Below are positions 1-64,000 of a DNA stretch of 64,000 nucleotides, piece after piece. Each line of letters starts with the position of its first letter. Position 1 is the stretch's first letter. The stretch lies in the NCBI GenBank assembly GCA_030424715.1, contig JAUHWH010000001.1, positions 124,001 to 188,000 of the forward strand, in the 5' to 3' direction. This DNA is from Bdellovibrionia bacterium. GTDB lineage: Bacteria; Bdellovibrionota; Bdellovibrionia; Bdellovibrionales; JAGQZY01. The notes under the pieces were generated by a model. It ran no database searches. It saw only the letters and a list, made by a program, of their open reading frames with translations, and was not told where the DNA came from. A program made the translations under genes and the position numbers.

Positions 1-142
1 TCACCGAAACCTCATGACCCGCCTTCACCAAACCGCGGGCAATGGGTGCAATAAAACCTCTGGCGTGGGTGCGACCAATGATTGGAAACTTTTCGGCGAC
101 CAGGCAAATTTTTAAAGTTTGAGGAATAACATTTCGGCTCAT
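1..142 (-). CDS. Glycosyltransferase, group 1-like, N-terminal fragment
   Basis: The first 47 codons of a minus-strand gene run off the left edge of the window. The start is ATG at 140-142. After a short lead the protein reads KICLVAEKFPIIGRTHARG, then a stretch ending in GLVKAGHEVSV. This is the first beta strand and glycine-containing loop of a GT-B fold glycosyltransferase, whose N-terminal domain often has the pattern LVAEKFP then GHEV. A role in envelope polysaccharide or LPS assembly is inferred from the fold and the heptose kinase nearby. The catalytic domain lies outside the window, so neither donor nor acceptor can be named. Confidence 0.5.
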   Translation of the reverse strand, partial: MSRNVIPQTLKICLVAEKFPIIGRTHARGFIAPIARGLVKAGHEVSV

Positions 143-186
143 CGCTCGATTCTAACTCAAAAAAAACAGCGAGGCTAGAACCCCGA

Positions 187-597
187 TCACGACCGCAAAA
201 TTTCTAGTATGGTGGGCAAAAGTCTTCTATTAGCCTCGGGGATATTAAGCGTCTTAAGCTCTTCGGGCAAAACCCACTTCAACTCAGAATGGTGCACGGG
301 CTTGGGCTCCCCTTTCCAAAACTGCACTTCGAAAAACACCAGAAAGATCCCCACCTCTGGGTACGAGTGGGTGCACGCCATTTGGATATCTCCAATTTCG
401 GCCTCGATGCCCAGCTCTTCGTTGAGTTCCCTGGCTAGAGCTTGCTCTGGAGATTCCCCAATTTCAATCTTGCCACCGGGGAACTCCCATTGACCGGCCA
501 GGGTGTGCCCCTCAGGGCGCTGCCCTATAAGCACATAGGGACCCTTGCGAATCATCGCAGTCACCACAGGTATCCATGTCGGTCTTTTTGAAGCCAT
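187..597 (-). CDS. Nudix hydrolase, MutT-like (8-oxo-dGTP diphosphatase type)
   Basis: This 136-residue protein has a complete Nudix box at residues 42-64: G, five residues, E48, seven residues, then RELNEELGI. The box binds Mg2+ and hydrolyses nucleoside diphosphate-X bonds. The preceding QWEFPGGK and the length of about 135 residues fit the MutT group, which removes oxidised dGTP, though other nucleotide substrates are possible. ATG at 595-597 was chosen because the protein then begins directly before the first strand (WIPVVTAMI). A longer reading frame with a TTG start at 648 adds 17 unconserved residues. The gene follows pyrD on the same strand after a short gap, so the two may be co-transcribed. 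Family assignment is firm; exact substrate is inferred. Confidence 0.85.
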   Translation of the reverse strand: MASKRPTWIPVVTAMIRKGPYVLIGQRPEGHTLAGQWEFPGGKIEIGESPEQALARELNEELGIEAEIGDIQMACTHSYPEVGIFLVFFEVQFWKGEPKPVHHSELKWVLPEELKTLNIPEANRRLLPTILEILRS

Positions 598-658
598 GCA
601 CTGCAGGGTATTATAGTTCACAGCACCTGTCATGGCCCGACTCAACAATCACAGAAAT

Positions 659-1651
659 TTATTGGGGATATTGCGACTTGAGGTGGCCGAGGGTTCTCCT
701 GAAAAAGAGCGGACCTTGGAACACCAACGAGGAGTAGACTTGAACGAGGTCCGCCCCCATCGACAGGCGCTCCTGTACCTCTTCGGCAGAATCAATGCCT
801 CCCACTGAAATCAAAAGCTTCTCTGGATGGCTTTTCTTGAAATCCGCCGCGACACGAAGAGCAGCTCGTGACAAATCTCGCAACGGCCCGCCAGAAACAC
901 CGCCCGCATCGACGGGAAAGTGATTTTTTAAGGAACGCTGCTTCGTCGTGTTTGTCAAAATCCATCCATCGATAAATTTTGTCGACGTCTCGAGAGCCAT
1001 AGCGAGAGTCTCCCCATCCATGTCAGGACTCAACTTCAACAGAATAGGCATATTTGGACAATGGACCATGGTTTGCCCTGTCAGCTTTTCTAAAAAACCT
1101 CGCAACTCCGCTTCTGACAGTAAATCTCTTAAGCCTTCAGTGTTAGGGCTACTTAAATTCGCAACAATGGCGTCGGCAAAAGGCGCCAATAGTCGAACGC
1201 ATGCCGAATAGTCTTTGGGGGCATCGGCATTGTCCGTCCAACGATTTTTACCCACATTAATGAAAAGCGGGGTTCTATCGAGCTTGAGATGCTCGAGACG
1301 TCGTGCCAAGGCCTCGGCTCCTCTATTAGGAAATCCCATCTTGTTCCACAACGCCTGATTGGCAATGTCTCGATCCATAATTTGGCCACCATTGGGGCCC
1401 TGAGGTTGTGGGGTGATTGTACCCACCTCTAAAAAACCGGCACCCAAGCGAGCCCAGGCAGCAAGGCAGCGCCCCGTTTTATCGACTCCCCCGGCCAAGC
1501 CCAAAGGATTTTGAAAATGAAGACCGCGCCACTGAAAGGGGCGCCATACTTTTTCTTTCTTAGGTACGAAACGAGAAAGGCCTGGCAGCACCACCGGCGC
1601 CACGTCGTGGGCCAGTTGTGACGGAAGCCAAAGCCAGGGTTTCAAAATCAT
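659..1651 (-). CDS. pyrD: Dihydroorotate dehydrogenase (quinone), class 2
   Basis: This 330-residue protein oxidises dihydroorotate to orotate in pyrimidine synthesis, passing electrons from FMN to membrane quinone. Recognisable segments are the N-terminal membrane-associating helix region (LPSQLAHDVAPVVLPGL), the FMN-site GLAGGVDKTG, NLSSPNTEGLR with the serine base typical of class 2 enzymes, the orotate-side ILTNTT, and the phosphate-binding SVGGIDSAEE. Length matches class 2 PyrD (about 335 residues). The ATG at 1649-1651 overlaps the stop of the upstream gdh gene by 4 bases, so the two are translationally coupled. No missing residues were seen. Confidence 0.95.
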   Translation of the reverse strand: MILKPWLWLPSQLAHDVAPVVLPGLSRFVPKKEKVWRPFQWRGLHFQNPLGLAGGVDKTGRCLAAWARLGAGFLEVGTITPQPQGPNGGQIMDRDIANQALWNKMGFPNRGAEALARRLEHLKLDRTPLFINVGKNRWTDNADAPKDYSACVRLLAPFADAIVANLSSPNTEGLRDLLSEAELRGFLEKLTGQTMVHCPNMPILLKLSPDMDGETLAMALETSTKFIDGWILTNTTKQRSLKNHFPVDAGGVSGGPLRDLSRAALRVAADFKKSHPEKLLISVGGIDSAEEVQERLSMGADLVQVYSSLVFQGPLFFRRTLGHLKSQYPQ

Positions 1652-2907
1652 CGCGGGTAGAGGCCCCGTAAAAGCATCGCTTTTTCAAGATGCTGAATCG
1701 ACACAGCCATCGCTGCCGATCGGGTGTCCACCTTTTCTTCGCTGGCAAATTTGTGGACCTTATTAAAAGCTTTGGTGATCGTCTTCTGCATGTTGTGTTC
1801 AACAGCTTCGGCATCCCAATAGTAGTTTTGCACGTCTTGAACCCACTCAAAGTAACTCACAATAACCCCACCACCGTTGGCAAGGATGTCTGGAACAATC
1901 ATGACGCCTTTTTCAGAAAGAAAGTTACCGGCTTCCATGGTCGTGGGTCCGTTGGCACCTTCCACAATAATTTTAGCTTTCACATTCTCCATATTTTTTT
2001 CATTGATAACACCATCAAGAGCACAGGGGGCTAAGACATCAACTGCGAGCTCCAAAAGCTCCTCGTTGGTTATGGGGTCGGCACCCGGAAAGCCTTTGAC
2101 CACTTTGTTTTCTTTTACGTACTCAAGGAGCGCCGGGATATCGAGTCCCTCGCCACTGTGGATGCCACCACTGACATCGCTGACCGCAACCACTTTACAG
2201 CCCTTCTGATGAGCCAAGTCACAGGCATGCTGCCCGACGTTTCCGAAACCTTGTACAGCCATGGTCGACTTTGTGAAATCCATCGACATAACTTCACAGG
2301 ACTTTTCAGCCACGTAAACCACGCCGTGACCGGTCGAACTGTTGCGCCCCAAAGACCCACCGATATCAACGGGTTTGCCAGTCACCACCCCCGGTTGGGC
2401 GAAGCCTTTTTGCTGAGAATAGGTATCCATCATCCACGCCATGGTTTGGGGGTCTGTTCCCATATCAGGTGCAGGAATGTCTTCATGGGGGCCAATAAAT
2501 GGACCAAGCTCTGTCGTGAATCGTCGAGTCAGACTTTGTTTTTCGTTGCGAGAGAGCTCTCCAGGGTTCACTCGAACGCCCCCTTTAGCGCCGCCCAAAG
2601 GGAGGTTAAGTAGAGAGGTTTTAAAAGTCATCAAGGCCGCCAGTCCTGCAACCTCACTTAGGTTCACATCTTGGTGGTAACGGATACCACCTTTGAATGG
2701 GCCCAAGGTGGCAGAGTACTGCACTCGATAACCGGGAAAAACCTTTACCGTACCGTCATCCATGCGAACGGGAACACTGAAGACCATGGATCGCCGAGGG
2801 TGTTGCAAACGCACGAGAACGTTCGGATCACAGTTGATCAATTCCGCAGCGTGGTTCAACGACTGCATCACATTTTTGAAGAGTTTACCATTTACAATGT
2901 TTTCCAA
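1648..2907 (-). CDS. gdhA: Glutamate dehydrogenase (Glu/Leu/Phe/Val family)
   Basis: The 419-residue enzyme interconverts glutamate with 2-oxoglutarate and ammonia. The N-terminal domain carries the lysine-rich substrate loop LPLGGAKGGV and the region GPHEDIPAPDMGTD. The C-terminal Rossmann domain has VQGFGNVGQHACDLAHQKG for the nucleotide, then EGANGPTT. The family also includes leucine and valine dehydrogenases, but the length of about 420 and the PHEDIPAPD motif favour glutamate. A start at TTG 2905-2907 is preferred because GGAGG lies six bases upstream and the protein then has normal family length. The ATG at 2997 would add 30 atypical residues. It heads an apparent gdh-pyrD-mutT operon, divergent from the heptose kinase gene. 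Confidence 0.9.
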   Translation of the reverse strand: MENIVNGKLFKNVMQSLNHAAELINCDPNVLVRLQHPRRSMVFSVPVRMDDGTVKVFPGYRVQYSATLGPFKGGIRYHQDVNLSEVAGLAALMTFKTSLLNLPLGGAKGGVRVNPGELSRNEKQSLTRRFTTELGPFIGPHEDIPAPDMGTDPQTMAWMMDTYSQQKGFAQPGVVTGKPVDIGGSLGRNSSTGHGVVYVAEKSCEVMSMDFTKSTMAVQGFGNVGQHACDLAHQKGCKVVAVSDVSGGIHSGEGLDIPALLEYVKENKVVKGFPGADPITNEELLELAVDVLAPCALDGVINEKNMENVKAKIIVEGANGPTTMEAGNFLSEKGVMIVPDILANGGGVIVSYFEWVQDVQNYYWDAEAVEHNMQKTITKAFNKVHKFASEEKVDTRSAAMAVSIQHLEKAMLLRGLYPR

Positions 2908-2913
2908 TTGACG

Positions 2914-2918
2914 CCTCC
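2914..2918 (-). promoter_or_regulatory. Shine-Dalgarno site that fixes a TTG start of gdhA
   Basis: GGAGG on the minus strand is followed by six bases (CGTCAA) and then TTG GAA AAC. No comparable site precedes the in-frame ATG codons further upstream, so this site decides the start of the glutamate dehydrogenase. Confidence 0.6.
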
Positions 2919-3071
2919 ACGGGCACAGGTTTCTTACCAGTTTTTTACACCTAGTACACATTACTTCGAACTTTGTCGATCTCAACCGATGGCGCATGGT
3001 ATCTATCCCGCGTCATCAAATAAATCCACATATTTATCGCTTTTAAGAGGCGAAAAAGCTATACAAAAACC

Positions 3072-4076
3072 ATGACTAATCTCGAAGATTTCAGTGCGCG
3101 ATTGAGCCCAAAATTGAACGACCTGAAAGGCAAAAAAGTCTTTATCTTCGGAGACGTCGGAATCGACGAGTATGTGCAAGGCAACGTGACTCGAATTAGT
3201 CCCGAAGCCCCCGTCCCCGTTGTCGAAGTCACCGAGACGAGCAAAAAACTAGGCCTATCCGGCAATGTGGCGGCCAATGTGACCTCCCTTGGGGGCGAAG
3301 CACTGCTGTTCTCAGTTGTGGGCCAAGACTCCAATGCCGAGAATTTGAAACAGCTGCTCGAGAGCAAAGGTATCTCGACCGCTCACCTTATGAGCGATGA
3401 CAGCCGAGAGACCACCACAAAACTAAGAATTATGTCAGGTCAGCATCATGTGGTTCGTGTGGATTACGAGAATAAATCCCCCTTGAGCCCCGAATTTTTC
3501 AGCACCTTTGACCGACAAATTGAAGAGGGCATTTCCCAATGCGACAGCGTGATCATCCAGGACTACGCTAAAGGTCAGATTAACGCTCACTCCAGCCAAA
3601 AGATTATTGCCTTAGCGGCTCAGTACAACAAAAAGGTGATCGTGGATCCTTATCGATCGACGCCTCTTTCGGTCTATAACGGCGCCCATTTTATGACCCC
3701 CAACCGTGACGAAGCCTTTGAATTGGCCAAACAAATCCCAAAACCTGAAATCTGGCGAGATGTGGACCGCATTGGCCCGGAAATTATGAAAACCATTCAG
3801 TCACCCCAAATGGTTATCACTCTAGGAGCTGAGGGCGTGAAGGTGTTTGATCAAGGAGAAGTCTTTCATCTACCCACTTTTGCACGAAAAGTTTTTGATG
3901 TGACGGGAGCCGGTGACACCGTGATTGCCGCTTTTTCTCTCGGAGTGGCCGCCGGATGGAACATTCAAGAAACTGCCTACCTAGCGAACGTGGCCGCCGG
4001 AGTGGTCGTGGCCCAAGTGGGTGCCGTCGCTTGCGATCTTAAAGAAATACAAGCCAGCCTCACTCCTGCAACCTAG
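3072..4076 (+). CDS. hldA: D-glycero-beta-D-manno-heptose-7-phosphate kinase (PfkB family)
   Basis: This 334-residue PfkB-family kinase resembles the kinase half of HldE/RfaE, which phosphorylates heptose 7-phosphate at C1 in ADP-heptose synthesis for the LPS core. Visible features are the substrate-side GDVGIDEYVQG with ISPEAPVPVVEV, typical of RfaE, the GLSGNVAANV loop, and the C-terminal anion hole and catalytic base DVTGAGDTVIAAF near residues 275-287. The cytidylyltransferase domain of bifunctional HldE is absent, so this is the stand-alone HldA form and a separate HldC must be elsewhere. No good ribosome site precedes the ATG. The 3' end overlaps the convergent phosphoesterase gene by 4 bases. 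Confidence 0.88.
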   Translation: MTNLEDFSARLSPKLNDLKGKKVFIFGDVGIDEYVQGNVTRISPEAPVPVVEVTETSKKLGLSGNVAANVTSLGGEALLFSVVGQDSNAENLKQLLESKGISTAHLMSDDSRETTTKLRIMSGQHHVVRVDYENKSPLSPEFFSTFDRQIEEGISQCDSVIIQDYAKGQINAHSSQKIIALAAQYNKKVIVDPYRSTPLSVYNGAHFMTPNRDEAFELAKQIPKPEIWRDVDRIGPEIMKTIQSPQMVITLGAEGVKVFDQGEVFHLPTFARKVFDVTGAGDTVIAAFSLGVAAGWNIQETAYLANVAAGVVVAQVGAVACDLKEIQASLTPAT

Positions 4077-5128
4077 AGGCAGCTTTGCCGAGAACTTTCA
4101 CTTCCTCCCCCATGGTCCCCTTTTGAGATCGATGTGGGAAACCAGACGGTCTCCGGTGGCGATGAAGGATTGACCAAAGACCTCGCTTCTTTGTTCAGAC
4201 TGTGAATATCAAACTGATCTATGACTTGGCCCTTGATGTTTTTGAAATAGCAGCGGGCCAGATCTTCGATACCGTCGACTCGAAAGGTGCAAAACAATGC
4301 CCCGGCTTTTGCCTTCTGACTTTTCGTGTAAATGCTAGCCCAGTGCGGGCAAGAGCCCGCCTTCTTGCAACGCTTTTGTTTCCGAATACTGGCTCCCCCC
4401 AGACCATTCGTGAACGCAAAACTCAAACCTCGTCCCACTTTAACAACAGCCTCTTTGTCATGAATCTTCAGGTCTTCAAAATGGGCCATGGTGTGGGTCC
4501 GAGAGTAGGAATGTTCGTGACCTTGGGCGATGATCGCCCCGGCTTCTCGACAGGCCCGGTAGTACTTCCACGGTACCGCATCTCCTTTACTTCCCACCTG
4601 ATAAGCCGCCATTTGCTTGTGCCAGGAACAAACCTTCCAAGTGAAGTCATCCGACTGGTTAAGAATGCCCTGCAGGTGCTGGAAGGTGTGGTCTCCCATC
4701 GAACCCACTCCTGACGTCACGACAAGCAGTCCTTTGTAGACGCAAGCGCCATTAACCCCGTGATCCCCGGTGCAGCTCAAACCAGGAACACGCCGAGCTC
4801 GGGCGTGCAACAAATCGCGATATCCCCCAGAGACCGACCACATTTTGGTGTCATGATTGCCAACAGAAGCGATATAGGGAAAGTCATTCCCAAGATGCTT
4901 GTTGATCTGCCTCTCCCAGTACTGAGGCTGATCCAGGTAATCAAAGTCACCTTGGTGCACGACGAGCTCCGCCCCCTCCGCTTTGATCATTTTTAAAACC
5001 CGAGTGGAGGAGTGACCGAACCCCTGATCGCCGATAAAAGCCACCCGCAGCTCTTCTGCGCCATGGGCTACGAAGGCTACAAGGAATCCCGTGATAAAAA
5101 GAAGTGTTGAAAATGCTTTACGAACCAT
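4073..5128 (-). CDS. Exported calcineurin-like metallophosphoesterase
   Basis: A 351-residue protein with a signal peptide (MVRKAFSTLLFITGFLVAFVAHG) and a calcineurin-type metal site. In order it shows IGDQG (in place of the usual DxH), VVHQGDFD (GD motif), SVGNHD (GNHD motif), a central CSWHKQMAA histidine and a late GHEHSYSR (GHxH motif). Substrates of this superfamily range from phosphomonoesters to nucleotides, and acid phosphatases of the purple type share this plan. The start at 5128 was chosen because it opens the signal peptide and has AAGGACGGGGA upstream; a longer frame to 5182 adds 18 residues ahead of it. Periplasmic location is inferred. Convergent with hldA, overlapping 4 bases. 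Confidence 0.8.
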   Translation of the reverse strand: MVRKAFSTLLFITGFLVAFVAHGAEELRVAFIGDQGFGHSSTRVLKMIKAEGAELVVHQGDFDYLDQPQYWERQINKHLGNDFPYIASVGNHDTKMWSVSGGYRDLLHARARRVPGLSCTGDHGVNGACVYKGLLVVTSGVGSMGDHTFQHLQGILNQSDDFTWKVCSWHKQMAAYQVGSKGDAVPWKYYRACREAGAIIAQGHEHSYSRTHTMAHFEDLKIHDKEAVVKVGRGLSFAFTNGLGGASIRKQKRCKKAGSCPHWASIYTKSQKAKAGALFCTFRVDGIEDLARCYFKNIKGQVIDQFDIHSLNKEARSLVNPSSPPETVWFPTSISKGDHGGGSESSRQSCL

Positions 5129-5292
5129 GCGTCCCCGTCCTTGAGAAAATGTTTCTGCCCTAATGGTAGCGAGAACGGCCACAAGGTCAATTGAGGTTCC
5201 GTCAAGGTCTGGTTAGTAAAGAGTTTAGGCAACTATGGCATTTTTATAGGGCGCCATAGCACTCGTCAGCGACCTATGATAGACCCTAGCTC

Positions 5293-6363
5293 ATGGAATC
5301 AACTCAAGTGGACTTTTATTCTCTCACCCTCCCTCAGCTGCGCACCTTTCTCACTGGGCTTGGGAAAGAGAAATTTCGAGCTCAACAGCTTTATAAATGG
5401 GTCTACGAGAAAAATGTCACAGATCCCGAGATGATGACCAACCTGTCAAAAGACTTTCGACAAAGCCTGATGGAACGCGTGACCTTCAAGTTACCTGAAA
5501 TGGTCGACCGACGGATCAGTGTTGATGGCACCCGAAAATATCTCTTCGATATCGGCAACCGCCAAACTGTTGAGGCTGTCATGATTCCGTCTGACGATCG
5601 CATGACTCTTTGTCTTTCATCAGAGGTGGGTTGCAACTTGGCTTGTAAGTTTTGTTTTACAGGAAAACAGAAGTTGAAGCGTCGGCTAACCGCTGGCGAG
5701 ATTGTTGGTCAGTTTTTGCAAGTAAAAATGGACATGGGCGAAACCCGCCTCAGCAACATCGTTTTTATGGGCATGGGTGAACCACTCGATAATACGGATG
5801 CCGTGTTCGATGCCATAGAAATTTTTAAGTCCGACTACGGACTTAATTTGAGCCGTAAAAAAATCACTGTTTCGACATCAGGCTTGGTTCCTCAGATTCC
5901 TCTAGTCACACAATCTGGCACACGACTGGCCGTCAGCTTAAATGCTCCCAATGACGAAATAAGAAACGAGATCATGCCAATCAACAAAAAGTACCCGCTC
6001 AAGGTTTTAATGGAGGCTTGCCGTGAGCACGCCAACACCACAAAAGACCTTGTGACCTTCGAATATGTTCTTTTGAAGGATGTGACGGACCACATTGACC
6101 ACGCGGAGCAGGTTTCTCAACTCATTCGAAACATTCCCTGTAAGGTGAATTTGATCCCCTTCAATGAACACCCTGACTCTGGTTATCAACGCCCCTCCCG
6201 CAACAAGGTCTTCCAATTCCAGAAAAGGCTGGTCGACAAAGGCTTTCATGTGACAATCCGCCGCACCATGGGCCGAGATATTTTTGCTGCTTGTGGCCAG
6301 CTCACTTCTCAGTATAAAGGGCGCCCGCAGCAACAGAACGTCTCCACCGGAGTCTTAGGTTAG
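5293..6363 (+). CDS. rlmN: Dual-specificity 23S rRNA/tRNA adenine-C2 methyltransferase RlmN
   Basis: RlmN methylates C2 of A2503 in 23S rRNA and A37 in some tRNAs by a radical SAM ping-pong mechanism. The 356-residue protein has the N-terminal RNA-binding helical domain (QLRTFLTGLGKEKFRAQQLY), the 4Fe-4S motif CNLACKFC, the FMGMGEPLDN loop, and the C-terminal catalytic cysteine in RDIFAACGQL that carries the methyl intermediate. Length and all key cysteines match the family. A single gene in its own 160-base intergenic region, ending 20 bases before the convergent radical SAM operon. Confidence 0.96.
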   Translation: MESTQVDFYSLTLPQLRTFLTGLGKEKFRAQQLYKWVYEKNVTDPEMMTNLSKDFRQSLMERVTFKLPEMVDRRISVDGTRKYLFDIGNRQTVEAVMIPSDDRMTLCLSSEVGCNLACKFCFTGKQKLKRRLTAGEIVGQFLQVKMDMGETRLSNIVFMGMGEPLDNTDAVFDAIEIFKSDYGLNLSRKKITVSTSGLVPQIPLVTQSGTRLAVSLNAPNDEIRNEIMPINKKYPLKVLMEACREHANTTKDLVTFEYVLLKDVTDHIDHAEQVSQLIRNIPCKVNLIPFNEHPDSGYQRPSRNKVFQFQKRLVDKGFHVTIRRTMGRDIFAACGQLTSQYKGRPQQQNVSTGVLG

Positions 6364-6383
6364 ACTCCAACCGGCACTTGAAT

Positions 6384-7733
6384 TCATTGGTCAACGAGCA
6401 AAGAGACTTGGCTGTCATAATCATAACCGGCTTCTTTTAATAAGAAGGTCAACTCGGGTAAGCTCGCTCGCATATCCTGGCGGCGCTCCTCGTCCAAAGT
6501 TTTTGTATAGCTGAGAAAATCACGAATCATCTGCGGGTTCTCTTGCCCGAGAGACATCTGTAACCGCTTTATAGTGCTATCGATACCATTCTTCATAAAA
6601 AAAGACTTTTCTTGTTGAGAACGGTAGACCTGCGACGACATTTTGAAGTCCTCGAGTCGAGCTATCGCCTCGTGCTTGATGTTGTCGGGCAAATGTACGA
6701 TGTCGAGAAAATCAGGATGCAAGCAGAACAAAAAATCCACGATGATTTCTCGACCGGTCTCTTCCATGACTTCTTCAGCGTATTCCAAAAGATCCACCAC
6801 GTTTAGAATATTGTAAATCTGAATCACCGGGCTGATACCCAGCCCGAGCCGCGCTCCGCCTTCATGGGCCATCTTGCGAAAGTTCTTATCAATGACATCC
6901 CAGCGGCTGGGCGCCCGAATATATTCATTCACTTCTCCGTGACCGTCGAGACTCGCATTGACGCTAGACCATTGAAATTCATTAAGCTGTTCAATAAATT
7001 TCTCTTTTAGGTTTGTAAAATTGATATTGAAAAATAACTCGATCTTGTCTGCATAATTCAACTCGCGACAACGATCCAAAAAACGATAATTGCCTTCGAT
7101 TAACGTCGGTTCGCCCCCCGTCATATAAACCTTTTTTAAAAACGGGATATTTTCTTCAACGCCTTTCCAAAAATTCTCACTCTCGTACCATGGAGTGCAA
7201 CTGCCAAACTCCAGACCAAACTTATTCCAAAACTTCGAATAACGATTCTCTGATTTCGCATCGAGCTTCTTCCATTCGTTCTCAATTTGAACACTATTAT
7301 AGGGATTACACATCCTGCATTTTAGATTACACAAATTGCCAAGTCGCAAATCAAGATAGGCAGGAGGTCTATCAACCTCAAAGTCGTTAGCCGTCGACCG
7401 GTCCACCAAACCCTCAATGGTGTCAGAGCCCAGCTTAGCGCTCCACTCCTCGTTGTGACATTGCCGATAGCTCTTTTTTCCAACTTTCTCCTGTTCGTAG
7501 CAGGTTTCGCATCCAAATACGGAATCTCCATGAATCATCTTTTTTCGAATGTCTCGCATATAGCCTGAGTTCCAAGCCTCCTTGAACGAGTCACGATCCA
7601 GCATCATGGCCGATCCATCTTCCCTTGGGACAAAGGTGTGCATTGAAATACAGCAAAAGTTGATTTTGCCAGTGGGCGTCGTCTGCTGCTGAATCCATGG
7701 GTAAACGCAAAATGTTTTCGAATACTCTTTCAT
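6384..7733 (-). CDS. Twitch-type radical SAM protein, last gene of the repeat-protein operon
   Basis: A 449-residue radical SAM enzyme of unknown substrate. The N-terminus carries a cysteine module, TFCVYPWIQ then INFCCIS and FGCETCYEQE, likely holding an auxiliary cluster in a twitch-type fold. The core has the SAM cluster motif CNLKCRMC near residue 140 and TGGEPTLIEG, the SAM-binding GGE strand. The C-terminal 120 residues are helical and acidic. Its ATG lies nine bases after the stop of the upstream paralogue, with TAAGGA as ribosome site. Paralogous to the gene at 7743-9029 by the shared cysteine pattern and the W-N-S-x-x-M-x-x-x-R-x-K-M segment. Radical SAM identity is firm; the reaction is unknown. 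Confidence 0.85.
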   Translation of the reverse strand: MKEYSKTFCVYPWIQQQTTPTGKINFCCISMHTFVPREDGSAMMLDRDSFKEAWNSGYMRDIRKKMIHGDSVFGCETCYEQEKVGKKSYRQCHNEEWSAKLGSDTIEGLVDRSTANDFEVDRPPAYLDLRLGNLCNLKCRMCNPYNSVQIENEWKKLDAKSENRYSKFWNKFGLEFGSCTPWYESENFWKGVEENIPFLKKVYMTGGEPTLIEGNYRFLDRCRELNYADKIELFFNINFTNLKEKFIEQLNEFQWSSVNASLDGHGEVNEYIRAPSRWDVIDKNFRKMAHEGGARLGLGISPVIQIYNILNVVDLLEYAEEVMEETGREIIVDFLFCLHPDFLDIVHLPDNIKHEAIARLEDFKMSSQVYRSQQEKSFFMKNGIDSTIKRLQMSLGQENPQMIRDFLSYTKTLDEERRQDMRASLPELTFLLKEAGYDYDSQVSLLVDQ

Positions 7734-7742
7734 AGGAGTTCC

Positions 7743-9029
7743 TTAAAAACTTAAAACCGACTCACTCAAGTCAGGAAAAACTGCATAAAAATCGGTTCCC
7801 CGAGTCTTGTCCAAGACCCTAACATAGTCTTGAAACTCAGGGATTTTATGGGACCAGTCCTGAGAATTCATAAATTGAACAATACCGTCAAACTTGTCAA
7901 AAGGCTGATCACCAAACTCTTTACGGACTTCGTCCATTGCCTCTTGAACCTGTTCTTTATACTCTTTGGGTAAAACTTTGACGTTCAAATACTCTGGCCA
8001 GTGAACCAAGCCCGGGTGGACGAACGATTGTATGGTTTCAAATTGGATTTGCTTTTTAAACTTCTGATCTCGAACCCATCGCAAAAAGTCTGGCAAATGC
8101 AAAATGTTGAGGGCGTTGACACTGTAAAGAAGTCTGAGCCAAATGTTGTCTCCTAGCTCATCAATTTTTCTAATATTTTTTTCTACTACAGACCACTGTG
8201 CAGGGTAACGCACGTAGTGACCGACATCATCCATTCCGTCGATACTCGAAAAAAACTCAACACGTTCAAACTTCTCCCAATACGGGATCATCTCCTCAGG
8301 GAAAACTGTCATATTGGTGTGATACCTAAGGTGTATATGCCCGGCCTCACCCGACTCCGCACAGTCTCTGATGAAGCGCAGATGCTCTTTGATCAACATC
8401 GGCTCACCTCCGCCAATGATGAGTTCCCGCAACGTTGGTAAAAAACTCTTTAAGTTATCCCAAAATCGTTCGTTTCGATACCATTCGAATTGCTCAACTT
8501 TAATATCATTTTTATAGCGCCACTCGCTTTTTAACGAGCTATTGCGTAATTCACCTAGAAACTTAGCACCGGCTCCTTTCCACTTCGAGCTCTCCCGAGG
8601 CTGACACATCACACACTGTAGGTTGCAGGTGTTGCCCAGACGCAGATCGACGGCAATGATTCCTTGCTCGGTATTTCCATCGACATCCACTCTCTGTATC
8701 AGATCATTGATAACGGACTCACCTAACTTATTCTGCCAGGCCTTATTCTCAATGACTCGATGACTTCGGTACCCGTTGCCTTCTTCTTCGTAACAACGTC
8801 GACATTCATTCACCCTCTCACCGGTCAGCATCTTACGTCTCACGCCTTTCATATGATCGCTGTTCCAGTGATCACCAAGAGTTTGTGAATTCAAGTTCAC
8901 TCCAGAACCGACTTGTTCGGAGACGCAGCACAATGGGAGCTGACCATCAGTCAAAGTGGCCGCATGAATGAACGGAAGAACGCAAAACGTGTCGTTCTGT
9001 TTTATGTCTTCAATGTTCCGACGACTCAA
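7743..9029 (-). CDS. Twitch-type radical SAM protein, fourth gene of the repeat-protein operon
   Basis: A 428-residue radical SAM protein, paralogous to its downstream neighbour. The N-terminal module has TFCVLPFIHAAT, PLCCVSEQ and NECRRCYEEE; the core has CNLQCVMC and IGGGEPMLIK, where the first glycine replaces the more usual threonine. FFSSIDGMDD fits a mid-barrel strand. The start is probably TTG at 9027-9029, inside the end of the upstream glycosyltransferase gene (20-base overlap), with GAGGTG four bases before it; no ATG near the start gives a complete cysteine module. The context (two GT2 enzymes and a repeat protein) suggests work on a glycan or on a peptide scaffold, which is inference only. 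Confidence 0.83.
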   Translation of the reverse strand: MSRRNIEDIKQNDTFCVLPFIHAATLTDGQLPLCCVSEQVGSGVNLNSQTLGDHWNSDHMKGVRRKMLTGERVNECRRCYEEEGNGYRSHRVIENKAWQNKLGESVINDLIQRVDVDGNTEQGIIAVDLRLGNTCNLQCVMCQPRESSKWKGAGAKFLGELRNSSLKSEWRYKNDIKVEQFEWYRNERFWDNLKSFLPTLRELIIGGGEPMLIKEHLRFIRDCAESGEAGHIHLRYHTNMTVFPEEMIPYWEKFERVEFFSSIDGMDDVGHYVRYPAQWSVVEKNIRKIDELGDNIWLRLLYSVNALNILHLPDFLRWVRDQKFKKQIQFETIQSFVHPGLVHWPEYLNVKVLPKEYKEQVQEAMDEVRKEFGDQPFDKFDGIVQFMNSQDWSHKIPEFQDYVRVLDKTRGTDFYAVFPDLSESVLSF

Positions 9030-10713
9030 ATTTCACCTCAGATAGAGTTTTATAGACATTGGGTTTCGACTTCCAAAGAAACTGGAAACTCAAGGTCTCA
9101 CAGAAGCGGCTGAATAGGCGGTAGAGAGTGGGCTCCGGCTCCATGAAGCCAAGCAAGTTCTCAAAAATATCTTCGTCCAAGTGATGCAAATAAAAAATTT
9201 GTGCTGTTCGACTCAAAAGGTTGTGGCGCAAAGACTTCATGTTCATAAATTCAGATCGCGTGTTTTCATGAAACATATGATAGACACGAACAGGCAACAA
9301 ATGAAGTTTATAGCCGCTCTTTACCAATCGATATCCCAGGTCGGTGTCTTCGAAGCCATAAAAAATATAATTTTTCTTTAGCCCCCCGACTTTCCAGAAC
9401 AGATCTTTTCGTAATGAAAAACTATGAGTGCACACATACTTCCAGCTGTAGGGTAACTCATGCCATGCGTCGGTTTTAATGAATTTCTCCCAATAGGGTT
9501 CATCCGGTATGCATTGCTTTGATTCATCAACAGCATCGTACAGAAAGCCCAATGAACTGGCTTGTCGGCTTAGATTAATACGGCGGGCCTGTACAGCGTC
9601 CCAAGTCTTTAAGGCCTCTTCTACCTTTTCAAGATAGCGCGACGGCACGATAATGTCCGAATCGAGAAAACACAGAATGTCGCCCACACTGTTTTTTACG
9701 CCTAAGTTTCGCGAGATCCCTGCTCGATACTGTGAATCGCCCATCACTCGTTGACGCCCTCGTGGAAAAAAAATGTATTTGATATTCATCGTCTCCGGAA
9801 AACTTTCGAGGAGTTCAAGAACTAGGCGTTGAGTTTGATCTGTTCCGCCATCGTCGACAATAATGACCTCAAAAATATCCACACCAACATTCTGGCCGTA
9901 CAAATGCTTGAGAACCACTCGCAAATGGTTTTGATTGTTGTACGTCGGAATAATCACGGAGAAGCGAATTTTCGGATTCCGACTTTGCGCCTCAAAACAA
10001 GGGAGAACAAAGGGCTCCATATCAAAGTCATGTCGAGCCCGACGATCCCACAGGTCAACACCTTTCGGTGGCAGAAAGCTAACTCCTGGAAATTTCTTGC
10101 GAAGCATTCCGACAACTTTGTGACTCTCTTTACAGTTCAAAAAAGGATCTTCAGCATAAAGCTGGTAACTAAAGTACAGATGGATACTTTTGTACTGCCG
10201 TAGAATGGCTGGGATCAAAAGCTCAGTCCAGTTTGTCTGCTTGTGCACAATCACGGACAGATGGGTTTCCTGAAAATGACCCGACAACGTGCTGAGGCGT
10301 TCGATCACACGATTGTCGTTCGAGTCGTGGATCCACTCAACAGTAAGCTCGCCAGACATTTCGGCTAAGCTGGAGAAGAAGACGTTATCAAATAAAAATC
10401 GACTGGGCACCTGCAGTACAACCTTAAAACTCCGCATCACCGCTTGAGTGATAGTCCAGTCGATCATTTCATCACCGACTCGATCGAATGGGATTTTTAT
10501 GTGACTATAACGGCCTTTCTGAGCCTTCAAAAGTGACTCTCTTACCTCAGCTCGGGTTCGGTTTTTGTAATTGTTCGCTCCAAGGGCCGCTGCCTCTGTT
10601 GAGTTAAACAAGCTCTCGTAGAACAATGGAAGGTAGTAGTACTTACAGGAGTCGCTGATGTATGACTTTAGATCTGTACATTCTTGAATCGAGCTATGGC
10701 CGGCACTGGTCAT
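9010..10713 (-). CDS. Two-domain glycosyltransferase: unknown N-domain plus GT2 family catalytic domain
   Basis: A 567-residue protein. Residues 1 to about 245 form an alpha/beta domain of unknown type with no cysteine cluster. From about residue 250 a GT2 fold begins: FSVIIPTYNNQNHLRVVL, then IIVDDGGTDQT (nucleotide-sugar aspartates), ISRNLGV and CFLDSDIIVPS, which holds the DxD metal site. YGFEDTDLGYRL supplies the ED catalytic-base motif and LLPVRVYHMFH a later histidine region. All GT2 residues are present, so it should be active. The ATG immediately follows the TAG of the upstream GT2 gene. The N-domain shares short features (DPF, KKF) with the 5'-most gene of the operon, suggesting common ancestry. 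Donor sugar unknown. Confidence 0.85.
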   Translation of the reverse strand: MTSAGHSSIQECTDLKSYISDSCKYYYLPLFYESLFNSTEAAALGANNYKNRTRAEVRESLLKAQKGRYSHIKIPFDRVGDEMIDWTITQAVMRSFKVVLQVPSRFLFDNVFFSSLAEMSGELTVEWIHDSNDNRVIERLSTLSGHFQETHLSVIVHKQTNWTELLIPAILRQYKSIHLYFSYQLYAEDPFLNCKESHKVVGMLRKKFPGVSFLPPKGVDLWDRRARHDFDMEPFVLPCFEAQSRNPKIRFSVIIPTYNNQNHLRVVLKHLYGQNVGVDIFEVIIVDDGGTDQTQRLVLELLESFPETMNIKYIFFPRGRQRVMGDSQYRAGISRNLGVKNSVGDILCFLDSDIIVPSRYLEKVEEALKTWDAVQARRINLSRQASSLGFLYDAVDESKQCIPDEPYWEKFIKTDAWHELPYSWKYVCTHSFSLRKDLFWKVGGLKKNYIFYGFEDTDLGYRLVKSGYKLHLLPVRVYHMFHENTRSEFMNMKSLRHNLLSRTAQIFYLHHLDEDIFENLLGFMEPEPTLYRLFSRFCETLSFQFLWKSKPNVYKTLSEVKFESSEH

Positions 10714-11631
10714 CTAAAGACTCCGTCGTGCCGCAAACAACTTGTTCACTTTCGAAAATAGCTTTCGCTTTTTCATATCAGGATTTCTAAGGCTATAGTT
10801 GTAAACGAAGTCATAAAGTTCAATACAATGCACCGATTGGTTGAAGTGGGCTTGCGACTGAGCTCGCTCTCTTGCCAAGAGCAATCGCTTACTTTGATAA
10901 GTCTGACTCGACCGGTTTGAATACCCCTCTTCGATTTTGTGTAGACGTCGCCCACGGGCCTGCTGATAGGCTTTGTTCGCAAGCTGCTCTAGAGTCAAAG
11001 AGGTATTATGTAACACTTCTAGGGAGGGCAGATACAAACAAGTCTGTCCCATCTCATGCAACCTGGTGTGGAATTCCGCCTCCGTACCCCCAAATTTAAT
11101 AGACTCATCAAACCAGCGGTCGAGACTTTGCAACATTTCCACCTTATAACTCACATTGCCGCCAACCAACCGGGTCGACTGATATTCGCCAAAAAAGTCG
11201 TGGGACTGCCACTGCCGAGAAATACAATTGTAAGCAAGGTCGCATGGCGAAGCTTTCTCTCGAACTCGATAGGCCCCTCCGATTGCAATTGCCCCTCTAT
11301 GCCTTTGATGAGCATCATAAACGCGAGTCAGGTAGTCACGGCGATCGAGAAAGCAATCGTCATCGAGAAGTAAAAGAACCTCCCCCGACGCTTCAGCGAT
11401 ACCTTTATTTCTTGCCACGTTGACACCCACCGTACCCGACACAACCACCCGGCAGTCAATACCATCAACAGCTTGCAAAAAATTCTCTGATTGAAAGTAG
11501 CGGTCCGGAAGGTTGGGAACCACAATCAGCTCGAAGGCCCCCTCCTCAAAAGACTGCCGCCGGATTGACTGAATCAACTTCTCGAGAAGTTCCGTTCTCT
11601 GGTGAGTCGGGACAACTACAGAAATCTTCAA
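10714..11631 (-). CDS. GT2 family glycosyltransferase
   Basis: A 305-residue single-domain GT2 enzyme. It begins ISVVVPTHQRTELLEKLI, continues with GVNVARNKGI and has LLLLDDDCFLD as the DxD metal-binding site. LVGGNVSYKVEML and FGGTEAEFHTRL match the acceptor loop and the acidic catalytic motif of GT2 enzymes. The last 90 residues are basic and helical. The start is TTG at 11629-11631, overlapping the TGA of the upstream repeat-protein gene as TTGA, with GGGGAG upstream; the protein then opens exactly on the first beta strand. It lies in a five-gene operon. Cytoplasmic, as no membrane helix or signal is visible. Sugar and acceptor are unknown. Confidence 0.87.
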   Translation of the reverse strand: MKISVVVPTHQRTELLEKLIQSIRRQSFEEGAFELIVVPNLPDRYFQSENFLQAVDGIDCRVVVSGTVGVNVARNKGIAEASGEVLLLLDDDCFLDRRDYLTRVYDAHQRHRGAIAIGGAYRVREKASPCDLAYNCISRQWQSHDFFGEYQSTRLVGGNVSYKVEMLQSLDRWFDESIKFGGTEAEFHTRLHEMGQTCLYLPSLEVLHNTSLTLEQLANKAYQQARGRRLHKIEEGYSNRSSQTYQSKRLLLARERAQSQAHFNQSVHCIELYDFVYNYSLRNPDMKKRKLFSKVNKLFAARRSL

Positions 11632-14123
11632 CTCTCACTCCCCGTTGATATCGAAGTCATTTTACGTCGATGCAATCCCAATACCCGTTTTTCATATTGA
11701 TAACTGGAAAAGTAATAGATTTTACGGAAAGGGTAAGAGGCTCTATAGAGCATCAGGACCCCACGATAAGGAACGAGCCTGAATTGATAGTAGAGTCTAT
11801 AAAAAGCATTTTTTAAATGGAAATAAAAAGGTCTCACAAAATGATAGAGGTGGTAGAGGCGAAGCGGACCCACCTTCCAGAGATGAAGTTTCAAAAAATG
11901 CCACAAACGCAAAGGACTCAATTTCCAAAAGTGAGGCTTCACAAAGTGCCAAAGGCGCATGGGGCTTACCTTCCAGAAATGAAGTTTCAAAAAGTGCCAC
12001 AAACGCATAGGATTCAATTTCCAAAAGTGAGGCTTCCCAAAGTGCCAAAAGCGCATGGGACTTACCTTCCAGAGATGAAGTTTCGCGAAATGCCATAAAC
12101 GCACAGGACTGTACTTCCAAAGGTGCAAATTTAACCAATGCTTCAAGCGCACGGGGCTGTATTTCCAAAGGTGCAAATTTAGCCAATGCTTCAAACGCAC
12201 AGGACTGTACTTCCAAAGGTGCAAATTTAGCCAATGCTTCAAACGCACAGGACTGTACTTCCAAAGGTGCAAATTTAGCCAATGCTTCAAACGCACGGGG
12301 CTGTACTTCCAAAGGTGCAAATTTGCCCAATGCTTCAAGCGCACGGGGCTGTATTTCCAAAGGTGCAAATTTGCCCAATGTCTCAAACGCACGGGGCTGT
12401 ATTTCCAAAGGTGCAAATGTAACCAATGCTTCAAGCGCACGGGGTTATACTTCCAAAGATGCAAATTTGCCCAATGTCTCAAGCGCACGGGGCTGTACTT
12501 CCAAAGGTGCAAATTTGCCCAATGCTTCAAGCGCACGGGGCTGTATTTCCAAAGGTGCAAATTTGCCCAATGTCTCAAGCGCATGGGACTTAGTTTCCAA
12601 AGGTGCCTCTTCAAAAAATGTTGCAGCCGAAGAGGGTTCATTTTCCAGGCATTCTGAAGAGTCCAATGCTTTAGCCGATGCCCCCAATACCCTAAAAAGC
12701 GAAAAACTCTCCTGGCAATGGATTTCTCGCTGGCTATACCTAAAATCTCTAGAAAAAATCGACAGATCGCTACCAGGGGTGTCGAGTTGTAAAGGCGAGT
12801 TCCTTCTTCGGCCGCGCCGCCCTCCTCAAAAATGTCTGCTGAATAGAGTTTTATTTTTTGAGCCTCGATACGTCGGTTCGAGTATTCGCTCTGATCAAAT
12901 TTTAAAAAAGTATCATACTGGTCAACCAGTCGATGCGCCAAAATTTCTTTGTCCGACTCAATGGGAACTTTATTAAATGCAAAATTGAGCTCACCAGTCT
13001 CAACATATCGACTCCATTCGATCGAGTCTGTCTTAGCCCCCCAGTTTAGCCTTTGAGCCTCTGGAGATACCAACAATGAGTCGAATCCGGATTGATCCAA
13101 AAACCTCTCTTTGCTGAACACGAATTGCCCCTCTTCAAGCAGCAGTCTTGCGAAGTTACACTTGGGAGCTAAAAGCTTTGTCAGCAGAGCATCCCAGTCA
13201 GAGCTTACACAAAAATCCAGGAAAAATAACACATCTCCGTCAGCTTGGGTTGCACTATAGTTTGCTAAAATCATCGAATTGACTGGCAACTCTTCGTCCA
13301 CTGGGTGGGCCCAGTACTTTGTCATCGTGACCGACTTGATTCGAGGAACCACTTTTGTCTTCACACCAGCCACACGATTGACCAATATTTCAAAGAATTC
13401 GGGATTGGTCTTCATAACTTGTGAATCACAAAGCTCTTTCAACTTTTCTGGGTTCGAAGCGATGATCGAAATCTTCGGCTTTCTATTCGCTAGCTTTCTT
13501 GGTTGAGAGAAGTGTGAAATATTGTGTCGAGCCCACTCATTGTGCAATCCAAGGTTCGGATAGTACGACTTGAGAGTTGTATTAAGAAAATCATTTTCAA
13601 ATTTTTTCTTTACACCTTTAATCTCATCAAGACCGTAGAACGGATCGCCGTGATGGACCGACATGGGAAAATCAACATACAAACGAGATCTCATAAAAGA
13701 GGGAACCGAACGATAACAGTTCTCCATGTTCCAATCTTTTCGCGCCAAAATAACAAACGACAACTGCGATACAAATTCGCGCAAATCATCGACCTTGCAA
13801 ATTAACTCTGGCGATAATGGCTTGTAGATCAACACCGTGAAGTACACACCCTCTTTCAACTGCTGATGAACATCCTCAATCTCGCAAAAGGCTTCGACAT
13901 CCACGATGAACTCTGGTGCCATATTCAAATCAACGGTCTTTCGCTTTAAAGTCGAAAACATCGGCGAATCAATTTGCACCGAATTGTAAACGATTCGCTC
14001 AGCGGCAAAAGCTTTCGCTTTGTCAAAATACCAATTGAGATTCAGCGCCCCATTCACCTGCCATTGCATGCAGATATCGGCCATTGGGGCCACCATTAAT
14101 TTATCGGGGTTATGCACCAACAA
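11628..14123 (-). CDS. Degenerate GT2-like protein with C-terminal WKxxPxR tandem repeats
   Basis: An 831-residue protein of unknown function heading the radical SAM/GT operon. Residues 1-220 resemble, by eye, the N-domain of the 567-residue glycosyltransferase downstream. Residues about 228-440 keep a GT2-like outline (KISIIASNPEKLKELC, then DGDVLFFLDFCVSSDWD), but the DxD site reads DFC, so catalysis is doubtful. Residues 493-764 are 17 tandem 16-residue repeats with consensus WKYSPVRLKHWLNLHL, very basic and rich in Trp, His and Arg. A basic aromatic tail of 67 residues follows. No signal peptide is visible. The start is uncertain: TTG 14123 has AAGGA nine bases upstream, while ATG 14096 has none. 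The downstream GT2 start overlaps the stop. Confidence 0.8.
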   Translation of the reverse strand: MLVHNPDKLMVAPMADICMQWQVNGALNLNWYFDKAKAFAAERIVYNSVQIDSPMFSTLKRKTVDLNMAPEFIVDVEAFCEIEDVHQQLKEGVYFTVLIYKPLSPELICKVDDLREFVSQLSFVILARKDWNMENCYRSVPSFMRSRLYVDFPMSVHHGDPFYGLDEIKGVKKKFENDFLNTTLKSYYPNLGLHNEWARHNISHFSQPRKLANRKPKISIIASNPEKLKELCDSQVMKTNPEFFEILVNRVAGVKTKVVPRIKSVTMTKYWAHPVDEELPVNSMILANYSATQADGDVLFFLDFCVSSDWDALLTKLLAPKCNFARLLLEEGQFVFSKERFLDQSGFDSLLVSPEAQRLNWGAKTDSIEWSRYVETGELNFAFNKVPIESDKEILAHRLVDQYDTFLKFDQSEYSNRRIEAQKIKLYSADIFEEGGAAEEGTRLYNSTPLVAICRFFLEILGIASEKSIARRVFRFLGYWGHRLKHWTLQNAWKMNPLRLQHFLKRHLWKLSPMRLRHWANLHLWKYSPVRLKHWANLHLWKYSPVRLRHWANLHLWKYNPVRLKHWLHLHLWKYSPVRLRHWANLHLWKYSPVRLKHWANLHLWKYSPVRLKHWLNLHLWKYSPVRLKHWLNLHLWKYSPVRLKHWLNLHLWKYSPVRLKHWLNLHLWKYSPVRLWHFAKLHLWKVSPMRFWHFGKPHFWKLNPMRLWHFLKLHFWKVSPMRLWHFVKPHFWKLSPLRLWHFLKLHLWKVGPLRLYHLYHFVRPFYFHLKNAFYRLYYQFRLVPYRGVLMLYRASYPFRKIYYFSSYQYEKRVLGLHRRKMTSISTGSES
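11832..12647 (-). repeat. Seventeen 48-bp coding tandem repeats (16-residue WKxxPxRLxHW units)
   Basis: Seventeen head-to-tail units of exactly 48 bases lie within the 831-residue gene. Units 3-11 are almost identical at DNA level, for example CTTCCAAAGGTGCAAATTT on the plus strand. Units 13-17 are diverged and alternate between KPHFWKL and KLHFWKV types, giving a 96-base higher-order period. Invariant positions in a unit are W1, K2, P5, R7 and H10; position 11 is W or F. Because 48 is a multiple of three, several other frames stay open and produce long artefactual reading frames on both strands. Confidence 0.97.
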
Positions 14124-14243
14124 AGTGAATCCTTTTGAGCTATTTTCGACCCCTGAAACTGCAAGAAAATCACGGGTCTTGCAACTCCTTTAATCCCTCT
14201 CGCAGGAGAAAGACCTGACGCGCCGCACTTCAGCAATAGCTGC

Positions 14244-15434
14244 TTAGTGGTCTCTGCAAATCTTGAACAAGCGATCAAGACCCAGGGCAATTCCTGCCGC
14301 CGGAGGCATGCCAGATTCGACACAATCGAAAAACTCTTCATCGAGAGGAGCCGCGGGTGCTCCTTTCCGGTGCCTCATCACTTGTTCTAATCGAAAGCGC
14401 TCGCGGTTTTCAGCAGGGCTGTTCACTTCTAGAAAGGCATTCGCCAGCTCGACTCCACGCCAGTAGAGTTCAAAACGCGAGCTCCACCCCTCGGCATCGA
14501 TTTGAGATAACGAAGCTTGTTGCGGAGGAAAGTGGGTCACGAGCAAAGGCCCATCCGCACCCAAGTTGGGTTCAATGCACTCCATGAAAATTCTAAAAAA
14601 GACATCATTCCAATCGTCGTCGTCAGCCACTTCTATGGACTGCTCTGCAGCCCATAAGCGAAGATCAGCCAAACTCGTGCCCGGCGTGAGCGAAGCGCCA
14701 ATACTTTTTCCAAAGGCGGCTGCAACAGTTGTCACTTTCAGAGGAGGAGCGTCTGGCACCAAATAGTGAATAAGGTTGTTAAGATCATCTTTCAAAGCTC
14801 CAAGCCCTTCGTACGCTCGGTACCACTCCAACATCGTGAACTCAATGCTGTGGTCGGGGCCCGGCAAGTCATCCCGAAAGCACTTTTTAATCTCATAAAT
14901 TCTTTCATAGCCTTGGCACAAATATTTCTTTAAATGGATTTCTGGACTGGTTGGCAAAGTCCAAGTTTGCTTGGTCCCGACGGCCTCCACCCTTAGAAAA
15001 TCAATATGGTGATCCACTCCCGGACACACCACAAGGTAAGGAGTATGAAGGTGTAAGAACCCTTGCTCCTCAAAGAATCTTTCAACTTTCTGCAAAAACC
15101 GAGACCATTCCTCGGGCTCCGGATTAAACCGATAAAAGCTATTGTTTAAATTGGGCGCCAGCAAGAAAAGCCCCCCAGAGTTGCGGTCAAACGCCACATG
15201 GTCGCCAACGACAAAGGCCTCGACAGGAGCCGACACCCCCCAAACCTCGTCTTTTATAAGGCGCACTTCGCGAGTCTCCACAGTCGTTTGCCCCTCTCGG
15301 TTGCGAATACACAGACAGGTTGACTCAACGGCATCGACTCGGCCGCAGAGAAACCTTTCCACGTCTTGGTCACACGACGGGTAAGGAAGCCAGACCTGAG
15401 TGAGAAAATGGTCTCTTACGGAAGGATCTGCCAC
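14244..15434 (-). CDS. epmA: EF-P (R)-beta-lysine ligase, EpmA/GenX-like, with N-terminal extension
   Basis: EpmA attaches (R)-beta-lysine to a conserved lysine of elongation factor P, which helps ribosomes at polyproline stretches. It is a class II lysyl-tRNA synthetase paralogue without the anticodon domain. Here the catalytic domain starts near residue 105 and shows TLPTSPEIHLKKYLCQGY, KKCFRDDLPGPDHSIEFTML (motif 2), NAFLEVN and GIALGLDRLF (motif 3). The 396-residue length exceeds the usual 325 because of about 100 extra N-terminal residues (CGRVDAVESTCLCIRNREG) that could form a small beta barrel. The start is GTG at 15434, inside the end of the DUF4286-like gene. Neither efp nor epmB is in this window. 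Confidence 0.85.
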   Translation of the reverse strand: MADPSVRDHFLTQVWLPYPSCDQDVERFLCGRVDAVESTCLCIRNREGQTTVETREVRLIKDEVWGVSAPVEAFVVGDHVAFDRNSGGLFLLAPNLNNSFYRFNPEPEEWSRFLQKVERFFEEQGFLHLHTPYLVVCPGVDHHIDFLRVEAVGTKQTWTLPTSPEIHLKKYLCQGYERIYEIKKCFRDDLPGPDHSIEFTMLEWYRAYEGLGALKDDLNNLIHYLVPDAPPLKVTTVAAAFGKSIGASLTPGTSLADLRLWAAEQSIEVADDDDWNDVFFRIFMECIEPNLGADGPLLVTHFPPQQASLSQIDAEGWSSRFELYWRGVELANAFLEVNSPAENRERFRLEQVMRHRKGAPAAPLDEEFFDCVESGMPPAAGIALGLDRLFKICRDH

Positions 15435-15721
15435 GAGCCCAAACTCCGTTTTATTTTGATCTTGCCGCGAAAGGCCTCCGGCATCTGACCACGCATTTCA
15501 GCAGCAAAATGATCAATGTAGTCTTGATATCCACTGTTCGAGGCCCAGCGATAGCGCACCTCTAAAGTCACCTCGCTACTTGAGGGTTCCACCCTTTGCA
15601 AAAGTTCATAGCTGGTGAAACACGGCAACTGGACCATTTGTTCCGCGTGCTCAATGAGCCAGGGCTGAAATGAGTGGCAGAGGGCTTTCGGGAGTTCTAA
15701 TTGAACCAAATACAAATCCAT
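15416..15721 (-). CDS. Small DUF4286-like protein
   Basis: This 101-residue protein fits the DUF4286 pattern: an N-terminal strand (MDLYLVQLELPKALC), then WLIEHAEQMVQLPCFTSYEL, and later a YRWASNSGYQDYIDHFAAEM segment, matching a ferredoxin-like alpha/beta fold of about 100 residues. Function of the family is unknown. A longer frame opens at 15847, but the ATG at 15719-15721 coincides with the usual family start, so it was chosen despite the lack of a clear ribosome site. Its stop lies 19 bases inside epmA, so the two are probably co-translated. It is divergent from the lysine-rich gene. Confidence 0.6.
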   Translation of the reverse strand: MDLYLVQLELPKALCHSFQPWLIEHAEQMVQLPCFTSYELLQRVEPSSSEVTLEVRYRWASNSGYQDYIDHFAAEMRGQMPEAFRGKIKIKRSLGSWQILP

Positions 15722-15837
15722 AACAGAGAGGGGTATTCCAAAATCAAAGTAACTGCAAAACTTTAATGGTGTTTTGATCCGATTAGGTTGAAATACAGGT
15801 GACTTTATAATATCAAAGAGTCTGCCAAGGAGCGCCC

Positions 15838-16305
15838 ATGTTTTCATTTGAAAAACTAAAGAAAGAGCTAAACAAACTCATTCAACCAGACTTCTTCCAG
15901 AAAGAGCTTAACCGCTTAAAACAAGAATTGTCCAATTTTGAGCCCTATAAAAGGATCCAAAAACCCACTCAGAAGCATATTAACGAGCTAGAAAAGCAAT
16001 ACAAAAACCTTTCAAAAAAGATTGCCGAAAAACAAAGTGAGTTAGACAAAGAGTTCAATTCTGCCGTGAACACTTTAAAGCAGAAACGTGATGAAGCCGA
16101 AGACCACATTAAGGACCTCCAAAAACTTGCTCTCAACCAAAAAAAATCAGTCGAAAAGATGATTCGTAAGCAGATGAAATCACTCGGACTGACCCAAACC
16201 AAAAAGAAGAGCAAAAAGAAAACCAAAAAGGTCAACAAGAAGAAAAGTAGCTCTAAAAAGACTTCAAAAAAGTCGACTAAGACGAGCAAAAAGAAGACAA
16301 AATAA
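15838..16305 (+). CDS. Coiled-coil protein with lysine-rich histone-like tail
   Basis: A 155-residue protein of unknown function. Residues 1-115 are predicted coiled coil from their heptad-like charge pattern (ELEKQYKNLSKKIAEKQSEL). Residues 118-155 are almost purely Lys, Ser and Thr (KKKSKKKTKKVNKKKSSSKK), like the DNA-binding tails of bacterial histone H1-like proteins and of some phasins. The start has AAGGAG five bases upstream. It lies alone between the divergent DUF4286-epmA genes and gcvP. A DNA- or polyanion-binding role is inferred from composition; such sequences also occur as linkers. Confidence 0.75.
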   Translation: MFSFEKLKKELNKLIQPDFFQKELNRLKQELSNFEPYKRIQKPTQKHINELEKQYKNLSKKIAEKQSELDKEFNSAVNTLKQKRDEAEDHIKDLQKLALNQKKSVEKMIRKQMKSLGLTQTKKKSKKKTKKVNKKKSSSKKTSKKSTKTSKKKTK

Positions 16306-16354
16306 CCCAATCGTGCTAACAAAATCCATTCAGTCAATCTGTGTGGAGGTTAGC

Positions 16355-19204
16355 ATGAATCCTGTTGCCGGTTTTAACAGTCGCCATATCGGCCCCAACG
16401 CTGATGAGCAGCATAAAATGCTGGAATCACTTAGTTTATCTAGTCTAGATGAACTCATCTACCAAACGATTCCAGACAATATCCGGCAGCAGAAGAGCCT
16501 CGATCTCCCTCAAGCTTTGACAGAGGCGGACGTGCTAAAAAAGGCCAAAGACTACGCCGCTCAAAATAAAATTTACAAATCTTATATTGGCATGGGCTAT
16601 TACGACACTCATACACCCAGCGTGATCCAACGTTGTATCCTTGAAAATCCGGGCTGGTACACAGCCTACACCCCTTATCAGCCAGAGATTTCACAGGGAC
16701 GGCTTGAGGCTCTGATTAACTTTCAGACTATGGTGCAAGATCTTACGGGTATGGAGATCGCCAACGCCTCCCTTCTCGATGAGGGGACCGCCATTGCCGA
16801 AGCCGTCGCCATGGCTTTTCAAATTCAACGGCGTAAAAAGACAAGCCTTTTTGTTCTAGAACCCATTTTTAGCCAGAGCATGGCTGTTTTAAAAACTCGC
16901 TGCGAGCCCATTGGGATCACCGTTGAATCAGGAGAGCAGTTGCCCGAAAACCTTGACGACTATTTTGCCGTTGTCTCCCAGTATCCAAATGGTCTGGGCT
17001 CCATTGCCAATGCGGCGACCAACCTCGCCTCCGTGGCTCAATCCACAGCCCTCAGCATTGTCTCAGCTGACTTGATGAGCCTGTGTTTATTGAAACCTCC
17101 CGGGGAGATGGGGGCTGATATTGTGGTTGGAACCACCCAACGCTTTGGAGTTCCCATGGGCTTTGGTGGCCCTCACGCGGCCTACCTCGCAACCAAAGAT
17201 CAACACAAACGGTTAATCCCCGGCCGCATTGTCGGCGTATCAAAAGACTCTCAAGGGCGCCCGGCCTACCGCCTTGCCCTGCAAACCCGCGAACAGCATA
17301 TTCGCAGAGAAAAGGCCACGAGCAACATCTGTACAGCTCAGGTGCTGTTAGCTGTGATGGCGGGTATGTATGGCGTCTACCATGGGCCCGAGGGACTCAA
17401 AACCATTGCTGAAAACATCCACTCGAAAACCCGTCGACTGGCGCAAGCATTAACAAAAGCAGGATTTCAACTGGTCAGCCACGAGTTCTTTGACTCTATT
17501 TTTGTCAAATTGGAGGCCAATCAAATTACTAACCTTAAAAAGGCTGCTGAAAAACTAAGTATCAATTTTAACTACTACGAGGCGGGCCTGGTCGGAGTTT
17601 CTCTCGATGAAACGACTACAGAAAACGATCTTGAGCATGTGGGTCGACTTTTTTCAGAAGTGAATAATTCAAAAGTGGATGTTTCCAAGGACGCAACATG
17701 GCTCGACGATTCTCAAATGCGCACTTCCCCGTTTTTGACCCATCCCGTTTTCAATCGCTTTCATTCCGAAACGGAGTTGATGCGGTATATTCAGCGCCTG
17801 GAGAAGAAAGACCTCACTCTCGCTGATGCCATGATTCCTTTGGGCTCTTGCACGATGAAGCTGAATGCAGCCACCGAGCTCATGCCGATCACTTGGCCTG
17901 AGTTTGCAAACCTTCACCCTTTTTGCCCCATGAACCAAGCCGAAGGTTCTTTAGCCATGATTAAAGAGTTAAGGGGCTTTCTTGCAGAAATCACTGGGTT
18001 CGCCGATGTCTCGTTGCAACCCAATGCCGGCTCCCAGGGTGAGTACGCTGGCCTGTTAGCCATCCGACGCTATCACGAGCATCATGGGAATCCCGAAAGG
18101 CATATCTGTTTGATACCAAGCTCGGCCCACGGCACGAACCCTGCCAGTGCCGTGATGGCCGGTATGAAAGTGGTTATTGTGAAATGCGACGAGCAAGGCA
18201 ATATCGACATCGTGGATCTTCTCGAGAAGGCGCAAGATCACAAAAACTCATTGGCCGCACTGATGATCACTTACCCCTCCACCCACGGTGTCTTCGAGGC
18301 GGAAGTCAAAAAAATCTGTGAAATCGTTCACGACAATGGCGGCCAAGTTTATATGGACGGAGCTAACCTCAACGCCATGGTCGGCCTATGTCAGCCTGGG
18401 CAGTTTGGTCCCGATGTCAGTCACCTTAACCTTCATAAAACCTTTTGTATTCCACACGGTGGTGGTGGCCCCGGGGTTGGCCCCATCGGAGTCGCGGAAC
18501 ACCTAAAGCCATTTATGCCACAGCACAATTTAAACCCACTGGCTGGGCCAGAGACGGGGGCCGCCAATATCAGTGCCGCCCCCTGGGGTAGCGCCTTGAT
18601 CTTACCGATTCCCTGGGCTTTTATTTCAATGATGGGAAATGATGGTTTAAAGCAAGCCACTGAGGTGGCCATTCTTAACGCCAATTACATGGCCCACCGG
18701 TTGAAAGACCACTTCCCTATTCTTTACACAGGAACCCTCGGACGAGTGGCTCATGAATGCATCATTGACTTAAGACCTCTCAAAGAAGCGACAGGAATCA
18801 CCGTTGACGATATCGCCAAAAGACTGATGGATTATGGTTTTCATGCGCCCACCATGTCTTGGCCGGTGATTAACACAATGATGATCGAACCAACAGAGAG
18901 CGAAAGTTTAGAAGAGCTCGATCGTTTTTGTGATGCCATGATTTCGATACGAGAGGAAGTTCGCAAGGTCGAAAAGGGAGAATGGACAGCCACTGATAAC
19001 CCACTGGTCAACGCGCCTCACACCACCGAAAATTTGATGAACGACTGGGATCATGCTTATTCTAAACAAGAAGCTTTTTATCCGCTAAAGTGGGTCAACG
19101 AAAACAAGTTTTGGGTTTCTGTAAACAGGATCGACCATGTCTATGGAGATAAAAACCTTTTCTGCTCTTGCATTCCTTTAGAAGAGTACGCAACGAAAGC
19201 CTAA
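16355..19204 (+). CDS. gcvP: Glycine dehydrogenase (decarboxylating), P-protein, single chain
   Basis: The P-protein decarboxylates glycine with pyridoxal phosphate and transfers the aminomethyl group to lipoyl-GcvH. At 949 residues it is the single-polypeptide form, with two homologous halves. The second half has the PLP lysine in HLNLHKTFCIPHGGGGPG and MIPLGSCTMKLNAA; the first has GMGYYDTHTP and NASLLDEGTA. ATG at 16355 was chosen because GGAGG lies five bases upstream and the protein begins FNSRHIGP like known P-proteins; the frame extends 14 codons further. gcvT and gcvH lie about 17 kb away in the opposite orientation, so the system is split across two loci. Confidence 0.97.
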   Translation: MNPVAGFNSRHIGPNADEQHKMLESLSLSSLDELIYQTIPDNIRQQKSLDLPQALTEADVLKKAKDYAAQNKIYKSYIGMGYYDTHTPSVIQRCILENPGWYTAYTPYQPEISQGRLEALINFQTMVQDLTGMEIANASLLDEGTAIAEAVAMAFQIQRRKKTSLFVLEPIFSQSMAVLKTRCEPIGITVESGEQLPENLDDYFAVVSQYPNGLGSIANAATNLASVAQSTALSIVSADLMSLCLLKPPGEMGADIVVGTTQRFGVPMGFGGPHAAYLATKDQHKRLIPGRIVGVSKDSQGRPAYRLALQTREQHIRREKATSNICTAQVLLAVMAGMYGVYHGPEGLKTIAENIHSKTRRLAQALTKAGFQLVSHEFFDSIFVKLEANQITNLKKAAEKLSINFNYYEAGLVGVSLDETTTENDLEHVGRLFSEVNNSKVDVSKDATWLDDSQMRTSPFLTHPVFNRFHSETELMRYIQRLEKKDLTLADAMIPLGSCTMKLNAATELMPITWPEFANLHPFCPMNQAEGSLAMIKELRGFLAEITGFADVSLQPNAGSQGEYAGLLAIRRYHEHHGNPERHICLIPSSAHGTNPASAVMAGMKVVIVKCDEQGNIDIVDLLEKAQDHKNSLAALMITYPSTHGVFEAEVKKICEIVHDNGGQVYMDGANLNAMVGLCQPGQFGPDVSHLNLHKTFCIPHGGGGPGVGPIGVAEHLKPFMPQHNLNPLAGPETGAANISAAPWGSALILPIPWAFISMMGNDGLKQATEVAILNANYMAHRLKDHFPILYTGTLGRVAHECIIDLRPLKEATGITVDDIAKRLMDYGFHAPTMSWPVINTMMIEPTESESLEELDRFCDAMISIREEVRKVEKGEWTATDNPLVNAPHTTENLMNDWDHAYSKQEAFYPLKWVNENKFWVSVNRIDHVYGDKNLFCSCIPLEEYATKA

Positions 19205-19224
19205 AAGAAACGATCACATGTTGA

Positions 19225-20259
19225 TCAGTCGTTAAAATGGTTGTTCAGTTTCCCAGCCATGAGGTCCTCTTGGCTATGAAACTGGTCGCCAACGACCATG
19301 CCCGTCAACAGTGCCACAGGAGTGACGTCAAAGGCCGGATTGTGACAAGGGGCCTGCTCGGGGGCCCAACGGATCGCGCCGAAGTCTCCAAACACGCCTC
19401 GCACCTCATCTTCTTTTCTCATCTCAACAGGAATTCCTGAGCCATCACTACAGCTTGGATCAATGGTGGTTTGGGGGGCCACCGTGTAAAAAGGCACTCC
19501 ATGATGTTTGCATAGAACAGCCAAATTGTAGGTTCCAATTTTATTGGCAAAATCTCCGTTCATGGCAATTCTGTCAGCACCAAGGAACACTTTGTCCACT
19601 TTACCTTCGGCCATAAGGCTTCCGCTCATATTGTCACAAATTAGTGTGTAGGGCACCCCCGCCTTGTCCAGCTCCCATGTCGTAAGTCTCCCCCCCTGGA
19701 GGAGCGGACGGGTTTCATCAACATAGACGTGAATTTTTTTACCCGTACGGTGGGCATGGGTAATCAAGCCAAGTGCGGTGCCGATTCCGACCGTTGCTAA
19801 GCCCCCAGTGTTACAGTGGGTCAGAATACTGTCTCCATCTTGAATCAGCTTTTCTCCTACTTGGGCCATCTGTAAACAAAGCCTAACGTCTTCTTCAAAG
19901 ATTTCCACAGCTTTATCCGCGATCTGCTGTGGGTTCATGGATGACTCCGTAGCCACAGCGACCATACGGTCGATGGCGTTCATTAGATTGACCGCAGTGG
20001 GTCTCGAGGCCCGCAATTGCTCAGCAACACTCTTAAACCCAGAGAGTGTCTCGCCCTTCTTGGACCACAGGGCTAAAGATAAGCTTGCCGCCACACCGAT
20101 CAAGGGTGCACCGCGAACTTTTAACTGTTTAATGATTTGAATCATGTGCTCTGGGGATTCCACGGAAATCCAATTTTCAGTGTCCGGAAGCATTTGTTGA
20201 TCTAAGATCAGGAGTTCCCCATCAAGCACTTGCAACGAAATCGATTTCAAATTTTTCAT
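19225..20259 (-). CDS. mtnA: S-methyl-5-thioribose-1-phosphate isomerase
   Basis: MtnA converts methylthioribose 1-phosphate to methylthioribulose 1-phosphate in methylthioadenosine salvage. The 344-residue protein has the family signatures VRGAPLIGVAASLSLAL, LTHCNTGGLATVG with the catalytic cysteine, ETRPLLQGGRLTTWEL, and VFLGADRIAMNGDFANKIGT with the catalytic aspartate. It belongs to the eIF2B-like fold, but the ETRP and THCNTG motifs separate MtnA from eIF2B subunits. The ATG overlaps the stop of the class II aldolase gene by 4 bases, indicating a coupled pair. Confidence 0.95.
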   Translation of the reverse strand: MKNLKSISLQVLDGELLILDQQMLPDTENWISVESPEHMIQIIKQLKVRGAPLIGVAASLSLALWSKKGETLSGFKSVAEQLRASRPTAVNLMNAIDRMVAVATESSMNPQQIADKAVEIFEEDVRLCLQMAQVGEKLIQDGDSILTHCNTGGLATVGIGTALGLITHAHRTGKKIHVYVDETRPLLQGGRLTTWELDKAGVPYTLICDNMSGSLMAEGKVDKVFLGADRIAMNGDFANKIGTYNLAVLCKHHGVPFYTVAPQTTIDPSCSDGSGIPVEMRKEDEVRGVFGDFGAIRWAPEQAPCHNPAFDVTPVALLTGMVVGDQFHSQEDLMAGKLNNHFND

Positions 20260-20915
20260 AGTGTTTTGTTCCCTATTTTTTGTCTCATCTCATAGAGGGC
20301 TCGCACTTCGTCCTCTGGTAGATGGCTCAAGTCGGCCATCTGTATGGCTCGGTATAAAATTTCGGCGGAATGCTCCAGCCTCTCCATGCCCATGGTCGCC
20401 TCCTCCAGGGAGTCACCCCAAGTCAGTCCACCATGTCGGCTCAAAATCAAGATCTTGTGATCCTCAAGATAAGGTTTTAAGACCTCGCCCATGTCATTGG
20501 TGCCGGGGCGGGCGTAATCCACAATCGGAATCTTTCCGGCAGCCAGTATAATCTCAGAAAGGCAGGTGTTCGGGAGCTCTTTACTTTCTGGAAAAGCCAC
20601 CGTCCAGGCAATGGCCGTCGGAGGGTGGGCATGAACAACGGCCACCGCCGCAGCATTGCTATTGTACACCGCCAAATGCATCAATCGCTCTGAAGAAGGG
20701 ATACCATACAAGATCTCGTTTTTTAAAGTCACTAAACAAATATCGGAGGCTTCAATAAAGGCTTTAGCCTTCCCTGACGGGGTGATCAACACACCCTCTT
20801 CGACTCTCATACTGATGTTGCCATCGGCCGCCGCTAGCATATTTCTATTATACAGGCGCCGGCAAACATCAATGATTTGCTGACACTCTTCGCCGTATTT
20901 AAGGTGCGGACTCAT
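20256..20915 (-). CDS. Class II aldolase/adducin family protein, probable MTRu-1-P enzyme
   Basis: A 219-residue member of the class II aldolase family, with a zinc site formed by VVHAHPPTA and the later LSRHGGLTWG, a GNISMR phosphate-side loop and the acidic residue in SSERLMHLA. The family includes L-fuculose-phosphate aldolase and MtnB dehydratase. Being coupled to mtnA, it most likely acts on methylthioribulose 1-phosphate, either as MtnB dehydratase or as the Ald2-type aldolase of the DHAP shunt that yields methylthioacetaldehyde. No mtnC, mtnD or related genes are here, which mildly favours the aldolase. Start at ATG 20915 (AGGG upstream) is preferred over GTG 20921; it overlaps the upstream radical SAM gene. 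Confidence 0.72.
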   Translation of the reverse strand: MSPHLKYGEECQQIIDVCRRLYNRNMLAAADGNISMRVEEGVLITPSGKAKAFIEASDICLVTLKNEILYGIPSSERLMHLAVYNSNAAAVAVVHAHPPTAIAWTVAFPESKELPNTCLSEIILAAGKIPIVDYARPGTNDMGEVLKPYLEDHKILILSRHGGLTWGDSLEEATMGMERLEHSAEILYRAIQMADLSHLPEDEVRALYEMRQKIGNKTL

Positions 20916-21852
20916 ACTCACATCCCTGACTAATGTTGTTCTGCCTCATATAAGTCACAACATGTTGATAGTTTTGCATTTTGTTACGTGTCCACTGAGG
21001 ACTCACCAATTCATCCCAGCGAGATGCTGTCGCCACCAAGCGATGAATAGCGATGGCGGGAGAAAGGTGCGCGAGGAACAGCCCGACATATTCGGCGTAT
21101 GGCTCCATCTCAACAGGTTTGAACTTTTTAGTGTTATAAAGTTTTTCAAGATCCGTGTTTTTTAGCACATGCAGGTTGTGAAGCTTCACATTATCGAGTT
21201 GCAATTGATTGCACTGCTCAGCCGCAGCAATGATATCTTCTCGGGTTTCACCCGGCCAGCCAAACATCAAATGGACCCCAATATTAACCCTTGGGCACTC
21301 ACTTTTGATTCTTCGGATCGCGGCGACGGACTGTTCCGCCGTGTGCCCTCGCCGCATCCATTCGAGTTGCCGGTTGTCGAAACTTTGCACGCCAAGCTCC
21401 AATCCCATAAAACTGCGTTCCGCGACATCGTTAAAGGTCTCGAGTAACGCCGGCGACAAACAGTCTGGTCGGGTTCCAATGATAATACCCACAACATCAT
21501 CGTAACCGAGGGCAATCTCAAAGGCTTCACGAACGCGCTTCACTTGGGTGTAGGTCGTAGTGTAGGCCTGGAAATAAACAAAAAACTTATTGGTATTGTA
21601 GCGCTCTCGCACTCGTTTGCGATGCATCTCGATTTGTTCGCGCAAGGACCTTTGTTGATTTTCTGGATAGGCAAATGAGCCCCACTCGTCACAGAAAATA
21701 CAGGTTTTCAAGCCGCTGCCGTCTTTTACGTTCGGACATTTGCCAGCAATGGCGACCGGAATTTTAAAAACCTTCTCACCAAATTTATCTTTATAGAACC
21801 GAGAAACCGGATAAAATGGCATGTCTGGGGTATTCTGGCTTGCCTCATTCAT
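20899..21852 (-). CDS. Radical SAM protein, YhcC/TIGR01212 type
   Basis: A 317-residue radical SAM protein of the YhcC group, whose function is not established. It has the characteristic wide cluster spacing, CPNVKDGSGLKTCIFC, followed by FVYFQAYTTTY, GTRPDCL, LELGVQSFDN and HLMFGWPGET, typical of coproporphyrinogen-oxidase-like radical SAM proteins. The length matches the family. It is the first gene of a three-gene run with the aldolase and mtnA (23-base overlap), and is divergent from mnmD across 27 bases, so the two probably share a promoter region. Confidence 0.88.
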   Translation of the reverse strand: MNEASQNTPDMPFYPVSRFYKDKFGEKVFKIPVAIAGKCPNVKDGSGLKTCIFCDEWGSFAYPENQQRSLREQIEMHRKRVRERYNTNKFFVYFQAYTTTYTQVKRVREAFEIALGYDDVVGIIIGTRPDCLSPALLETFNDVAERSFMGLELGVQSFDNRQLEWMRRGHTAEQSVAAIRRIKSECPRVNIGVHLMFGWPGETREDIIAAAEQCNQLQLDNVKLHNLHVLKNTDLEKLYNTKKFKPVEMEPYAEYVGLFLAHLSPAIAIHRLVATASRWDELVSPQWTRNKMQNYQHVVTYMRQNNISQGCEYESAP

Positions 21853-21879
21853 GGGAATGACTTAACCAATAACGACACC

Positions 21880-22626
21880 ATGAGCAACTGTAAATCCCCA
21901 ATTTCATTTAAGATGCTGGAAACAGCCGACGGTAGCCCCACGCTCTCTCTGAATGACGGTGAAAAAATGCACTCTATGCAGGGCGCCTTCGCTGAGAGTC
22001 TTTATATTTACGGTGAGCTTCTGAAGGAGCCCATCGCATCCCCTCGAATTCTATCCGTGGGGCTTGGCCTTGGTTACAATGAAATTATTACTTTCGCCCA
22101 TTTTCTCAAGAAAGGGCGCACCGACTTCACGATCGAGTCCTATGAAAGTGTCGAGTTCCTGACACAAGCTTTGAAAAATTGGATTCAAGGGAACTCATCT
22201 CCCCTGCAGGAGTGCTATGAAAATATCCTGCACCGGACCTGTGAACATTTCGCGATCAACAAAATGCCGCTCTTAGAAAGCCTGCGCATGGGATTAAAAA
22301 ACAAAACTTGGACGATCAAGGGAGAGCTCCCCTTGGCCCCAACAACCCACCAAAGCTTTCAGGTAATTCTATATGATGCCTATAGTTCTGAAACCAACCA
22401 AGAACTGTGGAGTGAAAGCCATTTTGATTCCTTTATCCCGACTTTTTGTGATCCCGAATGTTGTCACTTTACAACCTACGCTGCCACCGGCGCCCTGAAC
22501 CGATCATTAAAACGGCACGGATTTACTGTGCTTAAAAGGCCGGGATTTGGGCACAAAAGAGAATCGACCCAAGCCCACCGAGTGGGTCTAAACAAAGGTA
22601 ATGAGCCAAGGCCTCTCCCTTCTTGA
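21880..22626 (+). CDS. mnmD: tRNA 5-methylaminomethyl-2-thiouridine methyltransferase, MnmD-like
   Basis: A 248-residue methyltransferase matching the MnmC C2/MnmD group, which completes mnm5s2U at tRNA wobble positions. Visible signatures are GSPTLSLNDGEKMHSMQGA at the N-terminus, the SAM-binding LSVGLGLGYNE, LYDAYSSETNQELW (the catalytic DAFSP region, here DAYSS) and the conserved end KRHGFTVLKRPGFGHKRE. The FAD oxidase domain of bifunctional MnmC is absent, so it is the stand-alone form. Methyltransferase identity and family pattern are firm; specificity is inferred. Confidence 0.8.
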   Translation: MSNCKSPISFKMLETADGSPTLSLNDGEKMHSMQGAFAESLYIYGELLKEPIASPRILSVGLGLGYNEIITFAHFLKKGRTDFTIESYESVEFLTQALKNWIQGNSSPLQECYENILHRTCEHFAINKMPLLESLRMGLKNKTWTIKGELPLAPTTHQSFQVILYDAYSSETNQELWSESHFDSFIPTFCDPECCHFTTYAATGALNRSLKRHGFTVLKRPGFGHKRESTQAHRVGLNKGNEPRPLPS

Positions 22627-22665
22627 ATAAAACTCAAGTCCAACTTGGCTGACAAGCGCTGCGTT

Positions 22666-22840
22666 TCAAAAACTCAAGCCCACTTCGAACCAATATTCAA
22701 AAAAGTCAGGCGAAACCTTGCCAAGGCGATCATCCAGACGGAATACCAACGAGACGGCTTCTCCCCGCTAGAGTGAACGTAAAATAGAAAGTGAGTCGAT
22801 TAAGGTTGCCCACTGCCAGACGGCCTTCGTTGGTCGTGCT
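22666..22840 (-). pseudogene. Decayed 3' end of a beta-barrel outer-membrane protein gene
   Basis: On the minus strand the last 33 codons before a TGA at 22666 read GEAVSLVFRLDDRLGK, then VSPDFFEYWFEVGLSF, with alternating hydrophobic residues and terminal Phe typical of the last strands of an outer-membrane barrel. In frame, TAG stops two codons upstream. One extra base there shifts the frame: moving one frame across it continues as GRLAVGNLNRLTFYFTFTLA, another barrel-like strand, until a TGA at about 22841. This is therefore the remnant of a barrel gene with a frameshift and truncation. The evidence is amino-acid pattern only. The rest of the stretch from 22627 to 23025 has no convincing gene; an imperfect hairpin (GAATTATGGCC against GGCCTAGAATTC) lies at 22912-22947. 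Confidence 0.5.
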
Positions 22841-23025
22841 TCATTTTGTTACGAACTGAAAAACTCTGCAAAACACAAAAGTGCCAATCTGATAATTAGG
22901 GTTTTTTGGTGGAATTATGGCCAGCTGAAAGAGCCGGCCTAGAATTCGCGTTCTGACAAGCTTGTTTAATTAAATCCCTACAAACACCTCAAGTATCGAC
23001 CCACAAGATCCGTTAGAGAGACATC

Positions 23026-23280
23026 ATGATCAGTCGCGAAAGTCTTAGAAAAAGGTATCAAAAACTCCAGGAGCACTTCGACTCGAGTGATCTCCTTGGT
23101 CTCTCCGCATTAATTTTTGGCCTCATCTTATCTAGCTCTGGTGCCCAGAACCAAGATGTTAAGCTTGAGACTCCAACTCCCACCGAACGAGAAAGCCCCT
23201 CAAAGGCCACGAGACGAGAGAAAAAGGTACAAAATAAGCAAAAAAAGCGGCATTCGACCACAGCCGCTCTCAGCCATTAA
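23026..23280 (+). CDS. Small hypothetical protein with one membrane segment
   Basis: This 84-residue protein has a basic N-terminus (RKRYQKLQEHF), one hydrophobic segment (LLGLSALIFGLILSSSG, about residues 25-41), and a strongly basic, Lys/Arg-rich tail. It looks like a small inner-membrane protein with the basic part in the cytoplasm. The ATG is preceded by AGAGAGA, a weak ribosome site. It ends one base from the convergent secreted-protein gene. No function can be named; coding status is probable rather than certain. Confidence 0.5.
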   Translation: MISRESLRKRYQKLQEHFDSSDLLGLSALIFGLILSSSGAQNQDVKLETPTPTERESPSKATRREKKVQNKQKKRHSTTAALSH

Positions 23281-23281
23281 A

Positions 23282-24328
23282 CTATTTTACTACAATCTGG
23301 ATGTCCTGCATCTTTGCCGGTACAATTTGAGGGTTGGCCTGATCGGGAGAGACAACGTTTTTGGTTCCGCTAACAGTCACCATGATGTTGCGATTGATGT
23401 ACTTGTTGCGATCGTACTGGGCGGTGTCCTGATTCTCATCCCAAACTTTCTGAAACCTCTCGCGAAGCTCTAAAAAGAGGTCAATGTCGTCGAAGTTGAC
23501 CACTGTAAAATTGCGGTTCACCCCATCTCCGTCCTCGGTGCGAATCGCGAATACATCAAACTTGATTTGCGGGCTCTTTGGAAACATCACCAGTGGCCCC
23601 GAAAGAGTCAGAGGTTTATCGTGGCCCTCGACAATCTCCTCAATCACCTCCACCGGGTGAGCCATCGAGGTGTCCAACTGTAGATGACTGGGGCGTTGCG
23701 GGAGCAACCGGACTTTATAATGAATCTTTATCTTGTCGTTACGAAATAAGTTTGCAACGAGCGAGGGCTTGTCGTTAAACACCGGAATCACTCGGTCACC
23801 AACTTCAACGACCAAGACTGCGCCTCCATTAGCAACGATATGAACTTTCCCGGTTAAGGTACTACCCTGTAAGATATCTTCTTCTAAAGCGGGGTCGTAT
23901 TTAAAGCTCTCCTGAGGACCATCATACGGCTTCACTACAGTGAGCGATGACACATTAATGTGCTTAAGAGGCGCTTCGTTTTTGAAAAACTCTCCGTTAA
24001 TTCGAATGCGATCATGACGCCGTAGTTTTAAAATGGACGCAAAAACTTCAGGATCTTTCGACATCATTGGCAGCTGAACGTTGACAAAAAAGTTTCCTGG
24101 GCGGCGCCATGTGAAAACAAATAAGAAGCTATCATCCACAGAGGCATGGACCCAGCCCTCAAGCCCCGCGCCCTTTAATTGTTTTTCTAGGCAGGTCATG
24201 TCGACCTTCACAGCGGGGTCGACCGATTCACATTTTGGAGTGGAAGTTGATACGCCTTCACTCTGCCCGTGTCCCCAAGCTGACAGAGCCACACTCAAAA
24301 CCCCAACCAAGATACAAAGCAATTTCAT
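23282..24328 (-). CDS. Secreted hypothetical protein
   Basis: A 348-residue protein with a clear signal peptide (MKLLCILVGVLSVALSAWG). The mature part is beta-rich with repeated segments such as RHDRIRINGEFF and FRNDKIKIHYKV, which resemble each other and suggest two or three OB-like or repeat domains in tandem. No catalytic motif is apparent. The start at 24328 has a GGGGGGATCG ribosome site; the same G-run site precedes the secreted genes at 27236 and 29800. It lies just downstream of purT's 3' end on the same strand but after a 92-base gap from the purT stop. Periplasmic or secreted location is inferred. Confidence 0.75.
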   Translation of the reverse strand: MKLLCILVGVLSVALSAWGHGQSEGVSTSTPKCESVDPAVKVDMTCLEKQLKGAGLEGWVHASVDDSFLFVFTWRRPGNFFVNVQLPMMSKDPEVFASILKLRRHDRIRINGEFFKNEAPLKHINVSSLTVVKPYDGPQESFKYDPALEEDILQGSTLTGKVHIVANGGAVLVVEVGDRVIPVFNDKPSLVANLFRNDKIKIHYKVRLLPQRPSHLQLDTSMAHPVEVIEEIVEGHDKPLTLSGPLVMFPKSPQIKFDVFAIRTEDGDGVNRNFTVVNFDDIDLFLELRERFQKVWDENQDTAQYDRNKYINRNIMVTVSGTKNVVSPDQANPQIVPAKMQDIQIVVK

Positions 24329-24420
24329 CGATCCCCCCATGAATGAATTTCAGCCGTAAGCTAGCAAAGACTCACCCTGTTGAAAAGGGTAAAACGGCCC
24401 CTTATTCGCCGAAAAAACAA

Positions 24421-25578
24421 CTATTTGGAATAACTGATCTTTACTAAACTGGCCGCTTTGCGAGCCCGACGCCTTGCCTTAACCACAGTCGAGTCGGTCG
24501 CCAGAGCTACTGCCATTCGCCTGTTTTTACGAGTTGTCGGTTTTCCGAAAACCCGAATATCCGTGTTCTTAATATGCAAGGCATCCTCCACTCCCTTAAT
24601 CTCAAAAGACTGAGAGTTGCGCGACGCCAGCACAACAGCGGATGCCGCTGGTCCTCTGGAATTTATCTTAGCTATGGGTAGCCCCAAAATAGCACGACAA
24701 TGTAAATCAAACTCAGACAAGTCTTGGGAGATCAAAGTCACCATACCCGTATCATGGGGGCGAGGGGAAAGTTCAGAAAAAATCACATCGTCTTTCGTTA
24801 TAAAAAACTCCACACCAAAAAGTCCGGCACCACCGAGACGGTCCGTTACTTTCTTTGCCATTTTCTTCGCTTTTGAAATTAAGGATGGAGGAACATTAGC
24901 CGGTACCCAGGATTCTCGGTAATCGCCATCAACTTGGATATGGCCTATGGGGTCAACAAACAGAGTCGGCCCCTTCTTCTGCTTGATCGTAAGGAGAGTG
25001 ATCTCCATTTCAAATTTAATGAACTCTTCAACGATCACTTTGGCGTTGTCTCCACGCATCCCCTGGCATGCCGTCCGCCAAGCTGATTTTATACTCTTAG
25101 GGGAGCTGACAACCGTTTGCCCCTTGCCCGAAGAAGACATCACCGGCTTTACCACACAGGGGTATCCAACACCCTGCGCCGCCAACGACAATTCATCGGC
25201 GTTCGAGGCATAAGCAAACTGTGCGGTCCGAAGGCCCAATTCAGAGGAGACCAGATCACGAATCGCATCCCGGTTCATAGTCAGATGGGTCGCTTCTGCC
25301 GTCGGTACCACAAAAATGCCTGTCTTCTCAAACTTCTGTAACATCTCGGTGCGAATGGCCTCTACTTCAGGTACGATAATATCGGGCTTGTGCTTCGCTA
25401 CCACTTTCTTCAACTGAGGGCCTTCGAGCATGTTAATGACTTCAAAAGCATCGGCCACCTGCATGGCAGGCGCGCCGGCGTAGTTGTCAACCGCCACAAC
25501 TTTTTGTCCCAGTCGCTTTGCGGAAATTGTGAATTCCTTGCCCAATTCGCCAGAGCCTAAAAGTAAAATTGTCTTCAT
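24421..25578 (-). CDS. purT: Formate-dependent phosphoribosylglycinamide formyltransferase
   Basis: PurT is an ATP-grasp ligase that formylates GAR using formate and ATP in purine synthesis. The 385-residue protein has [11 protein letters not shown] at the N-terminus, ATP-grasp segments [18 protein letters not shown] and [27 protein letters not shown], and the metal-binding [18 protein letters not shown] near residue 280. A C-terminal basic tail ([12 protein letters not shown]) follows. It matches the family length of about 390. It stands alone between the secreted-protein gene and the HTH regulator, 31 bases after the latter's stop. Confidence 0.95.
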
Positions 25579-25609
25579 AACTCATCACTCCATTTATATT
25601 ATCAGCACT

Positions 25610-26452
25610 TTATAGATTGGAGTCGTCACCATTGGCAATCTCAAAGGCCGCAGCACTATCGAGGGTGTCGAGAGCACATAGAAAGAACATCGGCACATCT
25701 CCCTTGTTCTTCTCATCCCGCGCCACTTGACTGATCTTACGGAGAGCCGCCCGCTGAATTTTTGTGATTTCTTTATAAGCTTCTGGAGTTATAGACTCGG
25801 AGGCATTAACGAACATTGGATTGAGAGAAGAGCGCCCCTGGGTTTTATTGACTTTTATAAAGCCGGCGGTGGCCCGAAACTGCTCAACAAAGTTCTCAAA
25901 GGAACCCGTAAAGCTCTTGTACTGGGAGAAGTAGCGCCCTCCCTTTTTGTGAATGGCCCCAATATGAACCAAAGCATCGAGCTCCGAAACTCCATGCTCA
26001 CCGAAAAGACTTTTGATTTTCTCACGGCGGACACCTTTTGAGTTCAGACTCAGTTTAAAAATGAGATACTTCAGAGGGTCCTTGAGATGTTGATTGAGAG
26101 CGTGGGAATACTCACTCTCCTGTTCGTCGACCAAAGGTAGAGCGTCGCGAATCATCTCAGCGACAGGGCCGGGGTACAGATCAACAACTTCTTTAATGTT
26201 TTGTTTACGGCTAATCGTAGTGAGGAGATCGAGAACCGTGCTAATGTTCGGCAGGGTTTTTATTTGCTTTTTTGCAATTCTACGAATGGTCGGCTCACTA
26301 ACCTGACACCTTTTACTCAAACCATTCAAGGACATTCTCGGATTTGATTTGAGGTATTCGTTAACGATTTCGCTCAGTTGATCGAGAACTGTGAATTCCG
26401 AGGGCATCGGAATGGTACGAGAATCGGACTCTTTTACAGTCTCACTGTACAT
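25610..26452 (-). CDS. HTH transcriptional regulator, paralogue A of the secreted/HTH cassette
   Basis: A 280-residue protein. Residues about 16-75 form a Cro/C1-type helix-turn-helix domain: MSLNGLSKRCQVSEPTIRRI, with the recognition helix around EPTIRRIAKK. The remaining 200 residues are helical and resemble the regulator at 28095-28940 throughout, for example VVDLYPGPVAEMI and NPMFVNAS against LNPLFVNRS, ending with LCALDTLDSA. The layout recalls TIGR02147/DUF4423 proteins of Bdellovibrio and Fibrobacter; that match was not tested. ATG 26452 is preferred over 26464 because GAGGCG is spaced six bases upstream. It overlaps the end of the secreted-protein gene by 11 bases, so the two are translationally coupled. 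Confidence 0.8.
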   Translation of the reverse strand: MYSETVKESDSRTIPMPSEFTVLDQLSEIVNEYLKSNPRMSLNGLSKRCQVSEPTIRRIAKKQIKTLPNISTVLDLLTTISRKQNIKEVVDLYPGPVAEMIRDALPLVDEQESEYSHALNQHLKDPLKYLIFKLSLNSKGVRREKIKSLFGEHGVSELDALVHIGAIHKKGGRYFSQYKSFTGSFENFVEQFRATAGFIKVNKTQGRSSLNPMFVNASESITPEAYKEITKIQRAALRKISQVARDEKNKGDVPMFFLCALDTLDSAAAFEIANGDDSNL

Positions 26453-27236
26453 TCGGCGCCTCATTTAAACAGAAAAACTCATACCTTTCGGCATTTTGCG
26501 AATCTTTGCTCTTGCGAACAAGCAATTCAAAGGATTCCTGCTGCCAAGAACTCAAAGCCGCGAGTTTCAGAATACCGCCGTTACCACTCCACTCACCCGA
26601 GGCTTTCTGTACCAAATCGTCATAATCAAGTTTGTCACTACACAAGGGAGACTTGAGCTTGGGTTGCTCCCCAAAAGAAGAAAGCGTCTCGTATTTTTTT
26701 AAACTGGAGGGATTAAATTTACCAAAGGGGCTATTCACTATGGTGACGCCACTGTCCACAAGCCCCTTTATAATGGGCCACTCTTCGGGATTGACCTGTC
26801 GTATTCTGCGAACCTTCTCCGGCGGCAAAGCTGTCATCCCCTCACAGATAGGTAAAGGCACTTGTTTTGACATGATAAGATCATAGTTCTTGATCGGTCC
26901 GTCACTGACAAGTTCATAGACCATCAAGTCATAGGTGGTTTTCACGTTGTAAAAATGAGAGACGGCTTCTCCGCTGGGGAGCTCAACCTTCTCAATAAAA
27001 CGAATGGGGGTAATTTTAAGGGATTCTTCACAGTTCCACGACGGGCTTGCGATGTTACAATCGTCAATGCTGTTGAAATAAATGTACCGACCATCCTGAC
27101 ACAAATTCTCGGCAGACGCGTGAATATCTTGGGTTAACCAAAGGTGCTCAATCTGGACAATCTCATCTCCGGCGATGGATGCTCGAGCAACCAGGCTCGA
27201 AACCAATAACATCAAAAGAAGTGCTACAAAACGCAT
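26442..27236 (-). CDS. Secreted protein of cassette A
   Basis: A 264-residue protein with a signal peptide (MRFVALLLMLLVSSLVARA). The mature region has a pair of cysteines in LCQDGRYIYFNSIDDC, a VELPSGEAVSHFYNVKTTYD segment, and late motifs SPFGKFNPSS and ASGEWSGNGGILKLAA, then a C-terminal cysteine. It is a paralogue of the protein at 28970-29800, which has the same order of motifs. Function unknown. The start follows GGGGGGATC. Its stop overlaps the regulator gene start, so the pair are made together. Export to the periplasm or medium is inferred. Confidence 0.78.
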   Translation of the reverse strand: MRFVALLLMLLVSSLVARASIAGDEIVQIEHLWLTQDIHASAENLCQDGRYIYFNSIDDCNIASPSWNCEESLKITPIRFIEKVELPSGEAVSHFYNVKTTYDLMVYELVSDGPIKNYDLIMSKQVPLPICEGMTALPPEKVRRIRQVNPEEWPIIKGLVDSGVTIVNSPFGKFNPSSLKKYETLSSFGEQPKLKSPLCSDKLDYDDLVQKASGEWSGNGGILKLAALSSWQQESFELLVRKSKDSQNAERYEFFCLNEAPNVQ

Positions 27237-27368
27237 GATCCCCCCACAAGACGTGCTGTTTTAATAGCATAAAATGATCAAACAACAAATCGAATCAGGA
27301 AGATTTCCGCCAAGAGAGCCATGAGCTCTCTAACCGCATTTCTTTCGACTTGACAGGTCTTTCTAGCT

Positions 27369-27884
27369 TTAACAAGGAGGCAGCAGGAGGTATGTGAAGC
27401 CTTTAAAGCCGCTCAAGTGGTTCATGTCGCTCATCTCAGATCTTTTGAAAATTGCTACTTTGACCCGTGGGCCTTTGTTGAACTTCACTGTGGAGAAAGT
27501 TTTGCAGGGTCCATCGTCCCCAGCCGTTTCGCTGCAAATCTTCGCTGAGCCAACCATCTGGGTTTTAAGCTGAGAGTTGGAATACTCTTTACAGCCAACG
27601 ATCTCGTCGCCCTGGTAGACAGGAGACACGCACTTCTTTTGAACACCTGCATACAAAAAGTTACCGGCATGGCAGGCGTTAGGTTTGCCGGCAAAGCTAA
27701 AACGTCTGAGATAAAAGCCGTTCCCAAACGAGATATTGCCTCCATCATCAAACCGATACTTTTGAGGGTTGGCCAAAGCCTCTTTCACCAATTCTGGAGA
27801 GGCTTTCTTGTTACTACCAAAACCAAAGCCTGCCAGGGCCCACTGGGTCGTCAGAACCACTAGAATCATACAAAGTAACTTCAC
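27369..27884 (-). CDS. Small secreted cysteine-rich protein
   Basis: A 171-residue protein with a signal peptide (MKLLCMILVVLTTQWALAG) and six further cysteines in the mature region, enough for three disulphides. It has short Gly-rich stretches (GGNISFGNGFYLRRF). The last residues end in LLLPPC. No family is recognised. It lies between the two secreted/HTH cassettes on the same strand, 132 bases upstream of the cassette A secreted gene. It has no HTH partner of its own. AAGG and AGGGGAGG lie just upstream of the ATG. Confidence 0.7.
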   Translation of the reverse strand: MKLLCMILVVLTTQWALAGFGFGSNKKASPELVKEALANPQKYRFDDGGNISFGNGFYLRRFSFAGKPNACHAGNFLYAGVQKKCVSPVYQGDEIVGCKEYSNSQLKTQMVGSAKICSETAGDDGPCKTFSTVKFNKGPRVKVAIFKRSEMSDMNHLSGFKGFTYLLLPPC

Positions 27885-28094
27885 AGCCTTACCTCCCCTT
27901 GCCTCGATACAGATCTTGTTTTGTCAATTGAGACCGATCTGGTCAATCTGTTGGGAGAAAGATTAAAAAAAGTCTCGTCTTAGGATGATGAACAAGTATC
28001 CAGGTTCAAAATAAGGCAGCAAATAGACAGAACGGCTTCGTCATATCCTGAAAACGACGAAACTCTGATGACGCACCAAACGATACCACGCGAG

Positions 28095-28940
28095 CTATTC
28101 TTTTGTATTCAGCTCAGCGGCAGATGCTGAGTCAAGGGTGTCGACACCCAAAAGCAAGAACAAGGGGATAGAGCCCTCAGATTCTGCTGCCTCGAGCAAC
28201 CGATTGATCTTGATCAAAGCCTTACGCTGAATTTTCACGACCTTTTCAAAAGTGTCAGCGTTTACGGAGCTAGACCGATTAACGAACAACGGGTTGAGCC
28301 GATCTTTCAATGTAGCAGCATGAGGTTTTATATAGTCTGCAACTAGCTTAAAGTTTCTAACAAAATCGTCGTTCGATAGTTTAAATGTTCTTGCCTTCGT
28401 TCGGTAGACACCGTTTGATTTCACAACAAGTTCATTTTGTAGCATTTCTTCAAGCATCTGTAGACCATGCTGACCAAACATCTCTACCACTTTGCTCTGT
28501 CTAACGCCGGCACTATTAGCCGCCAGTTTGAAAATAAGGTACTTCACCGGATTTTTTAATTCGTAGTTAAGCTCAATAGAGTAGTCCTCATCAAACTCAA
28601 CTAAATAAGGCATTGCCTCTTTTAAATAAGTCGCGATTGGCCCAGGGTAGAGTTCAATAATTTTTTGAACACTTTTCTCCTGACATAGGAACGTGAGGAT
28701 GTCTAAAACAGTCGTCACTTGTGGGAGAGTCTTGATTTTGCGGGACAGGATTCGTCGTAATGTCGGTTCACTCACATTGCATTTACGACTAATGGCATTG
28801 ACACTCAAATGAGGGCGCTTCTTCATGTAGTCGTTTAACCCGCCAATGAGTTGATCAATAACCGTCATCGGTTCATAGTCTTCTTGTTTCAGATTTGAAC
28901 TAACATTAACGTCCAATTCACTTCTCCATCCCTCAAACAT
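28095..28940 (-). CDS. HTH transcriptional regulator, paralogue B of the secreted/HTH cassette
   Basis: This 281-residue regulator is a paralogue of the one at 25610-26452. Its HTH, HLSVNAISRKCNVSEPTLRR, and the later IIELYPGPIATYLKEAMP, LNPLFVNRSSS and LGVDTLDSAS segments align end to end with paralogue A. The C-terminal 200 residues are helical and could bind a peptide or protein ligand, which is inferred from the layout. The start is ATG at 28938-28940, which sits inside a 15-base palindrome; a TTG nine codons in is a possible alternative. The gene follows the secreted gene after 29 bases. Confidence 0.8.
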   Translation of the reverse strand: MFEGWRSELDVNVSSNLKQEDYEPMTVIDQLIGGLNDYMKKRPHLSVNAISRKCNVSEPTLRRILSRKIKTLPQVTTVLDILTFLCQEKSVQKIIELYPGPIATYLKEAMPYLVEFDEDYSIELNYELKNPVKYLIFKLAANSAGVRQSKVVEMFGQHGLQMLEEMLQNELVVKSNGVYRTKARTFKLSNDDFVRNFKLVADYIKPHAATLKDRLNPLFVNRSSSVNADTFEKVVKIQRKALIKINRLLEAAESEGSIPLFLLLGVDTLDSASAAELNTKE

Positions 28941-28945
28941 TGAGG
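28931..28945. promoter_or_regulatory. Palindrome over the start codon of HTH gene B
   Basis: CCTCAA ACA TTGAGG is a perfect 6-3-6 inverted repeat spanning the ATG of the regulator gene. It could act as an operator for autoregulation or as an RNA hairpin that hides the start. No copy of it was seen at the start of paralogue A. Short palindromes occur by chance, so this is a weak call. Confidence 0.3.
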
Positions 28946-28969
28946 AGTCACGAGCCCGTCGGCCATATT

Positions 28970-29800
28970 TTAAATCTCCATATCACAAATCGGAGAGTTT
29001 GATTCTTCAACAAAAAACTCCGGGTTGATTTGTCCAGAGAGGCTTTGCAAATAGTCGGTATTGATTAAGCTCCAACCGTTGCCGCTATTTTCTCCAGAGG
29101 CTTGGGTAACGATCCCATTACCGCTATTTTCACCAGAGGCTTTAAAAACAACGTCTCCACCACCTTGAATTTCACATTGCGGAGAGCGAACGGTCGCTCC
29201 ACGGAAACGCTCTGGCACATTTGAACTTGCCGCGACTTCCGGATCTATGAAATTAAAATCCGTCAGAAGTCCGGCCGGCTGATTAATCAAATGAATACCA
29301 TTACCCACCAATCGATTGAGAAATGGAATCTCTTCATTTCGGGCCGGTCGCTCAGAAATCTCATTCATTGCCAGTAAAACATCATCAGTGCCTAGATCTG
29401 AGCATAGCTCCACTTGCTTAAGGCGGCGGGTCGTATTCTTGATAATTTTGTCTGACTTGTTTGGATAAGCCGTTTCAATGATCTCTTCATACACGATATC
29501 CACGTTGTAAAAACGAACAACCTCTTGCCCATCAAAGTTTATTTTTTCTACTTGTTTGATAGAGCCCAGAATCAGACCCTGGCAACTGATGGGCCGCAAC
29601 TGGCTAAGAACCCCGATTCCAAAGTTATGATCTTCACAACTACTGAGATCTTTAAAAAAAAGAGTGCTCCCGTTGTGACACAATTGATGCCCAGCCACAC
29701 TCAGTTGCTTTCCGATAACCACATGTCCATAGGTCACAGTTGTCTGGGCAAATACCGACTTTGTAACCAGCAAAAAAAGCACAATGCTTATTAATTTCAT
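28970..29800 (-). CDS. Secreted protein of cassette B with repeated ASGENSGNG motif
   Basis: A 276-residue protein with signal peptide MKLISIVLFLLVTKSVFAQ. It matches the cassette A secreted protein in order of features: LCHNGSTLFFKDLSSC, VEKINFDGQEVVRFYNVDIV, GIHLINQPAG, RSPQC and the ASGE segment. Here the last motif is doubled, as KASGENSGNG and QASGENSGNG thirteen residues apart. Function unknown. The start at 29800 follows GGGGGGAAGTCC; a longer frame to 29848 would place 16 residues before the signal peptide. The regulator gene follows 29 bases downstream, and the inverted repeat at 29822-29849 lies just upstream. Confidence 0.78.
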   Translation of the reverse strand: MKLISIVLFLLVTKSVFAQTTVTYGHVVIGKQLSVAGHQLCHNGSTLFFKDLSSCEDHNFGIGVLSQLRPISCQGLILGSIKQVEKINFDGQEVVRFYNVDIVYEEIIETAYPNKSDKIIKNTTRRLKQVELCSDLGTDDVLLAMNEISERPARNEEIPFLNRLVGNGIHLINQPAGLLTDFNFIDPEVAASSNVPERFRGATVRSPQCEIQGGGDVVFKASGENSGNGIVTQASGENSGNGWSLINTDYLQSLSGQINPEFFVEESNSPICDMEI

Positions 29801-29821
29801 GGACTTCCCCCCAAACGACAA

Positions 29822-29849
29822 AATGGGTTTAGCATACGCTAAACCCATT
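29822..29849 (-). terminator. Strong 12-bp hairpin between two secreted-protein genes
   Basis: AATGGGTTTAGC, a four-base loop, then GCTAAACCCATT form a perfect 12-base-pair stem. On the minus strand it is followed by a short T run (ATTTTG). It lies 46 bases after the stop of the gene at 29896-30345 and 20 bases before the start at 29800. It probably terminates the first transcript, or attenuates the second. Confidence 0.6.
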
Positions 29850-29895
29850 CGCTATTTCCCCACCTAAGTGTGAAAATAATATAAAAGTACGGTGA

Positions 29896-30345
29896 TTAGA
29901 AATTACAAGGAGCTACAGGCATAGTCTCAGTTGCAAGAAGTTCACCTTCGCTAGCGTCAAGAGTGGCCGCCGCTTTAAAAGAATCCCAAGTTGTCGCTGA
30001 GAAAGAAGGCACTCCATTTCTTTCGAAAAATACTGGAATGCTGTCGCCTTGACCGTTGTCAGCATAAGCTACCGCGCTTTTCCAAGGAAAAGAAGAACCA
30101 GCTTTTACTACTTTTTGACCAACTACAATTTTGTCGCCTTGACCATTTTCACGGTACATTGCACGAGCTTTAACTTTGGTAGTGATAAGATTTGCTCCGT
30201 CATAACAAACTTCGCCAGCGCCATAAGAAATCCCGTTGAGCATGATGCTAGAGTAGCTAGTCCAAGTTCCGTCACCGTTGCTAGAAACACGTGCGAAAGC
30301 GTTAGTTGTCCCCAAAACCAATAATACTGCTAATAATGTTTTCAT
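29896..30345 (-). CDS. Small secreted hypothetical protein
   Basis: A 149-residue protein with signal peptide MKTLLAVLLVLGTTNAFA. The mature part has two similar stretches, RENGQGDKIVVGQK and DNGQGDSIPVFFE, suggesting an internal repeat of a small beta unit. Two cysteines lie in the mature region, one near the C-terminus (APCNF). The gene is monocistronic: AAGGAGATAAAAAG precedes the ATG and a strong hairpin follows. Good ribosome site and isolation suggest that it may be well expressed. No family recognised. Confidence 0.72.
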   Translation of the reverse strand: MKTLLAVLLVLGTTNAFARVSSNGDGTWTSYSSIMLNGISYGAGEVCYDGANLITTKVKARAMYRENGQGDKIVVGQKVVKAGSSFPWKSAVAYADNGQGDSIPVFFERNGVPSFSATTWDSFKAAATLDASEGELLATETMPVAPCNF

Positions 30346-30742
30346 CTTTTTATCTCCTTAAAAAGTGTTGTTCGTTTGTTGTGGCTCGATTTTTAGGCGC
30401 TTTACCGGCTCGGCGCAAACGCTATTGCCTCGAAATTCAAATGATCCAATCACCACCTATGTAATAGTGCATCCGCGATTGAAAAAAGCCCCGACATGTT
30501 CGTCACCTCCCCAAAATGAGGATCCCGTGTAAGTCACATTGCAAAATATCGAGGGAGGAGAAACAAAAGGCACGTCCACGACCTAATAGAACTCTTGCCT
30601 TCTTCTGATGACTATTCTCACCCCATTCCCATTCGTTCTCTCGCCAAGGGTGATTTCGAGCAAACGGCGGAGTGCAGCAAGGCTCTTAAGCAGCTGAATC
30701 CATAAACTTTTTCTTCGCTCTCTACAAAAAGCCCCGCTTCGC
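30346..30742. other. Intergenic stretch without a convincing gene
   Basis: About 400 bases upstream of the secreted gene at 30345 and of the small membrane gene at 30814. It must hold the promoter of the former. Candidate reading frames here lack ribosome sites and coding character. No tRNA or clear structured RNA was seen. Confidence 0.5.
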
Positions 30743-30771
30743 TTGCATAGCACTATACCTCGATATATAAC
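30743..30771 (+). promoter_or_regulatory. Sigma-70-like promoter for the small membrane protein
   Basis: TTGCAT and TATAAC are separated by exactly 17 bases, 43 bases before the ATG at 30814. The -10 box matches the consensus at five of six positions; the -35 matches three. Confidence 0.4.
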
Positions 30772-30813
30772 AATGCATAACAAGTTAACCAACCCCATCC
30801 TTAAGGAGTATCC

Positions 30814-30975
30814 ATGTTTTTCCCGATTCACATCATCCTACTGAGTATCAGCATCCTGTTTCTGGTAGCGCAAAATTTTATTTGGAACACCAGCATCTTG
30901 GCGGTTGGCATCTTAGCTTCTGTAATGGCGCTTTTTTCTGTGTTCATTGATCCGACACTCCTGCTGTTGCCCTAA
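30814..30975 (+). CDS. Small two-helix membrane protein, 53 residues
   Basis: A 53-codon reading frame begins at ATG 30814 behind TAAGGAG and ends TAA at 30975. The product is almost entirely hydrophobic: IHIILLSISILFLVAQNF, then TSILAVGILASVMALFSVF, joined by WNT. Two transmembrane helices are likely, making a small inner-membrane hairpin protein. A fair promoter lies 43 bases upstream, and an inverted repeat (CCCAAG with CTTGGG) begins right after the stop at 30976-30998. Ribosome site, promoter spacing and hydrophobic pattern support a real gene. Function unknown. Confidence 0.6.
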   Translation: MFFPIHIILLSISILFLVAQNFIWNTSILAVGILASVMALFSVFIDPTLLLLP

Positions 30976-31140
30976 CCCAAGAGCAATCAACACTTGGGCT
31001 ACTAGAAAATTCAGCATCCCAGGGAAAAGCCGCACCCCGATTTTTTAAGGGGCAATGATTGAGATCACACCACCCCACTCAATGAGGATAGGAACCTTAT
31101 CAACATTAGATTAAAAGGGAATCAAATCTATTAATCAGAA

Positions 31141-32484
31141 TTAAAAAAAGGAGGCCTGGAAGTTTTGAGTGTTCGATCGACACATCGCCATGAACCCCCG
31201 ATATTCGGGAAAGGTGTCTTCAAAAGAAGTGTTACGACGACGGTCATACTCGGTGATAAAGCGATCAAAGTCTCGCCTCAGTAGAAAGAGTTTGGCAACA
31301 TTGGTCGCCTTGTTACCAACCAATGGAATCAGGCGACGCACCTTTTGCTCTTCGGCGTCACTAAAGTGCTCAGACTGGGCCATAAATTCAGCTGCCTCGA
31401 TAGCGTACTTTTTAAAGTCTGGAGTCAAAGCCTCTATACTTAAATACTGGGGGTTACGAAGGTAAGGCGTATCGACATTGATGTAATGCTGAGGGAATTC
31501 AATCTTCAACTTTTCAATCTCCTCAAGCAGCTCAGGCAAACCACTAAGACTCAGCAAATTAACCGTTGTCATAAAACCGATCACCAAGGGGGGCTTCACC
31601 AGCTCTAAGATAACACGGAGATTCTCCATAAAGACCTCATAATCAAGACCGTATCGAATGTACTCGGCCTGGGCACCGCAGTTATCGATGCTGGTAAAAA
31701 GGATGACAGAGGCTGTGGAATCCTGCAAACGGTTCAATTTATCAATGAACAGAGACCGCTGCGATTCGCTCAATCCAAGGTTGGTATTGATTCCAAAACG
31801 CAACTTGGGCTTTGGATTGGTAATCAAATCATCCATCAGCTTGTAAGTCTCTTTAGATAAAAGCGGCTCACCACCAGTCACACGAATAAATTCTAGACTG
31901 TCACTCAACTCGGGCCACCAGTCCCAAAAAGCCTTGATGTATTGATCCTTCAACGGCTTCGCGAGAGGCTTATTATACTTTTGGACAAAGTATCGACTGA
32001 CGGTGGGATAATCGCCATGCTCGGCAATCTCTTTTTCCCAGGCCGTTGAATAAAAAGGGCTGCAGTACATGCACTTGAACTGGCACTTATGATCAAACGA
32101 AATCTCCAACATCGAAGGTGCTGTGTTGGGCCCCTCTTGCTCCTTTAAAACTTCGGGTAGATAGTCCATACAAATGGGCTCAGCACTTTTGTGGACACGA
32201 TCACTGTACTCGCCCACATCCTCCACTCGCCAGCAGTACGAGCACTCCGCAGGCCTCTTGCCATTGAGCATTTGCTTTCGAGCCTTCAATTTTTCGGGAG
32301 TGTTATGTAAAGAACTGGGTCTTGTCGGGTCCAATTCCGCCCGATGACTTTTCACATGATGACAGCTTTGGGTATTGCCGTTGTGCAGATGCAGCGTCGC
32401 CGTCTTCCACTTTGCCAAACAAAAACTGCCAGACACCTCGGCGAGCTTTTTCTTGGTTTTTGCCAGTTTATCAAGATTTTCCAT
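31141..32484 (-). CDS. Radical SAM protein with cysteine-rich N-terminal module
   Basis: A 447-residue protein in the same broad family as the 6.4-9.0 kb pair. The N-terminal module has SFCLAKWKTATLHLH, TQSCHHV and ECSYCWRVEDVGEYSDRVHK; the core has CQFKCMYC and VTGGEPLLSK. The later region has LLSLSGLPELLEEIEKLK. CHH replaces the CC pair of the other two, so any auxiliary cluster may differ. The gene after it on the minus strand is absent; it is the last of a two-gene run with its paralogue at 32578 (96-base gap). GAGGAACGCAC precedes its ATG. Substrate unknown. Confidence 0.83.
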   Translation of the reverse strand: MENLDKLAKTKKKLAEVSGSFCLAKWKTATLHLHNGNTQSCHHVKSHRAELDPTRPSSLHNTPEKLKARKQMLNGKRPAECSYCWRVEDVGEYSDRVHKSAEPICMDYLPEVLKEQEGPNTAPSMLEISFDHKCQFKCMYCSPFYSTAWEKEIAEHGDYPTVSRYFVQKYNKPLAKPLKDQYIKAFWDWWPELSDSLEFIRVTGGEPLLSKETYKLMDDLITNPKPKLRFGINTNLGLSESQRSLFIDKLNRLQDSTASVILFTSIDNCGAQAEYIRYGLDYEVFMENLRVILELVKPPLVIGFMTTVNLLSLSGLPELLEEIEKLKIEFPQHYINVDTPYLRNPQYLSIEALTPDFKKYAIEAAEFMAQSEHFSDAEEQKVRRLIPLVGNKATNVAKLFLLRRDFDRFITEYDRRRNTSFEDTFPEYRGFMAMCRSNTQNFQASFF

Positions 32485-32577
32485 GTGCGTTCCTCGGCGG
32501 CAATATAGCGAATTGTCTAAGGAGTTCCAACTGGGTTTTGCCTTTTTTCACGGCTCTTGGCCTCGAACACAAGAGGA

Positions 32578-33981
32578 CTAGATTTCTGCGTGGGTCTTCG
32601 AGCGCGGAACCACGGGCTTTCGAGGAAAGCTGACCTCTATACCCTCGTACCAATCCGCCAAAGAGCCCTCAAAGGTTCTGGCAAAGGACTTGCCCCGCCT
32701 CTTATCATATTGCTCGAAGAACACTTTAAAGTCAGCCTCCTGCTCGACGCGATCTTCAGCCAAAGGATGAGATTTCGAGCCGTGCATAAGGTAGCCAATC
32801 AGCCTCTCGATACTAGAAACCTCCATCTCTCCCAGTCCTCGATCTTTATTATGGGTCAGCCAGTCGTTCAAAGAATCGGCATGACCTTTTCTAAGATCTG
32901 CCGGGAGTGTTAACACAGACATAAATGAGGGAAAACGCAGAATATTTAAGCTGCAGACACCGACATACTTGCCCAGGTCGTTGCGCCACCTGAGAACTTC
33001 CTCAAAAAGATCCGTCAGACGTTCCAAACAAAGCAAGTTGATGGTCATCATGATATGAAGCTGATCAACTTTCCCCTGAGTGAGAAGGTTTTTACAGTTC
33101 TGTACCCAGGCTTTGTAGTTCAAACCATCTCGTATGTATTCGGCATGTGCCCCCGTACTCTCATTGGATGTGTAGACTTCAAAACTCTCCAAGCTGTGAC
33201 TCTGATCAATCAGCTTCTTAATCAATTTATTGGGCGCCCCTAAGTTGGAATTGATGGCAAAACGGATGTGACGGTTTCGTGGTTTCTTTAGTTCATCGAA
33301 GAGCCTCCACACGTCTCGCGACATGAGAGGTTCACCACCCGTGATACGAAGCTCAGTGAGATCTTGAGAAAGACTCGGCCACCAACGCCAGAAGGCGTGG
33401 ATAAAAGGATTCTGCTCCTCATGCTCGTACTGTCCGGTTTTCCCTTCTTTCGCGTAAGTCAGAGCATCATGAGTTCCCAGGTTGCGGTACTCGCCATGCT
33501 CGTTGATGTCCTTGAGCCAAGTCGTGGAAAAATCGACGTTGCAATAAGCACAAGCGAAATTACAGGTCCGAGAAAACGAAAGTTCTAAGGTTCTTGGATT
33601 GACGTGTTTTTTCGGTGAAGCACTGGCAATCTCTTGAATCTCTTTGTCTGGGTAAATCACAGATTTATGAACACGATCAGAAATGATTTCAGGCCCCATG
33701 TCCTCCATGCTCCAACAGTAATTGCATCCCGAGGGGCGTTCACCGGCGAGCATCTGCCTGCGCTGCTCCTTTTTCTGACGGGTGTTGTGGAGAGCCGACG
33801 GATTCATGAGAATACGAAAGCGATTGATCGGGTGAGCCACCGGATGATGGCAACTCATGGTCGTCCCCTGATTCAAAAAAATCGTGGCGTTTTTCCATTT
33901 TGCGGCACAAAAAGAGCTCGAAACGGGGTCCAAAACCCGCTTTTTGTACTCTTGGTAAGTTTCACCCTCTTTTTTGAACAT
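32578..33981 (-). CDS. Radical SAM protein, paralogue of the 31.1 kb gene
   Basis: A 467-residue protein closely paralogous to its downstream neighbour: SSFCAAKWKNATIFLN, SCHHPVAHP, GCNYCWSMEDMG, ISDRVHKS, core cluster CNFACAYC, ITGGEPLMSR, and the shared ending with KSFARTFEGSLADW. The two probably arose by tandem duplication. The start is uncertain: ATG 33981, or GTG 34002 seven codons earlier; neither has a strong ribosome site. The 371 bases upstream hold two structured repeats and then a tRNA gene. Enzyme class is firm, reaction unknown. Confidence 0.82.
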   Translation of the reverse strand: MFKKEGETYQEYKKRVLDPVSSSFCAAKWKNATIFLNQGTTMSCHHPVAHPINRFRILMNPSALHNTRQKKEQRRQMLAGERPSGCNYCWSMEDMGPEIISDRVHKSVIYPDKEIQEIASASPKKHVNPRTLELSFSRTCNFACAYCNVDFSTTWLKDINEHGEYRNLGTHDALTYAKEGKTGQYEHEEQNPFIHAFWRWWPSLSQDLTELRITGGEPLMSRDVWRLFDELKKPRNRHIRFAINSNLGAPNKLIKKLIDQSHSLESFEVYTSNESTGAHAEYIRDGLNYKAWVQNCKNLLTQGKVDQLHIMMTINLLCLERLTDLFEEVLRWRNDLGKYVGVCSLNILRFPSFMSVLTLPADLRKGHADSLNDWLTHNKDRGLGEMEVSSIERLIGYLMHGSKSHPLAEDRVEQEADFKVFFEQYDKRRGKSFARTFEGSLADWYEGIEVSFPRKPVVPRSKTHAEI

Positions 33982-34105
33982 GGCCCTGGGTAACACTGAC
34001 ACCCAAAAAAATCACGGGTAAAGGGGCCTCTTTGTCCAAAAACTGGGGAATCAATCCGGTATACTGTCTACTGTGAACGGTTAACTGTATTCGGTATTGT
34101 TAAAT

Positions 34106-34157
34106 GGTGTCCCTGAGAAGGCTCTCCCCAAGGGGGTCGACTCATGGAGGGCGCACC
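34106..34157. repeat. Structured repeat, copy 1, tRNA-3'-end-like
   Basis: A 52-base element beginning GGTGTCCCTGAGAAGG and ending GGGGGTCGAC, nine bases, then GGGCGCACC. Its ends GGTG and CACC pair. A GCGTTT/AAACGC hairpin (34161-34177) follows directly. It matches copy 2 at 34242 with about three quarters of bases the same by eye. Confidence 0.6.
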
Positions 34158-34241
34158 CAAGCGTTTCGCAGAAACGCGCAACATTAGCAAAATTTCAGAA
34201 GGTGGGGAGTGTAAACAACCACAGGCAGTGATTGGAAATTT

Positions 34242-34294
34242 GGTGCCCCTGAAGAAAGCCTCACCCATGGGGTTCGACAGCCGGAGGGCGCACC
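34242..34294. repeat. Structured repeat, copy 2, tRNA-3'-end-like
   Basis: A 53-base element beginning GGTGCCCCTGAAG and ending GGGGTTCGAC, nine bases, then GGCGCACC with A following. On the plus strand the end reads like the T-loop and CCA end of a tRNA. It agrees with the 3' end of the adjacent tRNA-Leu at the first nine (GGGTTCGAC) and last seven (CGCACCA) positions, but in opposite orientation. A GCGGC/GCCGC hairpin follows at 34296-34308, at the same place as in copy 1. Confidence 0.6.
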
Positions 34295-34373
34295 AGCGGC
34301 GGAGCCGCCCATCAAACAGAACGATATTAAATTTAGGGAAGTGATAAACGACTATAGCTGGTGGCTAAAATCG

Positions 34374-34458
34374 TGGTGCGCCTGGAGGGAGTCGAACCCC
34401 CACGCCTTGCGGCACTAGATCCTAAGTCTAGCGTGTCTGCCAATTCCACCACAAGCGC
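34374..34458 (-). tRNA. tRNA-Leu (anticodon UAG)
   Basis: An 85-base tRNA on the minus strand with encoded CCA. Acceptor GCGCTTG pairs with CAGGCGC (one G-U pair), the anticodon stem CTAGA/TCTAG encloses loop CTTAGGA with anticodon TAG, a long variable arm (GTGCCGCAAGGCGT) marks it as a class II Leu tRNA, and the T-loop is GGTTCGACTCC. TATAAAAT at 34477-34484 could be its -10 box. It reads CUN leucine codons, chiefly CUA. Confidence 0.95.
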
Positions 34459-34557
34459 ATGTTTTTATTCAATTTTATTTTATACCAGAAGCGGCACGTT
34501 ACATTTCGCTTACAGGAACATAATTTCGTAACCCAAAATTTTTCCAAAGTAAAGCGC

Positions 34558-35577
34558 CTATGCGTTTTCGATGATTTGCTCATATTCTTTTTCATCATAT
34601 TTCACCATCTGGCCAACTCGGTCGAGTTCGTTGGCATAGAGTGGGCTCATAAAAATATGGCCGAATTCGTCGAAACCCTTCACTTTCTGCAAGGCCTTTT
34701 TGATGGAAAGCGCTTTGTCGAAGTGACCAGGAGGAACCATAACTCGAACTCCAAACCAATATTGGGAGGCTTTTTTATGATTCACCTGCTCATCAATAAT
34801 AGCCTCCGCCAAGCGTAAGACTTTCTCTTCACTCATAAACTTCAAGTGCAGGCTCACCCCGATGGAACTGTGGCGAATAAGCTCCCTGTGGTACTCAGGA
34901 GACCTGCTACCATTGGTCTGAGTGTGTAAATTATGACCGCCTTCGCTCAGGTAAGAAACGAGCTTCATGAAATCAGGATTTATGGTGGGTTCACCACCGG
35001 TGAAAATCCAGCGAGCCTTGTCACCCTTTACAAAACTTTTTAGAATATTCTCCGCAGCATGCTTAAGGCTTCCCCAAGACTTATGAGCCTCATAATTATT
35101 TGAGATTGATTCATTACAGTAGTTGCAAGAAAAATTACACCGACGCCCCAGGTCCCAAGTGACAAACTTTGGGAACTCTTGGAAGCTTTTAAAGTGAAAT
35201 GGCATGACAGCATCGGCGTCTTCCATCTTATTTACATTCGCAGCTGGGGGCTCTTGATGGACCAGAGGAAGAAAAGACTCTTCTCTGACCTTTCTGAGCT
35301 GCATGTCTTGACCACACATACACCACTCTTTCGTACATGTGAGCCACTTCTCAGGCAGCTTAAAACCCTGGTCGTAAACATTTCCGAGCCACCCTCCAAC
35401 ACGACAAGTGGCCGAATAAATGTTGCCATCAGCGGTTATAAAAATATTTTCAACCCCTGCCGAACATTTCCAACCTTTCCACTGATTTAACCGAAGCGAG
35501 AGGACCTCTTCGTTAGACAGCCCCAAGGATTTCCCTTCGGCATTGACTAAACTAATAGATTTAAAGCTATCTGACAT
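34558..35577 (-). CDS. Radical SAM protein with N-terminal cysteine module
   Basis: A 339-residue radical SAM protein. The N-terminal 110 residues hold WKCSAGVENIFITADGN, SATCRVGGWLGN and CTKEWCMCGQD, so cysteines that could hold an auxiliary cluster precede the core. The core has CNFSCNYC, WIFTGGEPTINPDF and HTQTNGS. It lacks the long C-terminal helical domain of the other twitch-type proteins. The start ATG 35577 was chosen over TTG 35595; ribosome site weak. It sits between tRNA-Leu and gcvH, with gaps of about 100 and 80 bases. Function unknown. Confidence 0.82.
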   Translation of the reverse strand: MSDSFKSISLVNAEGKSLGLSNEEVLSLRLNQWKGWKCSAGVENIFITADGNIYSATCRVGGWLGNVYDQGFKLPEKWLTCTKEWCMCGQDMQLRKVREESFLPLVHQEPPAANVNKMEDADAVMPFHFKSFQEFPKFVTWDLGRRCNFSCNYCNESISNNYEAHKSWGSLKHAAENILKSFVKGDKARWIFTGGEPTINPDFMKLVSYLSEGGHNLHTQTNGSRSPEYHRELIRHSSIGVSLHLKFMSEEKVLRLAEAIIDEQVNHKKASQYWFGVRVMVPPGHFDKALSIKKALQKVKGFDEFGHIFMSPLYANELDRVGQMVKYDEKEYEQIIENA

Positions 35578-35658
35578 ATCTGACCCACTCTTCAATTTGC
35601 AAATCTAGGGTCTGGCCCCTACCGCCCGTAGCCTTCGTCAACAAAGCGTATTAAAGCT

Positions 35659-36048
35659 TTACTTTTGAGCCTCAATGATTTTTTTGTACTCTGGAGCCTT
35701 GAGTAGCGCGGCCAATTCTTTTTCGGTGTCCATCTCGATACGGATAAGCCAACCATCGTTCATTGGGTCATCATTTATCAATCCGGTGTCGTCGGTGTGT
35801 GAAGTATTAACTTCAATAACAGTTCCAGAAACAGGAGCGATGAGATCACTGGCCGCCTTCACACTTTCCACAGCACCAAAACTTTCATCTTGAGTGACTT
35901 TTTGGCCCTCTTCTGGGAGATCCACGTAAACCACTTCTCCCAGTTGCTGCTGAGCATACTCCGTGATTCCAACGGTCACCACATTCTCATCGACCTGAGC
36001 CCACTCGTGATCTTTTGTGTAATAATACTCTTCAGGTACGTAAGCCAT
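35659..36048 (-). CDS. gcvH: Glycine cleavage system H protein
   Basis: GcvH carries the lipoyl group that shuttles the aminomethyl intermediate between P, T and L proteins. The 129-residue protein has the N-terminal EYYYTKDHEWAQVD, the lipoyl-lysine region FGAVESVKAASDLIAPVSGT (lysine in the ESVKA motif near residue 64), and the end DGWLIRIEM. Length is typical. It follows gcvT by 9 bases. GGAGAGAC upstream is a good ribosome site. It works with gcvP at 16.4 kb. Confidence 0.97.
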   Translation of the reverse strand: MAYVPEEYYYTKDHEWAQVDENVVTVGITEYAQQQLGEVVYVDLPEEGQKVTQDESFGAVESVKAASDLIAPVSGTVIEVNTSHTDDTGLINDDPMNDGWLIRIEMDTEKELAALLKAPEYKKIIEAQK

Positions 36049-36057
36049 TTGTCTCTC

Positions 36058-37149
36058 CTAAGCCTTTTTATAAAAAGGGGTTTTTACAACCTCAGCTTCT
36101 ATCATTTTGTTTCTCATCTGAACAAGAACCTTGTCGCCAACGCTGTTCGCTCCGGAAGCAACGTAAGCCACTGCAATTGCTTGATTCAAGCTCGGCGACA
36201 ATGTCCCACTAGTTACAACTCCGATTTCAACACTGTCAACGGAAAACACCGGGTAACCGGGGCGAGCGATGCCCTTGCCTGTAATCATCAGTCCCACGAG
36301 TTTTTTGGATACTCCCGCCTCTTTGGCAGCCATCATCTCGGCTTTGCCTAAAAAATCACCTTTTGCTGGTTTCACCACCCAACCGAGTCCGGCTTCATGG
36401 GGAAAGCTGCTATCCGAGATCTCTTGTCCATACAAGGGGTACTTCATTTCGGTTCTCAATGTGTCACGGGCCCCCAGTCCAATGGGGCGGGCGTCTGGAC
36501 ATTTTTCAAAAAAGAGCTGCCACAGTTCGTTTGTCGCTTCCCATGGGACAAAAATCTCAGCGCCATCCTCACCGGTGTAACCGGTACGGGCGATGTAACA
36601 AGTATGTCCCTGCCACTCCCATGTTCGAAACTCAAAACTAGGGCAATCAGCAAAAGAGGTTCCGGTAACGGTCTCGATCGCGGCAATGGCTTCTGGGCCC
36701 TGGATGGCGATCTGCCCCCATTGCGCACTTTCATCTTCGATGATGGCACCGCGATTGTTCTCCGTTAGAAATTTAAAATCTTTGTCTTTGTTAGATGCGT
36801 TCACACATAGAAGGTAGTCTTGTCCGGGCTCCAAACAGTAGACAATCAAATCGTCCACGACCCCGCCTTTTTCGTTGGGGAAGAGGCTGTATTGGGCCTG
36901 ACCGGCCTCGAGCTTTGCCACGTCATTGGTCGTTAACCATTGCAGGGTCTTCAGAGCCTCTCGCCCCCGCACCCGAATCTCACCCATGTGCGAGACGTCG
37001 AATAGCCCCACCTTGGTTCGAACATGATTGTGCTCGTCTCTTAAATTACCATATTGTACGGGCATTTCCCAACCGGCAAAAGGTACCATTTTTCCACCTT
37101 GAGCAATATGGGAATCATAAATCGGCGTTTTCAATGGTTCACTGGTCAT
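36058..37149 (-). CDS. gcvT: Glycine cleavage system aminomethyltransferase (T protein)
   Basis: GcvT transfers the methylene group to tetrahydrofolate, releasing ammonia. This 363-residue protein has the start KTPIYDSHIAQGGKMVPFAGWE, LFDVSHMGEIRVRG, the folate-site GYTGEDGAEIFV, GARDTLRTEMKYPLYG and the C-terminal SGTLSPSLNQAIAVAYV. ATG 37149 was chosen because it overlaps the folD stop as ATGA and gives the normal N-terminus; a frame to 37293 adds 48 spurious residues. Operon with folD upstream and gcvH downstream: it makes methylene-THF that folD oxidises. Confidence 0.96.
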   Translation of the reverse strand: MTSEPLKTPIYDSHIAQGGKMVPFAGWEMPVQYGNLRDEHNHVRTKVGLFDVSHMGEIRVRGREALKTLQWLTTNDVAKLEAGQAQYSLFPNEKGGVVDDLIVYCLEPGQDYLLCVNASNKDKDFKFLTENNRGAIIEDESAQWGQIAIQGPEAIAAIETVTGTSFADCPSFEFRTWEWQGHTCYIARTGYTGEDGAEIFVPWEATNELWQLFFEKCPDARPIGLGARDTLRTEMKYPLYGQEISDSSFPHEAGLGWVVKPAKGDFLGKAEMMAAKEAGVSKKLVGLMITGKGIARPGYPVFSVDSVEIGVVTSGTLSPSLNQAIAVAYVASGANSVGDKVLVQMRNKMIEAEVVKTPFYKKA

Positions 37150-38006
37150 GGGGTGACTCCTGGATTCTGCAGCATCGTCAGCTGCATGGTGTTTTCGAGT
37201 AACATGGCGATGGTCATCGGTCCAACGCCACCGGGCACGGGACTCACCGCCCTTGCCGTTTCCGCCACTTCGGCGAATCGCACATCCCCACAAAGTTTAC
37301 CGTTGTCTTTGCGATGGATACCGACGTCAACAATCACACAATTCTTGGGAAAATCGCCTGCGCCCAAAAACTCGGGACGACCGGCGGCGACCACCACAAT
37401 ATCAGCCTGGGCTAGGTGCTGCCCTAGATTTTTGGTTTTGGAATGACAAATGGTAACGGTGGCATTTTCTTGTAGAAGAAGGAGCGCCATCGGCTTACCG
37501 ACAATCTGACTGCGTCCAACCACAACCGCGTTGGCTCCCGCCATTTCGATTTGATGTTTTTTTAAAAGATGGATCACCCCATGGGGCGTGCAAGGGGCCA
37601 CTCGCATTCTTCCCGCTGCCAGCAGACCGAGGTTTTCAGTACACAAGCCATCGGCATCCTTCAGGGGATCAATCTGATCGACAACGGCCGCTTCATCGAT
37701 GTGCGAAGGCAAAGGCAGCTGCACGAGAATGCCATTAACCTCAGGATCACGATTCAAGTTATTCACTTTGGCAAGGAGCTCGTCTTGGGTGACCGAGCCC
37801 GGAAGTCGCTCTTCGATACTGCGGATGCCCGCCTGGGCACAGGCTTTGATTTTGTGGGACACGTACACCTGGCTGGCTGGATCATCACCGACCAACACCA
37901 CCGCGAGGCAGGGCACTGGTCCCCCTTTGGCGACCCACTGCTCGACTCTGGTTTTGAGACCGCCGCGCCACTCCTGAGACAGGGCTTTACCGTCTAATTT
38001 TTCCAT
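37146..38006 (-). CDS. folD: Methylene-THF dehydrogenase/methenyl-THF cyclohydrolase
   Basis: FolD oxidises methylene-tetrahydrofolate and hydrolyses the product to formyl-THF. The 286-residue protein shows CLAVVLVGDDPASQVYVSHK with the folate-site region and catalytic lysine, GILVQLPLPSHID, PCTPHGV, AVVVGRSQIVGKPMALLLLQ and GGVGPMTIAMLLENT. The ATG at 38006 has AAAGGAG six bases upstream. It is first in the folD-gcvT-gcvH operon, which links glycine breakdown with one-carbon supply for purine synthesis. Confidence 0.97.
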   Translation of the reverse strand: MEKLDGKALSQEWRGGLKTRVEQWVAKGGPVPCLAVVLVGDDPASQVYVSHKIKACAQAGIRSIEERLPGSVTQDELLAKVNNLNRDPEVNGILVQLPLPSHIDEAAVVDQIDPLKDADGLCTENLGLLAAGRMRVAPCTPHGVIHLLKKHQIEMAGANAVVVGRSQIVGKPMALLLLQENATVTICHSKTKNLGQHLAQADIVVVAAGRPEFLGAGDFPKNCVIVDVGIHRKDNGKLCGDVRFAEVAETARAVSPVPGGVGPMTIAMLLENTMQLTMLQNPGVTP

Positions 38007-38158
38007 GCCCGCTCCTTTAAAAGCCATGTTTTAGAGCCATATTGAACAATTGTCACCCCAGTGACGGCACCCCTGGTGATTTTCGTGTAAGGCCCACTGA
38101 AGCAGAGCTTGACGCCTTTCCCCATTATGCTAGATTAGGCGCTCATCAAGGAGTTTAA

Positions 38159-38368
38159 GTGGCCCGCAAAAAAAGTAGTGCAAAAACGGATGCAAACGCT
38201 CCAGCCATCCCCGCTTCTCTGAAAAAGTTTCGACAGAGCCCAGAAATCGAAGGCTTCTACCGCTTTATCTACGAAAACGATCTTCGTACCGAAGCTTTTG
38301 AAATCATTGACAACATTGGTCAAAAGCGAGCCGCCGCAAAAGCAAGTAAGAAAAAGCCGAAAAAATAA
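38159..38368 (+). CDS. Small basic hypothetical protein
   Basis: A 69-residue protein, starting at GTG 38159 with AAGGAG five bases upstream. Basic ends (MARKKSSAKTD and AAAKASKKKPKK) flank a compact central helix-rich part (RQSPEIEGFYRFIYENDLRTEAFEII). The composition suggests nucleic-acid or ribosome contact, but no family is recognised. It stands alone between the folD promoter region and the Flp-pilin cluster, with 95 bases before the pilin gene. Confidence 0.65.
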   Translation: MARKKSSAKTDANAPAIPASLKKFRQSPEIEGFYRFIYENDLRTEAFEIIDNIGQKRAAAKASKKKPKK

Positions 38369-38463
38369 TCCGACCACCGGCGAAAACAGTCTCCTATAGG
38401 CCTAAGCCCCTCTCAGAACACTCCCCAATTTTGCACTCCTCCTTCTTCGAATAGGAGGAATCC

Positions 38464-38721
38464 ATGCAACAGCTCAAAAACAATCGAGGACAAGGTCTGG
38501 TGGAATACATGGTGATCGTCGCACTGATGGCCGTCGCAACCATGGGGATAATGCGAATCCTTTCAAAGACCACTGCTGGCAAATTGACTCAAATCACTCA
38601 ATCATTGCAAGGGGGCAAGGCCAGCATCTCCGTGGAGTTCGAAAAAATTGAACAGAGTGACCTTCGCAAAAAAGACATGAGCAATTTCTTTAACGGCTCA
38701 AGAAGTCGTAAAGATCAATAA
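38464..38721 (+). CDS. Flp-type pilin-like protein
   Basis: An 85-residue protein with the Flp/Tad pilin signature: a basic lead (QQLKNNRG), then QGLVEYMVIVALMAVATMGI with the E5-like glutamate inside a hydrophobic helix. Prepilin peptidase would cut before the Q. The polar tail has 45 residues. An ideal AGGAGGA ribosome site lies just upstream. It is first of a tightly packed run with TadE-like genes. A structural Flp pilus subunit or a pseudopilin is likely; no tadA, tadB or tadC ATPase and platform genes are in this window. Confidence 0.8.
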   Translation: MQQLKNNRGQGLVEYMVIVALMAVATMGIMRILSKTTAGKLTQITQSLQGGKASISVEFEKIEQSDLRKKDMSNFFNGSRSRKDQ

Positions 38722-38725
38722 CACA

Positions 38726-39091
38726 ATGACACTTTATTTTAACAAACGTGGACAGGCCCTTGTGGAGACCCTAGTTTCGCTACCAGTCTTGATGGCCGGG
38801 GGAGCACTCGTACTGGCGGGTCTCCACAGCCTGTGCACATTCTATCTCGTCGACCATTGGACCTATGAGAGCGCTCTCTGCTTAGCTCAAGAGAAATCGA
38901 CTTGTCGAAAAGAGCTCGACCAACGCCTCATGCAAATTCCCTACGCCTCCGTCGCCGTACGACGTTTCTATAAAAGGGGTGAGACTGTCGAGGTGAGAGC
39001 ACAGCTGTCAACGCCACTGCTACGAAACGTCGTGTTTAACGAGAGCTTCCGGCAGCCATTGAGTAGTGGAGACTTTCGGAGGAGCCAATGA
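38726..39091 (+). CDS. TadE-like pseudopilin
   Basis: A 121-residue protein with an N-terminal pilin-type segment (KRGQALVETLVSLPVLMAGG), including the conserved glutamate after the cleavage glycine, and a periplasmic domain with two cysteines (ALCLAQEKSTC). TadE-like proteins assemble minor subunits of the Flp pilus. It starts four bases after the pilin stop and overlaps the next gene by ATGA, so the genes are co-translated. Confidence 0.7.
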   Translation: MTLYFNKRGQALVETLVSLPVLMAGGALVLAGLHSLCTFYLVDHWTYESALCLAQEKSTCRKELDQRLMQIPYASVAVRRFYKRGETVEVRAQLSTPLLRNVVFNESFRQPLSSGDFRRSQ

Positions 39092-39807
39092 ATCAATCCG
39101 GGTTTGCAAGTATCGTTGTGATTATCGCCCTGCCTTTGGTTGCCCTCCTTCTTCTTGGATGCTTCTGGACACTTTGGTTTTTAAATCAAAAGAAACGTAT
39201 GGATAACCTTTGCTTAGAATATGCGATGAGTGCCCAAGAGATTCTTGTTAAAAACAACAATACTATCATCGCAATGAACCCCGAAGTCCGTCTTTTGCAT
39301 CATCAGAAAAAAGCACTCAATGTTCTTATTTTAACGGGACCACCACCGGTTAAGCTAGCCGCCCAAGCCGCAAAGAAATGGGTGGTTTTCAGTCAAAAAG
39401 CCTTGGCAAAAACCCAGTCGGCAATCCTTGCCCAAGCCAATCTCCGCGCAAGAGCGGCACTTTACAATTTACGAAGAACCTTCAAAGTTCGAGTAACCGA
39501 ATTTCACCAGTTTTGGAAACGGCCGCTGCGGCGCCAACCCAGAATTTCAATTGTTCCTAAAAGCTCTCAACTGTCTGTTCAATGGCGAGACATTGCCGCT
39601 TTCTATGAGCGCAAAGCGAAGCATCACAATCGACAGGCCATTCATATTCAGTGGAGGGTACCCGGTGAAGCGCTTATGCCCGCGTGGTTGGCCCGTCGAA
39701 TTTCTAATAAAAAATACTGGCAAGGTCAATGCTCTACCCACCCCCACAAAGGAGGTCATCAGTGGCTCGCTTCAATCGGAAAGGGCAATCACTCATCGAA
39801 ACAATGA
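39088..39807 (+). CDS. Tad-associated membrane-anchored protein
   Basis: A 239-residue protein with one N-terminal membrane segment (FASIVVIIALPLVALLLLGCFW), followed by a long, very basic domain rich in Arg and Lys (LRARAALYNLRRTFKV and KRPLRRQPRISIVP). TadG-like proteins have a similar N-terminus, but the domain has no recognised motif. It overlaps the preceding TadE-like gene as ATGA. The coding sequence overlaps the beginning of a small pilin-like frame at 39762 by 46 bases. Role in the Tad apparatus is inferred from context. Confidence 0.6.
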   Translation: MNQSGFASIVVIIALPLVALLLLGCFWTLWFLNQKKRMDNLCLEYAMSAQEILVKNNNTIIAMNPEVRLLHHQKKALNVLILTGPPPVKLAAQAAKKWVVFSQKALAKTQSAILAQANLRARAALYNLRRTFKVRVTEFHQFWKRPLRRQPRISIVPKSSQLSVQWRDIAAFYERKAKHHNRQAIHIQWRVPGEALMPAWLARRISNKKYWQGQCSTHPHKGGHQWLASIGKGNHSSKQ

Positions 39808-39914
39808 TTATCGCGCTTTTTATAAGCCTTTACTTTATCAGCTTGGAGGGCTGTCATGAAAAAATTCAACCTCGATATCGTCATTTCAAAGTTAAAAGCT
39901 TGGGTCGTCAGTGA
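39762..39914 (+). CDS. Small pilin-like protein, 50 residues, hidden in an overlap
   Basis: GTG at 39762 follows AAAGGAGG, spaced eight bases, a near-perfect ribosome site. It opens a 50-codon frame reading ARFNRKGQSLIETMIIALFI, SLYFISLEG, then a polar tail. RKGQSLIE matches the prepilin cleavage site and conserved glutamate of the pilin genes just upstream. The frame overlaps the 3' end of the upstream gene (46 bases) and the start of the downstream CpaB-like gene (59 bases). The signature plus site make it a probable real minor pseudopilin, easily missed by gene callers. Confidence 0.6.
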   Translation: MARFNRKGQSLIETMIIALFISLYFISLEGCHEKIQPRYRHFKVKSLGRQ

Positions 39915-40389
39915 TAACCCACAATCTGTGATTCCTGTAAAACACGGCGTGTTTCTGGTCATCGCCATTGGTTTAACGGCCGCTATGGTGCAGTTTCAAA
40001 AAGAACCTCTGCCAGAGTCACCTCCCTCTCCCGAAAGCTTGGACACATACATCCCAGAGGGACAAAGCCTTGTCCCCATTCAAGTCTCAAATTACGAATC
40101 CTTGGACCAAGTTATTGGACAATATGGGGTGGTGGACCTGCTCTCCACACCTCTTTCTCCCGCCGAAAAATCCCGACGGGTGGCCTATGCGGTCAAACTG
40201 ATTCGGTCTCCGAAAAGTCCCCGTCATTTCAGTGTTTTAATACCGGCGGACAAAGCCTACAAGTTGGCCGGATATCATGGAGAATTTACAGTGGTTGTCC
40301 GGAATCCAAAATTAGTTGGCACCAAAATTGTTAATAAGGGCCGTAGAAAGCCGACAAGGCCGATTTTATACGAAACGGAGTCACTATGA
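39856..40389 (+). CDS. CpaB/RcpC-like Flp pilus assembly protein, divergent
   Basis: A 177-residue protein with one membrane helix (HGVFLVIAIGLTAAMVQF, about residues 30-47), a Pro-rich linker (PLPESPPSPESLDTYIP), and a compact domain with QSLVPIQVSNYESLDQVIG, GVVDLL and LIRSPKSPRHFSVLIPA, which recall the SAF/RcpC domains of CpaB. It is shorter than normal CpaB (250 or more residues), so assignment is tentative. It lies between the pilin genes and a PEGA-type protein, and overlaps the next gene as ATGA. Confidence 0.55.
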   Translation: MKKFNLDIVISKLKAWVVSDNPQSVIPVKHGVFLVIAIGLTAAMVQFQKEPLPESPPSPESLDTYIPEGQSLVPIQVSNYESLDQVIGQYGVVDLLSTPLSPAEKSRRVAYAVKLIRSPKSPRHFSVLIPADKAYKLAGYHGEFTVVVRNPKLVGTKIVNKGRRKPTRPILYETESL

Positions 40390-41351
40390 TTTGGATGCTA
40401 TTTTTTATGAACCTGTGGGCCACTGAAGTGGCGGTGCAAGGCGAGAACACCCCCGACATCTACTATGAAAAACAACTTATCGCGCACCCACAGAGAACCG
40501 ACTTTATCTCTTTCGAAGTCGAGCAACAAAGAAAAAAACACGCCGACATTCTCGAAGAACTGAAGAGAGCTCAATTTCACTTTCTCAAAGGCTCACTGGA
40601 CCAGGCCATTCAACATTTTCAAAGAATTCATGATCAGCAGCACGACGAAGATTGGGACCTCGAGGTTCGCAAGGTCATTCATTACAGTCAAATTCGCTTA
40701 GCACAACTCAGTCAAAACGAACGACAAAAACAGTGGATCAAAAGCGCTCTGCAGTTTGCTCCTGACCTAAAATTGGACCAGTCTCTGTTCCCTCCTCCGT
40801 TAGTGGAAAAATACACCGCTCTCAAAAAAATGGAACCTCTGCAGGTTTGGGCTCTTCCGAAAAACTCGAACTCGTTTTCTCGAATCTTTATCAACGGGCG
40901 AGAGCAAAAAAAACATTCGCAATTTTTGCGGTACCGCCAAGGCAAAGTGCGCATCAGTTTTTATTCGAATCGGTATCTCCCCATCCATCTCGTAGTGAAG
41001 ACCAACAAGCTTGAGGGCCACAGTCTCGACACCGTGCCCATCGCTCAAGGAGAGTGCGGGCAAATAAATTTTAATCACAAAGCAAGCGCCGGCGTTCAAT
41101 TTCACCTGGTCGATTCCGATTGCAACCAGCCTCTCAGGGCTAAATCATTAGCCTCGACGACGACACCCACAAAACTCGCATCGCCTCCGGAGAATGGTCG
41201 CAAGCGAAGTTTTTTTAAATCGAAGTGGTTTTGGATCGGTGCTTCAGTGCTTGCCACTGGGCTTGCCTACCAGGCAATTCAGAACAATCGATCCTCTGCT
41301 CCCGCAAGCCCCCCTCCCCCGCCTCGCCCTATTGAAATCAGCAACCAGTGA
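40386..41351 (+). CDS. Periplasmic TPR/PEGA-like protein with C-terminal membrane anchor
   Basis: A 321-residue protein with a short N-terminal signal-like hydrophobic run (MIWMLFFMNLWA), a helical TPR-like region (FHFLKGSLDQAIQHFQRIHD), a beta-rich middle resembling a PEGA domain (FSRIFINGREQKKHSQFL), and a C-terminal transmembrane segment (KWFWIGASVLATGLAYQAI) followed by a Pro-rich tail. Such proteins occur in deltaproteobacteria and Bdellovibrio, often next to pilus and secretion genes. It overlaps the CpaB-like gene as ATGA, so it ends the Tad-like operon. Confidence 0.6.
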   Translation: MIWMLFFMNLWATEVAVQGENTPDIYYEKQLIAHPQRTDFISFEVEQQRKKHADILEELKRAQFHFLKGSLDQAIQHFQRIHDQQHDEDWDLEVRKVIHYSQIRLAQLSQNERQKQWIKSALQFAPDLKLDQSLFPPPLVEKYTALKKMEPLQVWALPKNSNSFSRIFINGREQKKHSQFLRYRQGKVRISFYSNRYLPIHLVVKTNKLEGHSLDTVPIAQGECGQINFNHKASAGVQFHLVDSDCNQPLRAKSLASTTTPTKLASPPENGRKRSFFKSKWFWIGASVLATGLAYQAIQNNRSSAPASPPPPPRPIEISNQ

Positions 41352-41393
41352 TCCTGACTTGACCACCTCCCGAACGCCCCTTTTAATAGGGGC

Positions 41394-42563
41394 ATGACTA
41401 CCTTTTTTTTACTAATCGCCTCTCAAATGCTTGCTCGTGCTGAGGCACCTCACTTTTATCCCGAAAGCTATCTGGAAAGTCGAACTCACCTATATCAGGT
41501 GGCAGAAAACTGGGGCGAATCCAAAGCCCCCCCGGTGTCTCGCGACACAAGGCTGCTTTCTCGAGAAAAGTCGATCACCCTTACGATCGACAGCCTCTAT
41601 TTTCCTCCGTCGATGGCGAAGAAGAATCTTCTTATCGTGACTTCGGCCACTCACGGTGCGGAAGGCTTCGCAGGTGCCGCGATACAATTTGCTTTCATTC
41701 AAAATTATCTGAAATTCAAACGGAGGGAAACGACGGGAGTTTTAATAGTTCATGGAGTGAACCCCCATGGATTCCATCAAAAGCGCCGTGTTGACAAAAA
41801 TAATGTGGATCTGAATCGAAATTTTCTAGAAGAGGATAAAGACTTTCGTGCATGGAGCTCCGACTATCATGATTTCGAAGACTACCTGAACCCGACCACA
41901 CCGGCTTCCAGTGATGCACTAACCACAACTCGGCTGTTTATGAGTTCACTTTTAAAATTGATAACTCATGGTAAAAAGACGATCGCACAGATCTCCGTGG
42001 GTGGTCAGTATCAAAATCCCAAGGGCATCTATTTTGGAGGCGACGAACCGAGTGAGAACGTCAAATTAATTCAAGATATTTTTAAAGCTTATGGTGAAGA
42101 TTACGAAAAAATTCTCCATATCGATCTGCACACCGGCTACGGTGTCCGTGGTCAGCTGCACTTTTTTATCTCACGAAAGACCACTGAGATGAAGGGATTT
42201 GCCTCATTGTTTAAAGGTTTCGATATTGATCTCGGCTCGGATAAAGACTTTTATGAGACCAGTGGTGCCTTTGAGGAGTTCACCAAGAGAGTCTTTAAAG
42301 ATAAGGCCGTGGTGATCCCAATGACTTTCGAGTTTGGAACTCTGGATTCTCAAACCATCTGGGGGGGCTTCCAGTCTTTAAAGAATATGATCTACGAGAA
42401 CCAAGGTTTTCATTACGGGTATCGAAACCCAGAGTCGGAACAGAAAATCAAACGAGACTTTAGCGAGATGTTTAATCCATCCGAAAAACAATGGCGTCGG
42501 AAAGTGGTAAAATCGGGGTCGGAAACTTTAGACCTCTTGCTGAATCGTCTCGAAGATCTTTAG
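41394..42563 (+). CDS. Secreted DUF2817 zinc carboxypeptidase-like protein
   Basis: A 389-residue protein with a signal-like start (MTTFFLLIASQMLARAEA). It shows the M14/DUF2817 metal site: ATHGAEGFAG (His and Glu ligands), NPHGFHQKRRVDKNNVDLNRNF, and HIDLHTGYGVRGQ with the third histidine, then FEFGT near residue 305 with the catalytic glutamate region. DUF2817 belongs to the M14 carboxypeptidase clan. Periplasmic peptidase activity is inferred. It stands alone, 42 bases after the previous gene and convergent with murB. Confidence 0.75.
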   Translation: MTTFFLLIASQMLARAEAPHFYPESYLESRTHLYQVAENWGESKAPPVSRDTRLLSREKSITLTIDSLYFPPSMAKKNLLIVTSATHGAEGFAGAAIQFAFIQNYLKFKRRETTGVLIVHGVNPHGFHQKRRVDKNNVDLNRNFLEEDKDFRAWSSDYHDFEDYLNPTTPASSDALTTTRLFMSSLLKLITHGKKTIAQISVGGQYQNPKGIYFGGDEPSENVKLIQDIFKAYGEDYEKILHIDLHTGYGVRGQLHFFISRKTTEMKGFASLFKGFDIDLGSDKDFYETSGAFEEFTKRVFKDKAVVIPMTFEFGTLDSQTIWGGFQSLKNMIYENQGFHYGYRNPESEQKIKRDFSEMFNPSEKQWRRKVVKSGSETLDLLLNRLEDL

Positions 42564-42601
42564 AGATGAAGGGTCTATCAGAATATTAACCTTTCAAGAG
42601 T

Positions 42602-43561
42602 CTACGAAGGCCAAGTCCCTAAGTAGACAACCTCATTGGTTAAATGAACCTGCATTTGCTCGAGGACCGTCTCTTGAACATGTTGAATCACAGCATCGAT
42701 CTCGGAGGCAGTGGCTTGACCTTTGTTGACCACAAAATTGGCGTGTTTTTCGGAAACCTGAGCGCCCCCCACTCGATATCCCTTTAAACCACAGGCTTCG
42801 ATCAACCGTCCGGCGTGATCGCCGTCTGGGTTTTTGAAAACTGAGCCACAGCTGGGTTCCGACAACGGCTGGGTCTCTTTACGGCGCTTATTGCCCTCTC
42901 GCACGGCCTTCAATACTCCATCGTCGGGCTGATTGGGCCAGGTCAACCGCACTTTCGCTATAACTCCAGGCTGCCACCCCTCGCTTTTCCGATAAGACCA
43001 CTGCACATCACCTTTGGCGTAGGTATGGCAAACCACCCCAGGTCCTGAGTCCGACGCAGTTCCCGTTCCCGTTGCAACGTCTGCTTCTTTACTCTTTGTC
43101 ACACTGAAAACATCGAAGCTGTGAACCACCTCACAGAACTCTTTTGGAGAAACCTTATGCCCAACTCCGGCATTCATCACCACGCCACCAGCCACGTCGC
43201 CGGGAAGTCCAGCAAAAAACGTCGCCGGCGCCAACCGCAGCTTGAGAAAGTGTTTTAATATTTCAGTCTTAGGGGTGCCACACTCGGCCTCTATCAGCAC
43301 ACTCTCCGGGGTTTGACTGACCTCCACCCTATTGAGCTTGTGGGTGTGAATAACCAAACCTGGAACCCCCTGATCACTCACCAAGGCGTTGGTTCCTCCA
43401 CCAAGAAGGCTGATCGGCCATTTGTTTTTATGAGCAAGAACCATCGCTTGCTGAAGTTGTCCCAGGCTTTCGGGGGCACAGTAGTGTTCAGCCGGGCCAC
43501 CGACCAACCAAGAGGTAAAAGTAGCTAAGCTTTTTTGTTGCTCCACCTTAAGCTCTGACAT
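42602..43561 (-). CDS. murB: UDP-N-acetylenolpyruvoylglucosamine reductase
   Basis: MurB reduces enolpyruvyl-UDP-GlcNAc to UDP-MurNAc with FAD and NADPH. The 319-residue protein has TFTSWLVGGPAEHY, SLLGGGTNALVSDQG (FAD loop), LPGDVAGGVVMNAG, the WSYRK tyrosine/arginine pair, EPSCGSVFKNP with the catalytic serine, and a C-terminal NEVVYLG glutamate. A low-complexity insert (SKEADVATGTGTASDSGPG) sits in a loop before the WSYRK segment. Start ATG 43561 lies 3 bases after murC. It is the last gene of the dcw cluster in this window. Confidence 0.95.
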   Translation of the reverse strand: MSELKVEQQKSLATFTSWLVGGPAEHYCAPESLGQLQQAMVLAHKNKWPISLLGGGTNALVSDQGVPGLVIHTHKLNRVEVSQTPESVLIEAECGTPKTEILKHFLKLRLAPATFFAGLPGDVAGGVVMNAGVGHKVSPKEFCEVVHSFDVFSVTKSKEADVATGTGTASDSGPGVVCHTYAKGDVQWSYRKSEGWQPGVIAKVRLTWPNQPDDGVLKAVREGNKRRKETQPLSEPSCGSVFKNPDGDHAGRLIEACGLKGYRVGGAQVSEKHANFVVNKGQATASEIDAVIQHVQETVLEQMQVHLTNEVVYLGTWPS

Positions 43562-43564
43562 TTT

Positions 43565-44914
43565 TTAGCTTTCCAATTTCTCTACGATTTTTGTGGATAG
43601 GCGCCAAACTTGTCCCGCTCCCATGGTCATCACAATGTCGCCCGCACGAACACTTTTCTGAACCTTGTCGATCACAGCGCCATGGTCACTGTAATAGGTG
43701 GCCTTAGCACCGATTTGATCGGCAAGAATCGAACTATGAACTCCCTCTATAGCGGCTTCTCCCGCCGGGTAGATATCAACCAGATAGAGGTTATCGACTT
43801 TTGAAAAACAAGACTGGTAGTCATTCCAACAGTCTCGGGTGCGCGTGAAGCGATGGGGCTGATAAATCAAATGAAAGCGGCCCTTCCCGATGATATCTTG
43901 GACAGCTGCGACCGTCGCGGCGATTTCTGTGGGATGGTGAGCATAATCGTCAAAAACTTTGATATCGCCAACCTCTCCAATCCACTGAAAGCGTCGGTCC
44001 ACTCCGGAGTAGGAGTTCACACCACTCAAACACTTTTCCCACGGGACACCCGCTTGGTGGCAGGCAATACAGGCCGCCAAGGCATTCAAAGCGTTGTGCA
44101 CCCCTGGGACAGCGAGATCCAGCTCACCCATGGATTCCTCTTTGTGAAACACTTCGTAAAGACGCCCCTTCTTTTTCAAGACATAGTCATTCGAATCGTC
44201 TTCGCCGTAAAAGAACACACGCTTGGTGAAGCCATCGAGGAGTTCCCGAGTCTTGGGATCATCTCCGAACACGACAGAACAACCAAAGTAAGGCACGTTC
44301 AAAGCAAAATTTAAAAAGGCCTGTTGTAGGTTTTCAAAACTGCCATAGAAGTCTAAGTGGTCGCTATCAATGTTGGTGACAATAGAAATTTCGGGCTGGA
44401 GTCGCGCGAAACTACCATCGCTCTCATCAGCCTCTGCCACCATCCAAGGTCCTTTACCGAGGCGAGCGGTGGACTCGATTAACTTAAGGCGTCCCCCAAC
44501 AGCAATGGTTGGGTCAAAATCGGCATGGAGAAATATAGAGCTAATCATGCTGGTTGTGGTGGTCTTGCCATGGGTTCCGCCAACGGCGATACCTCGTTTA
44601 AACCGCATGACCTCAGCCAGAGCCTCGGCCCGAGGGATAATCGGGATCGCATATTTGCGGGCCTGTTGAATCTCTGGATTGTCACTCTTTATTGCGCTTG
44701 AGTACACCACAACATCCATCGTCTCCGTGATGTGATCTGTGTCGTGGCCGATAGCCACTGAGATGCCTTTTTTCTCTAAATGTTCGGTTTGCTTGCTTTC
44801 ACTCAAGTCACTCCCAGAAACTGTCGCTCCTAAACTTTGAAAGAGTTCCGCCAATGCCGACATCCCGATGCCGCCGATTCCCACAAAATGGGCACTCGTT
44901 TTATCTATACTCAT
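43565..44914 (-). CDS. murC: UDP-N-acetylmuramate--L-alanine ligase
   Basis: MurC adds L-Ala to UDP-MurNAc. Its 449 residues begin with the N-terminal nucleotide loop FVGIGGIGMSALAEL and GSDLSESKQT, then the P-loop GGTHGKTTTTSMIS, DESDGSFARLQPEISIVTNI, DFYGSFENL, and DDYAHHPTEIAATV with YQPHRFTRT in the C-domain. All four Mur-ligase signatures are present. The ATG overlaps the murG stop as ATGA, so translation is coupled. The lengths agree with the family. Confidence 0.97.
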   Translation of the reverse strand: MSIDKTSAHFVGIGGIGMSALAELFQSLGATVSGSDLSESKQTEHLEKKGISVAIGHDTDHITETMDVVVYSSAIKSDNPEIQQARKYAIPIIPRAEALAEVMRFKRGIAVGGTHGKTTTTSMISSIFLHADFDPTIAVGGRLKLIESTARLGKGPWMVAEADESDGSFARLQPEISIVTNIDSDHLDFYGSFENLQQAFLNFALNVPYFGCSVVFGDDPKTRELLDGFTKRVFFYGEDDSNDYVLKKKGRLYEVFHKEESMGELDLAVPGVHNALNALAACIACHQAGVPWEKCLSGVNSYSGVDRRFQWIGEVGDIKVFDDYAHHPTEIAATVAAVQDIIGKGRFHLIYQPHRFTRTRDCWNDYQSCFSKVDNLYLVDIYPAGEAAIEGVHSSILADQIGAKATYYSDHGAVIDKVQKSVRAGDIVMTMGAGQVWRLSTKIVEKLES

Positions 44915-45999
44915 TTTTCATTCCCCATTAAGTGTTTAAGAATTTCCGATTGCGCATTGGAATAATCAATCACCTTGAGCCTCTCCATCATCTCACTCAA
45001 CATTTCAGGGTGGGAGCGTAGGTTTTCAATGGCATCTCCGAGAACCTTTGCCGTGAGATCTTTTTCTTCTATCATGAGGGCCGCATTAAGTTGCTCTAAG
45101 ACTTGCGCATTCTTCACTTGATGATTGTCAGCCGACGTTGGTAACGGAATAAACAGGGCTGGACGACTGGACATGGCCACCTCGGCAACAGAGCCGACCC
45201 CCGATCGGCAAACCACCAAGTCAGCCCATGCCAAACGTGCTGGCATGTCATCGATGTAGTCCGTATAAGTCAAAAAATCTTCGTGCTTTTTACCATAGCG
45301 CTCCACCCACTGCTGATAGTCTCGACGGCCGGTCTGATGATAGATTTCATAAAAAGACTTCTGCTCTCCGAGCCCCTCCACCCAATCTCCCACCACTCGA
45401 TTGATGCCGCGAGCTCCTTGACTGCCCCCAAAGATCAAAACTTTAAAAGGAGTGGACCCATCATAAGAGAGAACTGATGGCTGTTTTTTCATGCGAACAG
45501 GGAGCCCCACCGGGATGACCTTGTCCGCCGGAAAGTGGTGACCGGCATCTTGAAAAACAACGAAGCAATATTTGACCCATCTTGCAAGCCATCGGTTGGC
45601 CATTCCCGGAAAGGCATTGGGCTCAAGAATTGCCGTTCTCCCACCGCAGAAAGCCGCCGTGAAAACAAACGGGCCCGAGGCGAATCCCCCAACACCCAAA
45701 ACCCATTGCGGCCGCAGTTTGAAATAAAGATACAACGATTGAAAAAAAGAATAGGGCAACATCAGAAGGGCTTTCAGTCGACGCCAGAGGCCCACACTGC
45801 TATGCAGTCGCCCCACCTTTAAAAGATGAATGGGATATCCGGCTTGAGGTACGATTTTTTCTTCAAGTCCGCCCTCAGCGCCCACAAAGTGAATGTCGGC
45901 ATCGGGGTGGGATTGAACAAGAGACTCAGCGAGAGCAAGACCTGGATAAACGTGTCCTCCGGTTCCGCCCCCCGCTATTACGAAGGTTTTTCTTTTCAC
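44911..45999 (-). CDS. murG: UDP-GlcNAc:lipid I GlcNAc transferase
   Basis: MurG makes lipid II from lipid I at the inner membrane face. The 362-residue GT28 protein has the two glycine-rich loops GGGTGGHVYPGLAL and GGSQGARGINRVVG, the lipid-side LGVGGFASGP, and the donor-binding LVVCRSGVGSVAEVAM. The start is GTG at 45999, giving an N-terminus right before the first strand (KTFVIAGGG). It follows the guanidine-enzyme insertion by 86 bases, so it may have its own promoter there. Confidence 0.96.
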   Translation of the reverse strand: MKRKTFVIAGGGTGGHVYPGLALAESLVQSHPDADIHFVGAEGGLEEKIVPQAGYPIHLLKVGRLHSSVGLWRRLKALLMLPYSFFQSLYLYFKLRPQWVLGVGGFASGPFVFTAAFCGGRTAILEPNAFPGMANRWLARWVKYCFVVFQDAGHHFPADKVIPVGLPVRMKKQPSVLSYDGSTPFKVLIFGGSQGARGINRVVGDWVEGLGEQKSFYEIYHQTGRRDYQQWVERYGKKHEDFLTYTDYIDDMPARLAWADLVVCRSGVGSVAEVAMSSRPALFIPLPTSADNHQVKNAQVLEQLNAALMIEEKDLTAKVLGDAIENLRSHPEMLSEMMERLKVIDYSNAQSEILKHLMGNEK

Positions 46000-46085
46000 T
46001 CGTCATTTTTACTGAGAAATGAGAGCCCTGACCAGCCCTTCTCGGAATTAATCCTCCGAATAACGCAAGCCAACGAACGCCCCTA

Positions 46086-47204
46086 CTAGTGAACCACCAC
46101 AGCACCCGTCTCTTCAACCAAATCAGCAAGAGAAACCTGTGGGTACGTCATGGTGATACAGTGCAAAGACCCCAACCCCTGGTTCGATAGAATTTGGCTG
46201 TCGATTCCAATCACCTGATCAAAGCCAGCATCTCGATAAACTTGCAGAGCCTTTTCATCGCCCCGTTGACCAAAGATGGGAACAAAAACAGTGCCGTTCA
46301 CGATCAAAGAGTTCACATAGGTCTCGTAACGTCGGTTGGGTCTGGGCAACATCACAACTGTGTAACCGCGCTCTTGAAGAGGCGCCACATAGCTAGCTTC
46401 GTCGGTTAGCACTGTCGTGTCATCTATAAACTTAACGCTCTCGTCGGCATGACCAATCCCTTTGACAAAGGGCAAACGGGTTAGGACTTGGCAGCCATAG
46501 TGATTTCTAAAAATGTGATCTGGAATACTTGCCGTGGCCGGCTTGTTAACAACAAGGCACTCATTCTTCGAATTGGCCATAAAGTTTCCGCCCTCAAAAA
46601 AATAGTCGTACCGAGTGAGCTCTGAGGCAAACAGTTGGCTGAACAACTTATCCCGCTCAAAACGCGGGTATTTGGCATCGACCACAGAGAACAATTCGAT
46701 TTCAACACTATTATCGATGGGAGTGCGGAACACTGGGACAGGAACTCCATCACGCGCCCAGAATCCATTGGAAGCCCCAGGTGCGTGGAGCACTGTGATG
46801 CGCTCAACTGGAAGATGTTCTGAAAATTGCTTTTTGATCCGCAGAGCTTTTTTCTTGTCTATAGAGTCCGCAAAGACCAACAGTTGCACGCCGTCTGGCA
46901 AATACTTCGCCATGGTTTTTTTTGCTTTTTTTGAAGAAAACGCAAAGTCAGAGCTGAATATTAAGTACCCCGCATTTTCGTATTCCGCGAAGGGTCTCGC
47001 CTCGGTGGTTTTTAGAAGATCGATGTTGAGAAAACTATCAATGCTCCCCGTTGTCGAAAAGGTTCGCATTTCCGACTTCAACTGGGCCCGATTCTCTTGG
47101 AGCATATTAGTATTTTCTGCTTCAGAAAATCCATGGACTGGCACCTGAGAAGCAAAAGTGGATTTCACACACAATAGTACACAAAAAACGAGAATGGATC
47201 TCAT
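46086..47204 (-). CDS. Exported peptidylarginine/agmatine deiminase-like protein
   Basis: A 372-residue member of the guanidine-modifying enzyme superfamily with a signal peptide (MRSILVFCVLLCVKSTFA). The catalytic set is visible: NGFWARDGVPVP (Asp pair), YFFEGGNFM, GIGHADESVKFI (His and Asp) and LHCITMTYP with the nucleophilic cysteine near the C-terminus. Cytosolic agmatine deiminase has the same pattern but no signal, so an exported role on arginine peptides or agmatine is inferred. ATG 47204 is behind GGGAGATT. It lies in the dcw cluster between murG and ftsW, divergent from a DDAH-like gene over 138 bases. Confidence 0.8.
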   Translation of the reverse strand: MRSILVFCVLLCVKSTFASQVPVHGFSEAENTNMLQENRAQLKSEMRTFSTTGSIDSFLNIDLLKTTEARPFAEYENAGYLIFSSDFAFSSKKAKKTMAKYLPDGVQLLVFADSIDKKKALRIKKQFSEHLPVERITVLHAPGASNGFWARDGVPVPVFRTPIDNSVEIELFSVVDAKYPRFERDKLFSQLFASELTRYDYFFEGGNFMANSKNECLVVNKPATASIPDHIFRNHYGCQVLTRLPFVKGIGHADESVKFIDDTTVLTDEASYVAPLQERGYTVVMLPRPNRRYETYVNSLIVNGTVFVPIFGQRGDEKALQVYRDAGFDQVIGIDSQILSNQGLGSLHCITMTYPQVSLADLVEETGAVVVH

Positions 47205-47342
47205 AATCTCCCCCTAAGAATGTAGTTTCTGATACCCCAATTTTAGGGACTTCGTCACTGGGCGAAATTAATGCGCCGCTCGTTGCATTTAGGAAGGCCG
47301 GGGCAGTAGCTAATCAAAGATTTTGCGACTCTGGAGGTAACA

Positions 47343-48179
47343 ATGAATTGGCCCACCCGCACCCTGATGGTTGATCCTGAATTTTTTGATATTGAATACG
47401 CCATCAATCCCCACATGAAAGATGACCGCGGCAACCTCAACCAGATCGACAAACCGCGTGCTTTCCATCAGTGGAGTGAACTTAAAAGCACCTTTGAAAA
47501 GTTGGGCCTTGAAGTTTTGACCTTAAAGGGAGAGTCCGGGCTGCCCGACATGGTATTTTGCGCGAACCAAACCTTCCCATTTCTTCAAGACGGCAAGCTA
47601 AACTTCGTGTTGAGCACCATGCAGTCGGAGCACCGCCGGCCAGAGGTTAAAGCCTTTGCAGAATGGGCCCAAAATAATAACGTCGATGTGGTGAAACCCA
47701 TGGACCTGCAGTTTGAAGGCATGGGAGATGCCCTATGGGACTACGAATCTGATCGACTTTTTGGAGGTTACGGCTTTCGAACCTCGCTCGATGTCTACGG
47801 TGATCTTGAAAAAATCACCCAGAAAGAGATTACAACCTTTGAATTAAAAAATGAAAACTTCTACCACCTCGACACTTGCCTTGCGATTCTCAACTCAAAG
47901 ACTGCGGCCTATGTGAAGTCGGCTTTTACCGAACAAGGATTGCAAACATTAGCCCAGTCTTTTGATAACTTGATCGAGGTCCCCATCGATGAAGCCACAA
48001 ACCTCTTGGCTTGCAATATGTGCACACCGAACGGACAAGATGTGATCATCCAATCGGGATCGAATGAAACCATCGCCGCCCTGCAGTCGGCCGGATTCAA
48101 GGTTCACGAAGTGGATACCTCTGAGTTCATTAAATCGGGTGGTTCTGTTTTTTGCATGAAACAGCTTTTGCCTGGATGA
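47343..48179 (+). CDS. Dimethylarginine dimethylaminohydrolase/amidinotransferase-like
   Basis: A 278-residue member of the same guanidine-modifying superfamily, without a signal peptide, so cytoplasmic. The set is PDMVFCANQTFPF, LQFEGMGDALWD (Glu), YHLDTCLAIL (His) and the C-terminal GGSVFCMKQLLPG with the nucleophilic cysteine. This matches the DDAH-type proteins (COG1834), which hydrolyse methylarginines or act on arginine, ornithine or related compounds. GGAGGTAACA precedes the ATG. It is the only plus-strand gene in the dcw cluster and is convergent with the outer-membrane gene after 8 bases. Substrate unknown. Confidence 0.75.
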   Translation: MNWPTRTLMVDPEFFDIEYAINPHMKDDRGNLNQIDKPRAFHQWSELKSTFEKLGLEVLTLKGESGLPDMVFCANQTFPFLQDGKLNFVLSTMQSEHRRPEVKAFAEWAQNNNVDVVKPMDLQFEGMGDALWDYESDRLFGGYGFRTSLDVYGDLEKITQKEITTFELKNENFYHLDTCLAILNSKTAAYVKSAFTEQGLQTLAQSFDNLIEVPIDEATNLLACNMCTPNGQDVIIQSGSNETIAALQSAGFKVHEVDTSEFIKSGGSVFCMKQLLPG

Positions 48180-48187
48180 TTTAAGCT

Positions 48188-48922
48188 CTAAAAATAATAG
48201 CCAAACCCCAGTGAAAAGGCCACTGGATCTCGCACGATGGCGGTGTTGCTGGCCACGGGGACTTCAACCCCATTCGTCTTGGCGCGAGCTTCGGCATTCG
48301 CGTTCATCACCGTAGGCACGCTCAATTGAAAATAAGACATCAGGTTGGCATCGGCGTTGAAAAAGCGCACACCCAGAGAACCAACGGCCAATGTCGAATT
48401 AAAACTATGAATAGTATCAATCGTGGTGCCTCCATTAGAATACTGCAAGGTAAACTCGCCGCTCTCCTGGATGATCCCAACACCCAAGTAGGGTTGAATC
48501 TTGAGACCAAATTTGTAAAGACTGTAGTTAACGGACCCGCCCGCCGCGAAATGGGAAGACTTCAAAGACTCCTCCATCGTGACTTGCCCGTCAAGTCCAC
48601 CACTCTGCCCTGACGAATCATTCACTCCCGCTTTAAAGAGCAGGGTGAATGAATAAGTCGCTTTGTTTAAAAACTCACGCATGACCAGAAGAGACAAATG
48701 AGACTCTGGCACACGCACTCGACGACCGGAGGTTGCAAACGAAGGAGAGGTGCTGGTCTCGTTGTGCTTGAGGACCGTCGTAGTGTAAGTACCCCCCACT
48801 GCCAGAGACCATGGGTCGTTAGCATAGTCCTCTTCAGCATGGGATCGTGAACTGGACGCCACTGCCAATTGGCTAGTTAGGAGAATACTAAAAAAAAGGA
48901 TTGTGACCCGACGACCTCTCAT
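48188..48922 (-). CDS. Beta-barrel outer-membrane protein in the dcw cluster
   Basis: A 244-residue protein with signal peptide (RRVTILFFSILLTSQLAVAS) and alternating beta-strand patterns ending in DPVAFSLGFGYYF, a typical outer-membrane terminal strand with final Phe. Strands such as NYSLYKFGLKIQPYLGVGI suggest an eight-stranded OmpW/OmpA-like barrel. Its ATG overlaps the ftsW stop as ATGA, so it is translated with ftsW, which is unusual for an outer-membrane protein. Function unknown. Confidence 0.75.
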   Translation of the reverse strand: MRGRRVTILFFSILLTSQLAVASSSRSHAEEDYANDPWSLAVGGTYTTTVLKHNETSTSPSFATSGRRVRVPESHLSLLVMREFLNKATYSFTLLFKAGVNDSSGQSGGLDGQVTMEESLKSSHFAAGGSVNYSLYKFGLKIQPYLGVGIIQESGEFTLQYSNGGTTIDTIHSFNSTLAVGSLGVRFFNADANLMSYFQLSVPTVMNANAEARAKTNGVEVPVASNTAIVRDPVAFSLGFGYYF

Positions 48923-50031
48923 TTTCTTCTCCCGTAGCGTGCTTTCCCTTGTCGAAAATTAAGAAAGAGATTCAACAGCACTCCAAACAAAAAGCAGTTA
49001 ATAAGAAGGGAGCTTCCCCCGTAACTCAAAAAGGGCAGGGTGAGTCCTTTGGTTGGAAGCAAACCAAGAGTCACCCCGACATTTACAAAAATGGAATAGG
49101 CGAATGTCACCGTCATGCCAAGGGCGAGGATTTGTTTTTCTACCGACTTTAAAGAAAAAGACAGCTGAAAGGCCTTCCAGATGAGAAAGGCATAGAGACC
49201 CAACAGAATCATAAAACCGATAAAGCCCAATTCCTCCCCCAAAACAGCCAACGTGAAATCCGTGTGCGCTGCTGGTAGAAAGAATAATTTCCCTTGCCCA
49301 TTACCAATACCCACACCGCTCAAGCCTCCGGAATGAAAGCTGATCATACTCTGTATTAGCTGAAAACCGCTGGTCTCGGCATTTTTAAAGGGATCTAGAA
49401 AGGCGAGCACTCGCGCCTTACGATAGGGAACATTCATCACCAAAAAATAGAAGGCTGGGGTCGCGACCAAGGCCGATGCAAAAATATATTTCCATGGTAA
49501 GCCACAGACAAACAGCATGGTGGCTAAAACCATTAAGCAGATCGTAAACGAACCAAAATCAGGCTGTAGTAAAAGCAAACCGATGGGGATCAGCACGCTG
49601 GCCGCTCTGAGTGGCCATGTCCATCGCCCCCAGACGTCGTCTCTTTGCGAAACGTAGGTGGCACAGAGCATGGGGAGTGAAACCTTCATCAACTCACAGG
49701 GCTCAAAACGAAAACCAAAGGCCAATGGCAGCCAACGCTGGGCCCCCCCCACCTTGACCCCCAGTCCAGGAACAAAGGTCAGTATCAATCCGACCACAGC
49801 AATAGCCCAGAAGGTCCAACCGTATTTGATCAACCAATGCTGAGGCGCTTTGGCGAGAAGTCCCATCACGACAAGTCCTAACACTACAAAAATAAGCTGT
49901 TTTTTAAAGAAAAGAAGACCATCCCCATATTTATCCACAGCGAAGATATAGCTCGATGAATACACCTGGATCAGGCCGAACGTGATGAGAACGAACAGTG
50001 CGAGAAAGACGTTTTTTGCTTGCGATTTCAT
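48919..50031 (-). CDS. ftsW: Septal peptidoglycan polymerase FtsW (SEDS family)
   Basis: FtsW polymerises lipid II with its partner FtsI at the septum. The 370-residue protein has about ten membrane segments, GGAQRWLPLAFGFRFEPCEL after the first helices, GLSGVGIGNGQGKL, AHTDFTLAVLGEELGFIG containing the conserved aspartate, and the SEDS signature LPFLSYGGSSLLINC. It starts at ATG 50031 and is followed directly by the outer-membrane gene. It lies in the normal dcw position downstream of murD. Confidence 0.95.
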   Translation of the reverse strand: MKSQAKNVFLALFVLITFGLIQVYSSSYIFAVDKYGDGLLFFKKQLIFVVLGLVVMGLLAKAPQHWLIKYGWTFWAIAVVGLILTFVPGLGVKVGGAQRWLPLAFGFRFEPCELMKVSLPMLCATYVSQRDDVWGRWTWPLRAASVLIPIGLLLLQPDFGSFTICLMVLATMLFVCGLPWKYIFASALVATPAFYFLVMNVPYRKARVLAFLDPFKNAETSGFQLIQSMISFHSGGLSGVGIGNGQGKLFFLPAAHTDFTLAVLGEELGFIGFMILLGLYAFLIWKAFQLSFSLKSVEKQILALGMTVTFAYSIFVNVGVTLGLLPTKGLTLPFLSYGGSSLLINCFLFGVLLNLFLNFRQGKARYGRRK

Positions 50032-50141
50032 AGGCTTATTTTCGCCTTATGCGCCTTCTAAAGCAACGAACCACTGGACCAAAAGAGAGTCTATTTCATC
50101 ATTCGGCGAGCCGTAGCCGCCGAACGATCTTATAAGAGATA

Positions 50142-51530
50142 TTACTTGAAGTTTTTGACGATTTCTTTGAAGTAGTTACCGCGCTCGATATAGCTATCAA
50201 AGATGTCAAAGCTGGAGCACCCTGGAGACATCAACACAATGTCACTGATTCGAGACTTTTGATAGGCAATAAGAATAGCTTCTTCAAAGGTCCCAATTAA
50301 AAAAGTCTCGGACGCATCACCAATGTCGCGGTTGATACGCTCTTTGGCTTCGCCAAAGAGAATCAACGACTTCACCTTTTTCTTCACGTGATCAAAAATG
50401 GGCTCATAGTTAAGACCTGTGTCTTTTCCACCCATGACCAGAATCACATTCTCACCAAAGGAGTCCAATGCCTTTTTTACTGCGTGCACGTTGGTCGCTT
50501 TGGAATCATTGTAAAACTCCACCCCGCCCACTCTACGAACGTACTCGAGACGATGGGGAATTCCCTTAAAGCCGTCTATTACTTTTTGAATGGCTTCACG
50601 GGTTGCACCATGCTCTCGAGAGGCCAACAAGGCCGCCATAAAATTCTCAGTCATATGTTGGCCACGGGCTCGGCTATTAGCCATGGTGAAGTGTTCAATC
50701 TCAGGGCCCGTTCTAACTTTTAAGTCGTCTTTGACGCTAACCACACCACCGATGGTCATGATCTGAGGCTCCAGCGCTTTCTTACAAGAGAAGTAAAAAA
50801 TCCGGCCCCTTTGCACTGACGGGTCACGAGCTAGCTCAATAACGGCATTGTCATCGGCATTTAAAATACTGGTGGTGGCTTGGTTTGTATTTAAAAAGAT
50901 ACGGCGTTTTGCATTCACATAGTCTTCCATGGACTTATAGCGATCCTGGTGGTCCTCCGCCAAATTTGTAAAGACGATGTTTTGGGGATTGAATCGCTCA
51001 CAATGCTCCAACTGAAAGCTGGAAACTTCCAGAACCAAAACAGCCGCTTTTGAATCCGACCTCAGGTAATCCACCAACGGCGGGCCATAGTTGCCGCCAA
51101 CCCAAACATCAATGTTCGACTCTTTTAACATTTTATAGATTAAGTAGGTTGTCGTGGTTTTTCCGTTGGTGCCGGTGATCCCGATCATGGGCTCTTTTAC
51201 AAACCATGAGGAGAACTCGAATTCACCAGTGACCTTCACGTTGTGATTGCGGGCGTATTCGAAAATTTTCAGATACGGCGAAACACCAGGGCTTAAAACA
51301 ATGAGCTCTTGCTCTAAAAACTTCTTCGGGGTGTGGCCACCTAAATCGTATTCAATGGGCAAGCCATCCATTTGCTCTAAAGCATTCGAGAGCTCCGCGC
51401 GTGACTTGTGATCGGTGATCGTAACCTTTGCACCATGATCACAAAGAAAACGGGACAACGAGACACCCGTGCGCCCTAGTCCAACAATCATGATTCGACG
51501 ATCTTTTAACTCAGAAACATCTGTAAACAT
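50142..51530 (-). CDS. murD: UDP-N-acetylmuramoylalanine--D-glutamate ligase
   Basis: MurD adds D-Glu to UDP-MurNAc-L-Ala. The 462-residue protein has MIVGLGRTGVSLSRFL, the P-loop GITGTNGKTTTTYLI, EVSSFQLE, NLAEDHQDRYKSMEDY, NDSKATNVHAVKKAL and MSPGCSSFDIF, all typical. ATG 51530 was chosen because GAGGTAAGT precedes it; an upstream frame adds 20 residues that belong to the mraY end. The gap to mraY is 2 bases. The next gene, ftsW, is 110 bases away. Confidence 0.97.
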   Translation of the reverse strand: MFTDVSELKDRRIMIVGLGRTGVSLSRFLCDHGAKVTITDHKSRAELSNALEQMDGLPIEYDLGGHTPKKFLEQELIVLSPGVSPYLKIFEYARNHNVKVTGEFEFSSWFVKEPMIGITGTNGKTTTTYLIYKMLKESNIDVWVGGNYGPPLVDYLRSDSKAAVLVLEVSSFQLEHCERFNPQNIVFTNLAEDHQDRYKSMEDYVNAKRRIFLNTNQATTSILNADDNAVIELARDPSVQRGRIFYFSCKKALEPQIMTIGGVVSVKDDLKVRTGPEIEHFTMANSRARGQHMTENFMAALLASREHGATREAIQKVIDGFKGIPHRLEYVRRVGGVEFYNDSKATNVHAVKKALDSFGENVILVMGGKDTGLNYEPIFDHVKKKVKSLILFGEAKERINRDIGDASETFLIGTFEEAILIAYQKSRISDIVLMSPGCSSFDIFDSYIERGNYFKEIVKNFK

Positions 51531-51532
51531 AC

Positions 51533-52612
51533 TTACCTCAACTTTAATGTACTTAAACTTAGTACCGCTAATAAAATAGACACAATCCAAAAACGAACAA
51601 TAATTTTAGTTTCATCCAATCCTTTTAATTCATAGTGGTGATGGATGGGGGCCATTCGAAAAATTCGTTTACCCGTGAGCTTAAAAGAAGCCACCTGAGT
51701 GATCACCGATAGGGCCTCCACGACAAATACACCACCTAATAAAATCATCACCAATTCATTTTTTGTAATGACGGCCATGGTCCCCAAAAAGCCTCCTAAA
51801 CCCAGGCTACCGAGATCACCCATAAAGACCTGCGCCGGGTAAGAGTTAAACCACAGAAAGCCGAGGCCAGCGGCAACGATGGTTGCGGCCACTGGGGCCA
51901 GCTCCCCGGCACCACTAATAAAGGGAATCCCCAAGTATGAGGCAATATTGTAATGGCCAGCAACGTAAGCAAAAATACTAAATGTGGCAGCACAAATGAT
52001 CACAGGACCGATCGCCAAGCCATCAAGGCCATCTGTCAGGTTTACAGCGTTGGCTGTTCCGACAATCACCAGGCTCGCAAACACAATGTAAAAAGAACCG
52101 AGTTCAAAAGTAATATTCTTCAAAAATGGTAGCGTGAGTTGCGTCGTGAGATGTCCATACTGAGTGAGATAAAAAATCACCACCCCAGCAATTAAAAACT
52201 CAGCGAGCAGTCGAACCTTACCAGACACTCCTTTACTGTTTTTCTTCATCACCTTGTTGTGGTCATCTAAGTATCCGATACAAGAAAAACCCAGAGTCAC
52301 TGTCATCGCCGCAATCACTAAGGCATTGGTGATGTCCATCCAAAGAAAAAACGGCACCAACAACGACAACATAATGAGTCCACCCCCCATGGTGGGCGTA
52401 CCTGATTTGACTTGGTGGCGATCAGGTGTGTCTTCGCGGACATTGCTAGACTTTCCTTGTTTCTTTTTTAAACGTCGAATGTAAGTTGGCCCGACGAGGT
52501 AACAAACAGCAAAAGCTGTAAAAAAAGAAATAAAGGTTCTTAGGGTGATGTAACGAAAGACATTAAGAGCAGAGTATTGATCCGAGTATTCAGCGAGCCA
52601 TTGGTAAAGCAT
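51533..52612 (-). CDS. mraY: Phospho-N-acetylmuramoyl-pentapeptide transferase
   Basis: MraY makes lipid I by moving phospho-MurNAc-pentapeptide to undecaprenyl phosphate. This 359-residue polytopic protein has the catalytic aspartates in [11 protein letters not shown] and [12 protein letters not shown], a third in [13 protein letters not shown], and the signature [11 protein letters not shown] near the C-terminus. About ten membrane segments are visible. The start is ATG 52612, three bases after the murF stop. Position in the cluster is standard. Confidence 0.97.
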
Positions 52613-52615
52613 AAT

Positions 52616-54031
52616 TTATTTCGACGAGAAGTCCTTGGGGGAGAATCCTTGCACGACTCTCTCCAAACCTCCGCCTCTTGATCCTTTCACGATGATGAGT
52701 GACTGAGGGTCTACCACAAAAGGCTTATCTAAATCAAGAAAATCTTTATAACTGGTTGTTATAATTGGTTTTTTTTCATTTTTTGAAGATTGCCACCCGC
52801 GCAGGAAAGCCGGGCCGGACGGGCCAATAAAGAGGCACTGTTGCCAAGGCAGGGCTCCGGCTTGTCGCCCCAACTCTGTATGCTCTCGTTCGGTGTCTCC
52901 GCCAAGTTCGAGCATTTCTCCAAAAATCGCGATACCCTTGGCGCTGTCTTTCACGAGAGGTGCCACGTTGTGCAGAAGTTCTTTAAAGGAATCAGGGTTG
53001 GCGTTGTAGCCGTCAAACAAGACGCGAGCACCACTTTCAGTCTCAAGCCATTGATTGCGTCCCCACCCACAGTGGCAGTTTTTTAATACTGGCCAAATTT
53101 TTTCAGGCTTACAACCACCGACATAAGCGAGGAGCACAGCTGCTGCCAAATTTTGCACGTTTTGTGGCCCCCAAAAAGTCAGTTCCGCTTGACCAATCAC
53201 GCCGCCAATCTGCCCCTCTACTTTTAAACCAGTCGCGGTTTGCTCTTTGACCTTTAAGTACACATCAGCTGAGAAATTGCTGTTGCTGAAAGTAAAGCTA
53301 ATCTTATCCATATACTTTTCAAACATCTTACGAGTCCAAGGATTATCGATATTAAATAGAAGCTTGGATTGAGGTTTGGACGATTCGTAGATCTCTTCTT
53401 TAGCGGCCGCGACACCCTCGATACCGTTTTCAAAATTGCCTACATGAGCCCGGCCCACGTTAATAACAGTGACCAGGTCTGGCTCGGCTATGGACATCAG
53501 TTTCGAGATTTCACCCGCATGGTTCATTCCCATTTCAACAACGCAAAACTTTGCCTCAGGATCGGTGTTCAAAAGGGTCATCGGTACGCCCCAATGATTA
53601 TTGAAGCTACCGTGACTACTATTAACCGAGCCAAACTCGCTAAGAATCTGAGTCAAAAAGTCTTTGGTTGTGGTTTTGCCATTACTCCCGGTGAGTGCCA
53701 GCACCTGTCCGGTGAAGGTCTGTCGCCAAGCTTTCGCGAAGTTCTGTAAGGCCACAAGGGTGTCTCCCACCTCGATAAAACTGGCTTTGCTTTTCAAGTC
53801 GTCCCAAGCATCATCCCAACGATGATACAAAATTCCAGTGGCTCCAGCGGTAATTGCCGCGGCGACGTAGTCATGGGCATCATGGTTTTCACCCACCAAG
53901 GGAATAAAAAGGCGTCCTGCGATCTCGGGATCACGATTGTCCGTGCTAAACCCCGAAAAAGAATTATGGGGCGAGGAAAGCGCCGTTCCTTTGACAGCAT
54001 TCAATATGAAATCCAACTGATATTGCGCCAT
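52616..54031 (-). CDS. murF: UDP-MurNAc-tripeptide--D-alanyl-D-alanine ligase
   Basis: MurF adds D-Ala-D-Ala to the UDP-MurNAc tripeptide. The 471-residue protein has SGFSTDNRDPEIAGRLFIPL (the substrate-specific N-domain), P-loop ALTGSNGKTTTKDFL, EMGMNHAGEISKL, NVGRAHVGNFENG, and DGYNANPDSFKELL. ATG 54031 has GAGGTGGT just upstream; a longer frame to 54052 lacks a site. It lies 47 bases after murE. No missing motifs. Confidence 0.96.
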   Translation of the reverse strand: MAQYQLDFILNAVKGTALSSPHNSFSGFSTDNRDPEIAGRLFIPLVGENHDAHDYVAAAITAGATGILYHRWDDAWDDLKSKASFIEVGDTLVALQNFAKAWRQTFTGQVLALTGSNGKTTTKDFLTQILSEFGSVNSSHGSFNNHWGVPMTLLNTDPEAKFCVVEMGMNHAGEISKLMSIAEPDLVTVINVGRAHVGNFENGIEGVAAAKEEIYESSKPQSKLLFNIDNPWTRKMFEKYMDKISFTFSNSNFSADVYLKVKEQTATGLKVEGQIGGVIGQAELTFWGPQNVQNLAAAVLLAYVGGCKPEKIWPVLKNCHCGWGRNQWLETESGARVLFDGYNANPDSFKELLHNVAPLVKDSAKGIAIFGEMLELGGDTEREHTELGRQAGALPWQQCLFIGPSGPAFLRGWQSSKNEKKPIITTSYKDFLDLDKPFVVDPQSLIIVKGSRGGGLERVVQGFSPKDFSSK

Positions 54032-54078
54032 ACCACCTCTCTTCGGGAACAAGCCTTACGTGAAAACCACAATACCAC

Positions 54079-55566
54079 TCACTGGGAATGGATTAAACTT
54101 TTTAAGACTTCATAGTCACTAAAATCATGGCGTTGGGTTCCGATGATTTGATAGTCCTCGTGCCCTTTTCCTGCCACTAAGATCACATCACCGGGCCGGG
54201 CCAGTTGATAGGCCTGAGACATGGCCTCTCGGCGCTCCACCACGGGCATCGACTGAGCCGATGCTCCAGAGACAAAGCCTCCGCAAATGTCTTTGATGAT
54301 TGCAGCCGGGTCTTCTGTTCTCGGGTTGTCAGAGGTTACGATCACCCAGTCGCTCACTTGCTGGGCGATCCGTCCCATCAAAGGACGCTTGCCTTTGTCG
54401 CGGTCACCGCCGCAACCGAAGACTGTGATGAGGCGACCCCCTTGTGGCAAAAGAGTTTTCAAGGAAACCATGGCTTTTTCTAAGGCATCGGGTGTGTGGG
54501 CATAATCCACAAAGCCAAACACACCATTGGTGCTGGTGATCTTTTGCATTCTCCCGGGAATGCCCGCAAAGCTCTCGATGTCATGGGCGGCTCTTTTGAC
54601 ATCGAATCCCATGCCGTATAACACGGCTAAACTGCCCACCAAGTTGTAAGCATTGTGCTCACCAATCAAAGGAGAGCGGATCAAAAAGTTGTGCTCGCCC
54701 CCAATTGTCAAATTGATGTCGGTGCCGTCAACCCGGGAATCCACCAATGCAAAACAGAGATCATTAATACGAGCTCTGCCAAATTTGTAAACGCGGCGGC
54801 CTTCTATCAGAGGAATCAGTTTTTGACCAAACTCATCGTCCCCGTTGACCACGGCCATGCAATCTTGCCCCTCTTTCAGCATTGCTGACTGAAAGAGTTT
54901 GGCCTTCGCTAAAAAATACTCATCCATGGTCTTGTGGTAATCCAAATGATCACGACTGAGGTTTGAAAACAGCACCACATCAAAACCTTGGTTGATTCGA
55001 TTTTGAGCCAAGGCATGACTCGAAGCCTCGATGACGAAGGACTCTCCGCCTGCATCAACAAAATCCTGCAAGCGTCTTTGAAGGGTGATGGGATCCGGGG
55101 TGGTGAGCCCCGTCCTCCAGTGTTGCTCACCGATGTGGTGGTCGATGGTGCCGATGACCCCGCACAAAGACTGTTGTTGGGTTAGCAAATACTCGAGAAT
55201 ATAGCTGGTGCTGGTTTTGCCATTGGTCCCCGTTACGGCAATGCCCAGCAGACGATCGCCGGGGGATTGATAAAAACGTTGGGACAGAGTTTGTAAACTC
55301 AGGCGTGAGTCTAAAACTTGTACCACGGCACCACGAAAACTGTCTGGGACCTTGGACAAATCCTCTACCACAACAGCTGCCGCCCCCTTACCAATGACAT
55401 CACCCAGGTAGTCGTGGCCATCACTGGTCTGTCCGCGGATGGCAACATACACATAGGCCTGGTCCACGGTCCGTGAGTCAAAGCTCAGTCCCTTGGCTTG
55501 GAGCTTTGGCTGCTGGTCGCGCCAATCCAAACGTCCATGAATGTTCAGAAGAGTTTCTAGGGTCAC
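54079..55566 (-). CDS. murE: UDP-MurNAc-L-Ala-D-Glu--meso-DAP ligase
   Basis: MurE adds the third stem residue. The 495-residue protein has FDSRTVDQAYVYVAIRG, P-loop AVTGTNGKTSTSYIL, EASSHALAQNRI, NLSRDHLDYHKTMDEY, FVDYAHTPDALEKAM and GCGGDRDKGKRPLM. The SDNPRTEDP sequence contains the DNPR motif of meso-diaminopimelate-adding enzymes. The start is GTG 55566 with a weak ribosome site. The three-gene module upstream separates it from ftsI. Confidence 0.96.
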   Translation of the reverse strand: MTLETLLNIHGRLDWRDQQPKLQAKGLSFDSRTVDQAYVYVAIRGQTSDGHDYLGDVIGKGAAAVVVEDLSKVPDSFRGAVVQVLDSRLSLQTLSQRFYQSPGDRLLGIAVTGTNGKTSTSYILEYLLTQQQSLCGVIGTIDHHIGEQHWRTGLTTPDPITLQRRLQDFVDAGGESFVIEASSHALAQNRINQGFDVVLFSNLSRDHLDYHKTMDEYFLAKAKLFQSAMLKEGQDCMAVVNGDDEFGQKLIPLIEGRRVYKFGRARINDLCFALVDSRVDGTDINLTIGGEHNFLIRSPLIGEHNAYNLVGSLAVLYGMGFDVKRAAHDIESFAGIPGRMQKITSTNGVFGFVDYAHTPDALEKAMVSLKTLLPQGGRLITVFGCGGDRDKGKRPLMGRIAQQVSDWVIVTSDNPRTEDPAAIIKDICGGFVSGASAQSMPVVERREAMSQAYQLARPGDVILVAGKGHEDYQIIGTQRHDFSDYEVLKSLIHSQ

Positions 55567-55686
55567 AAGCGTAGCTTAATAGGCCGACCGAGAAATGCCA
55601 AGGATGTTATGAAGCCGCCTCGGAAACCCAAGTGCTACCGAAGGGCTGTAACGACAATTCAAAAGAAATTGGTAAAAAACTATGCC

Positions 55687-56628
55687 CTAGTAAATGTAGG
55701 TGACACCCAAGCCAATACGACTCTCTTGATCATCAAAAACCACCACTTCGTACCGGCCGTTTTGGATATAAGAATCGCCCTGAGAATAAGAAACCGACCC
55801 CGTCCAATGCTGAGTGGCCTGATAACTTAGGTCAAGATCGAAGCGATAGTTACCGCGAGGCACCTGGCTCGGTGTCTGATCAAACTGGGAGTTGCGAACA
55901 GTGTCGAACCGATAGTCCATTCCACCGTAAAAAGCCAATTTTGAAGTAAAAAAGTACAGCGCTCCAAGAGAGGCACCCGCCTGATACCACGGAAGCAAAC
56001 GACCGCTTTCGGAGGTCTTATACTCATAAGCAAAATATCGCGCATAGGGCACGGCAAAGGCAAGTGCTTTACCACCGAACAGGGCTTTGGAAGCCACCAC
56101 ACTGGTTTGAAAAACGGTGAACAGATCGTCTCTGTTAGATTCGTTAGAGATTGGCAATGACACCTGATTACGCCACTGTAAGTTCATACCAAAAGGCTTG
56201 TACCCCAAGCGATAAAAGTGGGCCACGGAAGTGTCAAAAGGTTTGAACTCGTACTCGGATTCATATTTACCGTAAAACTTAGAAAAGAATTGCTGGACAC
56301 GAATAGTATGCTTTTTATTAATGGCGTAGTCGGCACGCAAAAGAATGTCCGTGGTGTCTTCTTGGTCCTTGCGCAACTTCGGGTTGTGGGTCATAGATCC
56401 CTGAAGGCGCCAGCCAGAGGCGCCACCCGTTAGGTTGTTCAAAGTCGGATTGTTATTTTTCGGCGCCCCTTTTTTCGTGACGAGAGGGTTTTTTGCTTTC
56501 GCTTTGACTTTGGTTTGCCCGTCTTCATTGGCCGATGCCGCCTCTTGCGCCGCAACCTGTAGGCTCCACGCCGCCACCGTCAGCATAACAAAAAGAAGGG
56601 TCATGGCCTTTTTTGAATATTTGAACAT
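55687..56628 (-). CDS. Outer-membrane beta-barrel protein next to murE
   Basis: A 313-residue protein with signal peptide (KKAMTLLFVMLTVAAWSLQVAAQ), then a disordered Lys/Ala/Asn-rich linker (KVKAKAKNPLVTKKGAPKNN) and a beta-barrel. Strands such as KHTIRVQQFFSKFYGKYES and YRFDLDLSYQATQHWTGSVS alternate polar and hydrophobic residues; it ends SRIGLGVTYIY, with an aromatic last residue. ATG 56628 follows GAGGAGACTTTG. It is 50 bases after the metalloprotease gene, likely in one operon with both lipoprotein genes. Substrate or partner unknown. Confidence 0.75.
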   Translation of the reverse strand: MFKYSKKAMTLLFVMLTVAAWSLQVAAQEAASANEDGQTKVKAKAKNPLVTKKGAPKNNNPTLNNLTGGASGWRLQGSMTHNPKLRKDQEDTTDILLRADYAINKKHTIRVQQFFSKFYGKYESEYEFKPFDTSVAHFYRLGYKPFGMNLQWRNQVSLPISNESNRDDLFTVFQTSVVASKALFGGKALAFAVPYARYFAYEYKTSESGRLLPWYQAGASLGALYFFTSKLAFYGGMDYRFDTVRNSQFDQTPSQVPRGNYRFDLDLSYQATQHWTGSVSYSQGDSYIQNGRYEVVVFDDQESRIGLGVTYIY

Positions 56629-56678
56629 CAAAGTCTCCTCAAGCCGTGAGAGAGGCAAGCTCTCTCACCTGAACTCCG

Positions 56679-59600
56679 TTACTGCAACGATCCCGATTTG
56701 GCCAAATTGTAAAGCCAATGGAACTCACGAACATCCATATTGAACTGGGTGATCGATTCGTCATCATCGCCCGCACCGGTGACTTTATCCAACGCTGATT
56801 GAAACAATGTATAAGTTACATCGCCTTCGGCAATAGACGTCATATAATAATCGCCATCGACATGAACAACAATGACTTCATCACCAGCACTAAAAGTACC
56901 GGTCTCAGCCTTCGGTAAACGCGTTTGCAAAGTTGGCAGTGAAACGTCCATTTCAATCCCGTACTGCTCCCAAAGATCATTGGCATTGTCGATTTTGATA
57001 ATCTTCATTGAGTTGATCAGGCTGGCCGCATCTCGGTTGTTGTAATTCGTCGCGTTCTTCGCATACTGAAAGCGAGAAAAGTTAATGAACCAAGGCTCCA
57101 TGGCAATCTGACGATCGGTGAGGATGTTTCTCCAGAGACGGTTCGCGTAAGCAGCAATCGTCGGATCCGCAGAATAAGTTAGGTAGGAGTTATGATTCAT
57201 AATACGATCAGGGTTGTAGAAAATGGCGTCATCACCAGCCAAAAACATCATGGCAAAAATCTTATCCGACATGATTCCCATCTGCTTGAGAGCTCCAGTT
57301 GTAGGATCATAGATACTACGGAAGTCTCGATCTCCTCGTGATTGCTGGATCACTCCATCATAAAAAGCCATAGAAAGCTTCATCACCTTCGTCATTTCAC
57401 GATTCATGGCCTCAACCAAAGATGACTGACGGTCATTATTTTTGATGCCAAGCTCGGAAAGTTTGTTACGAAGCATGTCTTCAGCCAAACCTGCCCGCCA
57501 TAAGGGAACAAACTCTTTCACAGCCATCATTGTACCAAACATGGATCCAGCATAGCCCGAAGTGTTCCAGTAGGCTCGTCCGTAACGTTTGTTGCGCATT
57601 TCGTAGCGCTCATCGTAAGAGCGAATTTGCGACATCAAAATCTGCGACGGCGTAGTTCCGAAATCGTGGCGGTTGCATAGAGCACTGGTGGCTGTGTGCT
57701 CATCTGTGCAGTAGAGATACAATTTTCCATTGTCGTCAAATCCGGAAGGTTCGTAGGAATCACGGATGGCGGCGACATCGTAGTCTTCCCAAGCCCAGGG
57801 ATTGTCTATCTCGTCTTCCAGACGAAGGTAATCCATCACTGATGAACTCACCTGCTTCCGCTTCTTATCACCGACTTCAACAAATAAACCAGCTTCATTG
57901 ACTTCAAAAGTCTTAAGCCCATTCGCCCCAGCAAAGTTAGTGATCGAGTCCTGCTTGCCCAGGCCAAAATTGTCTTTGTCGACGCTACCATAGAAATTGT
58001 GACGTAAGTTCAGATTGTGCCCAAATTCATGGATACTCACTCGAAAAAGCACCGTATTAATCACATCCTGGCGCACCTTAGGGTCGCTAATATCGAGATT
58101 GGAAGCCTTCAGGAAACCAGCAAAACCACCAGCAAACTCCTCGGCATCAATAATACAGTGCCCCTGTTGATTGGTCTCAATCACACGTGCTTGATGGGCA
58201 AAGTGCTCCTGCACAATATTTTGGATACTGCCATCGTTGCCACGAAACTTCTTGTTGGAAACATGCTGCAAGTTATCCAATACTTTTGAAAATTGACGAA
58301 GATTGTGAGCATGAGGATGATCCGAAAGCCGCTTAACCCAATCCAGACTCAACACATTGAAGGGCTCAATGACTTTCAGCTGAGGTCGGCCTTCCAGAAA
58401 GCGAGTTTCAAAGCTATAATCTTTTTGGCTTAAAGGGGCCATAATCACACTCGTAAAAGAGGTAACATCCGCTCCATCTTCTTTGTCGGCCAGTGAATTA
58501 TATTTATCGATCACCGTCGGCACGACAATCTTGCCAGCCTCATTCATGGTGTAGCTGTTGTAAGAAGGGTAGGCAAAACGATTGACCTGCGCCATCTCTT
58601 TAAACAGTTTACCAACGCCTTGGGATTGATCCCAGTCACTGACTAGGTCCTCTGCCGTTTCGGCAGAGGATCCGGCGACCTCAAGCGAGCGATTCATTTG
58701 TTTGAAAAGTGAACTCTCTTGCTGCACTCCTTTTGACACATCGTCCATCATTTTAAGGTAAAAATCGAGCATGCCAGTCCAAACCATACTGTTGGCAGCG
58801 ATGATTTCACCTGTGAAAGGGTTAGTGTCACTGGGGCCATAACCAAACGGGGTTCCACCCGCTTCGAGTTGGTCGATGAAGTTGATGAAGGAGTAACGAA
58901 GGTCACCGAACTCACGCGCAACTCCGTCTTTGTCGTATTCGTAGATTTCAAAACGAAGTTTTGACCCAATACTCTCAAGAAGGGCATTGGTTTGACCAAA
59001 AACCGACTGAGGGTTGTTGTGGTCCCAGATCCATTTGTACTTCTCGGGGAAGCCTTTCACAAAATAGAAATTATGAGTCTTCTCAGCCCAGCGGTTTTCC
59101 ATGAAAATGTTATGGTAGCGGCCATCCTTAGGATTTAATACCTTACGGACTGTCTGAAAATGACCATATTTGTAGCGGGCCGGATCTTGCTCATTGTCAT
59201 AAAGCTTCGGCTGATATTCACTGGGCTCCATTTTCTTAAAAGAATACTTCATGGTGGCAGTGAAGTTGAAATCACCTTCGCCCCACTGAGGAGCACTCGC
59301 ACATGCTGGTAGACGCTGGTAGTTCACTTCGATGTTAAATCCGATGTGATCACTTTCAATTTTCATTGAACCAGGAACCCTTTGAATATTGACTGGCGAC
59401 CAACACTGAAAGAAAGAGAAGGATGAAATCGGGAACATTTGCGTGGTGTTAGACACCTCTTTAAGCTCGCTCCAATTGATTTCAAAATAACGCTTCTGAT
59501 CCCAAACTTTAAAGTCACTGACGATTTCTTTATTGGTGGTCTGACCATCGACCTCGTCGAGAGCATAATCAATATGAGTGATATTCCAGTTCATCAGCAC

Positions 59601-59930
59601 GTTATTCTTTATATTCTCAGTTTCGTTACCCTGGAACACGCCTTCAACAGACTTGAACTGCATCTGATGTTGCGAGAAATCAAAATAACCGGCTTGGACA
59701 TCGCCTTGGTATCCCACAAATAGTGTGCCCGCAGGAGCATCGGATGTGTTGATAACCGTGACTTTACCAAGCCACAAACCGCGGGTGCCATCTTCTCGCG
59801 GGGCAAGGAAGGCATTCTTAGACAAATCATCGGCTTTGACATCCGCTCTCTGCTTTTCGACATCTCGGTTTTTCGCACAACCGGCGAGGAGGCTAACAGC
59901 TGTAAAAATTAATAATAGTGTCTTAATCAT
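56679..59930 (-). CDS. Lipoprotein zincin metalloprotease (DUF4953-like)
   Basis: A 1083-residue lipoprotein. The signal MIKTLLLIFTAVSLLAGCA has an LAGC lipobox, so it is acylated at Cys17 or Cys18. Near residue 640 the zincin motif reads SIHEFGHNLNLRHNFYG, an extended HExxH with a later His, and a downstream SSVMDYLRLED fits the Met-turn. DUF4953/DUF5117-type proteases share HExGHxLGLRHNF. The N-terminal 600 residues and C-terminal 300 have no recognised domain. It overlaps the upstream lipoprotein gene as ATGA. Target proteins are unknown; position within dcw suggests envelope work. Confidence 0.82.
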   Translation of the reverse strand: MIKTLLLIFTAVSLLAGCAKNRDVEKQRADVKADDLSKNAFLAPREDGTRGLWLGKVTVINTSDAPAGTLFVGYQGDVQAGYFDFSQHQMQFKSVEGVFQGNETENIKNNVLMNWNITHIDYALDEVDGQTTNKEIVSDFKVWDQKRYFEINWSELKEVSNTTQMFPISSFSFFQCWSPVNIQRVPGSMKIESDHIGFNIEVNYQRLPACASAPQWGEGDFNFTATMKYSFKKMEPSEYQPKLYDNEQDPARYKYGHFQTVRKVLNPKDGRYHNIFMENRWAEKTHNFYFVKGFPEKYKWIWDHNNPQSVFGQTNALLESIGSKLRFEIYEYDKDGVAREFGDLRYSFINFIDQLEAGGTPFGYGPSDTNPFTGEIIAANSMVWTGMLDFYLKMMDDVSKGVQQESSLFKQMNRSLEVAGSSAETAEDLVSDWDQSQGVGKLFKEMAQVNRFAYPSYNSYTMNEAGKIVVPTVIDKYNSLADKEDGADVTSFTSVIMAPLSQKDYSFETRFLEGRPQLKVIEPFNVLSLDWVKRLSDHPHAHNLRQFSKVLDNLQHVSNKKFRGNDGSIQNIVQEHFAHQARVIETNQQGHCIIDAEEFAGGFAGFLKASNLDISDPKVRQDVINTVLFRVSIHEFGHNLNLRHNFYGSVDKDNFGLGKQDSITNFAGANGLKTFEVNEAGLFVEVGDKKRKQVSSSVMDYLRLEDEIDNPWAWEDYDVAAIRDSYEPSGFDDNGKLYLYCTDEHTATSALCNRHDFGTTPSQILMSQIRSYDERYEMRNKRYGRAYWNTSGYAGSMFGTMMAVKEFVPLWRAGLAEDMLRNKLSELGIKNNDRQSSLVEAMNREMTKVMKLSMAFYDGVIQQSRGDRDFRSIYDPTTGALKQMGIMSDKIFAMMFLAGDDAIFYNPDRIMNHNSYLTYSADPTIAAYANRLWRNILTDRQIAMEPWFINFSRFQYAKNATNYNNRDAASLINSMKIIKIDNANDLWEQYGIEMDVSLPTLQTRLPKAETGTFSAGDEVIVVHVDGDYYMTSIAEGDVTYTLFQSALDKVTGAGDDDESITQFNMDVREFHWLYNLAKSGSLQ

Positions 59931-62257
59931 TTCATCACCTCTGGCATTGTCATATCGGCTTCGGACAGTGGCATGTGAATAGTCACAGCCGATAGAGCAC
60001 GATTACTGAATTCAAGTGTCAATTGTTGTTCTGGAAAATAGATTTGCTTGAGGACTCCAAGAGAGCCGTCGTCCCTAAACTTAAAGTGATCACAGTCGTA
60101 CTTTGGATCCAAGGCTTTTTGCTTCGCGATGGCAGCATCTAAGGCCGCAACAACTTCGGTGTCTTTCATCGCGATTTTGATCGGCGAGGTTTCATCTAAA
60201 CCACAAATATCTCGAATCACACCGTAGAAGGCGCCAGATGTAACACTCACCACTCGCGCATATTGAGTCTCGGTATCACCACCAATCACTTGCAAGCCAA
60301 GAGAGGCCCCTGAGAAATTAACACTCCCCTGTTGCCGAGGAAAAGGGCGGTTAAAAAATGGATAATAAAACACCTTTTGGTCCGAGTAGCTCACTCGCTC
60401 TTTCACTTCTCCCGCCTCAGGGGAGGCTGACAAGAATGTAGCCGTGGCCTCTCCACGCCCTAAGGCATCGATCTGCTCAAGCTTCACGAGGTCATTGAGC
60501 TTAACACCTACCAGTTCTCTAAAAGTCTCAGGCTTGCGGAGTTCCATCTTTGGAACCATCATGGTCTTTTTGGGCTTTTCAGGAACAATGATTTCCTGCC
60601 CCACCTGATTGAGAACCGTCAGATAGTTTTGCATTTCTTTTTCGTAATTGGGGTTAGGAACTTCCTCCAAGACTTCGCCATTGGTGATCGAGTTCAATAC
60701 AGGCATTGCCTCTGCCACACGAGCCACATCATCGGAACTCGCCGGAAGAGTGACTTTCGAGAACCCGCTGAACTCTGGGCTCTTTTTACCAACAGTGAAA
60801 TAGTTGAACTTTTCTTGCTCTTCGTTGACCTCAAAACCAATGTCCACGCCCTGCAAGCTATCACTATTGTAGGCCTCTATACTGACGAAAATTTCTTTAT
60901 TGACCTTCGCCTCATTTTGATAGCCCCACATGCGGTGCCGGACAACATCATACCGACCACTGAGCTCGGAAGCTAAGAACTCAGCAAACCTTTTGGCGAA
61001 AAGTTTGGAATCTTGTTTTCTGATCTTCATGTTCATCGTCATTTTGACTTCAACTTCAGTTTCACTCAAGTTGACGATATCCATGTCCATTGTTGCGGGG
61101 TTGGGCAATGTCTCTCGAGCAAAAGAAATATCATCTGCAGTTTGGGTCATCAGGATGCGGCTCCCACCCAAGGTAAGATAGGCGCCAAAAGCCGGAGTGA
61201 CCTGAGTCATCATATTTTTGTCTGCAGCCTCAGCCGCTGTCACTTCGACGCTGTAGTTGGACCTGTGGAAAATAAGGTAGACACCATTCCAGGCATAGAC
61301 CAAAGAGTCCGGATTTAAATACACCTCTGGCGTTGCCTTTACTGGGCTCGCCTCTAAGCGATCAAAAATTTCTCCGAAAGACTGGCCCAACTGAAAAGGG
61401 TCCTGTTCAGGGACCCGAATATCTCCGGTCAAAACATCGAGGTTATTATTGAGCATACCAGGGTCCACATCTCGTACGATGCGAACTTCAGCAATTTGAA
61501 ATTCCTCTTTGGCCATAAGAAAAATCGCACCAGGCAGAACCATCACAAAGTTTGCCTGGTTGACATCACCATAAATCAAGCGGCAACGACCAGTCTCAAG
61601 GCAGTTGTACGAGGTGTCTGAAACCTTCTCTAACTCAAGATAAAGGTCTTGAATCAAACGAACTGCACCCTGTTGCTGATCGGGCCAGTAGTTCAAGAAT
61701 TTCGTTTGAAAAGTCAACTCGCCGAAGGCTCCTGCCTCCATAGCCCCTAGGTACCCACCCGTGGGAACAATCATTTGTGGTTTGCGCTTGCCTTCTTGTT
61801 TCCAACGAACAAACAGTTGCTCATTGTAAAGAGTGCTTCCGTCTTCAAATGGGCCACGCAGCGGAGGAGTTAAAAGTGTTTTTGACTCTTCGTAGGTGGT
61901 ATCCATTGTGATGCCACCCGCGCCGATGCCGTAGACGATGGGTTGTCTTAGATTAAAGTCTTTCAGTTTTTGCTCTTCAACCGAACCCACGCCTTCGTTT
62001 TCACCGGGCGCCGAGAAAACCTCTGGGTTTTCTAAAATGGCTTTATCAAAATTGATTGCTGGATTGTTGAAAGGATTGTTTTTTATTGTTGCCGCATCAA
62101 CGTTTCCAGCAGCCCCCGTACCCGGTCCCTTTAAACCAACCTCTGCGGAAACAGGAGTTTCTTTGGCTCCACTCTCGTTGGCTGGTTCCTCTGAGCAAGA
62201 CACAATTAATGACGTTAGAAATAGAATAAGCGATAGTCGCTTTAGGCTTTTGGACAT
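59927..62257 (-). CDS. Large lipoprotein of unknown function, partner of the metalloprotease
   Basis: A 776-residue protein with signal peptide ending in the lipobox LTSLIVSCSEE. The mature part begins acidic and disordered (ESGAKETPVSAEVG), then has long beta-rich domains with no motif I recognise. Several features suggest regular modules (QLEWMRR-like motifs are absent). ATG 62257 follows GGGGTGGGGA; a frame to 62305 would lose the signal. Its stop overlaps the metalloprotease ATG as ATGA, so the two lipoproteins are made together and may form a complex. Envelope role is inferred. Confidence 0.72.
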   Translation of the reverse strand: MSKSLKRLSLILFLTSLIVSCSEEPANESGAKETPVSAEVGLKGPGTGAAGNVDAATIKNNPFNNPAINFDKAILENPEVFSAPGENEGVGSVEEQKLKDFNLRQPIVYGIGAGGITMDTTYEESKTLLTPPLRGPFEDGSTLYNEQLFVRWKQEGKRKPQMIVPTGGYLGAMEAGAFGELTFQTKFLNYWPDQQQGAVRLIQDLYLELEKVSDTSYNCLETGRCRLIYGDVNQANFVMVLPGAIFLMAKEEFQIAEVRIVRDVDPGMLNNNLDVLTGDIRVPEQDPFQLGQSFGEIFDRLEASPVKATPEVYLNPDSLVYAWNGVYLIFHRSNYSVEVTAAEAADKNMMTQVTPAFGAYLTLGGSRILMTQTADDISFARETLPNPATMDMDIVNLSETEVEVKMTMNMKIRKQDSKLFAKRFAEFLASELSGRYDVVRHRMWGYQNEAKVNKEIFVSIEAYNSDSLQGVDIGFEVNEEQEKFNYFTVGKKSPEFSGFSKVTLPASSDDVARVAEAMPVLNSITNGEVLEEVPNPNYEKEMQNYLTVLNQVGQEIIVPEKPKKTMMVPKMELRKPETFRELVGVKLNDLVKLEQIDALGRGEATATFLSASPEAGEVKERVSYSDQKVFYYPFFNRPFPRQQGSVNFSGASLGLQVIGGDTETQYARVVSVTSGAFYGVIRDICGLDETSPIKIAMKDTEVVAALDAAIAKQKALDPKYDCDHFKFRDDGSLGVLKQIYFPEQQLTLEFSNRALSAVTIHMPLSEADMTMPEVMK

Positions 62258-62561
62258 TCCCCACCCCGTAATAAATGTTTGTGAACGTATGATGTTCGAG
62301 CACAAAAGACCAAAGTGACTGGCCTTTCGTCAAGAGAATATTTAATTGGGGCCTGTAAGTTTAATTAATATGCTTGTATTTACAGTGGTTTAGGCGTTTT
62401 TTGAAGTTAAGACCTTGTCAGAGTTGTGACTTTTTCAGTGCAGATAACGCCCGCCAACAAAAAATCGCAAACCAAAACACAAGACATTACCGATGCAACC
62501 TAACACTTTGGATTTACAGAGGGAGGCTTAAACTCTGGAAGAATAAGTGTGCCCGCGAGGT
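62258..62561. other. Intergenic stretch between ftsI and the lipoprotein operon
   Basis: About 300 bases, AT-rich near 62340-62400. It must contain the promoter for the lipoprotein-protease module, because the lipoprotein ATG lies at its left end. TTGACG is present at about 62331 (minus strand) but no good -10 box lies 17 bases from it. A plus-strand frame at 62374-62568 overlaps the ftsI end and is not convincing. No structured RNA was recognised. Confidence 0.4.
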
Positions 62562-64000
62562 CTATTGAATGACCGTGGGCCTCAGCCGCAGTTGAGCTCG
62601 CTTTTTAAGAGGCTCTCCCTCTTTGGGTCGCGTTGATAAAACCCGCCCCTCACCACGAATGTCGATGTCAACGTCCACACCGTGCAGTTTAATAAGAGCC
62701 TCTTTAAGAGTGAGTCCCTCCAAAGCCGGCATCACCGTCGGTGGATCCAAACGGTCCGGAATGTTTTTTAACGAGAGAACATGGGGAGGATCGCTCACCT
62801 CTTCTTCGACCACCTGGTTTTGCCTGACCAAGTCACTGTCCGAAAAGTAAACCGGCGTGGCCCCTTCTCGGCGTAATGCAAACTTGGCAATGTTTCGAAA
62901 AATGGGAGCAGCCACAGTCGATGCATAGTAACCCTGCTTTTTGGGACTGTCGACGGCCACATAAATCACATAGCGCGGATCATTCGCTGGCACAAAACCG
63001 GAGAAGTTAGAAATGTAATGCCCCGGCAAATAACCACGACCATTGGGATCGACTTTTTGTGCCGTTCCCGTTTTTCCTGCCACGGGGTATCCGTAGATCC
63101 TCGCCTTGTACCCGGAACCACCTTCGGCAACGACCGATGACAACATCATCTTCATCAGTCCCGCGTTTTTCTCCGTTAAAACACGACGAATGGTCTTCTT
63201 TTTGGTTTTAATCACCTCGCCTTTCTCAACGTCACGAATTTCTTTGATGATATAGGGACGATTCAACTCCCCTCCGTTAGCGATGGCGGCGTAAGCGTTG
63301 GCCACTTGCAAGGCCGTTACGGCCACACCGTGACCAAAAGAAATATTAGCGGTGAGATGATCTCGCCACGGCGGCTCCGATAGCAACCCGCGGGCTTCGC
63401 CCAGCAAACCAACGCCGGACTTTTCTCCGAAGCCAAAACCCATTAGTGTTTCGTAAAGAGCCTTGTCCGTCATCATTAATGCAATTTTAGATGTCCCCAC
63501 ATTCGATGAGTACGAGATGATTTCACTGACCGTGAGCTCTTTAAAGTAGTGGCTCTTGTCGGCCTCTTTAATTTTTCTTTTACCAATCCGAAACACGCCA
63601 TTTTCGGTATTGATGCGCGTGTTGGGCTCAACGATTCCGCGATCAAGAGCGCCCCCCACTGAAAAGGCTTTCATCACACTGCCGGTCTCATACACATCGT
63701 GGATCGTTTTGTTTCGACGATTTTTATTACTTTTGTAAGCCCGATTGGGATCGTAAGAGGGATAGTTTGCCATAGCCAGTATTTCAGAGTTTTCAGGATT
63801 TAAGACAACGGCCCAAGCGCTTTCTGCATCATGCTCTCTCACCGCCTGTTGGAGCTGGTCTTCAACCCAATACTGCAACTCTTTATCGATGGTCAGGTAA
63901 ACATCGGAGCCCTCGGGCGTGCTGGCAAAGATGCGGCCATCCTCAACAAGGGCGCGACCGCGAGCGTCCCGCTGTACACTGACTTTTTTTCCATCACCAC
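62562..64000 (-). CDS. ftsI: Penicillin-binding protein FtsI, partial, with PASTA domain
   Basis: The C-terminal part of a class B penicillin-binding protein continuing past the right edge; the visible frame has no valid start. It shows the transpeptidase motifs in order: TGSVMKAF (SxxK serine and lysine), YSSNVGTSK (SxN) and VAGKTGTAQK (KTG). After residue about 370 of the visible part a PASTA domain (TVMPALEGLTLKEALIKL) precedes the stop. FtsI cross-links septal peptidoglycan with FtsW. Position just before the murE group matches the usual dcw order. The PASTA domain is typical of SpoVD-like FtsI. Nothing odd in the active site was seen. Confidence 0.93.
   Translation of the reverse strand, partial: GDGKKVSVQRDARGRALVEDGRIFASTPEGSDVYLTIDKELQYWVEDQLQQAVREHDAESAWAVVLNPENSEILAMANYPSYDPNRAYKSNKNRRNKTIHDVYETGSVMKAFSVGGALDRGIVEPNTRINTENGVFRIGKRKIKEADKSHYFKELTVSEIISYSSNVGTSKIALMMTDKALYETLMGFGFGEKSGVGLLGEARGLLSEPPWRDHLTANISFGHGVAVTALQVANAYAAIANGGELNRPYIIKEIRDVEKGEVIKTKKKTIRRVLTEKNAGLMKMMLSSVVAEGGSGYKARIYGYPVAGKTGTAQKVDPNGRGYLPGHYISNFSGFVPANDPRYVIYVAVDSPKKQGYYASTVAAPIFRNIAKFALRREGATPVYFSDSDLVRQNQVVEEEVSDPPHVLSLKNIPDRLDPPTVMPALEGLTLKEALIKLHGVDVDIDIRGEGRVLSTRPKEGEPLKKRAQLRLRPTVIQ

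Follow-up and report, generated by a model that had tools for sequence, protein, structure and literature searches.

Five adjacent genes in a Bdellovibrionia bacterium, related to the predatory Bdellovibrio, point to an undescribed way to build and chemically alter a cell-surface sugar chain. They lie on the minus strand of a 64,000-nucleotide stretch of contig JAUHWH010000001.1 (124,001-188,000; hereafter the window, whose numbering is used throughout) and encode two glycosyltransferases (GTshort and GTlong), two stand-alone radical SAM enzymes (rSAM-A and rSAM-B) and gene 5, an apparent paralog of GTlong. Judged from sequence, there is about an even chance that the five proteins form a glycan-assembly complex, cytoplasmic and associated with the membrane, in which rSAM-A and rSAM-B would modify the glycan in trans and gene 5 would act as the scaffold.

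A conserved operon with two glycosyltransferases

11628..14123, minus strand: gene 5, 831 aa, first gene of the operon
10714..11631, minus strand: GTshort, 305 aa, GT2 glycosyltransferase
9010..10713, minus strand: GTlong, 567 aa, degenerate radical SAM domain followed by GT2 and Glyco_transf_7C
7743..9029, minus strand: rSAM-B, 428 aa, N-terminal twitch/SPASM-like domain and radical SAM core
6384..7733, minus strand: rSAM-A, 449 aa, same architecture as rSAM-B

All five open reading frames were confirmed on the minus strand at the coordinates of the first-pass annotation, which had read them as one operon, and this is borne out by their common strand, their spacing and their order in a second species. 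Gene 5 and GTshort overlap by 4 bases (11628-11631) and GTlong and rSAM-B by 20 (9010-9029), rSAM-B and rSAM-A are separated by a 9-base gap, and GTshort and GTlong abut exactly (10714 and 10713), a junction missing from the earlier list of spacings. The annotation had proposed checking whether the five-gene set recurs, and it does: the second species of the genus (G001) carries all five genes in identical order behind the same upstream gene, with GTlong and the radical SAM enzymes 51-64% identical to those of the window (63-64% for rSAM-A and rSAM-B). Because the genes recur in order there, we regard the operon as more than a chance arrangement. The order gene 5-like, GTshort, GTlong was found again outside the taxonomic order (G212), gene 5-like neighbours are present in two other genomes (G238 and G002), and GTshort adjoins GTlong in 24 of the 34 loci examined. 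A promoter and terminator scan gave no clear signal, consensus matches staying at shuffle level, and the operon itself holds no lipid carrier, flippase or polymerase gene. Phage and plasmid searches returned just distant radical SAM or generic GT2 matches, and a scan of viral contigs yielded three distant matches and nothing closer.

The two GT2 enzymes reported earlier are upheld by Pfam, both exceeding the PF00535 gathering score of 23.3 bits: GTlong at 75.3 bits (E = 7e-21), together with a PF02709 match (E = 3e-8), and GTshort at 63.9 bits (E = 2e-17).

9184..9969, minus strand: GT2 domain of GTlong; conserved motifs GDSQYRAGISRNLG, LDSDI and YGFEDTDLG (Pfam and family alignment)

The catalytic acids of GTlong, in LDSDI and YGFEDTDLG, are conserved in the family alignment, and GTshort has an intact DDD-type motif as read from its sequence. 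An AlphaFold2 model of GTlong, built from a 3-row alignment, reached a pLDDT of 34, too low to be meaningful. The glycan-related role suggested earlier for the operon is counted as supported, with a putative biochemistry. Loci of the system elsewhere contain GT39-like PMT_2 membrane proteins (L060 and L072), a NAD-sugar epimerase gene (L201) and O-carbamoyltransferase genes (L201, L209, L211 and L072), the L072 cluster combining PMT_2 and carbamoyltransferase genes.

Stand-alone radical SAM enzymes accompany GTlong

rSAM-A and rSAM-B match NF033640 (N_Twi_rSAM) over their full length at 359.4 and 382.1 bits, above the curated cut-off of 170 bits, so the earlier call of two twitch-type radical SAM enzymes holds. 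CxxxCxxC, GGE and the N-terminal auxiliary-cluster cysteines are intact in both; C16, C76, C79, C135, C139, C142 and G207-G208-E209 are invariant in alignment A2, and C35 is nearly so. Each enzyme has its own ortholog clade, and members of NF033640 are abundant in the phylum, reaching 16 or more per genome. In 11 of the 34 loci, spread over four families, an N_Twi_rSAM gene lies no more than ~10 kb from GTlong, and at the genome level N_Twi_rSAM is associated with the N-terminal domain of GTlong described below (counts 20/3/10/66, p = 8e-11, uncorrected for phylogeny).

These distributions bear on a rival explanation in which the radical SAM enzymes and the glycosyltransferases have separate substrates, rSAM-A and rSAM-B forming a two-enzyme pathway of their own (for a cofactor, for example, or another part of the envelope) that is linked to the glycosyltransferases by co-expression only. 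Large N_Twi_rSAM arrays without GTlong occur in the source genome and in others, and the rSAM-A/rSAM-B pair of family f10 (genus g14) stays together at a locus far from the glycosyltransferase cluster. Its neighbours there are an aminotransferase (cysteine-desulfurase-like), a GDSL-type protein, a third radical SAM gene and, in two species, a carbamoyltransferase; a joint substrate is thus not forced. However, every genome found to carry rSAM-A or rSAM-B orthologs also bears GTlong, other N_Twi_rSAM genes stand beside GTlong in several families, and relatives as well as an archaeon join radical SAM and GT2 in one polypeptide. We consider separate substrates unlikely, though well worth keeping in view, and favour action of rSAM-A and rSAM-B on the product of the glycosyltransferases.

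Degenerate radical SAM domains fused to glycosyltransferases

9979..10713, minus strand: N-terminal domain of GTlong (aa 1-245), derived from radical SAM and degenerate
13509..14123, minus strand: gene 5 N-terminal domain (aa 1-205), homologous to that of GTlong and to radical SAM domains

The first-pass annotation overlooked the paralogy of gene 5 and GTlong, the degenerate radical SAM domain ahead of each GT2 region, and similar fusions across the phylum and in an archaeon. The N-terminal domain of GTlong is seen by no domain library. By profile comparison, gene 5 and GTlong are identified as paralogous multidomain proteins, each starting with a degenerate radical SAM domain; their N-terminal domains match at an hhalign probability of 98% (E = 3e-13), and at 97% with the window and G001 sequences alone. 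CxxxCxxC is absent from both window domains. GTlong has SLFNSTEAAALG at the position of its relatives' CxxxCxxC and IKIPFDR at that of their PCN, gene 5 has lost CxxxCxxC and the PCN/GGE-equivalent motif, and both are predicted to be pseudo-radical-SAM domains.

Fusions of radical SAM and GT2 of the GTlong kind occur in ~20 genera of the phylum, and 12 of the 37 aligned proteins have CxxxCxxC at one and the same column of the N-terminal domain, where shuffling yields 0.07. Fusions with an intact motif include those of L063, L185 and L197. Over the GT2 tree this cysteine motif comes and goes (seven changes, at least three of them forced). Against radical SAM profiles alone, the Bdellovibrionota domains scored 36-55% in hhalign, which we did not accept as sole proof because the cysteine motif carried most of the signal (at most 8% once masked). 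A Woesearchaeota MAG (JAFGRO010000021.1) encodes a protein, L072:7328-10834, with a Pfam Radical_SAM domain (E = 1.6e-24) whose residues are also matched by NCBIfam radical SAM models. The N-terminal domain HMM matches this domain end to end (E = 1e-21), hhalign gives 97-98% with the cysteines masked (controls at most 1%), and the degenerate profiles reach 98% (GTlong) and 90-93% (gene 5) against Woesearchaeota radical SAM domains. As the archaeal protein combines radical SAM, GT28-like and GT2 domains in a single polypeptide, it is, by its predicted domains, a Rosetta-stone link from radical SAM to sugar transfer.

Among the 20 genomes with both N_Twi_rSAM and the N-terminal domain, seven keep the fused motif intact, so that replacement in trans would be no clean rule. 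The stricter idea that an intact fused motif is confined to genomes without N_Twi_rSAM was rejected, a hand count of 3/3 versus 7/20 genomes being not significant (hypergeometric p ~0.07).

Gene 5 and its fast-changing tail

12729..13505, minus strand: middle region of gene 5 (aa 207-465), probable degenerate GT2 lacking DXD
11823..12638, minus strand: 16-aa repeat, 17 units (aa 496-767), consensus SPVRLKHWANLHLWKY
11673..11726, minus strand: conserved C-terminal tail motif RKIYYFSSYQYEKRVLGL, shared with the tails of relatives

Gene 5 has no match in Pfam or NCBIfam. The annotation had assigned it a likely inactive GT2 domain and a possible scaffolding role; a non-catalytic role is supported and the inactive GT2 is plausible, but the homology of the middle region to GT2 is weak, with hhalign values of 22% for GTshort and 7.5% for the GT2 domain of GTlong. 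A value of 90% linking this region to GT2 was set aside, since gene 5 residues were present in both alignments; without that overlap the comparison gave at most 22%. In family f10, a clear GT2 occupies this position in the proteins corresponding to gene 5 (98.8%), and the middle region is probably a degenerate GT2.

The repeat described earlier is real, with a tandem 48-bp period (~10.6 clean copies, 15 including diverged ones, at 11874-12606) that encodes the 16-aa unit; the units stem from recent duplication, their differences being mostly synonymous. In an AlphaFold model of the tail each unit forms one helix of 12-14 residues (pLDDT ~65, pTM 0.21), and the tail carries a net charge of +67 over 366 aa, with 32% aromatic residues including His. 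The G001 ortholog, at 517 aa, has no repeats and almost no tail. In other genomes it is GTlong or GTshort that carries such a tail, its length varying between relatives, and 18 of 20 tail-bearing ORFs belong to this GTlong system (p = 3e-16). The RKIYYFSSYQYEKRVLGL motif also ends gene 5 or GTlong tails in G001, L064, L066, L070, L192 and L193. The 16-aa repeats are a single species' form of a fast-changing basic/aromatic helical tail. A simple amphipathic helix finds no general support as a reading of the tail, hydrophobic-moment peaks at 100 degrees being clear just in L186 and L069.

The annotation had also suggested that the enzymes decorate the repeat protein, for example through Trp-Asn crosslinks made by the radical SAM enzymes in each W-x-N, or through glycosylation of the repeats by the glycosyltransferases. 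Peptide maturases are known among radical SAM/SPASM families, and the cyclophane-forming (triceptide) maturases crosslink Trp to Asn; the tail has nine W-x-N triplets and its gene shares the operon. Yet the repeats are missing from G001, whose rSAM-A and rSAM-B are 63-64% identical to those of the window, which makes a role as enzyme substrate unlikely. The tails of nine other systems contain none or one W-x-N, tails elsewhere are borne by the glycosyltransferases, and rSAM-A and rSAM-B score at most ~23 bits against peptide-maturase models, far below the cut-offs. With the repeats absent in G001 and W-x-N not conserved in other tails, the cyclophane reading was rejected and the operon does not group with radical SAM peptide (RiPP) systems; we hold the repeats to be a highly improbable target.

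Coiled-coil or helix rulers set chain length in some LPS and N-glycan systems, and the tail might be such a molecular ruler for the glycan instead of a membrane tether, given its recently duplicated units, its regular series of short helices and its varying length. This is improbable in our assessment: the tertiary arrangement lacks structural confidence at the pTM given above, the charge and aromatic content suit a membrane interface, and G001 does almost without the tail.

Proposed mechanism

A tether at the membrane, our preferred role for the tail, would fit the following scheme. Ancestral GTlong-type proteins would have been radical SAM-GT2 fusions; within the genus of the window, GTlong and its paralog gene 5 have both lost the iron-sulfur cysteines from this fused domain. 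GTlong and GTshort would lengthen a surface glycan, which is probably carried by a lipid, while rSAM-A and rSAM-B would carry out radical chemistry in trans on the glycan or its sugar. Gene 5, with both activities presumably gone, may be a scaffold or tether, its basic/aromatic tail of short helices anchoring the complex at the membrane surface and changing rapidly in length. The wider form of this scheme is more tentative, at somewhat below an even chance: an undescribed radical SAM-GT fusion family, present in Bdellovibrionota and at least one archaeal lineage, would make radical-modified surface glycans, and in the window genus the fused domains would be pseudoenzymes, the stand-alone twitch enzymes would have taken over, and a doubly dead paralog with a membrane-binding tail would hold the whole together.

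No substrate for the NF033640 twitch family turned up in the literature searched; the glycosyltransferase partner set and the fusions point to surface or lipid-linked glycans as a substrate class that can be tested. The loss of a catalytic domain can be traced here against several relatives that still hold the motif, and gene 5 is a candidate scaffold paralog whose two enzyme domains are both apparently dead. In the Bdellovibrio-related group, envelopes matter in predator-prey recognition and self-protection.

Comparison with known systems

Among solved structures, the GT2 domain of GTlong is best matched by GT2 enzymes such as chondroitin synthase (2z86/2z87, E = 3e-27), from which GTlong differs in having a single GT2 domain and, N-terminally, a domain derived from radical SAM. 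The Woesearchaeota protein belongs to the same radical SAM subfamily as GTlong, with PCN replacing GGE, and its GT2 domain is 32% identical to that of GTlong; unlike GTlong, it has an intact radical SAM domain, a second one and a GT28C-like domain, and no basic/aromatic tail was noted. Mycofactocin MftC/MftF likewise pair a radical SAM enzyme with a GT2 enzyme, but the window proteins fall below both cut-offs (52.5 against 280 for MftF, 21 against 265 for MftC), in agreement with the annotation, which had seen no sequence link, and no precursor peptide was seen. A precedent comes from the hopanoid cyclitol-ether pathway (HpnI/HpnK/HpnJ), in which, according to PMC12583986 citing Schmerk et al. 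2015, a GT2 and a radical SAM enzyme act successively on one lipid-linked sugar. GTlong reaches 18.2 bits against the HpnI cut-off of 310, the window operon has no deacetylase, and the hopanoid pathway has no fused radical SAM domain. The literature searched held nothing on NF033640 or on radical SAM-GT2 fusions of this kind; rSAM-A and rSAM-B share the full-length match and intact cysteines of that family, and to a model whose title carries no function the window operon adds a conserved partner set.

A conserved operon with a variable repeat protein

The first-pass annotation had placed five open reading frames on one strand, and our analysis confirms them as follows:
11628-14123, minus strand, gene 5, an 831-aa repeat protein
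10714-11631, minus strand, GTshort, a 305-aa GT2 glycosyltransferase
9010-10713, minus strand, GTlong, a 567-aa GT2 glycosyltransferase
7743-9029, minus strand, rSAM-B, a twitch radical SAM enzyme
6384-7733, minus strand, rSAM-A, a twitch radical SAM enzyme

Of the four junctions, two are overlaps (4 and 20 bases), one is an exact abutment and one a 9-base gap; the genome measures 3.13 Mb. Both radical SAM proteins pass the NF033640 (N_Twi_rSAM) model and both glycosyltransferases pass Pfam GT2; gene 5 has no match in Pfam or NCBIfam. The five genes, previously read as one operon, do recur together: a second species of the genus (G001, locus L035) has all five in identical order after the same EpmA-like gene, with identities of 64% (rSAM-A), 63% (rSAM-B), 51% (GTlong), 35% (GTshort) and 22% (gene 5). 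Its gene 5 is 517 aa long and, without the 16-aa repeats, retains the C-terminal motif KIYYFTKYQYEKRVLG as well as the N-terminal part, so the operon is conserved but the repeats are not. Immediately upstream in both species, across about 100-120 bases, lies an EpmA/GenX-like lysyl-tRNA synthetase paralog (14244-15434 in the window).

GTlong and gene 5 as radical SAM derivatives

Sequence comparison indicates that GTlong and gene 5 derive from radical SAM proteins. GTlong begins with a domain of ~245 residues (N-domain). Counted over 369 genomes and 182 genera of the phylum, it is present in 31 and 20 respectively, mostly preceding a GT2 domain, and the models of Pfam, NCBIfam, PHROG and PDB all miss it in the bacterial proteins. 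The gene 5 N-terminus is the same domain (profile comparison 98%, E 3e-13; 97% with window and G001 sequences alone). Of 37 N-domain members, 12 carry CxxxCxxC within their first 90 residues (shuffled expectation 0.07), aligned at one column. In this radical SAM subfamily PCN takes the place of the GGE motif (IIFPCNSEIRKDF; LIPCNALDSQDL), the equivalent site reading IKIPFDRVGDEM in the window GTlong and IVYNSVQIDSP in gene 5.

It is a Woesearchaeota locus, L072, that serves as the bridge tying the N-domain to the radical SAM superfamily. Its 1168-aa protein carries a Pfam GT2 domain (E 1.4e-25) on the same chain as Pfam Radical_SAM (residues 373-507, E 1.6e-24), and the bacterial N-domain HMM matches that radical SAM domain from residue 367 to 586-598 (E 1e-21). 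Even after masking of the cysteine motif, hhalign paired the two domains at 97-98%; a purely degenerate GTlong-type profile reached 98% and a gene 5-type profile 90-93% (controls ≤1% throughout). The archaeal sample is small, this one locus among the matches listed in the contig search. The matches listed for GT2 also include a Bdellovibrio MAG (L071), and on this basis the phylum is assigned to Bdellovibrionota. L072 (JAFGRO010000021.1) encodes at least seven radical SAM genes, the 1168-aa protein being a GT28C-radical SAM-radical SAM-GT2 fusion; it also has a DUF362-ferredoxin-double radical SAM fusion, PMT_2 and a carbamoyltransferase.

On the GT2-domain tree the cysteine motif has to change seven times, well-supported branches forcing at least three of these changes, with one locus scored as lost (L200) lying near a contig end and possibly truncated. 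These changes read most simply as repeated loss. Separately, a 1351-aa protein (L070:5341-9396) apparently holds two tandem radical SAM-like-domain-GT2 units and a basic/aromatic tail, consistent with an origin of GTlong and gene 5 by duplication.

Genomic partners

GTshort lies within ~5 kb of GTlong in 24 of 34 loci, and N_Twi_rSAM genes within ~10 kb in 11 of 34, from four families, many contigs being shorter than that span. Gene 5-like proteins accompany both glycosyltransferases in family f10 and in G002, G238 and G212, the last with all three in unchanged order; CxxxCxxC is retained by some of these proteins (L064:6263-7414, L060:10734-13079). N-domain and over-cut-off N_Twi_rSAM occur together in 20 genomes, one alone in 3 and 10, and neither in 66 (p 8e-11, without correction for phylogeny). 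rSAM-A and rSAM-B each form one ortholog clade, every member found coming from a GTlong-bearing genome. In genus g14 of f10 the pair stays together, distant from the glycosyltransferase cluster, adjoining an aminotransferase; two of the species also have a carbamoyltransferase there. Elsewhere GTlong neighbours GT39-like membrane proteins (L060, L072), a sugar epimerase (L201) and O-carbamoyltransferases (L201, L072).

Other radical SAM arrays

Two further tandem N_Twi_rSAM genes (31141-34002, 34558-35595), followed by another radical SAM-like gene, sit in the window at a position unrelated to the operon, with relatives in G011 and others. A large array spread over both strands (L036/L037, G000 C15:632000-670000) combines N_Twi_rSAM with further radical SAM genes and, by eye, SDR-like, oxygenase-like and HTTM-like membrane genes; similar arrays occur in G011, G098, G081 and G093. 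Near N_Twi_rSAM genes of several genomes recurs a small protein starting with ISYDEPNAEENW or similar, whose L197 copy has no Pfam match:
L197:4123-4959, small protein
L198:14930-15889, small protein
L191:16772-17455, small protein
L036:15211-15921, small protein
The window also carries two near-tandem paralogous pairs (25610-27236, 28095-29848), each, by eye, a helix-turn-helix-type and a secreted protein.

The repeat tail

The gene 5 repeat is a 48-bp tandem array whose units differ mostly at synonymous sites (rough pS 0.59, pN 0.056), and thus arose by duplication with its protein sequence kept. Defining a tail as an acid-poor stretch of 90 aa or more, enriched in W/Y/F/H and K/R (ORFs ≥150 aa, near-duplicate loci left out), we found it in 20 ORFs around GTlong and other loci examined. 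GTlong, GTshort and gene 5 account for 18 of these ORFs (odds ratio 94, p 3e-16), the bearer varying from genome to genome. The window tail spans 366 aa with net charge +67; a single-sequence AlphaFold model gives one 12-14-residue helix per 16-aa unit (pLDDT about 65, packing not reliable). Composition and mobility between components fit a membrane-interface tether; a ruler is possible.

Proposed mechanism

Most likely, GTlong and GTshort would transfer sugars onto a carrier at the inner membrane face; radical chemistry by rSAM-A and rSAM-B would change the sugar or glycan, and gene 5 would organise the complex. We infer that the fused radical SAM domain may once have done this chemistry and was later replaced in trans. 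The fused cysteine motif is kept in all three genomes without over-cut-off N_Twi_rSAM (G027, G030, G039) versus 7 of 20 with it, a difference that is not significant. For successive glycosyltransferase and radical SAM steps on one lipid-linked sugar there is a precedent, HpnI/HpnJ, according to PMC12583986.
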